Program-made: the position numbers and the translations under genes
Shown here: piece after piece, positions 1-64,000 of the stretch
How positions within the stretch are numbered: position 1 is the first letter of the stretch
Layout of the letters: every line of letters begins with the position of its first letter
Notes under the pieces: generated by a model
What the model was told of the DNA's origin: nothing
Database searches by the model: none
What the model saw: the letters and a program-made list of their open reading frames with translations, nothing else
Assembly (NCBI GenBank): GCA_947179485.1
Contig: OX359249.1
Span: 33,218,250 to 33,282,249, forward strand
Reading direction: 5' to 3'
Source: Allacma fusca
Taxonomy: Eukaryota > Arthropoda > Collembola > Symphypleona > Sminthuridae
Length of the DNA stretch: 64,000 nucleotides

Positions 1-3000
1 AAAATTTAATGCCCAGGAACGATTCAGAAAATTCGAATCCATGCGTTCCATATAGCTGCTAATACTTGGCATGGTTATATGCTTCAGATCAAAGCATGTA
101 TCACAGGTTTAGCATCATCCTCAAGATGCGTTCAGACTGGAAGTCTCTGTATGCTCTGTGTACAGGGTGCAACATATTATTTATCAATCTGTAACTCACA
201 CGTCCTGCGAACTCAAAATTTGTCAAAGCGCCAATGGAATGACCTGGATTCCGAGCGCTTGTAAGGAGTAGATAAGTAAACCCAGTTTTTTCTTCCCACC
301 TCAATCATGAATTTTTAAAGCTATATAGAATATTTAGTCAAGTTCTTTTTGAATATTCTCCAGGCTGGGTAACCTCAAAGAAGCCCTGATTTATTAAAAA
401 ACAGTAGATAACTATACAATCGAAATTTTACCTGAGTGGCGCCAATTGTGAACATATGTTTTCATTTCAGTGGGATTCTATCTAAATTTTATAAATAGGT
501 TTGGTTAAAAATGTTTGAAAAAATCTGAACGAAAAAATGTAGATACCTTGTTCTGCTCCATAAATGGGAATAAAACGTTCAGTCCAAATTTAAATTGTCG
601 ACAATGTTGTATCGAGTTTTTTGTGTGACAGCAACTCCAACATGATTTTTAAAATTAACCTTTTGTTCGTAAAAATGCCGGTGTAGGAAAGCTTTCTCAA
701 ATGTTGACGTAAATTCATTATGTTCGGGAGGGTCTCGGAAATAAAGTTTTTACAGGGACCCTGTAAAGTAAAAGGGATGTTTCCGTGCGGAGTAAAATAA
801 TTTGAAGAGAGCTTCAGCAAATAAATAATGGGATACATATTGTACATTGCCAAATGTTCGTACAGTTCTATACGCGACTCCAACTTGGCCATTAACTTGA
901 GAGGAAAGTGACCTTCGGTTCGCCCTCACTAACCCGTTTAGTGGAGCGTATAAATATCTCTAGGTGACAATTTAATACTCTGTAGGAGATCATCTGGTTT
1001 ATGATGTCATTGTTCCGTTAAGTCAGTCCGGCATTCTTTCCATCTGTACTCCCTTTATTTTCTCGTGTTTGATGTGTTCACCAAGAGCGGCTAATAGCCC
1101 CAGTTTATGACAAAAGAGTTTGGAGTAGCCCAATTCCATCATAAAGTTCCCGACGTGGTGCAATCTCTCATGAGCCGCCTCTTTGATGAGAACTTATCCA
1201 GATAAAATTATCAATGTTTGCTTTCACTAATTTTCAATAACTTGAGAGAGCACGCTTATGGAGCAACACATCCATGAAGTTTGACACGATGTGTAACCAC
1301 ACGTTCACAGACGTGCTTCCATATCCTTATATCTATTATTCTAATTATAGGTATAGATACAGACATATCTATGTGTACATACATCCAGAGTTGTAAATCT
1401 GCAGTCAAGATTGACCTGCAAAGATCATTTGTTTGAAATTAGATGGATTCTTCCATCTCCATTCCATCCCTACAAAATTACTTTTCTCCAAAGTTACTTC
1501 TCTGTCTTGAGAAACTGGAGAGTCGTTTCTTAGAAGGAAATGCGAGGATTATTTTTTACTGTTTTCCTTTGTGCCCAAAGTTTTCAAAGGCTCCAAAGTA
1601 CAGTTAGTTTCAACCTGTGCCTCTCCTTCCTCCCCCCAAACAAACATATGTTGGAAATAATGTTATTTTAAAACTTGTACGGCAGAGCCACGTGAAAGCT
1701 TTTCAAGGATAAGTGAATACTCTCTCAAGACAGATTCGGGAAGAGAATTAACATTATTGAGTCTATACATTTGGTAATTAATTTAAACCCATTCAGTTTT
1801 CTTTTCGGCTTTCCTTTTGACTCAATAATTTAATATTTTGTGCACTTTACTTTAAAAGTTTACCTTTTGATGTTATAAATTTCCTACTGTCACAAATATT
1901 GACTACGTACGTATCTGGGGCATACTCTGAATTAGTGTCCATTAGATTTCAAACACATTTGTACATACCCTGTGTATACATCCAGCCACTACACTGCTTC
2001 CTTGGTAATACTAATACCTTTGTGATTGTGTGCACTTTCCCCGTCACATTGTTTCACGGGGACGGGAAAGTCGACATGATGAAAGGAGAGCAAATGCTAC
2101 AATTTCCTGTTCCGGATTCAAAGAGTTTTTCCCCTGATATGCTCAATGAGTCAGATGCTTTTAGGCACTGGCCTTATACAATATCCGCTGTAGGAAAGGG
2201 AGGGGGGGGGAATGCCAGGAGAACTGTGTGGTAAATCTGGGAAAGATTACATAAGCAGTGAAAGTATTCCCTCGTTTGGTAACATTGTGGTCACAATGGA
2301 AGCAATCGGCGTAGCATAGGAAAATACTATGAGCTCTCAGGATATTTGCAAGATGCGGAATGCATTTCATTATGCCAAGCAACAACAACAGATGAGCTCG
2401 AAAATAAATTCTGTGTATCTGCATACATCCGGTTGTTATTACAAGCTATGAAGGCTGGTGAGCTCAAGCTATTGAAATCCGGGCTTTCTTCTAAACAACC
2501 CAACGACGTGGGAGAGAGAGAATGGGAAGCAGAGAACAAAATATTTGGTGGAAGCTCACAAAGAGCCAATTCAGTCACAGGAGTATCTCAGAGAATGTAA
2601 TTACTTGAATACGTACACGGAAATGTCAACAACTTGAAGCTTTTAATTTGAATGTTTGATGAAGGGCTCGTACATCCTCACCTCCATGGAATAATTCATG
2701 TATTTACATTGTTGTTCTCTTATTTATAGCTCAATAGTGTAAAACAAAGGGGATTTGAAATGGTAACAGTAGTGTAAATGCAGCACATACACTGGAATAA
2801 ACTGAAGGGGAACACATATGAATCATTCTAATCGGCTTCTGTATCATTTCATTACTATTCTTATAGTTTTCCATGGATTTGGAACAATACGGTGGCTGCT
2901 GTAGGAGGAAGTGAATCAGGTCCAGGAGATACTCTCAAGGATTTCATTTCATGGAAATAATTTTGTCAGATTCATAATTTGGTTTCATTTTGTAAATATT

Positions 3001-6000
3001 CTATGATGATTCTTTACGGTATATCATCCTTTCACAAATAATTATACATGTTTAGTTATCTTCCGTTCACGCTCAGTTCCTACAAATAAAAGGATCAAAG
3101 ACGGGAGATAGTTTTGTCAAAACGGTATTACAAAGAGACGTAAATGACAAAATGGTAGCGAAATATTATTTCCCATTATTGTCTTTTCAAGCCCACCATC
3201 ATAACTAACAATAAATGAAATATCCTGACAAATGGAATAAACAATTAATGCTTGAACTCATTCTAACGCCTTGAATGGTCTTACATTAATAATGAAAATT
3301 ACAATAAACATTCTTCATTAAAACCGAGGATGACCAAACCCGCATAGATAATTTGGCTCCTTTGATGAGCCTTCACCACTTGAAACATTATTAATGCAAA
3401 TACGCTTCGAGCATTGAGCTTTGGCTGGATGTAATAATTTAAATTACAGTACGTACAGGATGTTTCAAATCCCAGGTTCCCCCGGCTCAGACAAGCTGGC
3501 ATCTGAAAAAAAAAATTCCCTATTTTGTACACAACTTTTTCCATAAAATACAGAATTTGACGTCGGTTAGCACAAAAGGTCACACTGGTGAATTATTGAG
3601 TGAAGCAAAGCCGGATTTTGTTGGGGGATTTAGTAAGGGTTTAAATTCCAGCACAATTTTTTTCGAATTTATTTTTGTCACTTGTTTGTAGGGGATTTCA
3701 TTTACTTTTTCAAAATGCTACGTGAAAGGTCTCTCCGTTGAGAATTGGGGGCATGAATAGTAAAAATACGGGGTAAAGTAGGGGAAATTTAACCTCAGGA
3801 GCGGAAGTGTGGAAGATGTGAAGAATGAATAATTTCTGATTTTTTATGCAAGTTCTGGCTACTATAACATTTTTCCAGAATACTAGAATTGTAGGGAATT
3901 TCATGGGGATTTATTTTTACCTTGTATCATCAACTCAATTTTAAAATTTTGGAAGTGGGAGCTTAAAATGTGACGCAAGGCTGTTGAAATTATTCTAAAA
4001 GTTGCTAAGAATAAAAATTTTTTTCCTTAATTACATCTTGAGTCACATATTTGGCTCCTGTTAATTCATAAAATATTGACGGGCTATAGGATGTAATGGC
4101 TTTGTATAGAATTAACGAAAATAATTCTATAGATTTCTTAAAGTCGGTGCAGTTGTAGAATTTCCCACTAGGGAAATGTGGTTTGACAGAATTTCAAGTA
4201 AATTTATGCAATTACTCTCAATACGAGGGATCTTGGTGTGAGAATTTTTTATGGCAATTTTTTTTATACTTATAGCGTCATTTGCAGTAATGATATCGGT
4301 TCTTATAAGGAGCATAAATACATAATCTTTTGCTCGTTTAAGGTGTGCCGTCGTAGACAGATATTATTAACTGTAGGGAGTAATCACCTGTGAGTGCTGT
4401 GGACACCTACAATGACGGAACAATCTGAATAGTCAACATGTTAACTCACAATTAAGCCCGTATGGTTAAAAATTGAGTAAGAACGTCAGGGGGAGGGGAT
4501 GGGACTAAAAAATAGACATTGGGACTTTATTGTTATGTTGATTTACAGCCCGTCAGTAGTCGGTGTGGTGGTGTGTTAAAAAGATCTAGATGTTGTTGGA
4601 GGACTCGGGAGGGAAACCAGATGGGACTGAAAGAAGATAAATCCTATGTACATAAATACGGATGGCTACCAGTAACACTTACATTATGTAGAATCTACGA
4701 CTAGAATCAGAGCTCAGTGGAATGGGGCGAAAACGAAAGAAAATGCATAATGCATGTTCATTAAGAAATCAATCGATAGAGAGAGTTCTGTGTCCTGTTG
4801 TCGCACCAAAAACTTTCACTGTCAAAGATTTACTTAAGTTTATGTGAACTCCTTCCATATAAAATTACGACGTTAATATAGTATTTGTAGATGGTTATGA
4901 CTCCGGATAGAGTCACTACCACAAATAACACTCATTCTTAGTTCCTTGTTTTCTGATTAAAATCTTTAGCCCGGGATATAATATATATGGGGGAAGTCCT
5001 TCACTTATCAATTCCAAATATTTTTTTTCCCTTCATGGCAGCGCCAACAACCACACTACTAGACACACGGCTCCAGCCTCCCAAAGACTTATGTGGATCT
5101 TCCTCCCACCCCAATGCTCTATAATAGCGTCTTAAAAACGCCATGATTTCCAAATGTTTGCTTTCGAAAAAGCTCCCCCACTTATATGGTGAAATGAGGA
5201 TACAAAGGTGGATCATATCCTCCGAGCTTTTATCTGATTCAAGGATGAAAAGTGGCAGATAAAGGAGCTATGGAATGTTTTCCAAGAAATATTGCAGCAT
5301 TACCCTCATCTCTTAATGGAAAAATTTGAGAGGATTGGCGTGGAGAAAAGAGGATGAGCAAATCCATCATTCTTAATTTATACTCATCTAAACTACCATA
5401 GCTATAGAAGTATAGGACACCAGACCTGCACTCCCTATGTACACTGACATATCATTCTTTGGACCATTATTATCCCCTGTTGTCACTTTGGCAAAACCTC
5501 CTATTCCCTTCCTAGTCTGAGTCTAGTACGCTATTGAGTTTCCTATGCTTTGGGTCTCGCCTTGTCCCATTCATTTCAGACCTAAATAAGACTGAATTCA
5601 AAATAACATTGGTCTCACTAAAAGAGCAGCTGGTCGATAAAACAATTTACTAAAATAATTTCTCTCTTATAGTGTCATAGAACATACAATAATCTTTTTA
5701 TCAAGAAAATAAACCAGGAAAAACAGAAGTTCTTGTCAGACCTGGTGCATAATGATTCCACCTGAACTCACCTGTTGTTTTCTGACTACAAAAGGTGAAT
5801 ATAAATAATACAAATATCCCGGGTGTGTGAAGGTTAGAGAAGGAATTTTCTCCGAGAAGGTATTCAAATCCAGCACCTTATTTTAAGCATGCCTGGTGTT
5901 TACTAGGATTTCTATTTTGAGCCGTGAGAATTCAGGAAGTGGGGCGGTCGAGCATGCACATTTACGGAAATCCTCTTCATTGTGAAAAGCATGAGCTTTG

Positions 6001-6287
6001 AGAAGTTAACAAGGACAAAGTACAAAGTCCGCGAAGGGCAAGCAGAAAGTTAATATCGTTATAGGATTTTTGTTTGAGTTGGGACAAGACATTATTGAGA
6101 AATAAAAAAAATTATTGAGATTTCCATTCAGAAATTCACCTATAGATGTCTGGTACCTAGTTTGTTATGACTAAATACATTTAATCACGTAACGGTAAGG
6201 GGAGGGGTTTCTTGTCTTTTTCTCTGGTATTATTTAAGGACGTAAAACGTTTTTTTAACCTTTAGCATTTTTCGGTGTTGTTTGCCC

Positions 6288-6324
<37 letters not shown>

Positions 6325-7240
6325 CAATAAAAATTAGTGTACGTATAAGAAACAGATTTTTAAGTATGTAATTCTATTCTGTGGAGGACGACAAGGGAAG
6401 CTAAAAATATGAAGCGGATAGGGAAAATGTAGAAAAACATGAGAGTATGGTTGCAGTGATTGGCAAATAAATAACAGCCTCACGCTTGGGGTGCATAAGC
6501 CCATAAAGGCAATCAAGATTGAACTTTCCTAAAACTTTGTTAGTTTTTTCTCTCTCTCTCGCTATACGGCTCACACTTTCCTTAGTGTGAGGTTCTACAA
6601 TGTGTTTACTTAGGGCCGTACATACTCCCATGGTATGGGAAGAAGAAAAAAAATTCTCCAGAGCAAATACGTATTTACAGCATAAGGAGCTGCCCGAAAT
6701 AATTTTACTCGAACTCACTTCTAAGGGGAGCCGGGCCTGGGAGAGTGTATCCGGTATAGACTGAAAATGAACGTACTGCCACTAAGAATTATGTCTTAAA
6801 CCACAAGTATTTACAATGTGTGAGTAGCAATAATAGTTACATGTGCTTTTCGGGAAAATAATGGATGATCAAAACCATGGAGGCAGGGCACCCTAGGACG
6901 TCTCCAAACATAGCTCCCTTAATCACTCTGCCACCCATGGTTGATTTATGCCTACTTGTACGGAAGCATTATTAATGATGTACACATGACAAAAAAAATT
7001 AAGTCAACCCATTGGAAGACTGAGAATCTCACATTGTTCCCTGTAAACGATTTCCGATTTTATTTACTTCTGTCTGTGGCACTTTTTTTTCTATTCAGTC
7101 GATACAAAAAAACCAAAATAATTTCGAGATATTGAATACCATCCTGCTCTCAGACGCAGACAAGTCTCTCATCTTACATTAAATATTTTTCCAACATAAC
7201 ATTATTACAAGGTATATATGCGTAAAATTATAAGAAGATA
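1..7240. other. Stretch without supported genes
   Basis: Seven kilobases of AT-rich sequence with scattered short open frames on both strands, a G9 run at 2202-2210 and a (CT)15 tract at 6291-6320. It is probably intron or intergenic sequence downstream of the minus-strand gene. I see no exon with matched splice sites and phase. Confidence 0.6.
6291..6320. repeat. (CT)15 microsatellite
   Basis: Uninterrupted CT dinucleotide run seen directly. Confidence 0.97.
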
Positions 7241-7666
7241 TAGCTATTTTAGACGAGAAATTCTTGCACACAATTCTGGGTCAGGGGAACCTGCGGAGGT
7301 ATTGTTTTCCCAATTTCCTTCGTCATCATGTGATGTGATTGGGTTAGATGCCGTTGGGTTACGACAGGAAATACTATAAGAAGTTAATGCAGAATAACTA
7401 ATATTCTCCGTCGGTGGAACTATTGCACACTTGATTATTCTGCGGTATTCTTGCTCCTCGAATGAAGACAAGCTCTCTCCGCACTCTCGCTCTCTTCCTC
7501 TTGTACATTCTATTTTTTGTATACAAGGTAATTGTGAACTGCCTTGTCGGGATACGGGTAAATTGGTATGAGGTTGATGGGTTGGTTGTGCGGGTATGCC
7601 GCGTAGTACTGCTGGAACTCAGCTACTGTAAACGTGCGTAAAGCCTGATGGGTGGAACAAAAGTAC
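7241..7666 (-). CDS. Possible further exon(s) of the minus-strand gene (very tentative)
   Basis: A strong acceptor (cttgtctcttatag, exon start 7666) is followed by sequence that is richer in GC than its surroundings. In phase 0, as exon 18 requires, it reads VLLFHPSGFTHVYSS and then stops, needing a donor at CAC|gtttac. In another frame, about 124 codons between roughly 7244 and 7615 are open and hydrophilic (Pro/Ser/Glu-rich, including SLSSFEEQEYRR). I cannot decide between coding and chance. A + strand frame is also open over part of it. Confidence 0.25.
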
Positions 7667-9089
7667 CTATAAGAGACAAGTCGATATCTTCTTGCCCATG
7701 GTCTCATTCTCATCTTTCTTCTCCCTGTTCAGCACACACTCCTTCCATCCTCATTCACTTACGATGTTCAGTTGTTGCGTAGGAAGAAGGGCCAATCAAG
7801 CTATGTACGTGATTGTTGATTCCTGTAGCTTGAATGCTCCTGTGCACTTCAAACTCAAATGTAGTGGTTCAGTAAGATTCAGACCGTACAGGACCGCTTT
7901 GAAACGATTCGGTTTGGGGATTCGTAGAAATATGTTACCGTTGACGGATATCTGTTCAAATACACACGTAACAAAAATTTCGAATTAAATTGGACGAGTG
8001 GGAAATACAAGTTTTATGCGTCAATAAACAAAATGACTTTTACACAGGAATCGGGGAACTCCACCCGGATACCGAATTATTTACCGCAAGGATCACAAAA
8101 GTTAATCACATTCCAACTGCTGGGATTATTCCGTCTAGGTAGCCTCCAGAGGCTCTTAATTAGCTCCAAGGCCGTAACCTATCTGAACCCATTCTTCAAT
8201 AGATATACTAATTTCGGAAGACAATTCAAGAGAAAAGTTCGGATTCCCATCGATCTAATTATTTTTAATGATTTTTAGTTCTATATTCATTATTTTTTAA
8301 TGAATGACTTCAATAAAGAGTATTAGCATTCAAATTTATAATCTCTGCTTTCTGTCTCCTCAGATACAGATATAATGTTTGCAGTCTCGAGAAACTCTTT
8401 GAGAACTTCGAGGGAATGGAAATGCCAAAATCAGACTTAAAACTGTAACAACAAAAGGGGAATATATGTACATGTAAGAATGATAATTGGGAAAGGTCTT
8501 GAACCCCCGTACACTGCTAAGGGACCTTAAAAGCACTGCGTTTGGCCGGATCATAAAGGTATGACATGGATAGATACGTATACTTTTAACTTTGACTTTA
8601 TAGCCTTTCACCGAGAACAAATTTTGGCATAACTGGTAGTTTTTAGTTCCTGGCTGGGTTCGGATTTGAAGTTTGAGTCTCTCTCTCTCCAAAAGACAAG
8701 GAAATAGAACGCCTGGTATTATTTAGCGGAGGATCCCGTCGAGTTGGGTCGGAATAAAATTACGCAAAGAGGAGAAAAATACAAGACTTAGGAAGATAAT
8801 ACTTTGTTTTTATGCCAGGAAAGGTCCGCTCCTTAACTACAATCAGTGGGATCTTGAGGGAGGATTTTTTCACTAATATTCTATTTCACTGGAGAGCAAG
8901 AAGGAAATCGAACTTCTTAAGAACTCCAAATTATATGAAATACTATGTCGGGAGTACTCAGAGAACTTAGATGGATTTTCCCAAGTCAAGTTTTGAGGGA
9001 GAGAAGGAGAGAAACGAAGACGGTTTCCGGGTGACTTTCACAAGAAGCCATGAAATAAAACGGTGATACGCATAAGTGAGCACACAAAC

Positions 9090-9266
9090 CTCATAACCGT
9101 CGACTTTTTCCATGGAATACTTATCTGGAATGGACCAAGAAACAAGCAGTGCATCCTCAGCAACTCTCCGACAGATACGGAATTCCAGCTCTTGAGTCTC
9201 CGCTACATCGGCTCCGTCCAGCGGACTCTCGCCTACTTCGCCTTGGCAAGCACTCTCCATTAAATT
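9090..9266 (-). CDS. Exon 18: probable N-terminal half of an FN3 domain
   Basis: The exon is 177 bases (59 codons), phase 0 to phase 0, with acceptor ttatgctcatggcag|AATTTA and donor TATGAG|gtttgt. An acidic lead (ESPLDGADVAETQ) is followed by ELEFRICRRVAEDALLVSWS, then IPDKYSMEKVDGYE. The buried Trp in LVSW and the Gly-Tyr-Glu before the next strand are hallmarks of FN3 strands B and C. The second half of the domain must lie on a further exon. A candidate at 7666 would read VLLFHPSGFTH after GYE. Function is unknown; FN3 domains generally mediate protein binding. Confidence 0.65.
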
Positions 9267-12200
9267 CTGCCATGAGCATAATTACATTGAAATTAAAAGC
9301 ATTTATAAAAGAGTATTTTTCCTCTGTAAAAATAATCCGATCCAATGCTCATCCTATATAGTAAATGCCTACGAAACTAAACTGCCTACCACGACACTTA
9401 CACATACCACCTAAATACATGCACGCAAATGCAAATGAGCTCACAAAAACACAATACAGGAAATGCAGTGTCTCACAGAACTGCTGGAATGAGTCCTCAG
9501 TCGAAGCAACCCCAATATCTACATAAGACGGCTTAATTATCAAAAGCAAGACAAGTGGCGATAATTACTACAAATGGCTCTTAAGATGACATACATAGAT
9601 ACATGTGTACAAGCTAATAAGTGACTGCAAGGAAAAGTACGAGTTTGTAAGGAAGGAACTACTACTACATACACAAGAAGCTATACAGGACTGTGTACAA
9701 AGTGAAATCTTGGCATGCAAGTTGTGTCATCATTAGCATGAATTAATTAGTTAATTACGATGACTGATTAATATGAAGCATTTAAAATCACCATTATTCG
9801 CTTTCTCTCAAAATTGAGGAACAAACAGAGGGAATCATAGGTAAAATCCAGATCCTTGAAGTCAAGAGGTGAGTGGGGAAGTTTCCCAATGTGAGGTATC
9901 TGCTGGAGCTGGTAAATGGTGGGATAACTCTCATCACGCTCGAGCTGACGGATCTCTGCTAAAATACTTTCTAGGAATATTCCATGTCTATCAGTTGCAC
10001 TTAAGTGAGCAATCCTTCGTGCAAGAGCCCGAATCAGTTCATTCTTCTGTCGACATCGGGAGTTGTACCAGGCACATTCCGTCAGATGACTGTCCCGTAT
10101 TTCTTTTTGACGAATATTAAACATCTCTTCCAGTTGACAAATTTGTACGCTCAAATGTGACATTGTTTCTCTCAGTGTGATGATTTGAGCATCCTTTAGG
10201 TTAAACCAAACCACAGAAACAAGCAAAACGGATTAACAAATGCCAGGCCAAACCATTCTGTATATATTAGTCTCTTTTGCAAATTCTAATAAATCAATCG
10301 TATAAGAGATATTATTTATACGCATCATTACTATGTTTGGGTATATCAGTTACAAGGAAATTCTAAGCTTGCCAATTTCCTTTTATAACATAAATTTCTG
10401 GCATACGTGCGGGTGCAAATATTTAAAGGGATTATTTGTGTGCATAAGTTACAGCAATTTTTGATTAGTATAAGTATTGTCTTTATTCCTTTCTAATTGG
10501 GAGGTAGACGGGGTCATAAATAATAAATTGATTAAAGGGTAGATACTTGAAATGTGAGCAAGGCATGAGTATAAACACCATTTGATTAAATATAATTATG
10601 CGTCAGTCACGTAAACATTGTCTCGTGGTGATTGTTGCTAGCATATGCCCTGTTTTGAAAAGTTTTAAATGAATTTTAAAACAAGTTCAAACAATATGTA
10701 CAGTTTCAGTTTTAGCAATAGCATGTCAGCCTAGGTCTCATCTGACTATAGATATTCACCATATACACTTTGAGAAATAAATAACCTACCCGTTCCTCAA
10801 GTTCACTCTCCATCTGCGTCACCACAGCCACTTCCGTGCATTCATTTGGGACTGATACCGTTGTCTCCATCTCCTTGGATATGGGTGTTACCTATACACA
10901 AGAAAGAAAAAATTCAATATTTAATTCAATTTGCAAATCATGTCGCCCCGTCACATCCGTACTAATCCTGAGGAGATACATAGGAAGGAAAATGTCACTA
11001 ACTGTAAACTTTGCTCTGTACCCAGCCCACTAGGTAAAGATGAAACTACATGACAAACAGTGAGGATGGAAACTTTGAGAAAAAGAGAAAATAGAAAATT
11101 ACCACTGAGCTTCGAGACAAGCATTCATCGCTCTCACAACGGGACAAAAGTTCTGGGATTCCTCGAGAGTCCTGATTAGAGAAACGTCAAGCAAAATAGT
11201 TGTAATGTTAGAGAAATAGTCACATTTTAGTAATTCCGTACTTTTCAGCAAAGTAATACCATTTCCATCCATCCAGCGCAAAAACTTGGGAGTAAACACA
11301 CACATATTTCCAAGTCGCAATGTCAAACACAGGTCAGAGCATGCCTCAGAAGTCAGGAACAAAGTAGAATTAGTGTAAAACCAATTAAAGAATGGCATAT
11401 GAATTATCCAAATTAATATTTTTAAGTTCCCCCACACGATGACCATCATTCCAAAAAGAAACGTCAAGCTCAAAAGCAGAGCAGTTAGTTTTTGACATAG
11501 AAAATGAAAACAATTAGCGGAAAGTTAAGAGTAGAGTGTTGTTTGCTTGTTTGTGTGACTGTGTGGCTTGAGAAAGTATGCCAACACGGAACAGAGATTT
11601 TACAGATAATTAACACTCAATACAGTTTAATTGTTCCGCATGCACAACATCCTCCAGGATTCAAATGAATGGAGACAATGGGATCATGCAATGATTCCAT
11701 TATATAAATAAATGTCCCGTTTAATTTACCCTATTCAGCATTATCACTCGTGTGAAAATTTCTATTAAGATTGTATAACTGTGTGGTATCAGAGTATCAA
11801 CTTAGTTCACATGGAATGACTGACTTGTTGTGTGTTTACTGATTTGCAATTGATGGAAGAGACATGGGTAAATTGTGGGGAATGACAATATACATACAAT
11901 GACCATGTACATCTAGGGAAGTCGTGAGGGATAAAGAATGTGCGGACATGTGAATGGAAGGAAATTAAAAGGAGGATTGAACATTCTTCTAACCCCATTA
12001 ATTCGTTCCATATCTGGTGAGCCTCCCAGCATCATGGTTAATGTGTTTAGTTGTTCCGAAACTTCGGTTAACTTTTTAGACGAACTCTTACAACTCTCTC
12101 GACTGCAACTCTGCAAGTAAGTATTATAGTTACATATAGTACAAGCGGTAGGCGGTGAGTGCTGGCAAGTAGACACATGTCACAGTGATCAATTGCATGA

Positions 12201-15200
12201 AGAATATGTATGGGTGTTGGTAGAAACACCTTCAGAGAATCGCCAACTTCTCTCTCCATCTCTCTCTCTCTCTCACTCCTTCCTCAATAGTACATACTTA
12301 TACATAGTACTTATGACCCTCTCCATACAGAATAAATAGGATAATAATAGATCCTCAAACATTGAATTAACTATACGAAAGACATTAATTCTGACGTTGG
12401 CTTTTCCTTCAGATGCCCATACATTAGAAATTACAAAACGAGCAGTGATTCCAGAACACAAAAGAGGAGAACAACATAAAGCACAGAGTTTTAAAGTTAG
12501 GTGTTAAACGTGTTGTTTTGGGAAATAAAAAATTATTATTATTCCGTTTCATGCACTTTTGAGTAATAGCAAGTCAGTAGAGTAGAAATCTCATGCTTGG
12601 TCGTCACTTTTAGACACACACCTTTGCTGTGTACTTAGGTATTAATTTCAACTTCTTGGAGATTACATGCTGTCATATTACACTTCTCACGTATGATTTC
12701 CTTACCTGGATTTGCGCCGCAATGTTTTTGATATCTCTGTCCACACCAAACAAACCACCTTCATTTTGAGCGAAAATATCTAAATCATTGGAAATTGCTT
12801 GGTGTCCAGGGTTAGCCCTTTGATAATCGTGGCTATGAGCCTCCAACTCCTTTTGCAGACTTCCCACCGTGGCCTCTTGACATCGTAACTCCTGAGATAG
12901 TGTAGCAACCAACTTTTCCGTGTTGGCTGATCTTTCGATGGCCTCTTGTAAAGTCCGCTGTAAAATAACATATTTAGTCAATTTTAAAAAAACATTGTAA
13001 ATCAATTTCCCTACTATCCTAGTTATTATTTACTTGGAAAAATGTTCCTTTCGACGGGTAGACACAAATATGTAATTACATGCTCCTACTAACAATAAAC
13101 AAAGGAATCATTTGCTTCTCACATGGTTAAGTTTATGTCTAAATTACCAATGCCGACGCCTATAAAAAAAAGTAGAAGGAAAAATTCACAAGTAGAAATT
13201 AAAACTGTATTTAAATATCTTGAAAAGGAATATGTGAAAATGAAAACATGAAAATATGGTGTGGGTGTATGCAACTGTAGTAATAATAATAATTATTGAA
13301 GTTTTTGTTCTATGCATGTATATATCAATATATTTTGCTATGTAGGCATTGTACAATCGAAATCAGAGACTTAATTGAATGCGGTTGAAGTCCCCATCAT
13401 ATGGAATTAAATTGAGGAAATCAGTTGGGGCCAGGGCAAAAGCCACTTTATTTGAAGAACATTTCACTACCGCTTGACGCTTGATTTACTTGAATCGGGG
13501 AGTCCCAATCCAGGACTTTCTTCCAACCCTCGCAAGATTACTTTTTTGCCCATCTATCTAATGCGCTGAAATTTAGGACGGCACGGGCAACCGACAGAAA
13601 TCTCAATTAAATTGAAACAATGTATATACGTACACAGGAGGAATAGGCCTGACGTATCTGAAAAGGCCTTTGGTGCCCTCTGAAAAAATAATAGTGTCTT
13701 GAATTTGAACTCCAGAGGAACAAAAACTCTGTTTGGCCATTCACCTAAAAAGCTAGGAAGACATACCAACATTGTAGGTTTACTCAAAGAGAAAAACAAA
13801 AATGCCAACTCTAACCCCGGCTGTTAATCCCAGTTGTAGAATATAAAATGTCAGCTCCCTGTGTTATTTTTTTCCCAATCCCTGATCTTCTAGATCAACT
13901 ATCAGGCATGTGGATTCGTTAATGCAAGGGATGAATAAAATATGGGCCAACGCTCCAGTGTATTCGTCAGAGTTGCTAACTTTTGAAGTCTGCCTTAGCA
14001 ATTCACGTCACACGTAATAACATATTGGGAGATAACCCCATGTTTCAGTCACATACCATTCAATTCTCAGTAGATTGACTTATTTGGGTATTTTTTTCTC
14101 GTCGATTCTCTGAACTGGGAAGTCATTGGAGGTAAAGTGCTCTTCTTACAGGAAAGTAAGGCAACGAATATTGTTCTTAATTTTTGAATATCTGCAAAAC
14201 AACCCTGTTATTTTGTCCTCCATTCGTATAATCCAATCAAATGATGGGAATCTTACTGCCTTGAGTTGACAGATGGGTTTTTGCTATGTAATGGTCCCTT
14301 CGCTATGGGAGAGGTTACTTGGGTGAAATGCTTTTCCAACTAGCCTGTGTATATACTTATACGAAGGGATGTATATGCCCACCTTTTGGTAAGAATTTTT
14401 ATTAACAACCATTACACAACAGCACTTCCAGCATTCTTATTAGTTCCTACACGTAGCGTGGAAATTTTCTCATAGCTGTTCGATTGAGTCTGTAAGAAGT
14501 TAATTTGACTACAGTAACTTGGCCATTTGTCTGATTGCGATAACAATAATTGCATTTGCCCAGCCAATGCAGACAAGAATTAAGAACTGTTTGTCGGGCC
14601 TGAATAATTACTGATCATTTGCATGCAAAAATTATAATAATAAGAGGCTACCTCAAACCTTACGTATGACTTTGAGTGAGAACAAAATAAAATCGATTAG
14701 ATATTCCTCCTTTTGCTCGATTGGACTGGAATCAGTAAGGAAGGAAAGAGCCGAGTGCAGGTAAATTTTCTGCAGAACTAGAGGCAAGCATTTTAAAGTG
14801 GCAATTCCACGGCTTCAGGACTAAGAAATAAATAATAAGGAGGAATACGAAACCTGTACTAGAGTTTAAATATTATCAATGGAGGCATAGCTATACATAA
14901 TTGGTTTACATTACTGACATAAAGAGAAACTTTTTTTTTCTTTGATTGTTGACCAGGAAGACAGAAAGGCATGTTGGAATGATCTCTACACACATATCTA
15001 CACATACACGCACACACACACACACACATACAAGTAATCGCATACATACATACATACTTCAGATTTCATACAGTGAACTTGACTGCGATGAGTTTAGCTT
15101 CCTACAACAGGTTACGTTGGACTTAGTCCCATGACAGGAATAACGGAAATTTATTCTCTACTCAGAAAACAAGGTGCGACTCACATTTTCTGAGAGCAGG

Positions 15201-18200
15201 TTTACAAGACACTTTGTGATAATTTACCATTTGCACAACTTGTAGAGTACATCAATTATAATTGTTTCTGGGCGCGAGAGTAAGGAGAAAACTTAAGGTA
15301 ATAACCAACCAGCTCTGTCGACCCTTCAGGCGGATCGCAGGGAATCAATACATGTAACTAACCATGACTATTGATATTACATAAACTTATTGGTAATAAA
15401 TATTCAAGAAACCAAGTTCGTTGCTTGCCATCAGTGACACAGTGGCCCACCCTCACTCATCACAAGATCCGTATCAATACCTAGTGACAAGGCGGCTCTT
15501 TAGCCGAATAATTTGCAGCAATGATGACGGAAAAATACTCCGCGTGCACCATCTGAACTTTGTACAACTTTTCAATGATTAATGAGATTCATTTGTTTTT
15601 CTAGTTTTTCTTATCCAACTTCCCAAACTGCATAATAACAACAGGTTCAAATGCAAGGAACAAAATTCAAGTTGGTCCATGGCCGTAGCAAAGGTTTTTG
15701 AGGCGGCATGAGCACGTAATTGCTATTGGACTCTGCTAGGTCAATAATAGTCCCAAGCTAACGGAGTGGTCAATTTTTATCACAAGAAAATCTGAAATTT
15801 CTCATCGATTTCCACCTAATCCTTGTCAAGTGCATACTTTTTCTCTCTATCGTACTCCACACCAAGAGAATTTTCCCTTCGTTGGGACTATTTAAAGTTT
15901 TTGTGCCACGAGAGAAAACAAAAGTCGAGTAATAAGGCTGAGGGAAGTCTGACTTCAATCGCAATGATACATTTTCGCGGCAAAACTAAAAAAGCGAGAG
16001 AGAGATTACACGAATAAGTATATCAATCGGTCATTACCACAGAAATATATTTTATCACGAGTTGAATCGCAATAAATTCCATGCAGTTGACATAGGATGT
16101 GGAATTCCTTTAGTAAGAATAGCAAACATTGATCGTTGCAGATAGCAGTAATGTACCAGCATGAAGGGAAATGATTGACACGGTCAGATATGTACAGATT
16201 TCTCTTGAAAAAAAAGATCAACGAAACATATAAATGACTAAGCGAGCTGGAGCTTACAGATAGAGACTGATTGGGGTAGAAAGATGAATATCAGAAATTC
16301 TTTTATTATATTGGAGTAAATGAACAAGACCAATTATTAACAGCACTAGATAGCATTATCTCTGATTACGAATCCAACCAAGTCTACCAAAGTATCTTGA
16401 GATGGTATGAATGGAATTGTGGAAAGGCTAGTACATGTGGATGCAGGTATGCTGGATGTACGAGAAGAAATGCACAAAGCACAAGCAAGCTGCTTGATAT
16501 GATTGCATTTTTCCCCTTGCTAATGGTCACGCACTTTGCTTTGCATTTTATCCTTGGACATCTATGTGTTGGGAAGTTAGACATAAAAAAAATATCGCAA
16601 ATAAAATTCCCATTGTTTACATAATTTGCAACCTGTCGTATTTGCAAAATAGCAAGTTAAGTCTCGTGTGAGGATGGTGGTCGCGGTTGTGTGGTACAGT
16701 GACGATAGAGGCTAGAAGAGTAGCTTGAATGACATTTTTTTGTCCCCTGGCTCTAACTACTTTAACGTAGCTACTTAACTCATGGCTACTTAAACACAAT
16801 TAGAATTTCTGCTCACCTCAAGGTAGAGAACTTCCTCCCGGAGCATCCCGTTGGTGCATTCAACGTCAGCCAGTTGCTTGTGGACCTCATTAAGCTGAGC
16901 TCGTAATTTTGATATCTGACAAGTAAATACGGAATAAATATTATCATTGTCATCCCACATGCAAGATTTTAATTTCTGTCTCCCTCCGCCCGTTATTATC
17001 CTCAAGGTATTAGGGGCCTCAATGTATCTCTACATACATGTGTTTCAGGCATGAGAAATTATTTGTTTTTTTTTGTAAAGTACATCCTCAGGAGATATCG
17101 TGTAATGGAAAGGGAAGCTTAAATAAAAAATTTCTTGCCCTTTCTAAATGTGTATTCCCATTTGGTGTCGCAAAAAAGCGGTGACATTATTTAGAATGGT
17201 ATTTTGCATACTTATTGTAAGATTCATACTTTTGAGGCTAGATTTTGTCATCAAATTATTTGGGGATATATGTAGGTACATAAATATGCACGACGGAAAT
17301 TTCATTCAGAAATGGTACCATGTAGATACTCTGTGCTAAAGGGATTTATTTTTATTAGGAAAGCGAGTTATGGCAGGAGGTTAAGAAATATTGTGGGAAT
17401 GAACTATTTTTTATTTTATCAGGTTTAAGTCTGCTGGTGGTAGAGACATTGCAAAAAGAAGACTCCTCGATCCATTATGCGTGAATGGCAGGGTAAAGAC
17501 ACAGTAGTCAGATGAAAGGTATGCATGCATGGGAGTCTACAAAGAGATTACAACGGCTTAATAGGAATTTAGAGATTGAAAAAGAAGATAAAAGTGAGAC
17601 TACATTAGATATGATAAAAGATGGGTGAAGGGGTAAAACCTGAGATTGTGACGACGTGGCGTTGTTTTCAAGAAGATTGTCTTTTTCTTCCAACTCATCC
17701 ATGAGGCCTTTGACTTTGGTTGCCAAAGTCTGAATTTCATTTTTGTACTTGGCCTCCCGAGAAATTTTTGAATCCAGATCATCTTGGAGCTGGCAACATT
17801 TATTACGAAGAAATTGAATCTCTTCACGTAGTTGAGAGATTCTCTCCAGGCATTTACGTTCCCGCTTCTCAACCTGATCCACCGTTTCCTTGACGTAAAT
17901 CTCACTCTGTTCCAGCTCCTCAATTCGATTTCGTAGTGAGGTTTCAGATCCATGAGCATCTTCAAGTCTCTTACGTAGGGTTGCATTAGCTGATAACTCC
18001 GTCGTAAGTTTCTCATTTTCTTCCTCGAGCTCTTTCACTCGACTCATGACCGACTCTTGGTCAGACAGAATTATTTGCAACCTGTTGTTTTCCTCGGCCA
18101 AGTAAACAATTTGTGAGTTGTCATTTTCGAGATGCTCAGTGGGTGTGCTGGTGATAATGTTTGGAGTGGTGAATGCTTTCGCTCCCATTTCTTCCTTCAA

Positions 18201-21200
18201 TCGATCGATTTCATCTCGTAACTCTTTTTCTCTTTGTTCAAACTGAGTTACTTGGTGTTGGAAAGCTTGCTCCAGTCGCATTACCAGGTCATTTTTATTA
18301 CATTGATTCCCCGTGTCTTCCCCTACAACAGCAATGCCTGGAATCGTGTTCCCTGTTACCCCTACCACGTCTGGCTTCCGGCCACCTTTCCATTCTCCTG
18401 GGAATAAAGATCGGATTCTGTCAGCAACCAAACCTCCACCTTTGATTTTTTCCCCTTCACCTTTTCTTGAGGAAGCAGTACTACTACTGCTGGGTGACTT
18501 GATGCTGGAATCACTCCCGTGGCTTTGTTTCTTCACATTAATTCCTTCGGCTAGTGCATCCTTCTCATTACTTATACAACTTTGCGCCCTGTCCGCAACT
18601 TGCTCCAGCTCTAAAATTAAACTATCCCACTTCTGCTGCAAATTCTTTCTTTCCTCTAAAAACTTTTGGCTTTCTCGTAGAGCACTTTCTTGCTCCGCTA
18701 ATTTCGTTTCGTAATGATTAATTAGTTTGCCTCGCTCTGAATCAAAAATATCCTGGTATTTGTCGATATCACATTCGAGTAGCTCAATCCTTTCCTCCAG
18801 GGCTTTTTCGATCCGAAGCCATTCTTTCCTTTGAACGGCAATAATTTCATTGATGAAGCATTGCCAGGACTCCTCACAAGTTTGGGAGTCTGCATTGGAT
18901 TGAGAGGGCCGAATATATTCCTCACGAATAATATCACATGACTTGTCACATTGAATCAAGACATCTTTCCTGTCACTCTCCCCCCTCAGCTTCTTCAAGC
19001 TGGGCTCCAAACTTGCCGTTTCTCCGCTTTTAAGCTTATGTTTACGAGAGAGAAGGGTAACTGTGGAGGATGGACTCTGCTGAATGAAGGGCAATGAGGC
19101 ATCTCTGAGATGATTCGACGGTGGGTAGTAATAGTAGTAATTCGTGATTGCTTCAGTTTGAAATAGTTTGAGTAATGACCACAGGTACCAAAGAACAAGA
19201 ACGGGGACACTATTAGCAATGAATTGTACGGAACACTTCATCTCTATACAGGACTCTTCCAATTCAAAGTTATGCTGTTCATAATTTTGCACTAAGGCAT
19301 CAACCCGAATTATTTGTGACGACAGGTCCTCCTCACGCTCTTGAAGCTGCAATATTTTCATCCGAAGTTGTTCAATAAACAATTTCTCACTTGACAATTG
19401 TCGTTGCAGTAGAGCTTTCTTTTGGCGTAAGTGGGAAATCTTCTCCTCCAATCTGAAAATCACAAGTCAGCACTTTCCTTACTACAACCAAGCATTCTCA
19501 AACATAAATCACAGGCACATAAAATACACCTGTGTATTCAAACTAGCTACAGTTTAGAAACTCTTTCCCTCAACCTGGTATCCGGTGACTATGACTACAG
19601 CTTGTGACCATGACTATCGTTGGCAGTCACATAATTCATCCAAGGCAGCTCATAATGAAATGCGATATGAGTATAAATGATTCTCAAGTCAGTATTAGTC
19701 CAGGTCTCCCTTGCAACGGTCAGCTTTTTGCTACCAGCCATGACAAACTGATACAGACATTAGTACTTCAAACATCCAAAAGTACTTCCAAAACCTATTT
19801 CTGTTACTGCATTAAAGCATATGAAAGGCTGAATTTTACCGCAGCTGACCGGACTGCACAGACAGAAGTCAATCTGCAACCATATGAAACCAATATTGTT
19901 CCTGGATGTCAGAAGTTTCCCTTCATCGGTTCCACAATAGGTGGAATTATTGTAAGCAGTAAGTGAAAGATACCAAAGACATCATCCCTCTAGCCAGACA
20001 CATCATTTCAGATTTTAGTCCTATCTTGATAGGTAAGAGCGTACATCATCAGCGGTTCTTGTTACGAATTTAATTACCATACTGTGCAATGGAGCAGAGC
20101 ACTCATATTGTATTGACATAACTGTTGGCATACCTTGATGACAGGATTTAGTACGGTTTCCACTTGCGAAATACATTCTGCTTGAATGAGCATTATAGTT
20201 CGCAAGGGATTAACACAGTGATTTACATCGAAATAGCATTGGGAATGACCTAGAAATAGTAACTAAACCCTGCTTTAAATGAGATGACTGTAATGGTCAG
20301 CTGGTAGGATCATTCCATAACATCGTAACGTTACACTGAACGCAGAAACGTTATTCAACTCCAAGGCTTATACAGTACAGTTTAAGCCTTCATATGTATG
20401 TAAAACTAGGAATTTCACAACACTTCCTAAAAACGTATATTTCTCCGTATAAGAAGGCAAAATTATTGTTATTATTCTTCAATAAATACATTTTAGCAAA
20501 AACACCTGGTTCTCGAAGGCTGATTGCAAAGACAATAAGTTATTCTCAATAACTGTATCACTTTATAGTGTGATCTCTAAATGGGCCATTAAGATAAAAA
20601 AAAAGCACTACTGGGGAAGGTAGTTGAGGAAAGCTTGCCTTTCGTTGAGTCTCACTTTGTATCGTATCAACACACTTCCCATAATAATGCTTGTGAGGTT
20701 TTTTTTCAAATTGGTGGAGCGAGACAATGACCAAATAATGAATGCAACTAAATGACTGATTATGAATAGTGGGACAGGCATCGCCTGACAAAAGGGTGTT
20801 AGTCAGATGCTCCTACCAATGTGCTCAACTCTTTTCTGGTGGCCACCATGAAATCGACATGCATGGTTTTTGCTTCATTTGAGTATTTATAAAACACTAT
20901 GTGGGTACCTTTGTACACACAATTATGTATTTATGTACATACGTGCCTCCACTCTGTATCTCTTTTAACTCTGGCTTCATTTATGGTCTGCGAAATTTAC
21001 ACAAAATTAAGATTTTATTCAGCTCCTAAATGAATGAATGTAACGAACAATACGAGTTATAAAAGCATTCAGAAAGCTACCTACTTGTTAAATAAGTATG
21101 AGAATATTAGCTTAGGGCTGTTGATTAAAAGGCAGTCTCTGTGAGCTCTCTACGGATTAAGAACATAACGAATGTCCACATTAAGATACATGCCAAGATA

Positions 21201-24200
21201 AGCACACACTGTGCTCCTTCCAAACAGACACTGCAGACTACCGTAGTGACACTGACTGAGATACTTTACCTTACTACTACTTTCCATAAGATCTCTACGG
21301 CAGTTTAAAGAAGGATTTGCAGTTGTAACTGCCTTGCTAATAATTATCCAGGTCTAATTTTCTTTACTCAGTATTGCGAGACCAGTGTAAATATTACACG
21401 TGCAGTAAAAGACTCAAATGAGTAAGATAACTTCCGTGGTTAGTGAAGATGTTTATTTGGACAGGTAAACAAAGATATCGTCTACGCTGATGCATCCCCC
21501 CTCCAACCGTACTCATACATGCATGTACGACTCCAGTTGTTATCACGCTATCCAAATCATAAAAATACAGATACATATACACCCTCTGAACGAAATTGAG
21601 AGGGTGTATTCCCACTTGTGTGTGATTACAACCAGTGGAGTGAGGCTAGAGGTATGAGAGACCACCATATATTTGGCTATTTCTGCGTTGAAATGAGTCA
21701 CATTTGAAGGGAAGATTAATTGTAGAAATTACCGGCGGGGAATTAAACCACAAAAAGTGAGAAAGTAAAACGAAAGGCATGCAGGTGGAACCAGCCACAC
21801 ATGCAAGGTGGAACTTGAAAGTATACTCCGTTGGTTAATCTTCTTTGATAAAATTGTTCCCAATTGGACGCTAGTATTATCAATATTAATCCTTCTCTGG
21901 GGCATCGATACTCACAGAGCTGAGCCGTACTCCGTGGTTATTGCCAAAACGCACGTGAGATCGTCGAGGGTATAAATTGTGGGCAGATGATTATTGAGCA
22001 ATCATAATTGCAGTGACTGTACCGTCCGCGAAAAAAATATGAGTACATATCTGTTTACAACAGAGACATGATCTTTAATGCAACCACACAATGCAGTATT
22101 ATATACCACACTCTCCCAGCCTGCATTTAGATCCCCCTCTTCATACTGTAAATATGATGTTGCACATCACAATGATAGTTAACTGAAGGGATTTTGACAA
22201 TGTCTGTCGACGTCGATGTGAAAACCTGTCATCGCACCGCATTCATTTCAAAGAAGGCAAGGCATAAACATGGATGAGACAGGCACCGGAGCCAAGTATG
22301 GTAAATAAAGCACAATTCTCGTAGAATGTCTCCGTCCTCAAGAGGGGGACAATGAAGCTCACATGAGATATCCCATTCTTTTGAACTACATCCGACTGCC
22401 GGCATCCACCCGCCAACAAGTGCCCTCATAGACATCTGATGCTTACAGTAAATTCAATTATTCACCGTACTTTCTGAAAGACCCTCCACTAAAGGGAATA
22501 ATTGCACTCTGTGGCAGCCTAGATTCATGAGAGGCCATCAAGGACTAATAATCGCAAAAATTCAGGAAAATAAATGAGCATAAGCCGATCATCTCGACAT
22601 AAATTCCAGATGTTGGAGTCAATAAATGAGGGCATTAATAAAAAAAATGCTACTTTATCCTATTTCGATCCTATTCCTGTGATTTGTATGCTAGAAATTT
22701 GAGTCCATATTTTGGAGTGGTTGGAGGTAGATTGAGCAGGTATGAATTTACTGGTAAGAATTACTACCTTTGGCACTGATGTCGACTGTCATTCTCAGCT
22801 TCTTCCATTTCCGAGCGTTCCTCCTCAAGCCGTTGATTTTCTTGGATTAACAAGCTCACTTTATCCTCTAAGCTATTAACATAGTTGATATCAGCGAACT
22901 GGGTAAGCCTCCGCTCAAATTCCTGTATCCTCTGACGGCACGATTTCAATTCACTAGTTAAGTCCTGACCCCTTTTGACTTTACTTCTTGCGGTACTGGT
23001 GGGGCCGCTTCCTCCGGAGCCTCTAGAGGATGCGGAGTCAAGGCCTCTAACCGGCTCCATATTTCCTCCGGTTGTACTCTCTCGATTGGTGGACTCCCCA
23101 TTACCAGTGTTACCTGAACCTTCCGCGAACCGGAGAACAAGGTTTTCAATTTGGGTTGTCAGGTCCGTCAGCTCTCGGCTAATATCTTCCTTATGAATCG
23201 GTACATTACTAAAGCCAGCAGCCGTGAGTGCGGTTGTGTAGGCATCATCATTCACCGACTGGCTATCGAATATCCCACTCTCTTGCAATGAAAGACTATC
23301 GGAACAATCACTGCAGGAACTTCGAGACTCAGCCACGCTAGCATGACTGTTGCTACTACTGTCATAATCCCCTCGTATCTGTAAAAAAAAAATAGAACGA
23401 TCTTTGAAGGAAATTCCATGAACTCTATGCAACTACTACTACTCTACGCACCACAGTCCGTCATCTTTAACCTTAACGCTCGTTTCATTACTAGACGTCT
23501 CCATATGGGATATTTACATTATCCCTTGCATAATATATTTTGTGGCTACATTCCAGCAAAACAATTTTATGATTTTGCATGTCTAAATAACCTTTGTTCT
23601 TGGGTTTCATCTCTTCCTCTCATTCTCGTTAGCTTGTTCACAATTTTAGTTGCAATATTGTTTCAACAGCCCAGTCCCAACTTCTTTTCCCATTGACATG
23701 AAAACTTGCTGAAAATATCAAACTTTGGAGACTTTTGCTGGAAATTAAAAGCTGAAAAGTTTTCTTTCCTTAAGAAACTTTTCCCTCCCGCACGTCACAT
23801 AAATTGTCATGCTGTAAGTAAGCACTGTGATGACTACCCTGGACTATACCTTTCCCTCTGCATAAATTTTCCTACTCGTTTAACTTTCACTTAATAATCT
23901 TTTATGTATGCTTTACTCAACTGTAACCAAACTATTGGAAACATTAATACTATCGACAAACCCTTACAAATGCCGAGCATACACATGTTTAGGAAAATTA
24001 TGCAATATTAACAAAGGACCTTAGAAACACCAACAGAATGCAACTCACATATTGACATTCACAAGTCGTTAATTTTAATGTGAAGTATGCAGGGAGGGCT
24101 CCATTTAATACCTGAGTATATCTATCCCTGGCAGTCTCTAAGGACTGAACGACTTTACTAAACTCGTTGCCAGAAAGTGGCTTACGAGCTGTAGTATTGA

Positions 24201-27200
24201 CAGCAATTGCCTACCGATAGCTACTCAAACCTTCCTTGTAGGGTTCGGCGTACTTGTACATACATACATACATACATATGTAATAAGAACATGAAATATA
24301 TTAGGGCTGATAGGGATGGGGCGACGTGCTCTGTCTCCATTCCCATTAATTCCATGTGATTATACTACACCGCAAGTTATTATCCATTACTTACTATGAT
24401 TAAAATATGCTCCCATGTGCTGGCTAACTTCATCTCCAAAAGTATAAAATACCAAGAACATCATGAATTAAAGATACGCAATGCTAGCTCTTGCTTAAGG
24501 AGGTTGAGGGCTATGCAATTTAGACAGCGGCGTCACTCAAAAACTGATGTTCTGCAAATGCTGTTGTTCCGATCACCTCACTACTTCAATTCCGCTGCTC
24601 TGTCAGAAATGCACTACATACTCCGAAAGTTTGGGTCCGATTACTTACTATAAAAGAACCATGTAATTACAAATACAAGTGAGGCTATATCTGAGGTACC
24701 TACTTTACTTATTACAGCCTCATTGACTATTAGTGTTTTTTTTACTCCCGTACACACAGAGGAGGTTGATTGAATTTTTTTTTTGGAGCTAACCCACCCT
24801 TCATTGAATAGGTTCAATTCTCTTACTCTCAATCACTTTCGTGATCGACCAAATCGTTTGTTTTATCCGAATTACTTTAACTCGGCTGTTCCCTAAAACA
24901 TTGAGCGTAGATGAAATAAATTGGTACCTTTTGTATTTTCGATTAGTAAAAAAGGAGCAGCTTTCTTATTCTGTAATGAGAAAGTGTGTGGCCTTTTAGC
25001 TCCATTGAATACTTTTAAAAGGCCAATGAAGTCAGTCCTCAGTGATATAAACCACCATGAACTAGCTTCCTCTTACTCCCAAGTAAATATTGGTAGTTCA
25101 TCTACTTACAACATTTCCATATCTACTCTATTTTATTGGCAATTAATTACTTGACATTGTTTTCCCGTTTACAGCCAGCACATAATTTACTCTCAGTATT
25201 TATTATGCTCCAACTTGATTTACGAGCTGAAGGTCCTTTACACATGTCTGTATGTGGACAGTTTAGTTTACATGGTACACATGCTGTTAGACACAGCTTA
25301 TTAAATCTACTCTGGCACTTTATACTGTCAACGTTCAAGTAAGCCTTGTGTGTAAGCCCGAGCCTCATGCACGTCCATACATATTTGGTGAGTTATGCCT
25401 TGGTTTGAAAGACTGTAATAATTACAAGTGCACTGCTTTCTTCCCACAGTCCATTTACTTAAAGACTCATTGCAACCAATATGCCCGAATTTCTATTTTA
25501 CAACTGGACTTTTACATCGACATATTGTGTATGTATGTGTGTGGTTGAAGGGGAAAAAAAGTAACTACTTAAACCTCACCTAAGAAAGAGTCACTTGCGT
25601 AAAAGCATTCCAAGTATTATTGTACTTTTGTAGTAGTGGCCAGTAGGGCATTTAATTACATGCTCCCAACATTCAACAACATCCAAAAAATTGAAGACTG
25701 AATGTAGGTAAGTGCTTCTCTGTAGAGAGCCTATTCACTCACTTTAGCTGTTTTACGATAAACTCGAAACAACTTTTCATCCTCTTGCAAAAGAATTGTA
25801 GTTTGTTCGTAACCATTGATAATAAAAGAGACAAATAGTCGTAAGAATGATTTTCTCATGGAAGCGGTGTCTCAGTTTTTAATATTAATGATGTGGTAAA
25901 AGTGCATTTGTGTGTACCTCCCTTTCAAAATGTATACTTACCACATTAATATAAAGCCATGATGGGAATTTTTTATAGAAGTAAGAAATAAATCTAGCGT
26001 TAAATTTCCAAAAAAATACATGGGAACGAGGACAACTCAAATAACTACACATGGTGCTTCACATTATCATACACAACTTGCGATTTATAAGTATATTTTC
26101 AGGATGACGCCCTGAGTGAGTGAGAGATGCACATATTAGGGACGGATAATTGGAACGTCGTTAAGTTAATTAAAGAGGCACATTGTCACAATTAAAACAA
26201 TCACGAACCGTAACTTCCGTAGGTACTTCCGCTCCATGGTACAGAGCAACTTCAGAACCTGTTGCAATAAGGCTCCTCACACTACGGCTGCTCTTCCCAC
26301 ATTTTCGAGTCTCGGTCCCGCTCTGTATAAAAAAAAATTGAGCCAGGTATAGTCAATCATATATGCGGAGGGTGATCATTGCCCATGCAAATTATCCTCG
26401 CATAAAAATTTCGCATGCGGACTCTACTGCTCAGATGGAGACGGAAGCAAAAAAAAATATTTGATTCGAGTCAAAGGCTACGACTGTCAAGGAAATTGAC
26501 TAGCTATGAAATTAATCTCGTAATTTATCGTCCGCACACGGTTAATTAGTGAACGTGCTATGAAACTAGGAAAGGTTGACGATCTACCGTATTTCTTTGA
26601 GTAATTTTATGGATTGGATTCCGCCTTCATTTTATTTGCATTATGGACATTGCATGCAAGAGAGATTGTGGAGTGTTCATATTTTGCGAGTTTTTGTGTG
26701 ATACTTTAATTACATGAGAGTATTGGGGAAACTTTCTCAGAATAATTTTAAAATTTACATAAATTTATTTTACAATTGCGAGAAAAGTCTTTTTGTAATC
26801 TCCTTCAAGTGGTCTTTAGTACAGTCCCACGAGAATCTCCTTAACTTTTAATTTTATTTCCTTTTATACATACTAGACCCTTCAGATTTTGGTGAGTGGT
26901 TGACTCTCTTTCCCTTTTATGAATCAACGTGAAGTTCCTGGACATACAGTCTCTATAGGCAATTAGATGGAAGGAATTTCAATTATTAGATTCTAAATTC
27001 TTGTTAAGAGTTGCAAAAGACGTAAATGTAGGGAACTCATTGTTCCATCTTGAAGGCCTAATACATGCTATAAAGTTTCATATGCTCCTCCGACGAATTG
27101 TTACCTTAATTTCGTTTTGGTAAATTAAATGGGCAATAATTCTAAGCCACAATAATAAGGCGGCTGCCTGCAGTGGGATATTTGGTAAGAGTTATTATCC

Positions 27201-30200
27201 TAATTGTACCTCACGCTATTTGCAGCAAATATTGCACCAACATTTTTTATGTGGTGTTTATTATTTGACGTGAAACGTCAAAAAATTATGAGATGCTGCA
27301 TGAATGCCGTAAGAAAAATATTTATGCATACAGAGCAACTTATAAAGTACCTGTGATGAATGATTTCCTCCCAGTTCTTCAATCTCCAACAGTCGGAATT
27401 CAAGGAGTTCATTTTGATCTTTACATTCTCTCAGTTCATCACGAAGTTGACGGATTGTTAACTCAAGGGATAAAATCTTATTACGTTGATCTACTGAAGC
27501 CTCGCATGGAATAATTGGCTGGCCATCGGTAACATTTCTAATTTCTAAATTTGAGGCATGGTTCAAGGAAAAATTTTCGTCGGACGCCTGGCTCGAACAA
27601 GATGTAACCAAAGGATTTCCGTTTTCAGACAGGTCTTCAGTCTCACTACATTCTTCTTCACTTTCTGCCTCTGGAAGTGTCTCCAAGGCGGATCCTGCAT
27701 ACTGTGAAAAGGAGAATAAAGGGAAAAAAAATTTGTATAAGTACATCCACTCATGAACAAACACCAGCTATATGTAAATACATCTATAACCTGAGTACAA
27801 GTCTAATTCCAACACTTACTTATTATATCCCCTCTTAAAAGAAATGTAGGGATTGCATGCGAGTCTGGGATAAAAGTAAGCTCATTCGTGAGTATGATCA
27901 AATATTTGAGTTAAAAAACAGCAGGCTTCTATTTTGGGAAAACTTCATGGCTGTACATACAGTGAGTGTTATACGTGTAAGTTTTTCTTGTTAATTTAAT
28001 TTTTACCCTCTGCGTGATTACTTTTTCTGCAAGAATTTCAACGAAAAGTAACTTCCCTCCTTTCCACTTCTTACATTGGTTTGCATTGGTTACCGTTAGT
28101 CATTCTAGCGGCAATTATCTTTAAATATACATGAACGCCTCTGTATATGTACAAGCATAGAAACTTCTGGATGGATATCTGGGCTTAAATTTGTAATAAA
28201 TGGTTAAGTTTTTCTCAAATGCTTTCAAAGTTGCTTCCTAGACTTGCAAGTTTACTAAGCCTGACGACAGGAACGACTCGTTGGACGGACTGTGTGTGAA
28301 TAAACTTGTGGAGTACTTAGAGCATGTACGATAAACTTGAGATTTTTATGCTCATGCAAAGAGAGTGCATTTAAAAAAGAGAGAAAACACAAGTGCAAGC
28401 GCACTTCTCATTACGTGCAGAGGAGCAGAAGATGAGTTTCTCGTGACATTTTACTGTAATTATTAGCCCCTTTTATGATAATCAACTACAATGTTTTGCC
28501 AAGGTACATCGTCGTCAAACAATGTTTAGAACAATTCATTTCGTATCCACAGGTTTATTCCTTGTGCATCTTTACGACCACCATCATTAGTGTATTAGTA
28601 CAGCTGACATAGGTAGTTTCAAATCGCTGCAGATCATTCACACGTGCTCAACCAAAACGAATCTGTCTAGGATCCAATGCCAGTATTTTCTGCTGTTTTA
28701 CATTATCAACAAAAACTGTAGGAGTTATTACTATGGGGAGGGAGAGTCAGAGATAGAGAAACCAAATAAATGCTACAGAAGTAAGTATGTCTATGACAGC
28801 TCTACATCCGTAGTTGGGTATAGAGTATGCACGGCCGGAGAGGGTATGAAAAAGAACCAAAACGATATCTTAAAACTAGATCTAGGTTAATATTTTGCTT
28901 TCCTTTCAGCAGCAGTATTGTTAAGAAATGATTTGTGACTCGCCTAATTAATCGGCTTTAAGCAACAAATTGAATTATTCCTTCCCATTAAGGCCGTTTG
29001 TTTCGGGGTGGGAAAACTGCTCAGGTAGATGCACGGACAATGCGAGTACATCCGAGTAATTTCTACAAAGGCAATGGTAATCCTCAACTAATAAATAGAG
29101 AGGGAATGGAAATTACAAGGAAAAAGAAAAGCCTCATTTCCTCTGCAACAAAAAGATTTTCTTTCAAACTGGTATTAACAATGGGAATAAGTAGTCAATG
29201 CAACGCACACACGTACAAGTTCAATAGTCAATCGTGAAACATCAAATGGTATTTTGTAAGAAAAAAGAAACAATCGAAGGAATGGAAATTCCTGAGACTC
29301 TAATACTGAAATGTAATAAATGTGTATATGTAAATAAATGGATCATCCAAACACGTACAATTCATTAAAAACTGCATACGTGAAATAATTCCGGCAATAA
29401 ACTTCTCCTAAATCGTGGTTCTTTATCAGAAGGATATTCTTGTTTTTTTTTTGCATGGAACAAGTCTCCAAAGAGAAAATAAGAGAGAAATATCTCCTCA
29501 AGATGTGCAGACAATTTGTCTCCAGTGCTTATAGTGTAGCTCTTTGCTCTCCCAACGTACAGATTTCCAAATGATTTAAAATTTTTCTAAAGCGTTAACA
29601 TTCTACGAGGAAAAACTTGTTCAGATCATCACAGTAATATTATGTAATTTCATGCAGGGCAATTTTCTTGGTTGGATTTTAGCTTATTATTTTCGTGTTG
29701 CTTTGGTTAAACCGGTGGTGGCTGTACGATAAGGGTAAGGAGGCTGTAAGACTTCTCCCTCAGACATCTTTTGCATATAGATATGTACACAAGTAAATGC
29801 GTAATCACAGAACGTACTCATTACACCCATGCACATACGCACACTGACTGGGGTACATCTGTGAGGAGCATACCATAGTGTGATGGTGTCTACCCTGTCT
29901 ACACACAAGGGACGCACTGCATATAGGGAGAATAAGCTGCGTACTTAAACTGGAAAGAGGACGTAACAAAAGGATGAGGCAAAAGAAAATCAACATAAAA
30001 ATATGGTTCCAGGGAGTCTTACATGATGGTGATAAAAAAATTGCTGCGAGTCCACAGGCTGCGTTTCTCCCATTTCTTTCATCCTTAGCGTGGACTCATG
30101 TCTTCTCTTCCCAGACGAGGGATTGTAAGGATGCTGGGATATCCGACTCCGGCGATAACTCTGCAAAGAACAAGCAAAATACTGTACAAAGAATCATCTT

Positions 30201-33200
30201 TGCTACATCATCATAAATGCATAGACCAAATTGTATTATGGTAACCAACATAGTTAACGTTAAATTATACCAAGATTCACCGGCAGCTGAACATCCTACG
30301 TGTCAACGGATAGGTATTGCATCGAAACTGCATAATCATACTCAAGTGAGGAGCAGAGGCAATACCTACTCTATATATGTATGTACTTACTACATACTGA
30401 TTCCACAGGATTTAGTATTGGTGGTGGTGGCACTGAGAAATAAAAACTCGTGCGTTCGACTTTTGCTAAGAGCCCGAGGGCAAGCTTGGTAAAACAAATT
30501 GGGATTAGTTTTCAAATGCTAATGCCTAGAGACGAAGCTAAAAACGTCCACATGTCCGTTTCGAGGTGGCTAAGGGAGAGAGAGAGAGAGGGAGAGGGAG
30601 AGAGAGAGAGAGAGAGGATGCGGACAACCTCAACGTCGTTAACGAATACCACATTTCATCTTCTCAGGCTCATCCTATTCAAATCTAAGGATGAAGAGCA
30701 GAGATGAAGTTAGCAAAATGACCTGCAATGAATTTTAGAACTGAGTATAGAGGTATTAATTGGAAATGTGTTGTGATTTTCAGCAGGTGAATATCCCTGT
30801 GCATACAGACACATTCACTTCACGTCCCATCCTGACAACAATGCAGCATAACTTCGACTCAGCATTTTACTCCGAGAATCCAACGCTACAACTCCAAATT
30901 TTCATAGGAACTGTGCACGTGCACAATGTGTATTCTATTATTCATTTACACTTTGATTGTCATTTAAGGAGCCAGGGGATGAGACGATGTAAAAATTTTG
31001 CAAAGCCAACTCATCCCCTGTAACGCAGGGAGAGAGAGAGAGAGAGAGAGACCATTCACAGTATGTAATATACGAATTCAACCAGCTCGCCGGTGTCAGA
31101 TTCCCTATTCTCAAAGAAAGTTGCACTTTGAAAATTGAATTGATAGACACACCACGAGGAATTCAATAGAGACATCAGAGTGGGAAACCTAAATACCTTT
31201 TGTGTGCTTACTCATTCAACTCCAATGGGGATGGGTATTCTTGAGCGTACTATAACACAAGCATTTTTTTCCCAACTCGAACTTTCGATAGATTATATGG
31301 AGGTATAAAAAGAAGAACCTGTGACGACTCGTTGAACGTGTACACGATATATATATTTTTTTTTTATCTCTGACAGGTAGTGAGGAGGATTCCTTTTTAC
31401 AATCATCATTATCATCATGCATTAAAACTACTAGATTGATGATGAGCACAGAAGAAAATACATAGTACTTGTGTATCACTAAAACGGATAAAGGTGGAAA
31501 AATGGATCCTTGGCTTCCTCTCTAAATTCCTTTTACTTTACTACAAAGTTGTCATGCAGAAGTGAAAAAACTACGCTGGTTTACGGAATTGATAAATAGT
31601 TGTGTATGTATGAGATTACACTGAGGATATGAGGGGGCTGAGACTTGAGTACATACTGACAGAAAGGGGTTTCTAGGTTATAGCTTGACGATATTAATTT
31701 CTTACATTTACTACTTAAGACCTCAAGTAATGCTCAACCCAACTTCATATCTCACCAACAGCCCCACTACTGCAAATAATTTTCACTCAATGAATATAAT
31801 ATACATATACACATGACCATTTACCAAATAAACGAAACCACACGTATCGTGCCTCTATGTACATATAATTACACGCAAGTGTGTATACTACTAAGGGCTT
31901 TGGAATATATACAAAAAAAAACAAGTGGACGTCTTTCCTATATGACGGGATATTTGTCGCGTTCATGACAAAGCAATTCTACAGTCGTTGCAGGGGCGTT
32001 GCTGTATTGTTAGTTGAGATAGGCTACAAATAGTGTAAATTAAATGCAATAAACCACTTGAATTAATGTGGTTATTTTTTTTTTTATTAAATCTCCCTCC
32101 AAGATCATTCATACCTAGTTTAACAACTGTTTTGCAGGCAATAAATATTAAAATCAAAACCAGCGTAAGGAGCACTATCTCCAGAATCATTATTGTCTTT
32201 TCCCTTTAAATTAGTACATGTACCAGGAACTTGTAGCATTTAAATATGATGGTCTTGCTACACCTAAAAAAACAACCTGCAAGATTCTTGTCTTAAGGCT
32301 TCAGACCTCTTCAAAGAATTATGTATGCATGCAATTTTATTGTTATGTTCATTCCTTCACTTGTAAGTATTTGGTATACAAATGATGGAATAATTACTAT
32401 TCGAAAGGAAAGAACCATTATGCATTAGTAGGGCATTTAAGTGATTAAAAGGAGGCATTAAAATGTTCAAGAATGTGCACCGTTACAAGTGTAAGGCATG
32501 CATCTAATTGAGACAGTGCTTAGTTTTCAATGACATTTGCTCATTTTTAACAATTGAAAATAATCATCTATTAAGTCAGGATTTTTTTTACGCCGACACT
32601 ATTTTGTTAATGGACAGTGATAAAAATCAGCGGTCTGGTGTCCTCCTGCTCAACTCCACATACTTTATAGTAATTATACGGTAATGGGAATGTCTCACAA
32701 TTAATATGTACATTCCCTCTAAAACCAATCACACACGGGGCATGTAAGTCTCATTGAGACAGGTATTATTGACTTCCCTGACATCCATCCCCTCCGTCTT
32801 GTGAAGTATGTAAGACTCAGAGAGAATACAAGGTATTATACTACAGCGTACAGTACAATGGGCACACAAAATAATGTTGTTTTACTCGATTTAATTATGC
32901 AACATGTCGTCAGAGTAACAATGTTCTGTGCATTTCGATTTAATCAGAAATTCTTATTGCTCACATTACTACAGTACAGCCATGAAGTGCCAGAGAGCTG
33001 TAATCCCCCCTGAGTATTACAACAAAGTCAGACCTTTGAAGGAGTACTTCGCAATCGGTTTCATGTTAGTTGGCCATTTATTTTTCCCCCGAATGAAATC
33101 CCATACGTATAGCTCTGCACTAGAAGACCAACCACGCATTACAATTTATTGCGCAATAATTAGAATTTTATTGATTTTTCAAACGACGGACAAAGAATAA

Positions 33201-36200
33201 TTTATTATTTGTACTTTTGAATTCAAGATGTAAGGAGTAGTCAATATGATCCTTTCATTTCCAAATGTAGATAGATACTTCAAGCTTACTTTCGATATGT
33301 TTCTCCACGGTTGTTGCATCTTCTAAATGCAGACCCAGGGCTTAATGTACACTTACCTTGAAGTACATTCATTTCCTTTTGAGAGGTATGAGCTACTCTC
33401 AAGAGTTTAGGGATGTTGAAAGCAAGGAAATGATACAGCCGTCACATGACGAGTCGAGTGTAAGAATGAGTTGGGCACAATTTTATCCCTTTTACGAGTC
33501 AAATGAAAATACGGAGCATAATATTCCCATTTTGGCATCAATGCTCATGCATTCCTCCTTGAAGATGTACATACAAATGTATGTATGTTTTGTCTGTATG
33601 TAGGTACCTTGCTCAATATCTTATTCTCAAATACTTTCACGTACACCCAACTACCTTCATTACTTTATATGCAGACTGACCAGTCCATGTAGTAACGTGT
33701 GAAAAAACTGGAATCTGATTACCAGTAAATTAATAAATTTTCACTGACTGTAATAAATGAAACACGTGTGAGGAACCTAATACCTAATTATTATGTGTCA
33801 TCTGAGGAGATCAAGCTTGAAATGGTATCTTTTCCAGTGACATGCTCAATACTGACAATCAGTGTTGAGTTATGGCACAAACTCATACCATATGTGAATG
33901 GAAAAACTAAAGAGTTTCAAGTATCTGATCTCCTCTATGGGAAGAACTCATACCAAATCAAACTCTTTCTTTGTCGTATGACATGATAAGACCTCTTGAA
34001 GATCTTGACTCTCTCTAGCACTGTTACTATCATTTCTTTTGATTTCCCTTCCAAATACAACTATGAGCCAAATACATGTGTAAGTATGTGGGGAATCTTT
34101 GTAAAGCAAAGGGGGGAAAAAAAGGTAAAGTGCTGTTAGCCCTGTATCTGTACATGTAAAAATATAAAGTTCATTGAGTGATATTCAAGAGTGTACGGGG
34201 ATATGAAGAACGGAGTGACTTGTGAGTTCTGCTCATGTGACTATGTACATATGCTTTTTCAGATTTTCCTTTTTTCAATTGAAGCTTTCTCTTCTCACAT
34301 GGATTGAAATGCTCATGTGATTAGCTTAATTGATACAGAGACTATTTCCTTGTAGCTCGTCACCTCATGAGCATTAAATCAACGTTTCCATAACAGGTAT
34401 TCAGTGAAGTAAACCCTCATTGATTTCCCAGTTTAATGTTATGAATTATTACATGACCATCTTTTACACACGTATGATTCCAATTTCGTGCCACTGATGG
34501 AGTTGATTCTTGTTCAAATAGCTCGATGATTTTGTCATCTGTGCAGACCTAACCATCTCGAAAATCTTCTCATCACATCTACCATTGTTCCACTGTACAT
34601 ACAATCAAACGCTGTACAACGGGATTGGATTGCAACAAATAATTCAAGTAAATATTAGGGACTCAGTGAATGCCAAATCACTACCATCTATTTGTTTACA
34701 CATGGATGACTGCATATTCCGTAAAATGTTGAAAACAAATTGCCCATCTATTTTGATAGTTACTTCAGAGCCCTGTCACAGGAGTATGTGTGTGTGTGTG
34801 TGATAACAGCCAAGGAAGCCAAATAAGTTGAGGAGCATACAGATTGGGAACAAGACACGAGTTGGCATCCATTGGAACCTACCTGTTTTTCAAAATGTTA
34901 CCTGTATAGTAATACTCTTTCATTATTTTTATTGCCAGGCCTACATGGGTTAAGATATCTCAATGTCAGGCAGTATGCACGTTCACTGCAGATTACAGAT
35001 GGGGGAAACTGTGAGGGATGTTAAGTGCATTTTTCCCAAAAAGTCAGCCACTATGTATGAGAGTGTTGGAGAGGCTTAAAACCGGAAAACTGGGAGCCAG
35101 AAAGAAGCTGTCGTAATGTATTAGGTATAATCAGTGAAATAATTTTACGTAACAAGCCATAGAACATTGATGTTGCTGAGCCCTCTCAAAAAGATGGTAT
35201 TATGCCCTTCGAGTCTTTCAAGAATATGGTAACCATTACATATAATGAATGTTGATCTACAACACGTTCTTATTGTTAACTCCCAGTTACCCATCTTCCT
35301 CCATTCAATAACTTTAAGTGACAAAAACAATTTGATGATTGTCGAAAAAAAAAATTTAGTATGCTTGGATGATCAGCAGCAACAGCATGTGACTCCAATC
35401 TTCTTTGTGATTCAGAGTATAAAATGTACCGTTTCTTCTACTTGCATCAATCATAGTCATAACTTCACCTACTCCACTAAAATTCTCATACAGCACCATG
35501 ATCTTAGTGGGATCCCAGGCGTTGGACCAGAATTATGTATGAATCTGCCCATTATGTTCCTGGTAGCGCTTTGAGAAATTGCATGCATATTATTTCCCAA
35601 CTCTGTACTCGTTATTACTCCCTTGACTGTACAGGTAAATTCACGGAAGGAAAGAAGAGGAGAATTAAAGGGATTTTTGTGCATGCAAAATGTGTTAATG
35701 TCATCTAATTTTTTAAACTTGTCATTATACTCCTGTGTCGTGTCGGCTACTTCACGGAGCAGCAGAGTTTCTGAAGTGATTCCTGCCCATACTAGTTTGT
35801 AACCTATTACAGCACAGGCTTCAAATGAAATATGTTGGAAAAATCCATCATATAGGGGACTACTACATTCCAGATAATAATGGTCATCAAGGTAATGTGA
35901 TTGTAATAACCGTGATTTTGCATTATCTTTGAGCGTCCTGGTAAAAGTGCTTCAGGAAACGAACATCACTTGTACGTGTTACGTCGGAGTAGCTTGGAGA
36001 CACTGCAAATGATCTTGTGCAATAATAATAAGACAACCACGGAAGATTCTACCGTACAGTATGGACATGGCAGGGGAAACTGCATCTCCAACGAGATGTA
36101 ACATGTACAGATATTAATCTCCGAAGAGAAACGGGAAATAATAATCTCTAGCCGTTTTACTTCTCACACATCCACACCGTTGAGATTGACCTTCCGGGAG

Positions 36201-39200
36201 GTTTTACTGAACTTGTGGTCTACCTCTGAATCCTCTTTTTATTCCCGGCCAGTGTAACATGATGTTACTAACATCCATATAGTACACAGAAAGCTCATTT
36301 GTTCTTTTACACATACTACTACCATGGACAGAAGGCACATTGATTACTTGGCGAGGCTAAATACGAGTCCACAAGAGCTCTGTAGATCGCATTCTTAGCA
36401 CCTACTCGGCAACTCCTGTCTCTCCTGCAGTACACCGTTCCTGTTTTGCGGGCAAGATGTTAGAGGAAGGAAGCGAGAATTTATTTATCGTGGCGAGGTT
36501 AATTACGCGGTAGGGAGGCCGTAAGAAAGTCTGTAATGTAATGGTGCAATTAATACCCATGCAAGGGATTAAATGGCTGAGGCAACAGCAACAACTCCCG
36601 AGTCTCCTTGTCAGCAGGAAGATGTGGAAGGTATTTACACACATCCAAGTACGCATTGTAATGGTCCACGCATAAAAATGCAAACACAATGTGTAGCATA
36701 GGAAATTCCAAATTTTTTGTTTCCTACAAAAGATCCAGTAATTCAAGAAATAAAGGCTCCACACCGAACCGACAAAGATGGGAGAAGTGCAATGTGAAAC
36801 TGAATTTGAGATGAGTATGACGAATTTATTATTGAAAATCTTTGAAGCCTGCAAAAGTATGACTCGACAAGTATGTGATCCTTCAATACGGAATGGAGGC
36901 TCCTCGAAAGAAAAGTACCATTTGTTACAACTCCGGATGTTCAGAAGAAAATAACACGATGAGGTAGCTGGAAGCTCAGATTACACAATACATTGCTACA
37001 GCCCCAACACCTACAGCGGGTTCTTGCAATACTTCAGTCCGAGCAGACGAGCTCTTGAAATTATGGGTATAATTAATAACGCCGTTATTAAATATTCCGT
37101 CAGTGAAATCATGAGGAATATTCGCCCAGGTACGAAATGTCAGTCCCGACGAATGGATATGGAACTAATAGGGCTTATCATTATGTAATTTCTGCAGGGG
37201 TAACTACTACCATGAAGGATTAAACTTGCCAGGAATTAAATGTTCTGTTCAGCATTAGCCAAGGTGAAGATGAAAGAATGACGGAGAGAGAGAGAGAGAG
37301 AGAGGTATGTAGACACATGGAGGAGCTTAAAAACTATGAACAATTAGTTTCCCTGCGTACATGACAATAATGGGAAGAATCGTGATGCCTGTCCAGTGTG
37401 TCGTTCCAACGTTAATTATATGATTTTCCAAGTGAACAAACTGTTTTCATATTCACTAATAGGACTCAGGTAGAGACTACAGCTGCCCATGAGCGTCACA
37501 CAATTTACGCATACGAGTCCTTCCACCCACATTCACCACTTGACTACTCGTCTTCTATGTATATAGTTCCCAGTAAAATACTAATTTATTAATTCTACGG
37601 ATGGAAGCTGAAGTTAAGCCACGATTTTAAGTCTGACATTTTTTGCTGCCATAAATTCTCATCAACAGAGATGACGGCAGGTAGAATAACAACAACAGTT
37701 CCTTCGCGGCCTGTCAAGAGCCAAAGGAGAACAGCGAGGGAAATACTGTGAACTCTGACTGAACTAGTCTTCATGATAGCATTAGAGGTGACTCCTCTTC
37801 CTCTATCTACACAGTACGTGTATGTACATGCCCTGTCAGGCATTACACAAATTAACGGCGTAATTAATATGAGCGTAGCCTGGGATAATCTGAAGCCTTC
37901 AAAGACACATACGCGATTGTTTAGATAAATCTTTCCAGGAGGAAGGATTAAATGACAGAAACGTCATCTGCACTTATAACTGTACAGTTCAAGGTACATG
38001 GACGCGTATAAATAAATGCCATTTTTTCCTCCCTAATTGTGAGTCTCATAACAAAATACTACTTTTCCTTCAAAAACCCCAACCCCAAGTATCTCAGTTT
38101 CTTCACAATATTTTAATTTACCAATCGTTTGCGTACCATTAGTGTCCCCCATAAATGTTAATTTACACTGATTACAATATCCATGTTTTACCTGCAGCCA
38201 ACACGTTAGTACATTTTCCAATGGTTACAACCTGCTAATTGTAAGTAACGGAAAGGTTAGTGTGTAAACAAAAACACTTTCTTACCCTCGGTTTTTGCCA
38301 ACCAGTAGGGCTCTGACTGTACATTTTAATCTCGAAGCTCTACTCACGTGCTTTTAAAAGTAAGTATCTATCACTCTCCCAGGTCTCTTCCACTTCGCTC
38401 GGCTTATTTTATGGAAATCGTCCATGCTGCCAATAACTCAGAGAAATCATTTCTCCATGGCCCCATCAAATCCAGATTCACCGGAGTTTTCCGGGAGAAC
38501 TGCCATTATACTGGTTTTTCTTTGGCGGGTTATTGGAAAGTGAACCAATTTTGGATGGAACAACGTAGAACTTTGGAGGAGTATTATTGTATTTAATTAA
38601 TGAGAGGAATGTGCAATTCTGAGTAAATCTTGTTGAGGTTTATTTTAAATCGCTCAAGCAAATACTTAAGTGCAGGAGCAAGTAAGGGTGGTAGTGGTAA
38701 GTGCGGTTGCTGGAATATCTGATCAGCAAGCGGAAATATAATTTCCACAGCCTGTTCCCAAATGAACTAAAAGTAAGGAAGCACAGAAGCTGAAAGAGGA
38801 GTTGGGATTACTGAAGTTGCTATTAATAATGTGGAGTAAATACATGTCCGGGTTTACACAGGGACGTATATGGGACACAATACGGACTGTGAGTCGCAAC
38901 TATACGTTATTGATTGTACCCCCTCCTTAGAAAAAAAAGTTTTCCCAGTCATTTAAGCATATGTAAATGCACTCATCAACCCAAAATTCACGAGGGTATG
39001 TTACCCTGGGATCATTATAGTGTCCTATTGTTAGGGACGTGTATGTATGTATACTCAATCATTTTATAAAACGGATGATTTCATTTGCAAAGTTTTGAAG
39101 TTCTTTGTCAGCCTGGCTTCCGGTTATCAATCACAATTACACAAGGTGTTTACTTTCTCAGAGTTCTGAATTAGTTCATTATTGGTGGAAACTAGGTGGT

Positions 39201-42200
39201 GGACTTTCAAAGAAGAATTCAAAGAGTAAAAATGTATACAAAGATAAAGCAAAACCTGAATTGTTGAATTTCAATGGGAGGAAACGGGCCTCAGGATTGT
39301 AGATATATTGTTAGAGATACGGGGCTTATATCTACATTCCCGTCATCTATATAGGTTCTTGGTTTCCTGGGAAAACTGGGACTTTTCAGCATTTGCAGGA
39401 ATCTCAGGAAGCATATTTTTTTTAAATTTTCTATTCATTCTGTCTTATGATTACATAGAGGAAGGAGGAGGTAGGTATTCGGATATAGTGAGGCTGATTC
39501 TTTGACTTTTCAATTCAGGCAATTTATCCGGCTATTGAATTTCTTGGAATGGAAGAACAGTTGTCTTTGAGACAACGTCGCGACTAATAATCTTCCCCGT
39601 GATACTTCCATAGGCTTTATATTTACTTGACACGGGAATGCTAACTAGTCTATACAGATAGAGGAGAACTTATTATTGTCATCGTAAATTCATGTATCAC
39701 TGTACTGTTGAGTTGGAATAATGATAATACTATGGGGACTTTATAAGGATTTATATAAGCAGGGGTTCATACATTCTCCAAGTTATCCGTTCCCCACATA
39801 TAAGGTATTTTCATATATCTATACATACATAGGTATAGGAAAAACGTATAGAATAAATCAAGCTCTCAAATGAGCTCTGATTATGGCTGGATTTCGACCC
39901 ATTCCTTACAACTTACAAGTCTGACAAAAGGGGAGAATTATTGGTCATTATTGCATCATCCCAGTTTCTCCGCGGTTGTTCTGACGCTACACTTCCAAAG
40001 GGCTATTAGAGGAACATGACTTTTATCGAAACAGAAATACGTCGTTTTTACTCCGCCATTTACAGTCGTCTCGTACATACATATCAAAGCATCAACGTAC
40101 TTGAGAGACATGAAGGATTTTAATGAAAAAGTTAAACTCGTAGTGTAAAATACCAAGTCATCCGTTAAGGATCTTCTTTCATTACACTCTGAATAGAACC
40201 TTGTAGCCATGTAAAAGATGCGGTAAAAATATTTTCACTACCTGCCGTCTCATGCTCCTCTTTACTTGCCAACTCTCATCTCCAGTCGACAAATGTGCTC
40301 AAATTTACTTGTAAAAAAAAATTAAACGTCAAAAGAGCGAACATACGACAACCACAAAAGTGCCATTAAAAGTCGCATCGCGTAGTTCACAACTAAAGGA
40401 TGAAATAAGTAACTTTAAAATAAAATACTGGTCATTATTACACCTGGGCCTCTGCCTAACCCACCATGTATCTTGTTGTGTATGTATTCTGGGGGTATTC
40501 ACACAACTGATCACTATTTTTTACTCTCTTCGCGCAGGGAGATTCATTGACCTTAAAAAGAAACTTACTACTACTACTACTACACACTCCTAGTGCGAGA
40601 GCATGCATAGAGATATATCTATCTGAACGCTCCTTCCCGTAAATTACAAGGAAGTTGGCAAGAACACAAACAGCGCAATTGTCCACTCTTTATTTCCGAT
40701 GCATATCATTTCGGTACGGATTTAAAAGGATTGGGAGAGCTACTTCCTTAAAGCATTCCAGATGTTGCGTTATGATAATAAAAACCGACGATGAAAAATT
40801 TCTAGTTATTAAATCCAACAACACTTGGATTTTTTTAATGATATGATATTCAGCGTAAAGATGAGTATAAGATGTTCTGAGCTAATAATCACATTTTGGA
40901 TTAAATCTGGGAAGGATCCTTCCGGATTGAGGAGATAGTGTGTAGGAGCAATAAAGTCAAGTTTAGTATTTAATTGTGCTCTGTATACTCTACGGTGTAC
41001 ACACCACGAGTGAAACTATGTTCCAACGGTACTCTTCACGTCAAGAAGGAATTAAGAAAGATTTATCTGAATCTTTTGTTTAGAAAACAAGAGAATGTAT
41101 TACTTCACTTGTGTATTCTTGTAAGTACTCAATTCGGTATTTTTATTACAATATGGATATTTTTTTTTTGAGTATGAACCTAATCTAGTATATAGAGCGA
41201 GTTTCCAGTTGTACCGTTGGAAGCAAGACTTGAGAACATCTGTATATTTGTAAAATATAGGAAACATTACTTGTGTCTGTGTGAAGAGTTCATTCCTTAC
41301 TTGCTCCCATCACATATTTCAAATTTTTTTCCCCACTGCGGAATGTCTTGAGGAGTCAAAGAAGAGTTGACTAATATGATTTTAAGGATTAGAGTCTAGA
41401 TGAAATATTTTAGCCATCGTGTTAACATAATACACTTTGGAATTTCCAATAGGACACATTATGTATGAAATGTGTCTTCCTTGCCCTGAACTTATCTCAT
41501 CATCTATGGTTGCCTTGCAGTCCTTGTCGTTGCTGAAGCGCAGAGAAATATCTCAAACAGTAAAATTATTCTGTCCTCTGTGTCCAACTGGAAATTATTC
41601 CATGCATATTTATTTTTTGTTCCCATCTCTTGCCAAAAATCATGATAAGCTTGAATTTCCTTGATGGAATGGAAATATTAGAACCCGAGAATTTTCGCCC
41701 ACCAAAAATAATTTTCAAAGCCCCAATAACTCTCCAAGATTTCCTACTTTCTAGAGACAATAAGAGTCTTGAACAGAGTCAGTTTACCCTAATTGTCAAA
41801 TTTTACATTTGAGTATGAAAACATCCATCGGGATTAATTCAATCCGAATTTACATCACTGCACCATGAATAATGACCAGGTTGTGGACATTACCGTACGT
41901 GTGTATCTATGTATATGTACAGTCTCATGGATAAAACATCCTCGTAATCTGCAGCAAAGTACAATGGCTTGTTAATTTATAATATAAGGGTGTTTTCAAT
42001 TCTGGAAAGCTGAAAAGTATATGTGCCATGAATAATGATCATTCCATTCGAAAGTTATTATTCCGCTTGTTGTATTCAAATCGTAAATTAACCAGCATCA
42101 TGGATCGGAAAATAAATATTTACTTGCAAAATAGTTCTAGCTATTATGTGACGAGTGAGTGGTCCAACCTCCTTTGACATGCTTCACAAATACAGATTAA

Positions 42201-45200
42201 AGCTTCATGAACGAAGTACAAAGTAGAAGTACGCTCACACAATTCATATTCATACACAGAGAATGAGCATTTGCATTTGAAAAGTCCGATTCAGAACTGT
42301 GCTAAACTTACTTGAGCTTCACATCTTGGAAAATTAAGGACTATTGATCAGTACAAGTAAGTAGATGCTTGTTATCTCCTGGCGTCAAAGAATCATTCGG
42401 ACTCCTACTAAAAAATCCCCCAACTTATGCAACATATCATTTTGTTCGTTCCGTACCATGGCCTGAGTCTCGTCGTCTCAAACTCTCCTCTACTCATTGA
42501 AGTATGTAAAATTTGGGCCTGTTTATAAATGTATTCTTTTGTACGAAGTACTTGGACCATTATGTATGGCAAGTTGAGAACAGCTGTGTATTTCGTCATG
42601 CTGACTGACTAGGCTGGTACGACGTTAAATTGGATAGCTACTACTCGCAAGCTACTAAATTACACTCATGAACACAGGTTCATTGACAAATGTCTCATGT
42701 TTTTACCCATTTTTGTACATTGAAACTATGTTTTATTTTTACATACAACAGAATAGAGAGAGAGAGAGAGAGAGAGAGAAAAAAATGAGTATTCAAAACT
42801 GTAGAACTTCACGCAAGAGGTAATTAGGTTCAAGTCCTGTATCTACTATCTCTGCGTATAGCAGTAGTAGTGACGGAGGAAATACAAATCACTTCATTAA
42901 TAGGTGTGTGGAAGATGTATAGGATTGTAGAGTGAGAGAGCGTTGGATAACTGTCTCTATTGGAGGGATTTTAAAGGAATTTTATTGCAAAAGTCCAACT
43001 CTGGGCTGTTGCACTAACTAGAGTTTGATACTAGCTCACGGCACGATTTCCCATCATTATCACCATTGACTGCCAAGTCCCTGTTATTAGAAAGTAATTT
43101 ACAAATGACAATCGAATATTTGACGGTGATTGTATTCATTATGTAATGCAAATGAAGGTAAGACTACAGATATTTGTCAAAATGTCAAGTGAACATTTGG
43201 GTGCATACGGTCCACATGCAGAGCTCTCTGTTATCTGGCTGACAGAGCAAAGCGTATGTATCTTTTTTTTGTATCCTGAGCTCATATAGAGTATGTATCT
43301 TGGATCTTGGCTCCTTACAATTAGTCGTCACGTTTATTTCATTCGAGGTAAGAGTTTTGATTCAGCCTCTCGCGTTTAAATTTAGGTTTAACATGCAAGA
43401 AAATATTAAATTACATTTACTACAATCGCTCACCTATAACAATTTTCATTAAGAAGACTTAGCGTATACAGCCCATGCATAAATGCTGTGAAGGAGGCAT
43501 AAAAGAAAGTGAGTAATTTCTCTAAAAGTTATTGTAATTAAAAAAAATGGAATGGTAACAGTAAAGTATTAGTACCAGTAAAAGTCGGGGAATAAATTAA
43601 TCAGTGGGTTGGAAATCTGACTGAGTCCAAAGAATCCAATAGGTTCCGGGAGTGGTAAAAAAAAGTTACTTGGAGTAAATCACATTGTACACACACAACT
43701 TTTTCTGCTTGCCAAGATTTTATGGAGTGAATAAATACACATGCAGTGGCAATAGATCACGAGAGGAGAGGAGAAAAAGCAAAACAAAAACAACGTGGCA
43801 ATCACATGAGACGACGGGATTATCCTAAATAAAAATAAGTATTGTAGTTCACGCAGATCCTACGAATAAGTTACATTAACAAGACTAGGACACACAGTTG
43901 ATGAGACGATTCAATGTTGAAATGGAAATCTCTTTTCTTGAGAAATTTACGGCTTCGTAAAGACTTGGGTTTCAGATTCTCTCGCAGATACTTGAGATGC
44001 GTTCAGGAAGAGGAATTCGTGAATGATTTTTCGCTGTTGTGTGAACAAGTGCACAGAAACAATTCACCTACACAGGAGAGTATGATAATAGAGACACGAT
44101 AGAATATACAGGGGCAAATAAATTGAGGAGTATCCAGTTCTGTTGACCTACTGTTCTTCAATTTACATGAACCAACGAATGTTAGCTGTCTGTGTCTCAC
44201 TTGACGTACAATAATCAAGTGACTGAATGCAGACACAATGCAGAGTCAGGTAGTCTAAAGCGAAGGAGCAGTTTCATTTGGATGGTAAGAAAGAGCTGGG
44301 GGTCTGTTTCCTCTTACATTGTTGAAATAGCAATGGCTCTAAGAACCGTGGCACAAACCCTGCCTAACACTAACACTTTGCCTAAATGAACCTGCTAAGA
44401 GTAACGTCGGAGGAGAATCAAATTATAATATTATACTGTCAGGTATGTTTAACCAACTCATCCTATCCTGGATGCAACTCCCAAATCATGTACTTGGTAC
44501 AAACAAATGAATAAAAAATAAAAACAATGAACTTACTTTTAAATCTATGCATGGAAAATTGAGCAATGTGAGAGGGTCCCTGATGTACATGCATACATGT
44601 CTTGGAGGGCATACCTCAACCCGGTATTACAGAATATTCATATGTGTACCATGGTCAGTCAGAGAGGAGAGTTGCTTATGCTACGGGAATATTTCCCGTC
44701 CCCACTGGTCAGACTGTAGCAGTGAGTGGTGTGAGTACCTGAACGGCCACTGAACAATGGTTTTTCAAGTAGGTTTGTAAATATCTCGTGCAATTATGCA
44801 TGGTTAAACTCGACTTGCTTCTTGAATCTCATGCTCATGGTATTGTTGGTCAGTCTGAGTGTTTATTTTAATCAAGCACGTTGTAGTAATCTATCTGTAT
44901 GTATTCTTCGAAGGAGTCCTCCTGCATTCATCGAATCCACTGAAGGGGACACTCACATGCAAAAAAGGCGTGTAATTTTAAGAGGAATTGGCCCTCTCTT
45001 GAGATGCACAAAAGTGGCTGTTGTGGAAGCCTTAATTTTTGTTTTGATTCTCGACTCACAATTAACTAGTGACGCTCGAGCGGAAGACTTTTTCCCCAGT
45101 GTTCGGTCTGATGGAGGATAGGTTGACAGGGACTTTTCCTACAACTCAAATGAATTTGATTATGTTGAGAGAAAAATGTGTCTGCAATTGTATGGCCATA

Positions 45201-48200
45201 AGCTCCCTCGGGCTTCCTTATGCCATCACTCTCCTTCTTGTTTCTTCCTGTATTTAAAATATTGGTGAGAGAATCTATATACACGTATATTAGCCACCGG
45301 CGGAGGAAGAATTGTCTTTTGTTAATGGCTCCCCGCATACATGGTTGTGTATCCTGAATAGTCTCTGAACTAAGAAAAAAAAGTACCAGTAGCCCGGACA
45401 AACAGTAAATATGCACATAAGAGACCATAGAACTTCGGATTGCCTGTCAGGAAGCAACAAACATTGCTAGAGATAAAGTACGTCAAAAATTTCCAAGGGA
45501 TGCCGGAACAAAATCTTATAATACCGTCGGTGTCTTCGTCTTGATGTAAGTAATATACCTACTGTGATAGAAAAGCCACACCACAACACGACAAAAGTAC
45601 AGATTCCAATGTAGCCAGCAAGGGAATGAAGATGCAATTTTACTTTAGGAATCTAAAAGCAACGCATCATAATTACCAGCGATGCATATAAAGAAGTAAA
45701 TTACGTCGACGGCCATATAGGCATCAGCTCAACTTGACTTGACTAGGAGTCCAGTTACGCTCCGCAATTGCCGACTCACTCAGCACATCTGAGCGTGGGG
45801 TTCATAAGAAAGAAGACGTGCTTTTCATTTCCGACGAAGCAAGCGATGAAATTTCTTCGTCGGGGATGTTACACTTGGAATGAATTGTTATTGTTGCTTT
45901 GTTGTAATAAAAACTCGATCTTCGAGATAGAGGCAAAAATCAGCTTAAGAGAGACTCCTAGTCCTTACTTAAAGTGCATCGGGAAAGGTGAATATAACTT
46001 GTCGTACTAGAAGTAGTGGTTTGTAGTGCTGATTATTGAGGGAAGATCTAGTAAAGAGATTTTGTATGAGACTCTATGAACAGGTATGACTGTAAGTATC
46101 TATCAGGCAGTCGATGTCTCGTTGATTTCTACACACTATTATGTATGCTTTAATGCACGAAATAATGTGTCCGTAAGTTGCCGCTATGAAACAGCACTCA
46201 CATCACTTTGCTCAGGGTTGGGTGCTGTAAATGGCACTAATAAAAGACAGTGCTACAAATGGTCATGTGTACGTGCCGCCTAATATGCGGCATGGTGAAT
46301 GAGAAATTGTTACTAAGAAATCGTTGATATTTACCGTAAACCAAGTTGAAAACTTGAAATGTTTACGAATTGTAGAGCCGGATGTGAAACGTTGACGCGT
46401 AGGCTGGCTAGTTCCTATGTTCCTCTGGCTTTTATTACTCTGATCACCAGTAGTATGAGAGTGTATGGCAGTAAAATATTTTTGCGATTCAGTTCATGCT
46501 AAGATAATTGCATTTTTATAAAGCAAGAGTAAGTGAGTAAGCGAAAGAAAGCGGGGCTTGGAATGGCCATAAGACGAATGTCCATTTGAGTAAAGCGAAC
46601 GTGAGGAGTGGTGATATGATATATTATTATCATAATGATTGGGCAAACCTTGTTGCGAGAAGCGGGTCTGGACTGATGATGTTGTTTACCACCGAACGGA
46701 GTAATTGCTGCGATGGACGAAGAACAAGTTGATATTAGAGAGACACCCAGGGACTTATTGGAAACAGATTGAACAGTCTTCCGAAGAGATGTTATATGCC
46801 GCTCTTTTGTCTTCAGCTCCAGGAGCTATAATATTTACGATACAGCACTACTCAGCTCGTACATGTGTAAGTATAGGCACACAAGATTACTTCATTTCAA
46901 TACCAAAATATTCGATAAGAATCACGCCAGAGTCCGTCCTTCCACCTCTAACCTAATTGCAGCTCCGGATTGATTGATATGGAATGATGATATTACAGAA
47001 ACAATTTGATTGCATACGAAAGAAAAATATCTTACGAGATGAACGAGCTGCTTTTGAAAGTCTTGCTTCAATTTTTCAAGATGGATTTGATACGCGTCTT
47101 GGATTATTTTCCTGTCAGCCGCACGCTTTTTGTCTGCTTCTCTTTTTACCTGCAGGAGGATGAGTACGGTGTCATTCTAATCATCTTCAAAGTTCCTATC
47201 TGATGCTTAATTGTTAACATGGTAAAGTTACCAGCATCTCGGGCTATAGTCAATTCAATCTTTTTAAACCAATCAGTTAATCATTCCTACGAGGATACAT
47301 CCGTCCAGGTAGACACTATCCACAATTTATGGTTATTACTTTTGCCAAAGTCGTTCTATAGAAGTTAAGCACCTACTTGAAAAGACGTTTAGGTATAGTA
47401 GTAGAGTATATTTACAAGTGAAAGAAAAAGCCGCATGCTCCAACCGGAGTGTTAATCAAACGACTAATGTTTTAAGGCTAATAAATTCCACTACGTAATT
47501 TAAGGCAGATGTTAGTGTGCAAAAATTAAAAATATTTGAGTATCATGTAGAGCTTGAGAGTGAACGTACTCGTTGACTATGGGTAAATAAGAGGTGCAAT
47601 TGACTGTCTTTCTTGTGGATCAACTGTATTAGCTCAGATCGGAAGTTCCTTTCTAATTGAAGCTTTTGATTCTCTAAACTTTGGCTTTGTTCCATGTGCA
47701 ATCTGGAAGGAGGTAAGAAATGGTTTTACTTATTGAAGCAGGTCTGTGAAAACAGTCAGTGGTCATACGAACCTCAGACCTGTTTTTTTTTTGTATTTTT
47801 ACATGCCTTATATATCTAAACATATCTACAGTCATGTATCCGTCCGTGCAAGCATTGCAGACACAGACCCACACGTAAAACTCTTTCCAGAGCTCCCAAG
47901 GAATGCAGGGCAATGCAATGTAATTGTTAGAGCTTGTCAAAATTCCTTGTGTATAAAGTAAATGACTAAACACTTAAATTATGGGAGCTAAGTGTGTCGA
48001 AATCGGAATGTTTCTTGAGTTTACCTGGTTTTCAAATCATTAATTGCGAACTCGAATTTCTTGGTTTCATCTTCACGAAGGGCTCGCAGCTCCAATGGTC
48101 TCTCTCTCTTGAGTTTCTTCACTAATTGCCTCTCACTCTCCAGCTGTTCCCGGAGATTAGCCAACTCCTTGTCTGTCTTATGCTTGGCTAGTTTTAGCAA

Positions 48201-48263
48201 TTGTGTCTCATGTTCCAGGCGATTATTGGCAGCTCGTAAAGAGTGGATTTCGTCTTCGCCCAT
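9090..48263 (-). CDS. JAKMIP-family coiled-coil gene with long C-terminal extension (spliced, 18 exons found, incomplete)
   Basis: This entry covers the whole gene; its exons are listed separately. Family assignment rests on two regions. The N-terminal exons at 48.3-46.6 kb follow the JAKMIP coiled-coil 1 pattern. The exon at 27.4-27.7 kb carries the C-terminal JAKMIP coiled-coil signature ECKDQNELLEFRLLEIEE. Vertebrate JAKMIPs are cytoplasmic proteins that bind microtubules and Janus kinases and oligomerise through the C-terminal coiled coil; a similar scaffold role here is inference. The 11 exons downstream of the signature add about 1,200 residues not present in vertebrate JAKMIPs, mostly coiled coil, ending in an FN3-like segment. 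Splice phases match at every joined junction. Missing are the central coiled coil (expected at 30-46 kb), the 3' end, and the noncoding 5' exon. An arthropod homologue may be catalogued under another name such as quick-to-court, which I cannot confirm. Confidence 0.85.
9792..10193 (-). CDS. Exon 17: coiled coil and globular-looking segment
   Basis: The exon is 402 bases (134 codons), entering in phase 0 at cctaaag|GATGCT. It starts with a coiled coil (DAQIITLRETMSHLSVQICQ), passes through a Cys/Arg-rich part (RCRQKNELIRALARRIAHL), and ends in a Tyr/Pro-rich, possibly folded part (PTIYQLQQIPHIGKLPHSPL then DFKDLDFTYDSL). The donor I used, ATAATG|gtgatt, joins the FN3-like exon in phase 0. Without splicing there the frame ends eight codons later at a TAA (9768), which would make this the last coding exon. 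No AATAAA is obvious just downstream. Confidence 0.83.
10790..10891 (-). CDS. Exon 16: acidic/Val-Thr-rich segment
   Basis: The exon is 102 bases (34 codons), phase 0 to phase 0, with acceptor tcttgtgtatag|GTAACA and donor GAACGG|gtaggt. The peptide begins VTPISKEMETTVSVPNECTE and ends MESELEER, the start of a helix that exon 17 continues (DAQIITLRETM). No domain is recognised. Splice signals, phase and the continued helix support it. Confidence 0.82.
11103..11171 (-). CDS. Exon 15: short exon
   Basis: The exon is 69 bases (23 codons), phase 0 to phase 0. The acceptor tttctctaatcag|GACTCT has a good pyrimidine tract and the donor is TCAGTG|gtaatt. The peptide DSRGIPELLSRCESDECLSR plus SSV is hydrophilic, unlike the hydrophobic translation of the overlapping alternative frame, which I take to be noise. 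It keeps the frame between exons 14 and 16. Confidence 0.7.
11994..12110 (-). CDS. Exon 14: Ser/Cys-rich start and short helix
   Basis: The exon is 117 bases (39 codons), phase 0 to phase 0. The acceptor tacttgcag|AGTTGC is good; the donor AATGGG|gttaga is weaker. The peptide is SCSRESCKSSSKKLTEVSEQ followed by LNTLTMMLGGSPDMERING, a helix with a Ser/Cys-rich lead. No domain is recognised. If the weak donor is not used, the frame continues about 30 residues to a stop, giving an alternative C-terminus. Confidence 0.7.
12260..12274. repeat. (CT)n microsatellite
   Basis: Short CT run, in the intron between exons 13 and 14, about 150 bases upstream of exon 14 in the direction of transcription. 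Confidence 0.9.
12706..12957 (-). CDS. Exon 13: coiled coil
   Basis: The exon is 252 bases (84 codons), phase 0 to phase 0, with acceptor gttattttacag|CGGACT and donor ATCCAG|gtaagg, which is close to consensus. The first 50 residues form a coiled coil (RTLQEAIERSANTEKLVATL then LQKELEAHSHDY). The rest is less regular (GLFGVDRDIKNIAAQIQ). It continues the helix of exon 12 and has no other recognised domain. Confidence 0.9.
12958..16816. other. Intron between exons 12 and 13
   Basis: A 3.9 kb intron containing a (CA)n tract near 15.0 kb. Open frames here are of chance length. No exon with splice signals and matching phase was seen. Confidence 0.65.
15011..15028. repeat. (CA)9 microsatellite
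   Basis: CA run flanked by CATA units, within the intron between exons 12 and 13. Confidence 0.95.
16817..16915 (-). CDS. Exon 12: coiled coil
   Basis: The exon is 99 bases (33 codons), phase 0 to phase 0. The acceptor is ttacttgtcag|ATATCA and the donor is a near-consensus TTGAG|gtgagc. The peptide ISKLRAQLNEVHKQLADVEC followed by TNGMLREEVLYLE is a regular heptad coiled coil continuing that of exon 11. The phase fits exons 11 and 13. Loss of this exon would keep the frame. Confidence 0.9.
16916..17639. other. Intron between exons 11 and 12
   Basis: A 724-base intron. I see no additional feature in it. Confidence 0.75.
17640..19452 (-). CDS. Exon 11: large coiled-coil exon
   Basis: This 1,813-base exon keeps about 604 codons open, the longest frame in the window. 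It enters in phase 2 (acceptor gtgattttcag|ATTGGA completes an Arg codon) and leaves in phase 0 (CTCAG|gtttta). Three coiled-coil blocks are visible: an N-terminal block (HLRQKKALLQRQL), a middle block (KALEERIELLECDIDKYQ to LILELEQVADRA) and a long C-terminal block (FEQREKELRDEIDRLKEEM to GLMDELEEKDNLLEN). Ser-rich and Gly-rich unstructured parts separate them (SDSSIKSPSSSSTASSRK). A hydrophobic run at 19161-19229 interrupts the first block and may be a short in-frame intron. The exon is not homologous, as far as I can see, to vertebrate JAKMIP. Confidence 0.95.
19453..22767. other. Intron between exons 10 and 11
   Basis: A 3.3 kb intron. A 120-codon + strand frame (19604-19966) lies inside, but frames of that size are expected once or twice by chance in a window of this composition, and its peptide shows no domain. 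I see no other feature. Confidence 0.65.
22768..23378 (-). CDS. Exon 10: Ser-rich region followed by coiled coil
   Basis: The exon is 611 bases, about 203 codons, entering in phase 0 and leaving in phase 2. It has a long-pyrimidine acceptor (ttttttttacag|ATACGA) and donor CAAAG|gtagta. Residues 1-45 are Ser/Asp/Cys-rich (SRSSCSDCSDSLSLQESG). A short helix follows (EDISRELTDLTTQIENLVLR), then a Gly/Ser/Thr-rich disordered part around residues 90-140. The last 65 residues form a coiled coil (ELKSCRQRIQEFERRL; EDKVSLLIQENQRLEEERSE). The length far exceeds chance, and both ends join neighbours in phase. Confidence 0.93.
24112..24188 (-). CDS. Exon 9: short linker exon
   Basis: The exon is 77 bases, entering in phase 1 and leaving in phase 0. 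Its acceptor is caatactacag|CTCGTA and its donor ACTCAG|gtatta. It encodes RKPLSGNEFSKVVQSLETAR then DRYTQ, the start of a helix. Translation is interrupted in the other two frames' natural splice contexts, and the phase joins exon 8 and exon 10 exactly. No domain match was seen. Confidence 0.78.
24189..26204. other. Intron between exons 8 and 9
   Basis: Two kilobases of AT-rich sequence with a (CATA)n tract at its left end. The open frames inside are short and do not join neighbouring exons in phase. I see no gene in it. Confidence 0.6.
24257..24279. repeat. (CATA)n tract
   Basis: Tetranucleotide repeat about 70 bases upstream (in transcription) of exon 9. Similar short tracts occur near 15.05 and 50.08 kb. 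Confidence 0.9.
26205..26322 (-). CDS. Exon 8: Ser/Arg-rich linker
   Basis: The exon is 118 bases, entering in phase 0 and leaving in phase 1. The acceptor is ttttatacag|AGCGGG. I chose donor GGTTC|gtgatt because it gives the phase required by the strong acceptor of exon 9. Two earlier donors (after GCGGAA or ACGGAA) would need a weaker second acceptor there. The peptide runs SGTETRKCGKSSRSVRSLIA and ends HGAEVPTEVTV. It has no known domain. It separates the JAKMIP signature from the downstream extension. Confidence 0.68.
27351..27701 (-). CDS. Exon 7: acidic region and JAKMIP C-terminal coiled-coil signature
   Basis: The exon is 351 bases (117 codons), phase 0 to phase 0, with acceptor ctccttttcacag|TATGCA and donor TCACAG|gtactt. 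Residues 1-30 are acidic and Ser/Thr-rich (ALETLPEAESEEECSETEDL), like the vertebrate SVDSETLSET stretch. Residues 72-111 form a coiled coil with ECKDQNELLEFRLLEIEE. Vertebrate JAKMIPs have AKDQNELLEFRVLELE here, within about 30 residues of their C-terminus. This is the best diagnostic of the family, whose C-terminal coiled coil mediates self-association. Here the frame continues into further exons instead of stopping. Confidence 0.94.
27702..30022. other. Intron between exons 6 and 7
   Basis: About 2.3 kb without a supported exon. It contains a 26-codon minus frame from an ATG at 29767 to a stop at 29687 (MSEGEVLQPPYPYRTATTGL and six more residues). That frame cannot be spliced in phase between exons 6 and 7. 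Nothing else was recognised. Confidence 0.6.
30023..30160 (-). CDS. Exon 6: basic linker before the acidic region
   Basis: The exon is 138 bases (46 codons), phase 0 to phase 0. It has one of the clearest acceptors in the gene (ttgttctttgcag|AGTTAT) and donor CATCAT|gtaaga. The peptide starts SYRRSRISQHPYNPSSGKRR and ends QQFFYHHH. In vertebrate JAKMIPs a short basic run (RSKRHRGKSLK) followed by a Phe-Phe element occupies the same place, between the second coiled coil and an acidic Ser/Thr-rich stretch. Placement therefore agrees with both phase and family layout, though residue identity is low. Confidence 0.8.
30576..30617. repeat. (GA)n microsatellite, interrupted
   Basis: GA run with two GGGA interruptions, within the intron between exons 5 and 6. 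It would read as a CU tract in the minus-strand transcript. Confidence 0.95.
30973..31020. repeat. Perfect 11-base inverted repeat (hairpin)
   Basis: CAGGGGATGAG at 30973-30983 is matched by its exact reverse complement at 31010-31020, with a 26-base loop. It lies just left of a (GA)n tract, inside the long intron between exons 5 and 6. Confidence 0.8.
31030..31051. repeat. (GA)11 microsatellite
   Basis: GA run immediately right of the inverted repeat that ends at 31020. Confidence 0.95.
34787..34801. repeat. (GT)7 microsatellite
   Basis: Short GT run seen directly. Confidence 0.9.
35469..35951 (-). other. 160-codon stop-free frame of unknown status
   Basis: On the minus strand 160 codons are open between a TGA and a TAG. 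The first Met is more than halfway in, so the frame would have to be entered by splicing. A good acceptor lies at its start (agcacttttaccag|GACGCT, phase 2). The translation looks ordinary for a protein (TLKDNAKSRLLQSHYLDDHY; later TQEYNDKFKKLDDINTF), but I recognise no family. A + strand frame overlaps part of it. About 0.1 frames this long are expected by chance at uniform composition, so it is suggestive only. Confidence 0.3.
37284..37305. repeat. (GA)n microsatellite
   Basis: Uninterrupted GA run inside the long intron. Confidence 0.95.
42755..42779. repeat. (GA)n microsatellite
   Basis: Uninterrupted GA run inside the long intron. Confidence 0.95.
46335..46439 (-). CDS. Exon 5: basic, probably disordered linker (tentative)
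   Basis: The exon is 105 bases (35 codons), phase 0 to phase 0. The acceptor is actggtgatcag|AGTAAT and the donor TTTACG|gtaaat. The peptide is polar and basic (SNKSQRNIGTSQPTRQRF followed by a Ser/Lys/Phe tail ending STWFT) and has no recognisable domain. It lies only 209 bases downstream of exon 4 and continues the same linker character. Support is splice signals and phase only, with no family match, so it may be optional or spurious. Confidence 0.52.
46649..46825 (-). CDS. Exon 4: end of JAKMIP coiled coil 1 plus Ser-rich linker
   Basis: The exon is 177 bases (59 codons), phase 0 to phase 0, with acceptor aatattatag|CTCCTG and donor AACAAG|gtttgc. It opens with LLELKTKERHITSLRK, which corresponds to the vertebrate segment DEIKGKDRVILALEK that closes the first coiled coil. 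It then becomes a Ser/Ile-rich, probably unstructured linker (SLISTCSSSIAAITPFGGKQ) ending in His/Arg/Ser. No Met-initiated frame marks this exon; it was recognised from splice signals, phase and family pattern. Confidence 0.85.
47036..47149 (-). CDS. Exon 3: coiled coil, JAKMIP region 1
   Basis: The exon is 114 bases (38 codons), phase 0 at both ends. Its acceptor is ctcctgcag|GTAAAA and its donor is CATCTC|gtaaga. The peptide begins VKREADKKRAADRKIIQDAY and ends DFQKQLVHL. It aligns by eye with the vertebrate JAKMIP stretch that contains ADKTKAADLRAAYQAH, sharing ADK-x-x-AAD and a following Ala-Tyr-Gln-x-His. This is one of the two strongest family matches in the gene. Confidence 0.88.
47570..47702 (-). 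CDS. Exon 2: coiled coil, JAKMIP region 1
   Basis: This 133-base exon has a pyrimidine-rich acceptor (cctccttccag|ATTG) and donor CAACGA|gtacgt. It enters in phase 2, completing an Arg codon left by exon 1, and exits in phase 0. The peptide (LHMEQSQSLENQKLQLERNF, then a Lys/His-rich helix ending THSQR) is a typical coiled coil without hydrophobic or structural domains. It sits where vertebrate JAKMIP continues its first long helix. Without this exon, exon 1 in phase 2 would not join exon 3 in frame. Confidence 0.82.
48025..48263 (-). CDS. Exon 1 (first coding exon seen): JAKMIP N-terminal coiled coil
   Basis: The exon encodes about 80 residues starting MGEDEIHSLRAANNRLEHET and continuing as a charged coiled coil to a segment RALREDETKKFEFAINDLK. 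This parallels the vertebrate JAKMIP start, where a short tail leads into a helix ending in a KELQALRE-type run. The donor is CCAG|gtaaac at 48025/48024, leaving phase 2. I used the ATG at 48263. The frame stays open upstream for 16 codons to a possible acceptor (gatggaag, exon start 48311), encoding DLEFWNCFGRLFGNTN, so the true start could lie in an earlier exon. Confidence 0.9.
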
Positions 48264-49473
48264 GTTAGTGTTACCGAAAAGGCGACCAAAACAATTCCAA
48301 AACTCCAGATCCTTCCATCAACAAAAATATTTTTTTTTGGTAAGTTAATAAATTAGTATTTATGCTTTCGTTTATAGCTACAAGGGAAAAACAGCGCCAA
48401 CTTTTCTCTCGCATTTTTGTAACCCGCTGAGTTCTCCCATGTCAGTGATCATAAAATATTTTGTTCCACAACACTTATTAGTACTTGAAGCCGATAGTCA
48501 CACACTACATAAGAATGTCTACATCATTTGAAAAGTATCGGTCAGAAATGGCAAGACATTTTTTTTTCCAACTTTTCACTGCAGTCACACTTACTGCCCA
48601 TTTAGCCAGGCTATCAGCTATATACATGTCAATACTAATCTGAAGCTTTCCCATGATTCTAAAACAATCGTGGCTGAGCATTAAAACGTAAACAAAAATT
48701 CTTTGACATGTACTCGAAGCTCAAGTGTACAAGTTCCACCTGATTTCACAATTCAAGAATTAAATAGTGTATTGTACATAAGTTCCCCTGACTGACTATG
48801 GGTTCGGTATACTTGGCGTGCCCTGTCCTGTCCCCATAATATCTTGTATGCAGGTAACATGATCCACTGTACTGTTTCTTGAAGGTACCAAAAAACACAT
48901 GCCTCATGCACTTAAGGAGTCATGACCATTGCACGATAAGAGGTGCGAATCTGAATATTTCGTGCGTGTTCCTGCACATGACAGCATTTTATCAGCCTGC
49001 ACCTTTAACAGTGCATTTTTCTGTGTACATAAATATGTGCATAATTGCTAGCCCGACGGACTTCTCCGGAGTTAAGACCCTAACAGCAGTCAACCACTCT
49101 CTTCACGGCTCTCCCACAAAAACATGTGGAATTTCAACGGAAGTTTATAGATATAGTCACTACAAAGCACTTCAAGTTTCCTTTGACATTGTTTCCCAAT
49201 GGAGAGGATGCCCGACTTACAAGGAGTAACATACATTACCACACTTACATACAAGGTTTTTATAATTACTTGAAAGTGATATTATAGCTAGCAACAGTGT
49301 TTGGGGTGGGACAAGTACCACAGTTTTCTCTTTGCTTCTGTGTTCTGTCTTTTACTTACAGCCATAATTTTAACATGTTTTTTTTTCTCTTTTTATGATG
49401 TAAATCCAGGAATGTGACTATGGTAAATGGTCTAGCCTGGTGATGATGGAACCACTTTACCCCTTCCTTTTAC

Positions 49474-49489
49474 AACACACACACACACA
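49474..49489. repeat. (AC)8 microsatellite
   Basis: Short AC run upstream of the first coding exon. Confidence 0.92.
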
Positions 49490-52400
49490 TATGTATATCT
49501 ATCTCTATATGCAGATCATCCCAATGCGTAAAGTTACAAGTGGCCTCCATCACACTTGCAGTAACCCATAATTTTTCCATGTTTCATTCGAGTTTTTGAA
49601 ATTGAAAGATAAATTTAAACGGTGATTACTACTTGGAGGAAGTGTCCGAAAAGGAAGTAATATTTATCTCTCGGGTCATTATAACCAAATTCGTAGGATA
49701 ATGTGGATTTCCATGTTTTTTTTAAGAGGTTGAAATGTTGAGTGGTGGAAGTTATGAGAAACGTTTACGAAATCCATTGAAGAAGAGGGTCAGGCTTTTG
49801 GATGCTCCAATTCACTCATTTACAATCGCTCATCACTTTTCAATTCCTTATACAGCAGTTGTTGTGTCAAAAGAAATGCTCAAATTGGCAGTACATTATC
49901 AAAATCAACTTCCCATTAGCTTGACTTGTACTGATTACAATGTTTGAGATATTTGATGGGTACATTATCAAGACATATTTAGGAAACGTCGCTGAGTCAT
50001 CAAATTACTGCCAACTAAGATCTATTTTCTTGGGCTCGTTCATATGAGCATTATGTACCTACATATGTGAGCGGGTACATACATACATACATCCATGTAA
50101 CTTTTGGCCAGAGCCTGACTGAACCCAACGATTTATTTGCTCATTCAGGAACTAATATGAATACGACGGAGTTCCTGTCAGGGAAAAGGAAAAACTCAGA
50201 CTTTTAAATACAGGTGTGAGATCTCATGACAGGCTCAATAAAATCCCAGCGAGACCCGTTACCTGCTTTTACTGAACACGAAATTTTTCCATGAGGGAAA
50301 CACGGATGTAGATTCATGACTATATTAGGAATTGACTACTCCTCGGAGTCGATAGGAGGTCCTAAAGGGACATCATCTTGTAAATATGAGGCACATCATA
50401 ACTGTTCTAAAGTAGTAATAATTACTACATCCGACTAAACGTAATAAACAGCTCATAAAATCCCTGAATTCTATCTGTGAAGACTCATATGTGCTCACAA
50501 GAAGATCTTGACACGAACACTAAGTCAGCGGGATTTCTTTTATTTAAAAACGGCATTGTGCACGCTCAATTCTGCATAAAAGTAGTAATTGGCAATGCAT
50601 AACAGCAACTACTACTGCTCATACCTGCCACGATACTTGTCACTTCCACGTCTTTTGAAAATACATGTAACGGACTGGAAGTGACTTGCACGCGACTGAT
50701 ATTTCCGTATGCTCTCATATATATTTTTCACAGGGAGTTCAAGAATCCTTGAAGAATTCATCTTTGCAGATCAAACAAACAGCTTCAATTTTGGTTGAAA
50801 CGTTTTCAAGCTTCACTAGATCCTCAGGGTTATATTATGCTTCTTGATCACTCATTATGGGCGAGAAGCTGGAAAATAACTTTAGTTCGAGGTAATTAAA
50901 CTGTTTCAATATACATCCCATTTGGGCTCGTACCTGTCGTTACGTAAGTGTGGCCAGAATTTTACATGATTTTAGTGCATATGCATGCAAAAAAAACAAA
51001 TTGTCTATGAATATACATACTTTCGAAATGTGAGGTACAACTAATACTGATTCAGCTGAATTCTAAACTTACAGATAATTCCCCATAGTATTTATATGCA
51101 TAAACCCTACCTAAACCGGAATCGACTCTGAGAGACGCCTTGCTTGTGGAATTTTGTAGTGGGGAGAAATGTTATGGAACTATGGAGACCCCAACCTTGC
51201 CTTTAGAAACATATGGTAAGTGCTGTCACCATTAAATTAACCCAGGAATAAAATATTAACCAAAGATTTTCCGTATAAATTTAGTTTTTCTCTCAAAATT
51301 TAGCCATTCACCAGCTGATCATCCCAATTAGGCAGCTGTCAGAGGAATCGAAAGTATAAGCACTCCAACATTGCAACCTCAACATGCAAAAGTTTTGGTT
51401 TTAATTAAACATGGGAAAAAGCAGGTGACCTGTTTTGAAACTTTGCCACAGCTTATGTACACGTCTATGGACTATGTGAACCTAGGCAGCGGATATATTC
51501 ACAGTAACCTCTGCTCCAACTTAATGCTCAACTATTGCATTGTGCATGATTTTTTTATCAAATTACCAAGCACTCAGTGTATTAACCATACCCGACATTT
51601 TTTTCTTCTTCAGCCAGTCTCAACAATTTTGTCACATTTCTCACGTTCGTATAGTTACAGCGCAACGCTACCCACCAAATATAGATAAAACTTGAGTCAT
51701 TACAACAACTCTTCGAGGAATACAGATATGCAATGGAGGTCGTAAAATAATAGGGAATATCCCAAACGTAACTTTTAAACATGAATTTTCCTTGGCAACA
51801 TAAACCTTCTCGAGGTTCAAGTTTGGTCTACGGAGCCCACCTCTCTACCACTGATTGTGAGTTTTATTGTACGTGCATGGATGAGGAAATAGTAGCTTTC
51901 AAAATTTTTAAATTTTCTTTTCCTTTGCCCCACCAATATGGAGCATTCGTTTTTCCAAAACCATTGACTTATTGTTTGGAAAAAAGCATTATTTCCCATT
52001 CAAGCTGAACAATTATTACTGCTATGTTGGCGAACTGAAATGCCTCTCCTGTACGACTGCTGTGTAGGAATACAAAAGATATTTACATTTTTTAACAAAA
52101 GTCCAAGGAATACAAATTTCCAACTGACAATGAGCAGAGCTATTGTACATGATTTTTTATGTCCAACGAGTGTGAAAGCTTATTTATTATTTTGTCATTT
52201 GATGAAATATATGCGGATGAGAGGCGCTTACGAAGTTACAATTAAGTTCTTCTTCCCTCATTTGTTTCCCACAACTCACATATAGTCATGTGCCACAAAA
52301 GATAAAAATGATACTTGTTTTTCTGCTCTCTAAAATCGATCTGTGGAGGTAAGTTGATTTGTTACCGGTTAACCACTCAATTTGGGAAAACACTTGACTT

Positions 52401-55400
52401 CCATTTTTGGGAACTGATAAACAAACTCCCATAAGTAATTGGTAAAGTTCAGGAATCAGGCTTGTAATTTGCCAATCAAGGAAACTATACCTCCAATGAA
52501 ATATGCATTGTGTAAGAAATCGGTAAAAGGGACGAAGGCTCTATCAACGGATTTTTACCGCTTTCGTTGTCCTCGTTGTTTATAATGTTAATGCCTGTAA
52601 TTCCAATAAAAATTGTGTCAGCATTTAATTATCAGCACTTGGCAGTACGAAAATATTTCTTTCACATATCTCTCATAAATCTTGGGATGCTCGAAGCTGG
52701 TAACAATACTGTCATCTCATCATAAATATGGCGTCAGAATGATCTCCCTCTACGATATTGTTACTGTAATTTTAGATGGAAAAAAAGGACCTCGTTTATG
52801 CAAGACTCTATACGCTCCATACTTCACGTAATAATGGGATTGCGGATTTGTTTTTATGCTATTGGTTAAATATTGGGTAAAGGTAGGTCAATAATTATTA
52901 TTCTAATCGTACATCACAGCCAGCTCAGCTTCCTCCATAATTATATTGAGGACACATTAAAGATGTACCCCTAGTGACGGTGATGACTTCATTAAAAGTA
53001 CATGGAAAATTTGTTACTGCTCTCAAAAATACCCTCTCCTACTCACCTCAGATGATTACAAATCTTCCACGCCTACACTAATTTTGATACGGGAAGAAAA
53101 TTATGGGTACGGCACACAACTATTGCTCTCACAAAATTAAGTTAATAAACGATCAGTCCCAAGTATGGAAAGTTCTAATCTCAAATAAATTACACAATTT
53201 CTCAAAGTTAAATACTGATTCGCCTCAGTTCACCAGATTCTGCCAAAGATTATTGTCAGAGGGATATGGCTTCCTTCATAGTGGCTCAATGAAGATAAAT
53301 AGTTGCAGTAATTATATCCATTTGTCTGGAAGGAGACTATTGCACATGTCCTATATATTATCCGCATATGAATCTGCTCATCCATGTTCAGATCAGATTT
53401 TATCCCTCCCAGGGACAGGCAAAATAGCTTTACTAAAACGCCCGCATTTTCTGAGTCTTCTAATTTTTTTTTAAAACTAATTCACATTTTTGTTCTTTTT
53501 TTTAAACTTGTTTGCAGGTAAATCTACAGCTTTCAATGATCCCCTGAATCTTTTCATTTATCATCATCCTCTGTTTATTGCGTCGTCATAAATTAAAGTG
53601 AATAATAACCTGTAATTACTTGACGGTGTACTTGAGTGCCTTACAAATCATTCCCATTAAATCGGACTATAAGAGTAACACTGCCCAAGTTTTATATATA
53701 TATTTAAAAACCACTAGATATCTCCATATGTCCAAGTATAGACCGCAGAATGCAAATACATCTGATTTATCTTATTTTTAATGTGTGGCTAATAGTTAGG
53801 CCAATGTTCATCAACCCATACAGTGTAACCTCTATGCTTACCGAGCGTTTCCATTGTGAGGCCTGTGTTAAAAGGAAGACACTTTATAAGGAAAGCGAGT
53901 GAGCATGTGTACCCCAGCATGAGTTATCGCTCTCTTCTCTCTTCTAAACAATACCCTCGTAAGGACTAAATGGACGCGATATAATTACATAAATATATTT
54001 TGATAAAAAAGTAAATAGTCAAAATATATGTAGGATGGAGGGGAAAATAACAGTTATATTTAAAAGGAAGCAGGCAGGGACTCACACAGGGCTGGGGAGA
54101 GATCAGGGAGATGGCCGAGGGAGAAAAGGTCTAATCTGAATAATTGCACCAACATGAGCACAAGAGTTAAAACGTACTTATATAGAGGGTTGTAAATAAA
54201 TAAACCCTTACGCTTTTGTACGTGCTTTCTTAGCTGAACTTGTTTTCAATGCATGCCTCTACCTGTCGATTGCACTTTCAGGTGAATATGAACAAGTGTA
54301 TTTGATTGTGAAGTACTTTTTAAAATAACATGTGTGAACAATTACGTTCACGGTTTTCCCTCGTATACTAATCATGAATAGTGAGATTGATTAGGAGCGC
54401 TTCCTTAAGAATTTAATAGGATTCAGTTGGGAAAGGTGAATGGAGCGTGTTGACTTAAGCCACGATAAGAGTATCCTCAAGCTCATGCACTTGCACTAGA
54501 TCTTAGGATATTTATTGTGTAGAAGCATCTTTTAATATTCACTAAATACTCGTCTTCGTTATAAAAGCCATGAGTAGATAAATATACGGTCTGTTGTTCG
54601 TGGGCCTGTACATACAGCATAATGTTGTATCTAGTGAATCAAGGCTGTCTCGAACTTTATAAATCCCTTGGCACGGTTCATATTTATTTATATATAGCCT
54701 ATATGTATGTACGTACGTATCTGTGCACAAATAATAAATGCAAGTGGTTGAGCTATGTATGTACGTAAGATTTTAATGGAGAGTCGTCGCTACTAGTACA
54801 AGTAGATACTGTACAAGGAACTATGGGGCTTGATGCAGTGAAAATCCCAAGTTGTTCAAGATAAGTACCTGATAAAAGATCTTGACTTCTAGAGTCGAGA
54901 GAAATGACGACGGAACAAAGTATTTTTATTTCTTAATACTACCAAATTTATGGGATGGATGGGCCTCCATTCAAGAAAGTAAGACACCAGTTCTGTAGCA
55001 TACTACAACTGTAAGCTTACAGGTATAAAATGCCCTGAATCATTTCTGACTTGAGAGAAGGCATAACTTCAAGGCAATGGCACAGGAGACTCATGGACAC
55101 CTTTACTATATCTACTCCTCAAAACTCAGGCGTATTTGTAGCGTACGGTCTATAATACACCCCCGTCTGTACACAGATAGAGAAGATAATCTAGTGCAGT
55201 TTGGAAAAATTAAAGAACAATGGAAAACCATGTCTTCGGTTGGGGACAGAGCTTAATAAGTATTCAAAGAATGTTTTTGAATATGTAGGGGCATAGGAGT
55301 TATAAAATATCCTGTAGTATTATTTGCAGCCCCATACAGAACCTGACTTGGGAAGGAGCAACCCGTACGTAAGTACTGACCTATAGGAGCAGTAAAAAAA

Positions 55401-58400
55401 ATTCCGTCAAACGGTTGATGAATAGTAAAACGTCAAGAGTTGACCATGAAAGAATTTTGTACAGCACATCGACGTAATATATGACCGACAATTTCTTTTA
55501 TTGTGGGATACACACCACGCTGTACTATAAGCAGCACACGAGCAATAATAGCATATATCTCAAGAAACTCTTTTCTGACTACACACTGAACGTGGTTGGA
55601 ATGAAAACAACCGGCAAAATAATTCCATCTATTTTTGATAAATTGAGATATTCACTGCAGGACTTAGGGAAGTGTTACAATTTAATTACAATCCTTTCAC
55701 AATTATAATTCTAAGGTGCACTGGATACAATTTAATAGTTACATTTTAATTGAGTACTACAGAAAAATGCATATACCTTCTGCCTTCATGCTTTCTACAT
55801 CTCCAATTATTACACTCATTGTTATCTTAATTCCTCACCATTATTGTCCGCTTGCGCCCTCATAAATCAAGTGAAAAATTGCTGAGAAAATCCAATGAAG
55901 TTGTAATTATTATTATTGTAAATCCTGTTGAACTTCACGTTGAGCTTCTTTATGCTTGAAGACACTGTAACATCGTGGGACTTGGATTGAAAACACCTAT
56001 GTACAGATACTATCAATCGAATCCTATCAATTTATCCCATTAGGATTGGATTAAGTGAAGTAAATATTTATGTACGTTGTTACCATGTGGGACAGGAAGC
56101 GTCTTAGTCAGCCATCGGCACCAAATACTGAACTAAATACATAGTAAAAAATGCACTACTTTTTTTTTCACCCGGACCAAGATTTAAAACGCACAAGTTG
56201 ATAGGACGGAGATAGGGGAGATAATTCGCACATTACTTCCAAGGTCTACTCCACAGACTAAAAAACTATGGTCTGAAATATGGTCCATTGGTACAGGAAC
56301 TGACAAACCTCACTACTCGATATCCTGTCGGTTTTTAACTCCGGGTTTCTTGATTTATTGCTAACTAGAATTTCACGGGACAGTGATATTTGCAGTGACA
56401 CATTTTCCCAAAACTTTACGTCACTTTGAGAATTCACCTTGGTCTAGTAGTGGTTTACCGTGTACCTATATGTACGGTCCATCCTAATACTAGAAGGAGT
56501 ACGTCAGAAAATGAAAAATTATGAAATCCTAGATGAGTTTTGACTCTCCCCGTCTCAATATTATTACAGGGAGAAGGGAGGCTTATTGACTGAAGGTATG
56601 TACATAGGTGCTTGCCAAGAGCTTCCAGCTCCTCAAATACTCTACGAGAATTCAGCTACTCACGGAGGTCTCTTGAGGTAATAGGACTAAAAGACAGTGT
56701 GACAATAGAATATGTAAGAGCATGAAAATCCGTCTAGGATTTCAAACCAGGGAAAATTTGCCAAGGTATGTTTTAAATTAAGGTCAGATGACGGAGATTC
56801 TCAAATAAAATCTGAACGCACCATCAATGTTTCTCTCGACATGACGGAGGTTAGCGACTCATACATAACACGTTCCTGAAGGAAGTCTCCATTGTATGGA
56901 GTAACTTTGGACACTTGTGATTTCAGCAATTTAAGTGGAGACGGTTTTTAAGAGACAGTGAACGTTCAAATGGCATGACGTGAATGATCATCGTACTTCG
57001 GCCGACGACTATCTCTAAGGTTCTAGGAAGAAGACGCAGATTCCAAATTGTCCTATCTATATCTTAGCCGCTAACCGACACGTAAAGAGTGCTTCAGCTC
57101 AAACAAATAGCACATGGTTCATTACTTAGCACTAATGTTTTCTCCAACCTAACTTCAAAAGAAACATCCGTTTCACTGCTTACAGGCGTAATTTTACAAA
57201 ATCCCTACGTACATGTGTGCATCTCTCAGCTTCCTATATATTATTGGCCTGTTGGACATGTAGTATGCTTCGTTAGCATGGAACACCCAGACTGAACAAA
57301 ATTTAGAGACTCTGTGTCTCAAAACCTTTAGTACCATCAACAGGGAATTTTGTTAGAGGACTTTCCGTACCATTGCCATTGGAACCACTGATGTGTACTT
57401 ATGGCAGTCTATCCGTAATTATTTGCGGCTATGGCGCACACACTTACTGTCACTCGTGAAAAGATGCTGTGAATTGTGAACCCAGGGGAGATAATATGTT
57501 TGGCATTTGCCTAATGTGTTTAATTGAGTATCACGACATACTAGAAAAAAAAAATCCTCGGGACTCTATTTGTTTGCATTGCATGTATATAACAATAACA
57601 GTAATAATATTAATAAAATCAAGAAAATTAATTGCTTCCTGTAAGCAATACAACTTCCTCAATCAATTAAAGCGTGCATTTACTTTAGGAACAAGTGCCG
57701 TGCATATGCACTGACTCCTACCAGAACACTACATGAATTTCTGCCGCTCATTAATTGATAGTATCTTAACGGTGAATAGCATTCTCAACTATCTCAACTA
57801 GTATACTGCTACTGAACAAAAAATTTTAATTTGAGAATGGGAAGGTTTATATTCTCAAGCAACTTCAATTGCTAAACTCTAGCTTATATACTCTCAGAAC
57901 CCCAGAGTGGAATCCTATCCAGAGATTATCCGTGAGAAGAATCTAATACATTTTGTAAAGTTGTTAACCGAAAAATCGCAAAAAACTTCAAAGAATGCTG
58001 TAGTTGCGGGTATTGTTTCAATATACATAGTAGTAAGGCTGAGAATCCTTATCACTAACCTGAATTTGACATGCTATCTGTGCAATGTGTATTATGTAAA
58101 GATAAACACTCTGCCCCGCACTATTTGTGTGTATACTACAAATAATAACCGTAGAAATGAGAATTCAAATATTGTTAAAAGGTTCACACGATGTACACGA
58201 TGAGTAGAACCTTCCCACAAAAAATGAAAGTGTACTAACCTTTGTGTTTATCCCTTTTACAGGCGACCGTATGATATTCTTTGAGAGTCAGAAGTGTCCA
58301 AAGGGGCACGTAGAAATTTTGGAAAATTTAGAAATTTTGACTTGGTCGTAAAAAGACTTCGTTTTCGTTCGTTTAAATTGTGTTAAGAAAATAAAAAAAA

Positions 58401-61199
58401 CTTTCAGAAGCAAAATCTCATGGTCTATCACTAAGCTGGGCTGAAATATAAAAGGAGGAAGGAAAGCAAAGAAGGAGCTAGTAATATTATAAATGATTCG
58501 GGACTCCGTTTCAAACATTTTACTATCACTTTACAGAAGTGAGCATCATATACGCATTGCTATGTCATTTGTCGTTTTAGGTGAACCACGCACCCCGATA
58601 TCCCATGTAGAGGTTCCCGAGTTGTTCATTTGTAGTTTACCCGTAGTATGATCCGCCTATATGGAAAACACTACGTAATTTTCAGGGAGTAAAAGACTTT
58701 AACTATTACACCAACTACAGCAAGTGTAATAATGCAACACTTCCTTGAGGCCGCTTTATCCCAATTCTCTCGGATATAAACAGTGTCATAGGACCCAGTG
58801 CCAATTTCTAATTTTAACTTTGGCGACTCATCATCCCCATAGATGAATACAAATGTGACTGGTGTGTGTACTGTACATGGGAGTCATCCTGAGGATTTTC
58901 GACTTGCTATTTTAAATATTAGTTAATTAGATGCTGACTGCGGCCAATATGCGTTTGATTTCAACCATGAACGAGCGATGAGTTTAATCCAAACTGATTG
59001 TACACACTGCGAATTTTAAGATGAGCTTAGGCATCCACACATTACAAGTCCTCATGACAAGACATAAAAAATATGTGGGAGTTGCTCCTCATTTGACGGT
59101 CATGATCAACTGATTATGGAGCAAGTTGGACTCTGCTCACATGAAAAAAGATGGTATTGGATCCGCCGAAAACTCCACGAGAGTGTGTAATTTCCACCAA
59201 CCATAATATGCATGAGAAAAAAAACACCGCTCGCTGTAAAGTTGGTCTGCAATATACTGAAAAAAAAAACATGCCAGGTCGAATCAAGTCTGTTTATTTA
59301 TTTACTATATGTCCAAGGCTAATTGTAAGAGTTGAAGCAAAATTGTTTGTCTCCGGGCACTTAACTCTTGAACTATTGTGGTCAGCTCTGTTTGCCACAC
59401 AAACCATGAAACCTTACCAAAGTTTGACTTGAAGGGAAGATCCCAAGATGAAATGGGGAGTCCAATTTCAAAGGAATGAAAGCGCAATCACAAATAACAA
59501 ACAAATTAAGCCACCATCACAGTACAGTGGATTCCCATCGTGTATATTCACATCATGAATTATACGCAGCCTCCTCTATTCTCTCTCTCTCTCTTCTTTA
59601 CCCAGTCCCCAATGTATTGATAAAATAATGAGATTAAGTTTTCCGAATGATGACTGTTATTATACGTTTCTTAATTAAATGTATACGAAGTGAAACGAAA
59701 CCAAGAAAAAACATACATGGCGTTTCAGTTTGATATAATTGCTACTTTGAACATCAAACTAGGTCTTCATTATGGAATAGAATGAACGAAAATGTCTTAC
59801 ATTCACATCCTGTGGGGATAATTTCTCTTGTTCCTCAAACAAATCTAATTTCCAGTGTTTTCCTTGAAGTTCTTTCTTCATGTAAAAATCTCCTATTCTT
59901 CCCCAACAGCACACACGGTCCTACATCCATCTGTCTTTGTTAGGAGAGTAAATATTCCTGACTTTCATGAAAAACAAATGGTTGACAAAGGTGTTCATTT
60001 TAGTCGCAGCCTCCCTCTCCCACATCTTTACACAATACTTACACTTCCGACGACAAAGGGATTATTGTCCATCTTAAAAATTGATATCTGATGAGCATTT
60101 CTAAGGTTAACAATAATATGTGGGTCATGTTTTACAGTAGGTCCAACTGTATATATCTACAATTCATGTGTATCTTGGAGCAATGACTTGGTTCCATCTG
60201 CTCCAACAAAATCCACGAAAGGTGTTTAGATTAACTTACACCAGAGTCATTAAGGATTGACGTGCCGGAGTCAAAGTTAGTGCGTTAATACCTCCATGGG
60301 GTTGGGAATCCTTTATGGTGTTATAGTCTGTGTACACAGATAAACATATTGCAAAATTATGTCAATATTTCCTGGGATTATTAATGTGACAAAAACATTT
60401 GGAGACTTTCTCACCTCACATACTTTTAATCCCAAAGTATGACCATCTGTATGATTATATTTCCCATTTTACCAACCAACAATGGTCTGCACGCTTCCAT
60501 TTAGACTAAGAGTCTTGTGTTTCTCTGCCGCATGGTTAAGATTTCTCTTTGTTGTCTTGTGGTGTGTAGTATCACTCCCATGAAACTATGCCGATGTTGT
60601 TTGATCCCTAAATATGCATGTGTACTTCAAAAGGACTCACATTTCACAATAAATTTCATTGTGCTAATATGCAGGTTGCCGGGATGCACGGGCACTGGCT
60701 CGTAAGAGAGCACACTAAACGCGGACAATAAGCCAAATGCTAATATTTAAATATCATCCCCCCAATGCTCCTCCACACTATGTACATACTCTTATTGTGT
60801 CCAACCAGTAAATTACAACTTACTGACGGAGAGGTTGACCAGGAAATTATATATTATACAGATTCAAATAACTACATAAATGAGCATAGTAAGTAAGAGT
60901 TGCCGAATTCGAGTAGTAATTCACAAGAGGTACAATTAAAATCCCAGCAAAAGTAAGGACTATGGTCAATCTTGTGCCTACAATCCAATATGGTTTGCGG
61001 GGTCAAAAATATATGCCTCAGTAAAAAGGAAACTAGATATACAATTACACGAGCATGGAAAAAGTCAGAAGCTCCGTCTCCCACTCAAAATATGGGGGAA
61101 GCTTGGACACAATTTCCTGTCACTCTCACATCACGAGCGAACTTATCCGCCAAATAATAAGCACCAAGTTTGCTTTATTACCATCCTCATTATTTTCAA

Positions 61200-63800
61200 G
61201 TTTTTTTTCTCTCCTCCTCTACCCCCTCAAATCCTATCTATAGTTGAGAGTCCCAGGGAGAAGATCCCACAAGTACATGTTAATCTCAATTTTTTACCCA
61301 ATTCATCAAATTGAGCATAATTATTGGTTAAAAGGGACAGCTCCATACTGACTCCCTACAGCTTCTTCTTCTTCTTCCTCTCCCTATACTTAAACTCATA
61401 CATATATTTTTAGGAAGATGAGCAATTTTACATTCCCTCCGATCCCTATCTTCATGAGCTCGTCATGACATGTACATTTCTGCCCCTAAACCCTGTCTAG
61501 CCTTCAGGTCAGTCAAATTGAAAAATGTCGATAGCCGAGTAGCCGAGATCCTTACATTAAAAGAACCCCTCAATCTCCACGTCCATCCAAGACACAGATA
61601 ACAAATAAAGTTGTGTAGAGTCATACTCATTCATCATTAAGCCCCACATTTAAATAACACACGCAAAGCTACCCAACCAACTTCCCACATGCCGAACCCA
61701 ACCTGAAGAACCTCCATCTGAACCTAACTCCATTTATAAATATATATCCCAATAATACAATTATACTTCCGTCTCATTTTTTTAACGCACGTCTGATTAA
61801 GAAAGTAAAAATCAGCATTAAATCTGATCAAGTACTCATACCAAAATAAACTTTCCTTTTCCCCAGATTTATGAACAGACATAAGGATTTTAATTGATTT
61901 TAAAGAACAATAAAAGGGGTTTTTATCTAGAGGCCAAAATAATCCAGCCTTAATAACTTCTAATAAATTATATTATTACGGATGAACGACTCAGCGAGTC
62001 AAGAACAGGTTCCGACGGTTCCGTTCTCTACTATTAACGCAAGTCCACACACACATACATACTCACACACACACACGAGAAGGAGATAAGACGGTCAAGA
62101 CACATACCTATTCTCTTATTAAGGAAATCAATCTAAAAACAAGTCAACACACCAACAAAAATCTAGGACAACAAAACAGTCTACGTTTACGCTTTTTCCA
62201 CTTTTTTTTTCTTATTTATTATTCCTCACTCACTGAGCAAGAGAGAAAAATGTCGTGGGCGCCCTCTTCCCTTCATTCATTCTGTTCACATGAGAGAGTA
62301 GAACTTGAAGTCCTAAGCTTCGCTTTGTATTTCGTGTGGAGCTCACCTCTTCTATGGAGTGTACATACTTACTTAGCTCCCACTATGATACCATACACTA
62401 CCATACACTATATGTACATACATGTATTCAAACCAAGAGCCTGCAGCCACAGCCACTGAGCCAGTGAGCGTGAGCCAGTTGATGTTTATACTGACAAGCA
62501 ATAATAATTGTGTCTCTCGTTCCTCTGCTCTATAGTCTCTGTGCTTGTACATATGTAATAGCTTCTAGCTTCGCTGTGTGTGTGTGTGAGTAGAGCTTGA
62601 AGCTTCACTCTTCACTGTGAGTAATACTCACTGTGCATGGAGCATGTACATATAGAACGTATACGTACTACTAACACTAACACTTGAGAACGTCCTGAAT
62701 GCATGCAGCATGCATCAAGGAAATTGAAGCAGTGAAGGAAGCAGTGTTTTGAATCTTTCATTGACTCTTGACTCCGTGTCTTTAAGGGGGCTTAACGTAT
62801 GTGTGTACATATATACGTACTGCAATACCAGTAGTAGGGAATATAGCGTGCGGGTGATGTACTTATTGGAGTAAGTACTTCAAGTTACAGTGTCTGATTA
62901 CCATTGTTTTATTAAGCTCTGGTTTAATATTTGTAATAAAATTTATTTATTTATGTATTTTTGTATTTGTTCATCGAATCATTTACGTGGTTGTTGGGGA
63001 AGTGTGGAAAAAATCAGGCTAATAATGGTTCGAAGTTGTGATTTGAAGTATCACTTGAAATCAGATCCTTTGTTTATGTCAGTGTCGGCCAATGAGTTGT
63101 GCACCCAGTGTTTGGCTTTTATGTTGGAATTTTATTAATGCTTTTAATATCCTTAAGTCCCGTAATCTTCACTTGAGTTGGGAAAGGAAGACAAGACAAA
63201 GTAAGTTGAATAAGTTGTTCAATATATATTCAAGAAAAATATAATGTGAGTGTGGGAATTATTGTTTGTATTGACATCTGTGATACCTGTCTAGAGAGGA
63301 TGGGGATCTTTTATGGGTCAGTGTGTATGTAGTTGCAAATAGGGATTTCAAGTCGTTAAATTTATAGTCTTGTATTGTTTCAATTTTTGATTGTGTTCTT
63401 TGTGCCTGTGTGTTTGTAGTTGGGACTAATCAATTTGACTCAGTGTGTTGACAAAGTCTGTAGTTTGTGGGATCTGGTGGGATACGGGAACTGAGGGATT
63501 TTGAAGGGGAAGAGGAAGATTTATTTTTTTGAGGGAATTTTGGTAAAATTATTTGGGTAGAGTTGTCGGTATTTTGGGAGTTTTGAAGAGGTGAGGGCAG
63601 TGGCAATGGTTATTGCATCGGGACGGTGTAACGTGGTTATTGATTATTTCAAGGTCACGCGAAGTGGAAGCTTGAGTGTGTGTAGCTGTCACATTGTGTG
63701 AATCGGATTGTAATGACGAATCTTGTATCTTGTCAGTGGATATAGTATTAGTGGTAGTTAGGTCATAGTAGCTAGGGATGATGTGTGATGTTGTTAGAGC
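61200..63800. promoter_or_regulatory. Probable divergent promoter region (skew switch near 62.2-62.8 kb)
   Basis: Left of about 62.2 kb the + strand is C-rich (22 C against 5 G in 61681-61740). Right of about 62.8 kb it is G-rich (18 G against 5 C in 63301-63360). Such G-over-C and T-over-A excess on the sense strand is typical near the 5' end of transcripts. A switch in sign therefore marks two promoters back to back. A consensus-like donor on the minus strand (AGAG|gtgagc at 62347/62346) and one on the + strand (GGA|gtaagt at 62870/62871) flank the switch. No TATA box or initiator was assigned. Confidence 0.55.
62046..62077. repeat. Interrupted (CA)n tract
   Basis: CA runs separated by CATACATACT, at the C-rich side of the presumed divergent promoter. 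Confidence 0.92.
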
Positions 63801-63833
63801 TGTATTTACTCAAGAAATTTCTAATTTTTTCAG
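62871..63833 (+). other. Probable 5' untranslated intron of a rightward gene
   Basis: The donor ATTGGA|gtaagtac and the acceptor ctaattttttcag|ACTTGA bound a 963-base interval with strong G and T excess on the + strand, as expected for sense-strand intron near a promoter. A possible branch site (ctaat) lies ten bases before the acceptor AG. The open frame at 62890-63138 inside it is taken as chance. Confidence 0.55.
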
Positions 63834-63951
63834 ACTTGATAAGTACACTCGAGTTGTTGGACCACTTACTTATCACTTTCTTAAGCTCCTGAGTGTGACC
63901 AATGTGACGACCTGTGTATGAGAGCTCAATTTCCGTAGTAGTTGATTAACC

Positions 63952-64000
63952 ATGGCTAAGAATGGCCATGCAAATTTTTCTAAATCGTCCAATGATTATC
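63952..64000 (+). CDS. Start of an unidentified rightward gene (truncated by window end)
   Basis: An ATG in a strong initiation context (attaaccATGG) opens a frame reading MAKNGHANFSKSSNDY to the end of the window. In-frame stop TGA lies just upstream, so the ATG begins the frame. The probable untranslated exon containing it begins at 63834 after a good acceptor. Sixteen residues are not enough to identify the protein; the start looks hydrophilic with no signal peptide. It probably shares a divergent promoter with the JAKMIP-like gene. Confidence 0.5.
   Translation, partial: MAKNGHANFSKSSNDY

What the first reader, a model, noticed from the sequence alone, without database searches (positions are those of the whole stretch)
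9090..27701. JAKMIP-type protein that does not stop at the JAKMIP C-terminus
Vertebrate JAKMIPs end about 30 residues after the KDQNELLEFR signature. Here the signature exon (27351-27701) has a good donor, and 11 further exons follow in matching phase, adding about 1,200 residues: a Ser-rich region, a second long coiled coil and an FN3-like segment. If they form one transcript, this is a JAKMIP core fused to a coiled-coil plus FN3 tail, an architecture I do not know from described members. Alternatively two genes sit in tandem with compatible phases.
Basis: partly seen in the sequence, partly recalled or inferred. Interest (0 to 1): 0.75.

Follow-up and report, generated by a model that had tools for sequence, protein, structure and literature searches.

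The report
Arthropod JAKMIP-like gene with long tail
In an arthropod genome, a gene related to a family of neuronal coiled-coil proteins that has been called vertebrate-specific seems to run on into a long extra coiled-coil-like tail, much as one might expect from a known fruit-fly gene pair, but no RNA evidence was available to prove that both parts form one protein.

Summary
Observation confirmed. The signature exon (27701-27351) is a JAKMIP exon (Pfam PF16034, E 1.1e-11). Eleven further minus-strand exons follow in compatible phase without a stop, adding 1,285 residues. Codon statistics back nine of them well, one fairly, one weakly. The genome looks arthropod and gave one JAKMIP_CC3 match.

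Interpretation partly right. Vertebrate JAKMIPs need not end soon after the signature: JAKMIP3 has 844 or 915 residues (PMC3765260). The FN3 claim rests on half a domain below threshold (E 0.085); no completing exon was found before the next gene.

The likely counterpart is the Drosophila Pif1B/Pif1A locus: Pif1B is called JAKMIP-coding (PMC6135522); Pif1A overlaps it and gained upstream exons in later gene models (PMC5544243, PMC4528329). Matching published Pif1A primers to the tail is only suggestive (post hoc p 0.011).

One fused transcript is favoured over two overlapping units, but only RNA data can decide. New variant of a known kind; moderate interest.

The parts
48025..48263 (-). first JAKMIP-like coding exon, starts ATG GGC GAA (MGEDEIHSLRAANNRLEH...)
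47570..47702 (-). JAKMIP-like exon (LHMEQSQSLENQKLQLERNF...)
   Evidence: phase fits the previous exon; weak alignment to recalled JAKMIP3; codon score reached by 0.14% of null
47036..47149 (-). JAKMIP-like exon (VKREADKKRAADRKIIQDAYQ...)
   Evidence: weak alignment to recalled JAKMIP3; codon score reached by 0.41% of null
46690..46825 (-). possible JAKMIP-like exon (LLELKTKERHITSLRKTV...), doubtful
   Evidence: position and open frame only; codon score not supportive, reached by 9.7% of null
27351..27701 (-). signature exon, JAKMIP_CC3 positions 101-191 of 200, KDQNELLEFR
   Evidence: Pfam PF16034 E 1.1e-11; only match found in the genome, E 1.7e-8
26209..26322 (-). tail exon 1, 38 aa, doubtful (poor donor)
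   Evidence: open in phase 0; codon score reached by 0.77% of null
24112..24210 (-). tail exon 2, 33 aa, weak
   Evidence: open in phase 0; codon score reached by 4.1% of null
22768..23378 (-). tail exon 3, Ser-rich then coiled-coil-like
   Evidence: no in-frame ATG upstream of the acceptor
17640..19452 (-). tail exon 4, long coiled-coil-like block; stretch near 19241-19092 may be an in-frame intron
   Evidence: 652-aa open frame; one match in the genome
16817..16915 (-). tail exon 5
12706..12957 (-). tail exon 6
11994..12110 (-). tail exon 7
11103..11171 (-). tail exon 8
10790..10891 (-). tail exon 9
9792..10193 (-). tail exon 10, long helix then low-confidence region
   Evidence: AlphaFold single-sequence model of 10193-9768, mean pLDDT 54.9
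9090..9266 (-). tail exon 11, FN3-like first half by eye
   Evidence: codon score reached by 0 of 612 null stretches; Pfam fn3 only E 0.085, below cut-off
27261..27350 (-). read-through of the signature exon: 29 codons, TAA overlapping AATAAA; candidate end of a short isoform, not coding-like
   Evidence: codon score -13.9

Best explanation
This is one arthropod gene whose N-terminal part is a diverged, apparently shortened JAKMIP (first coiled coil plus the CC3 signature) and whose C-terminal part is a roughly 1,250-residue coiled-coil-like tail, joined in frame by splicing in at least one isoform. It is most likely the counterpart of the Drosophila Pif1B (JAKMIP-type) and Pif1A locus. Working model, inferred: the JAKMIP part attaches to microtubules and partners, and the long tail acts as a rod-like scaffold or dimerisation arm; a short JAKMIP-only form and tail-only forms may be made from the same locus by alternative ends and promoters. 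Shown: homology of the signature exon, exon chain, phases, coding potential, arthropod host, one match each for JAKMIP_CC3 and a tail probe in the genome. Inferred: a single transcript, orthology with Pif1A, function.
For: JAKMIP_CC3 E 1.1e-11, sole match found in the genome. Eleven tail exons on one strand in compatible phases with no stop and codon support. The first three tail exons have no in-frame ATG before their acceptors (10, 0 and 18 codons back to a stop), and the first Met is residue 140 of the 1,247-residue tail, so none of them is a first coding exon as it stands. The introns at the junction are 1,028, 1,998 and 733 nt, within the range of the other tail introns (211-3,859 nt). 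The next same-strand gene (DHDPS family) starts only about 12.9 kb past the last exon. In Drosophila, Pif1B is described as JAKMIP-coding (PMC6135522), one SNP lies in introns of both Pif1A and Pif1B (PMC5544243), and Pif1A-RG/RH are named among gene models that gained an upstream 5' exon by merging (PMC4528329). Three peptides read from published Pif1A primers fit the tail in order, post hoc p 0.011.
Against: No RNA evidence. The junction rests on the two weakest exons (26322-26209, 24210-24112) or on skipping them; since nearly all introns are phase 0, compatible phase is cheap. In fly, Pif1A and Pif1B have separate names, Pif1A transcripts have their own start codons (primers), and knock-down of Pif1A but not of Pif1B made males sterile (PMC8950383 table), which speaks for separate products. 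The passage in PMC4528329 does not say that the upstream exons gained by Pif1A are Pif1B's. Primer matching is weak: 3 of 20 primers reach p below 0.05 one by one (about 1 expected), and 2 of these 3 point to other places in the tail; the two-primer test gave p 0.083 and the reversed protein an equal score of 37; in the triple test the reversed protein scored 47 against 54. JAKMIP central exons were not found between 46.7 and 27.7 kb.
Confidence: 0.55

Rival explanations
1. Two overlapping transcription units, as the fly names Pif1B and Pif1A suggest: a short JAKMIP-type protein ending just after the signature exon and a tail protein with its own promoter and first exons, with little or no fused product.
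For: Separate gene symbols and different knock-down results in fly. Published fly Pif1A-RI and RG cloning primers start at different ATGs. Read-through of the signature exon meets TAA overlapping AATAAA at 27263-27261; AATAAA within 40 nt is found after 3.7% of random positions.
Against: No start codon in reach of the first three tail exons; the read-through has a negative codon score (-13.9) and the 3' UTR would be almost nil; Pif1A models did gain an upstream 5' exon.
Confidence: 0.36
2. The exon chain is right up to 9792 and the gene ends there (stop at 9770-9768) or nearby; exon 9266-9090 is an alternative or unrelated exon, and there is no FN3 domain. This can hold together with either reading above.
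For: Weak donor at 9792 and weak acceptor at 9266; fn3 below threshold; no completing exon found from 9050 to about -3790.
Against: Exon 9266-9090 has strong codon support (0 of 612), and the only structure-database hits, both with E above 1, are twitchin and RPTP-delta, which I know as FN3 proteins.
Confidence: 0.4
3. Chance open frames or pseudogene pieces lined up by eye.
For: Only that two of the 11 exons are weak.
Against: 652-aa open frame and codon scores.
Confidence: 0.02

Closest known systems
Vertebrate JAKMIP1/2/3 (Marlin-1, NECC1, NECC2)
   Same: CC3 signature with KDQNELLEFR; N-terminal exons align weakly in the right order to sequences recalled from memory
   Different: Central region not found here; vertebrate C-terminal region not found; here a far longer tail follows
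Drosophila Pif1B (PFTAIRE-interacting factor 1B)
   Same: Invertebrate gene called JAKMIP-coding (PMC6135522), overlapping a second gene, Pif1A
Drosophila Pif1A / CCDC157 family
   Same: Coiled-coil protein at the same fly locus; a few primer-derived peptides fit the tail in order
   Different: Reported as a separate gene with own starts; no mention of fibronectin in the main text of PMC6370830; its similarity to human CCDC157 is 20% identity by that paper

Membership tests
JAKMIP | JAKMIP_CC3 domain (PF16034) above its cut-off | tested here: met
   45.2 bits versus 30.2, positions 101-191 of 200; first half of the domain not matched
JAKMIP | N-terminal coiled coil of JAKMIP type | tested here: inconclusive
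   exons at 48263-48025, 47702-47570 and 47149-47036 align to JAKMIP3 recalled from memory, best E 1e-4; best iE 0.005 in a two-sequence profile
JAKMIP | Central coiled-coil region between N-terminus and CC3 | tested here: inconclusive
   no exon found in 46.7-27.7 kb with recalled sequences; it may be lost or too diverged
JAKMIP | Vertebrate-type C-terminus | tested here: inconclusive
   one 45-residue match to recalled JAKMIP3, 8.7 bits, 1 of 400 shuffles as good, but recalled JAKMIP2 gives 0.4 bits with 48 of 400 as good
Fibronectin type III | complete fn3 domain above cut-off | tested here: not met
   13.5 bits versus 25, positions 9-35 of 84; 0 families for the bare exon; no completing exon
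Drosophila Pif1A | sequence similarity to Pif1A | tested here: inconclusive
   only primer-derived peptides: 3 of 20 primers below p 0.05 singly, ordered triple p 0.011 post hoc
Drosophila Pif1B/Pif1A locus | JAKMIP-type and Pif1A-type exons at one overlapping locus | tested here: inconclusive
   JAKMIP-type and tail exons lie together on one strand here, the fly arrangement comes from papers, but that the tail is Pif1A-type is not shown
fused JAKMIP-tail protein | single spliced transcript across 27351 and 23378 | not testable with these tools
   no RNA data

The most novel reading that the evidence does not exclude
A fused JAKMIP-Pif1A protein of about 1,500-1,600 residues is the normal product in this arthropod, so that the fly's two named genes are a split or alternatively expressed version of one ancestral scaffold, perhaps with an FN3-like module at its C-terminal end.
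Probability: 0.33. Interest if true: 0.5.

Novelty: new variant of a known kind. Interest (0 to 1): 0.38.

Why it matters
Two papers state that JAKMIPs are vertebrate-specific or have only vertebrate members (PMC3765260, PMC4906994); this locus shows an arthropod member by a curated profile. If the tail is fused, it links a microtubule- and receptor-binding family studied in neurons to Pif1A, a fly gene needed for actin cone movement in sperm formation, and makes their shared origin testable.

Tried and rejected
Tail as vertebrate JAKMIP C-terminus: one segment (residues 1045-1088) matched recalled JAKMIP3 at 8.7 bits, but recalled JAKMIP2 gave 0.4 bits; not accepted. Completing exon for the FN3 half: scanned from 9089 down to 60 kb beyond the window (28 best hits shown) and, phase 0 only, from 9050 to -3790; nothing convincing. 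Relatives by back-translated patterns in viral contigs and genome contigs: none. Solved structures by sequence: nothing up to E 1 for the signature exon, one hit each with E above 1 for the FN3-like exon. AlphaFold of 10193-9768 without an alignment and Foldseek against PDB: low confidence, 0 of 13 matches at E 0.001 or better. Rfam (gathering) and tRNAs: none in the window. Papers: 'janus kinase and microtubule' with fibronectin type III and coiled-coil, 0 papers; one search listed 20 of 398 papers, none of the 20 with the word JAKMIP. Insect odorant receptor family 7tm_6: no match in the genome, but the control rang nowhere, so it proves nothing. That the PIF-1 locus makes dicistronic transcripts is my recollection of Rascle et al. 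2003, which is not held. All 15 papers opened were seen as passages only; PMC9782006, PMC2685396, PMC7128011, PMC10645079, PMC4815013, PMC7309417 and PMC5844309 added nothing to the argument.
Full report
The window is 64 kb of contig C5 of a 392.7-Mb genome. The genome gave 150 Chitin_bind_4 matches (150 of 236 candidates were scored), which by general knowledge marks an arthropod. JAKMIP_CC3 matches once in that genome, in this window (6 of 6 candidates scored), and a 66-residue tail probe also matches once, here (2 of 2 candidates scored). So I see one locus and no paralogue.

Check of the observation. The signature exon 27701-27351 matches JAKMIP_CC3 at E 1.1e-11. The 11 tail exons were rebuilt with exact boundaries. 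In a scan of AG-to-GT open stretches, with a codon table trained on the signature exon and the tail itself and so partly circular, the 60 best minus-strand hits included 10 of these 11 exons, some with shifted ends, plus N-terminal exons; 26322-26209 was not among them. With codon tables that do not contain the tested exon, 9 of 11 tail exons were reached by at most 0.54% of non-exon open stretches, 26322-26209 by 0.77% and 24210-24112 by 4.1%. The null stretches overlap one another (step of 7 bases), so these are rough rates; for the signature exon and three long tail exons the null held only 100 open stretches of 300 nt.

N-terminal side. An exon at 46825-46690 fits by position but has no codon support. 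No central JAKMIP exon was found between 46.7 and 27.7 kb.

What happens at the junction. The three exons after the signature exon have no in-frame ATG before their acceptor, and the tail's first Met is residue 140. A separate tail gene would therefore need an unseen first exon or an internal start. On the other side, reading through the signature exon's donor gives 29 codons and a TAA that overlaps an AATAAA; the codon score of this piece is -13.9, so it does not look coding, but a short isoform is possible.

Downstream limit. I fetched 60 kb beyond the window's low end. A same-strand DHDPS-family gene begins near -3,800 in window coordinates; two of the three pieces I scanned match PF00701 at E 1.6e-5 and 7.2e-6, the presumed first exon does not. 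Between 9,050 and that gene no exon completes an FN3 domain. The FN3 reading stays a lead: fn3 E 0.085 with five read-through residues included in the match, no family for the bare exon, and E 1.1 to twitchin and 1.6 to RPTP-delta, which I know as FN3 proteins.

Literature, all seen as passages only. PMC3765260 calls the JAKMIPs vertebrate-specific and gives JAKMIP3 as 844 or 915 residues. PMC4906994 says the JAKMIP family has only vertebrate members among those it annotated. [quoted passage not shown] PMC8950383 lists Pif1A and Pif1B in one small interval; its knock-down table has Pif1A sterile and Pif1B fertile. PMC5544243 places one SNP in introns of both. PMC4528329 names Pif1A-RG and RH as models that gained an upstream 5' exon by merging; it does not say whose exon that was. 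PMC6370830 reports Pif1A as a CCDC157 homologue needed for sperm individualisation.

Test of the Pif1A link. Without the fly sequence I translated 20 published primers and compared them with the signature exon plus tail. Three of 20 reach p below 0.05 alone (all-qf 0.038, RJ-qR 0.035, RH-qF 0.042; about one is expected by chance), and only all-qf (QCQLLER to QCQRLEE) lies where a common Pif1A exon would make sense to me; the other two point to other places. The pair of 'all' primers gives p 0.083, and the reversed protein scores equally. An ordered triple with the start of the common exon (IEEN), chosen after seeing the data, gives p 0.011 with two kinds of shuffle; the reversed protein scores 47 against 54. 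This is suggestive and no more.

Verdict. A real arthropod JAKMIP-type gene with a long coiled-coil-like tail in frame, probably the counterpart of a known fly locus. One fused transcript is my favoured reading (0.55), two overlapping units the main rival (0.36). I moved these odds a little towards the rival when I added the fly knock-down result to the evidence.

Noticed in passing
19241-19092: Stop-free stretch inside the long exon with non-coding codon statistics; it holds the most hydrophobic 19-mer of the tail; may be an in-frame intron or a lineage insert.
   Followed up: partly
27350-27261: Signature-exon read-through of 29 codons with TAA overlapping AATAAA; candidate short-isoform end.
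   Followed up: partly
L002, about -3,800 to -9,130 in window coordinates: Same-strand DHDPS-family gene (by eye a HOGA1-like aldolase) downstream of this gene.
   Followed up: partly
46690-27702: About 19 kb without a recognised exon where the central JAKMIP region would be expected.
   Followed up: partly
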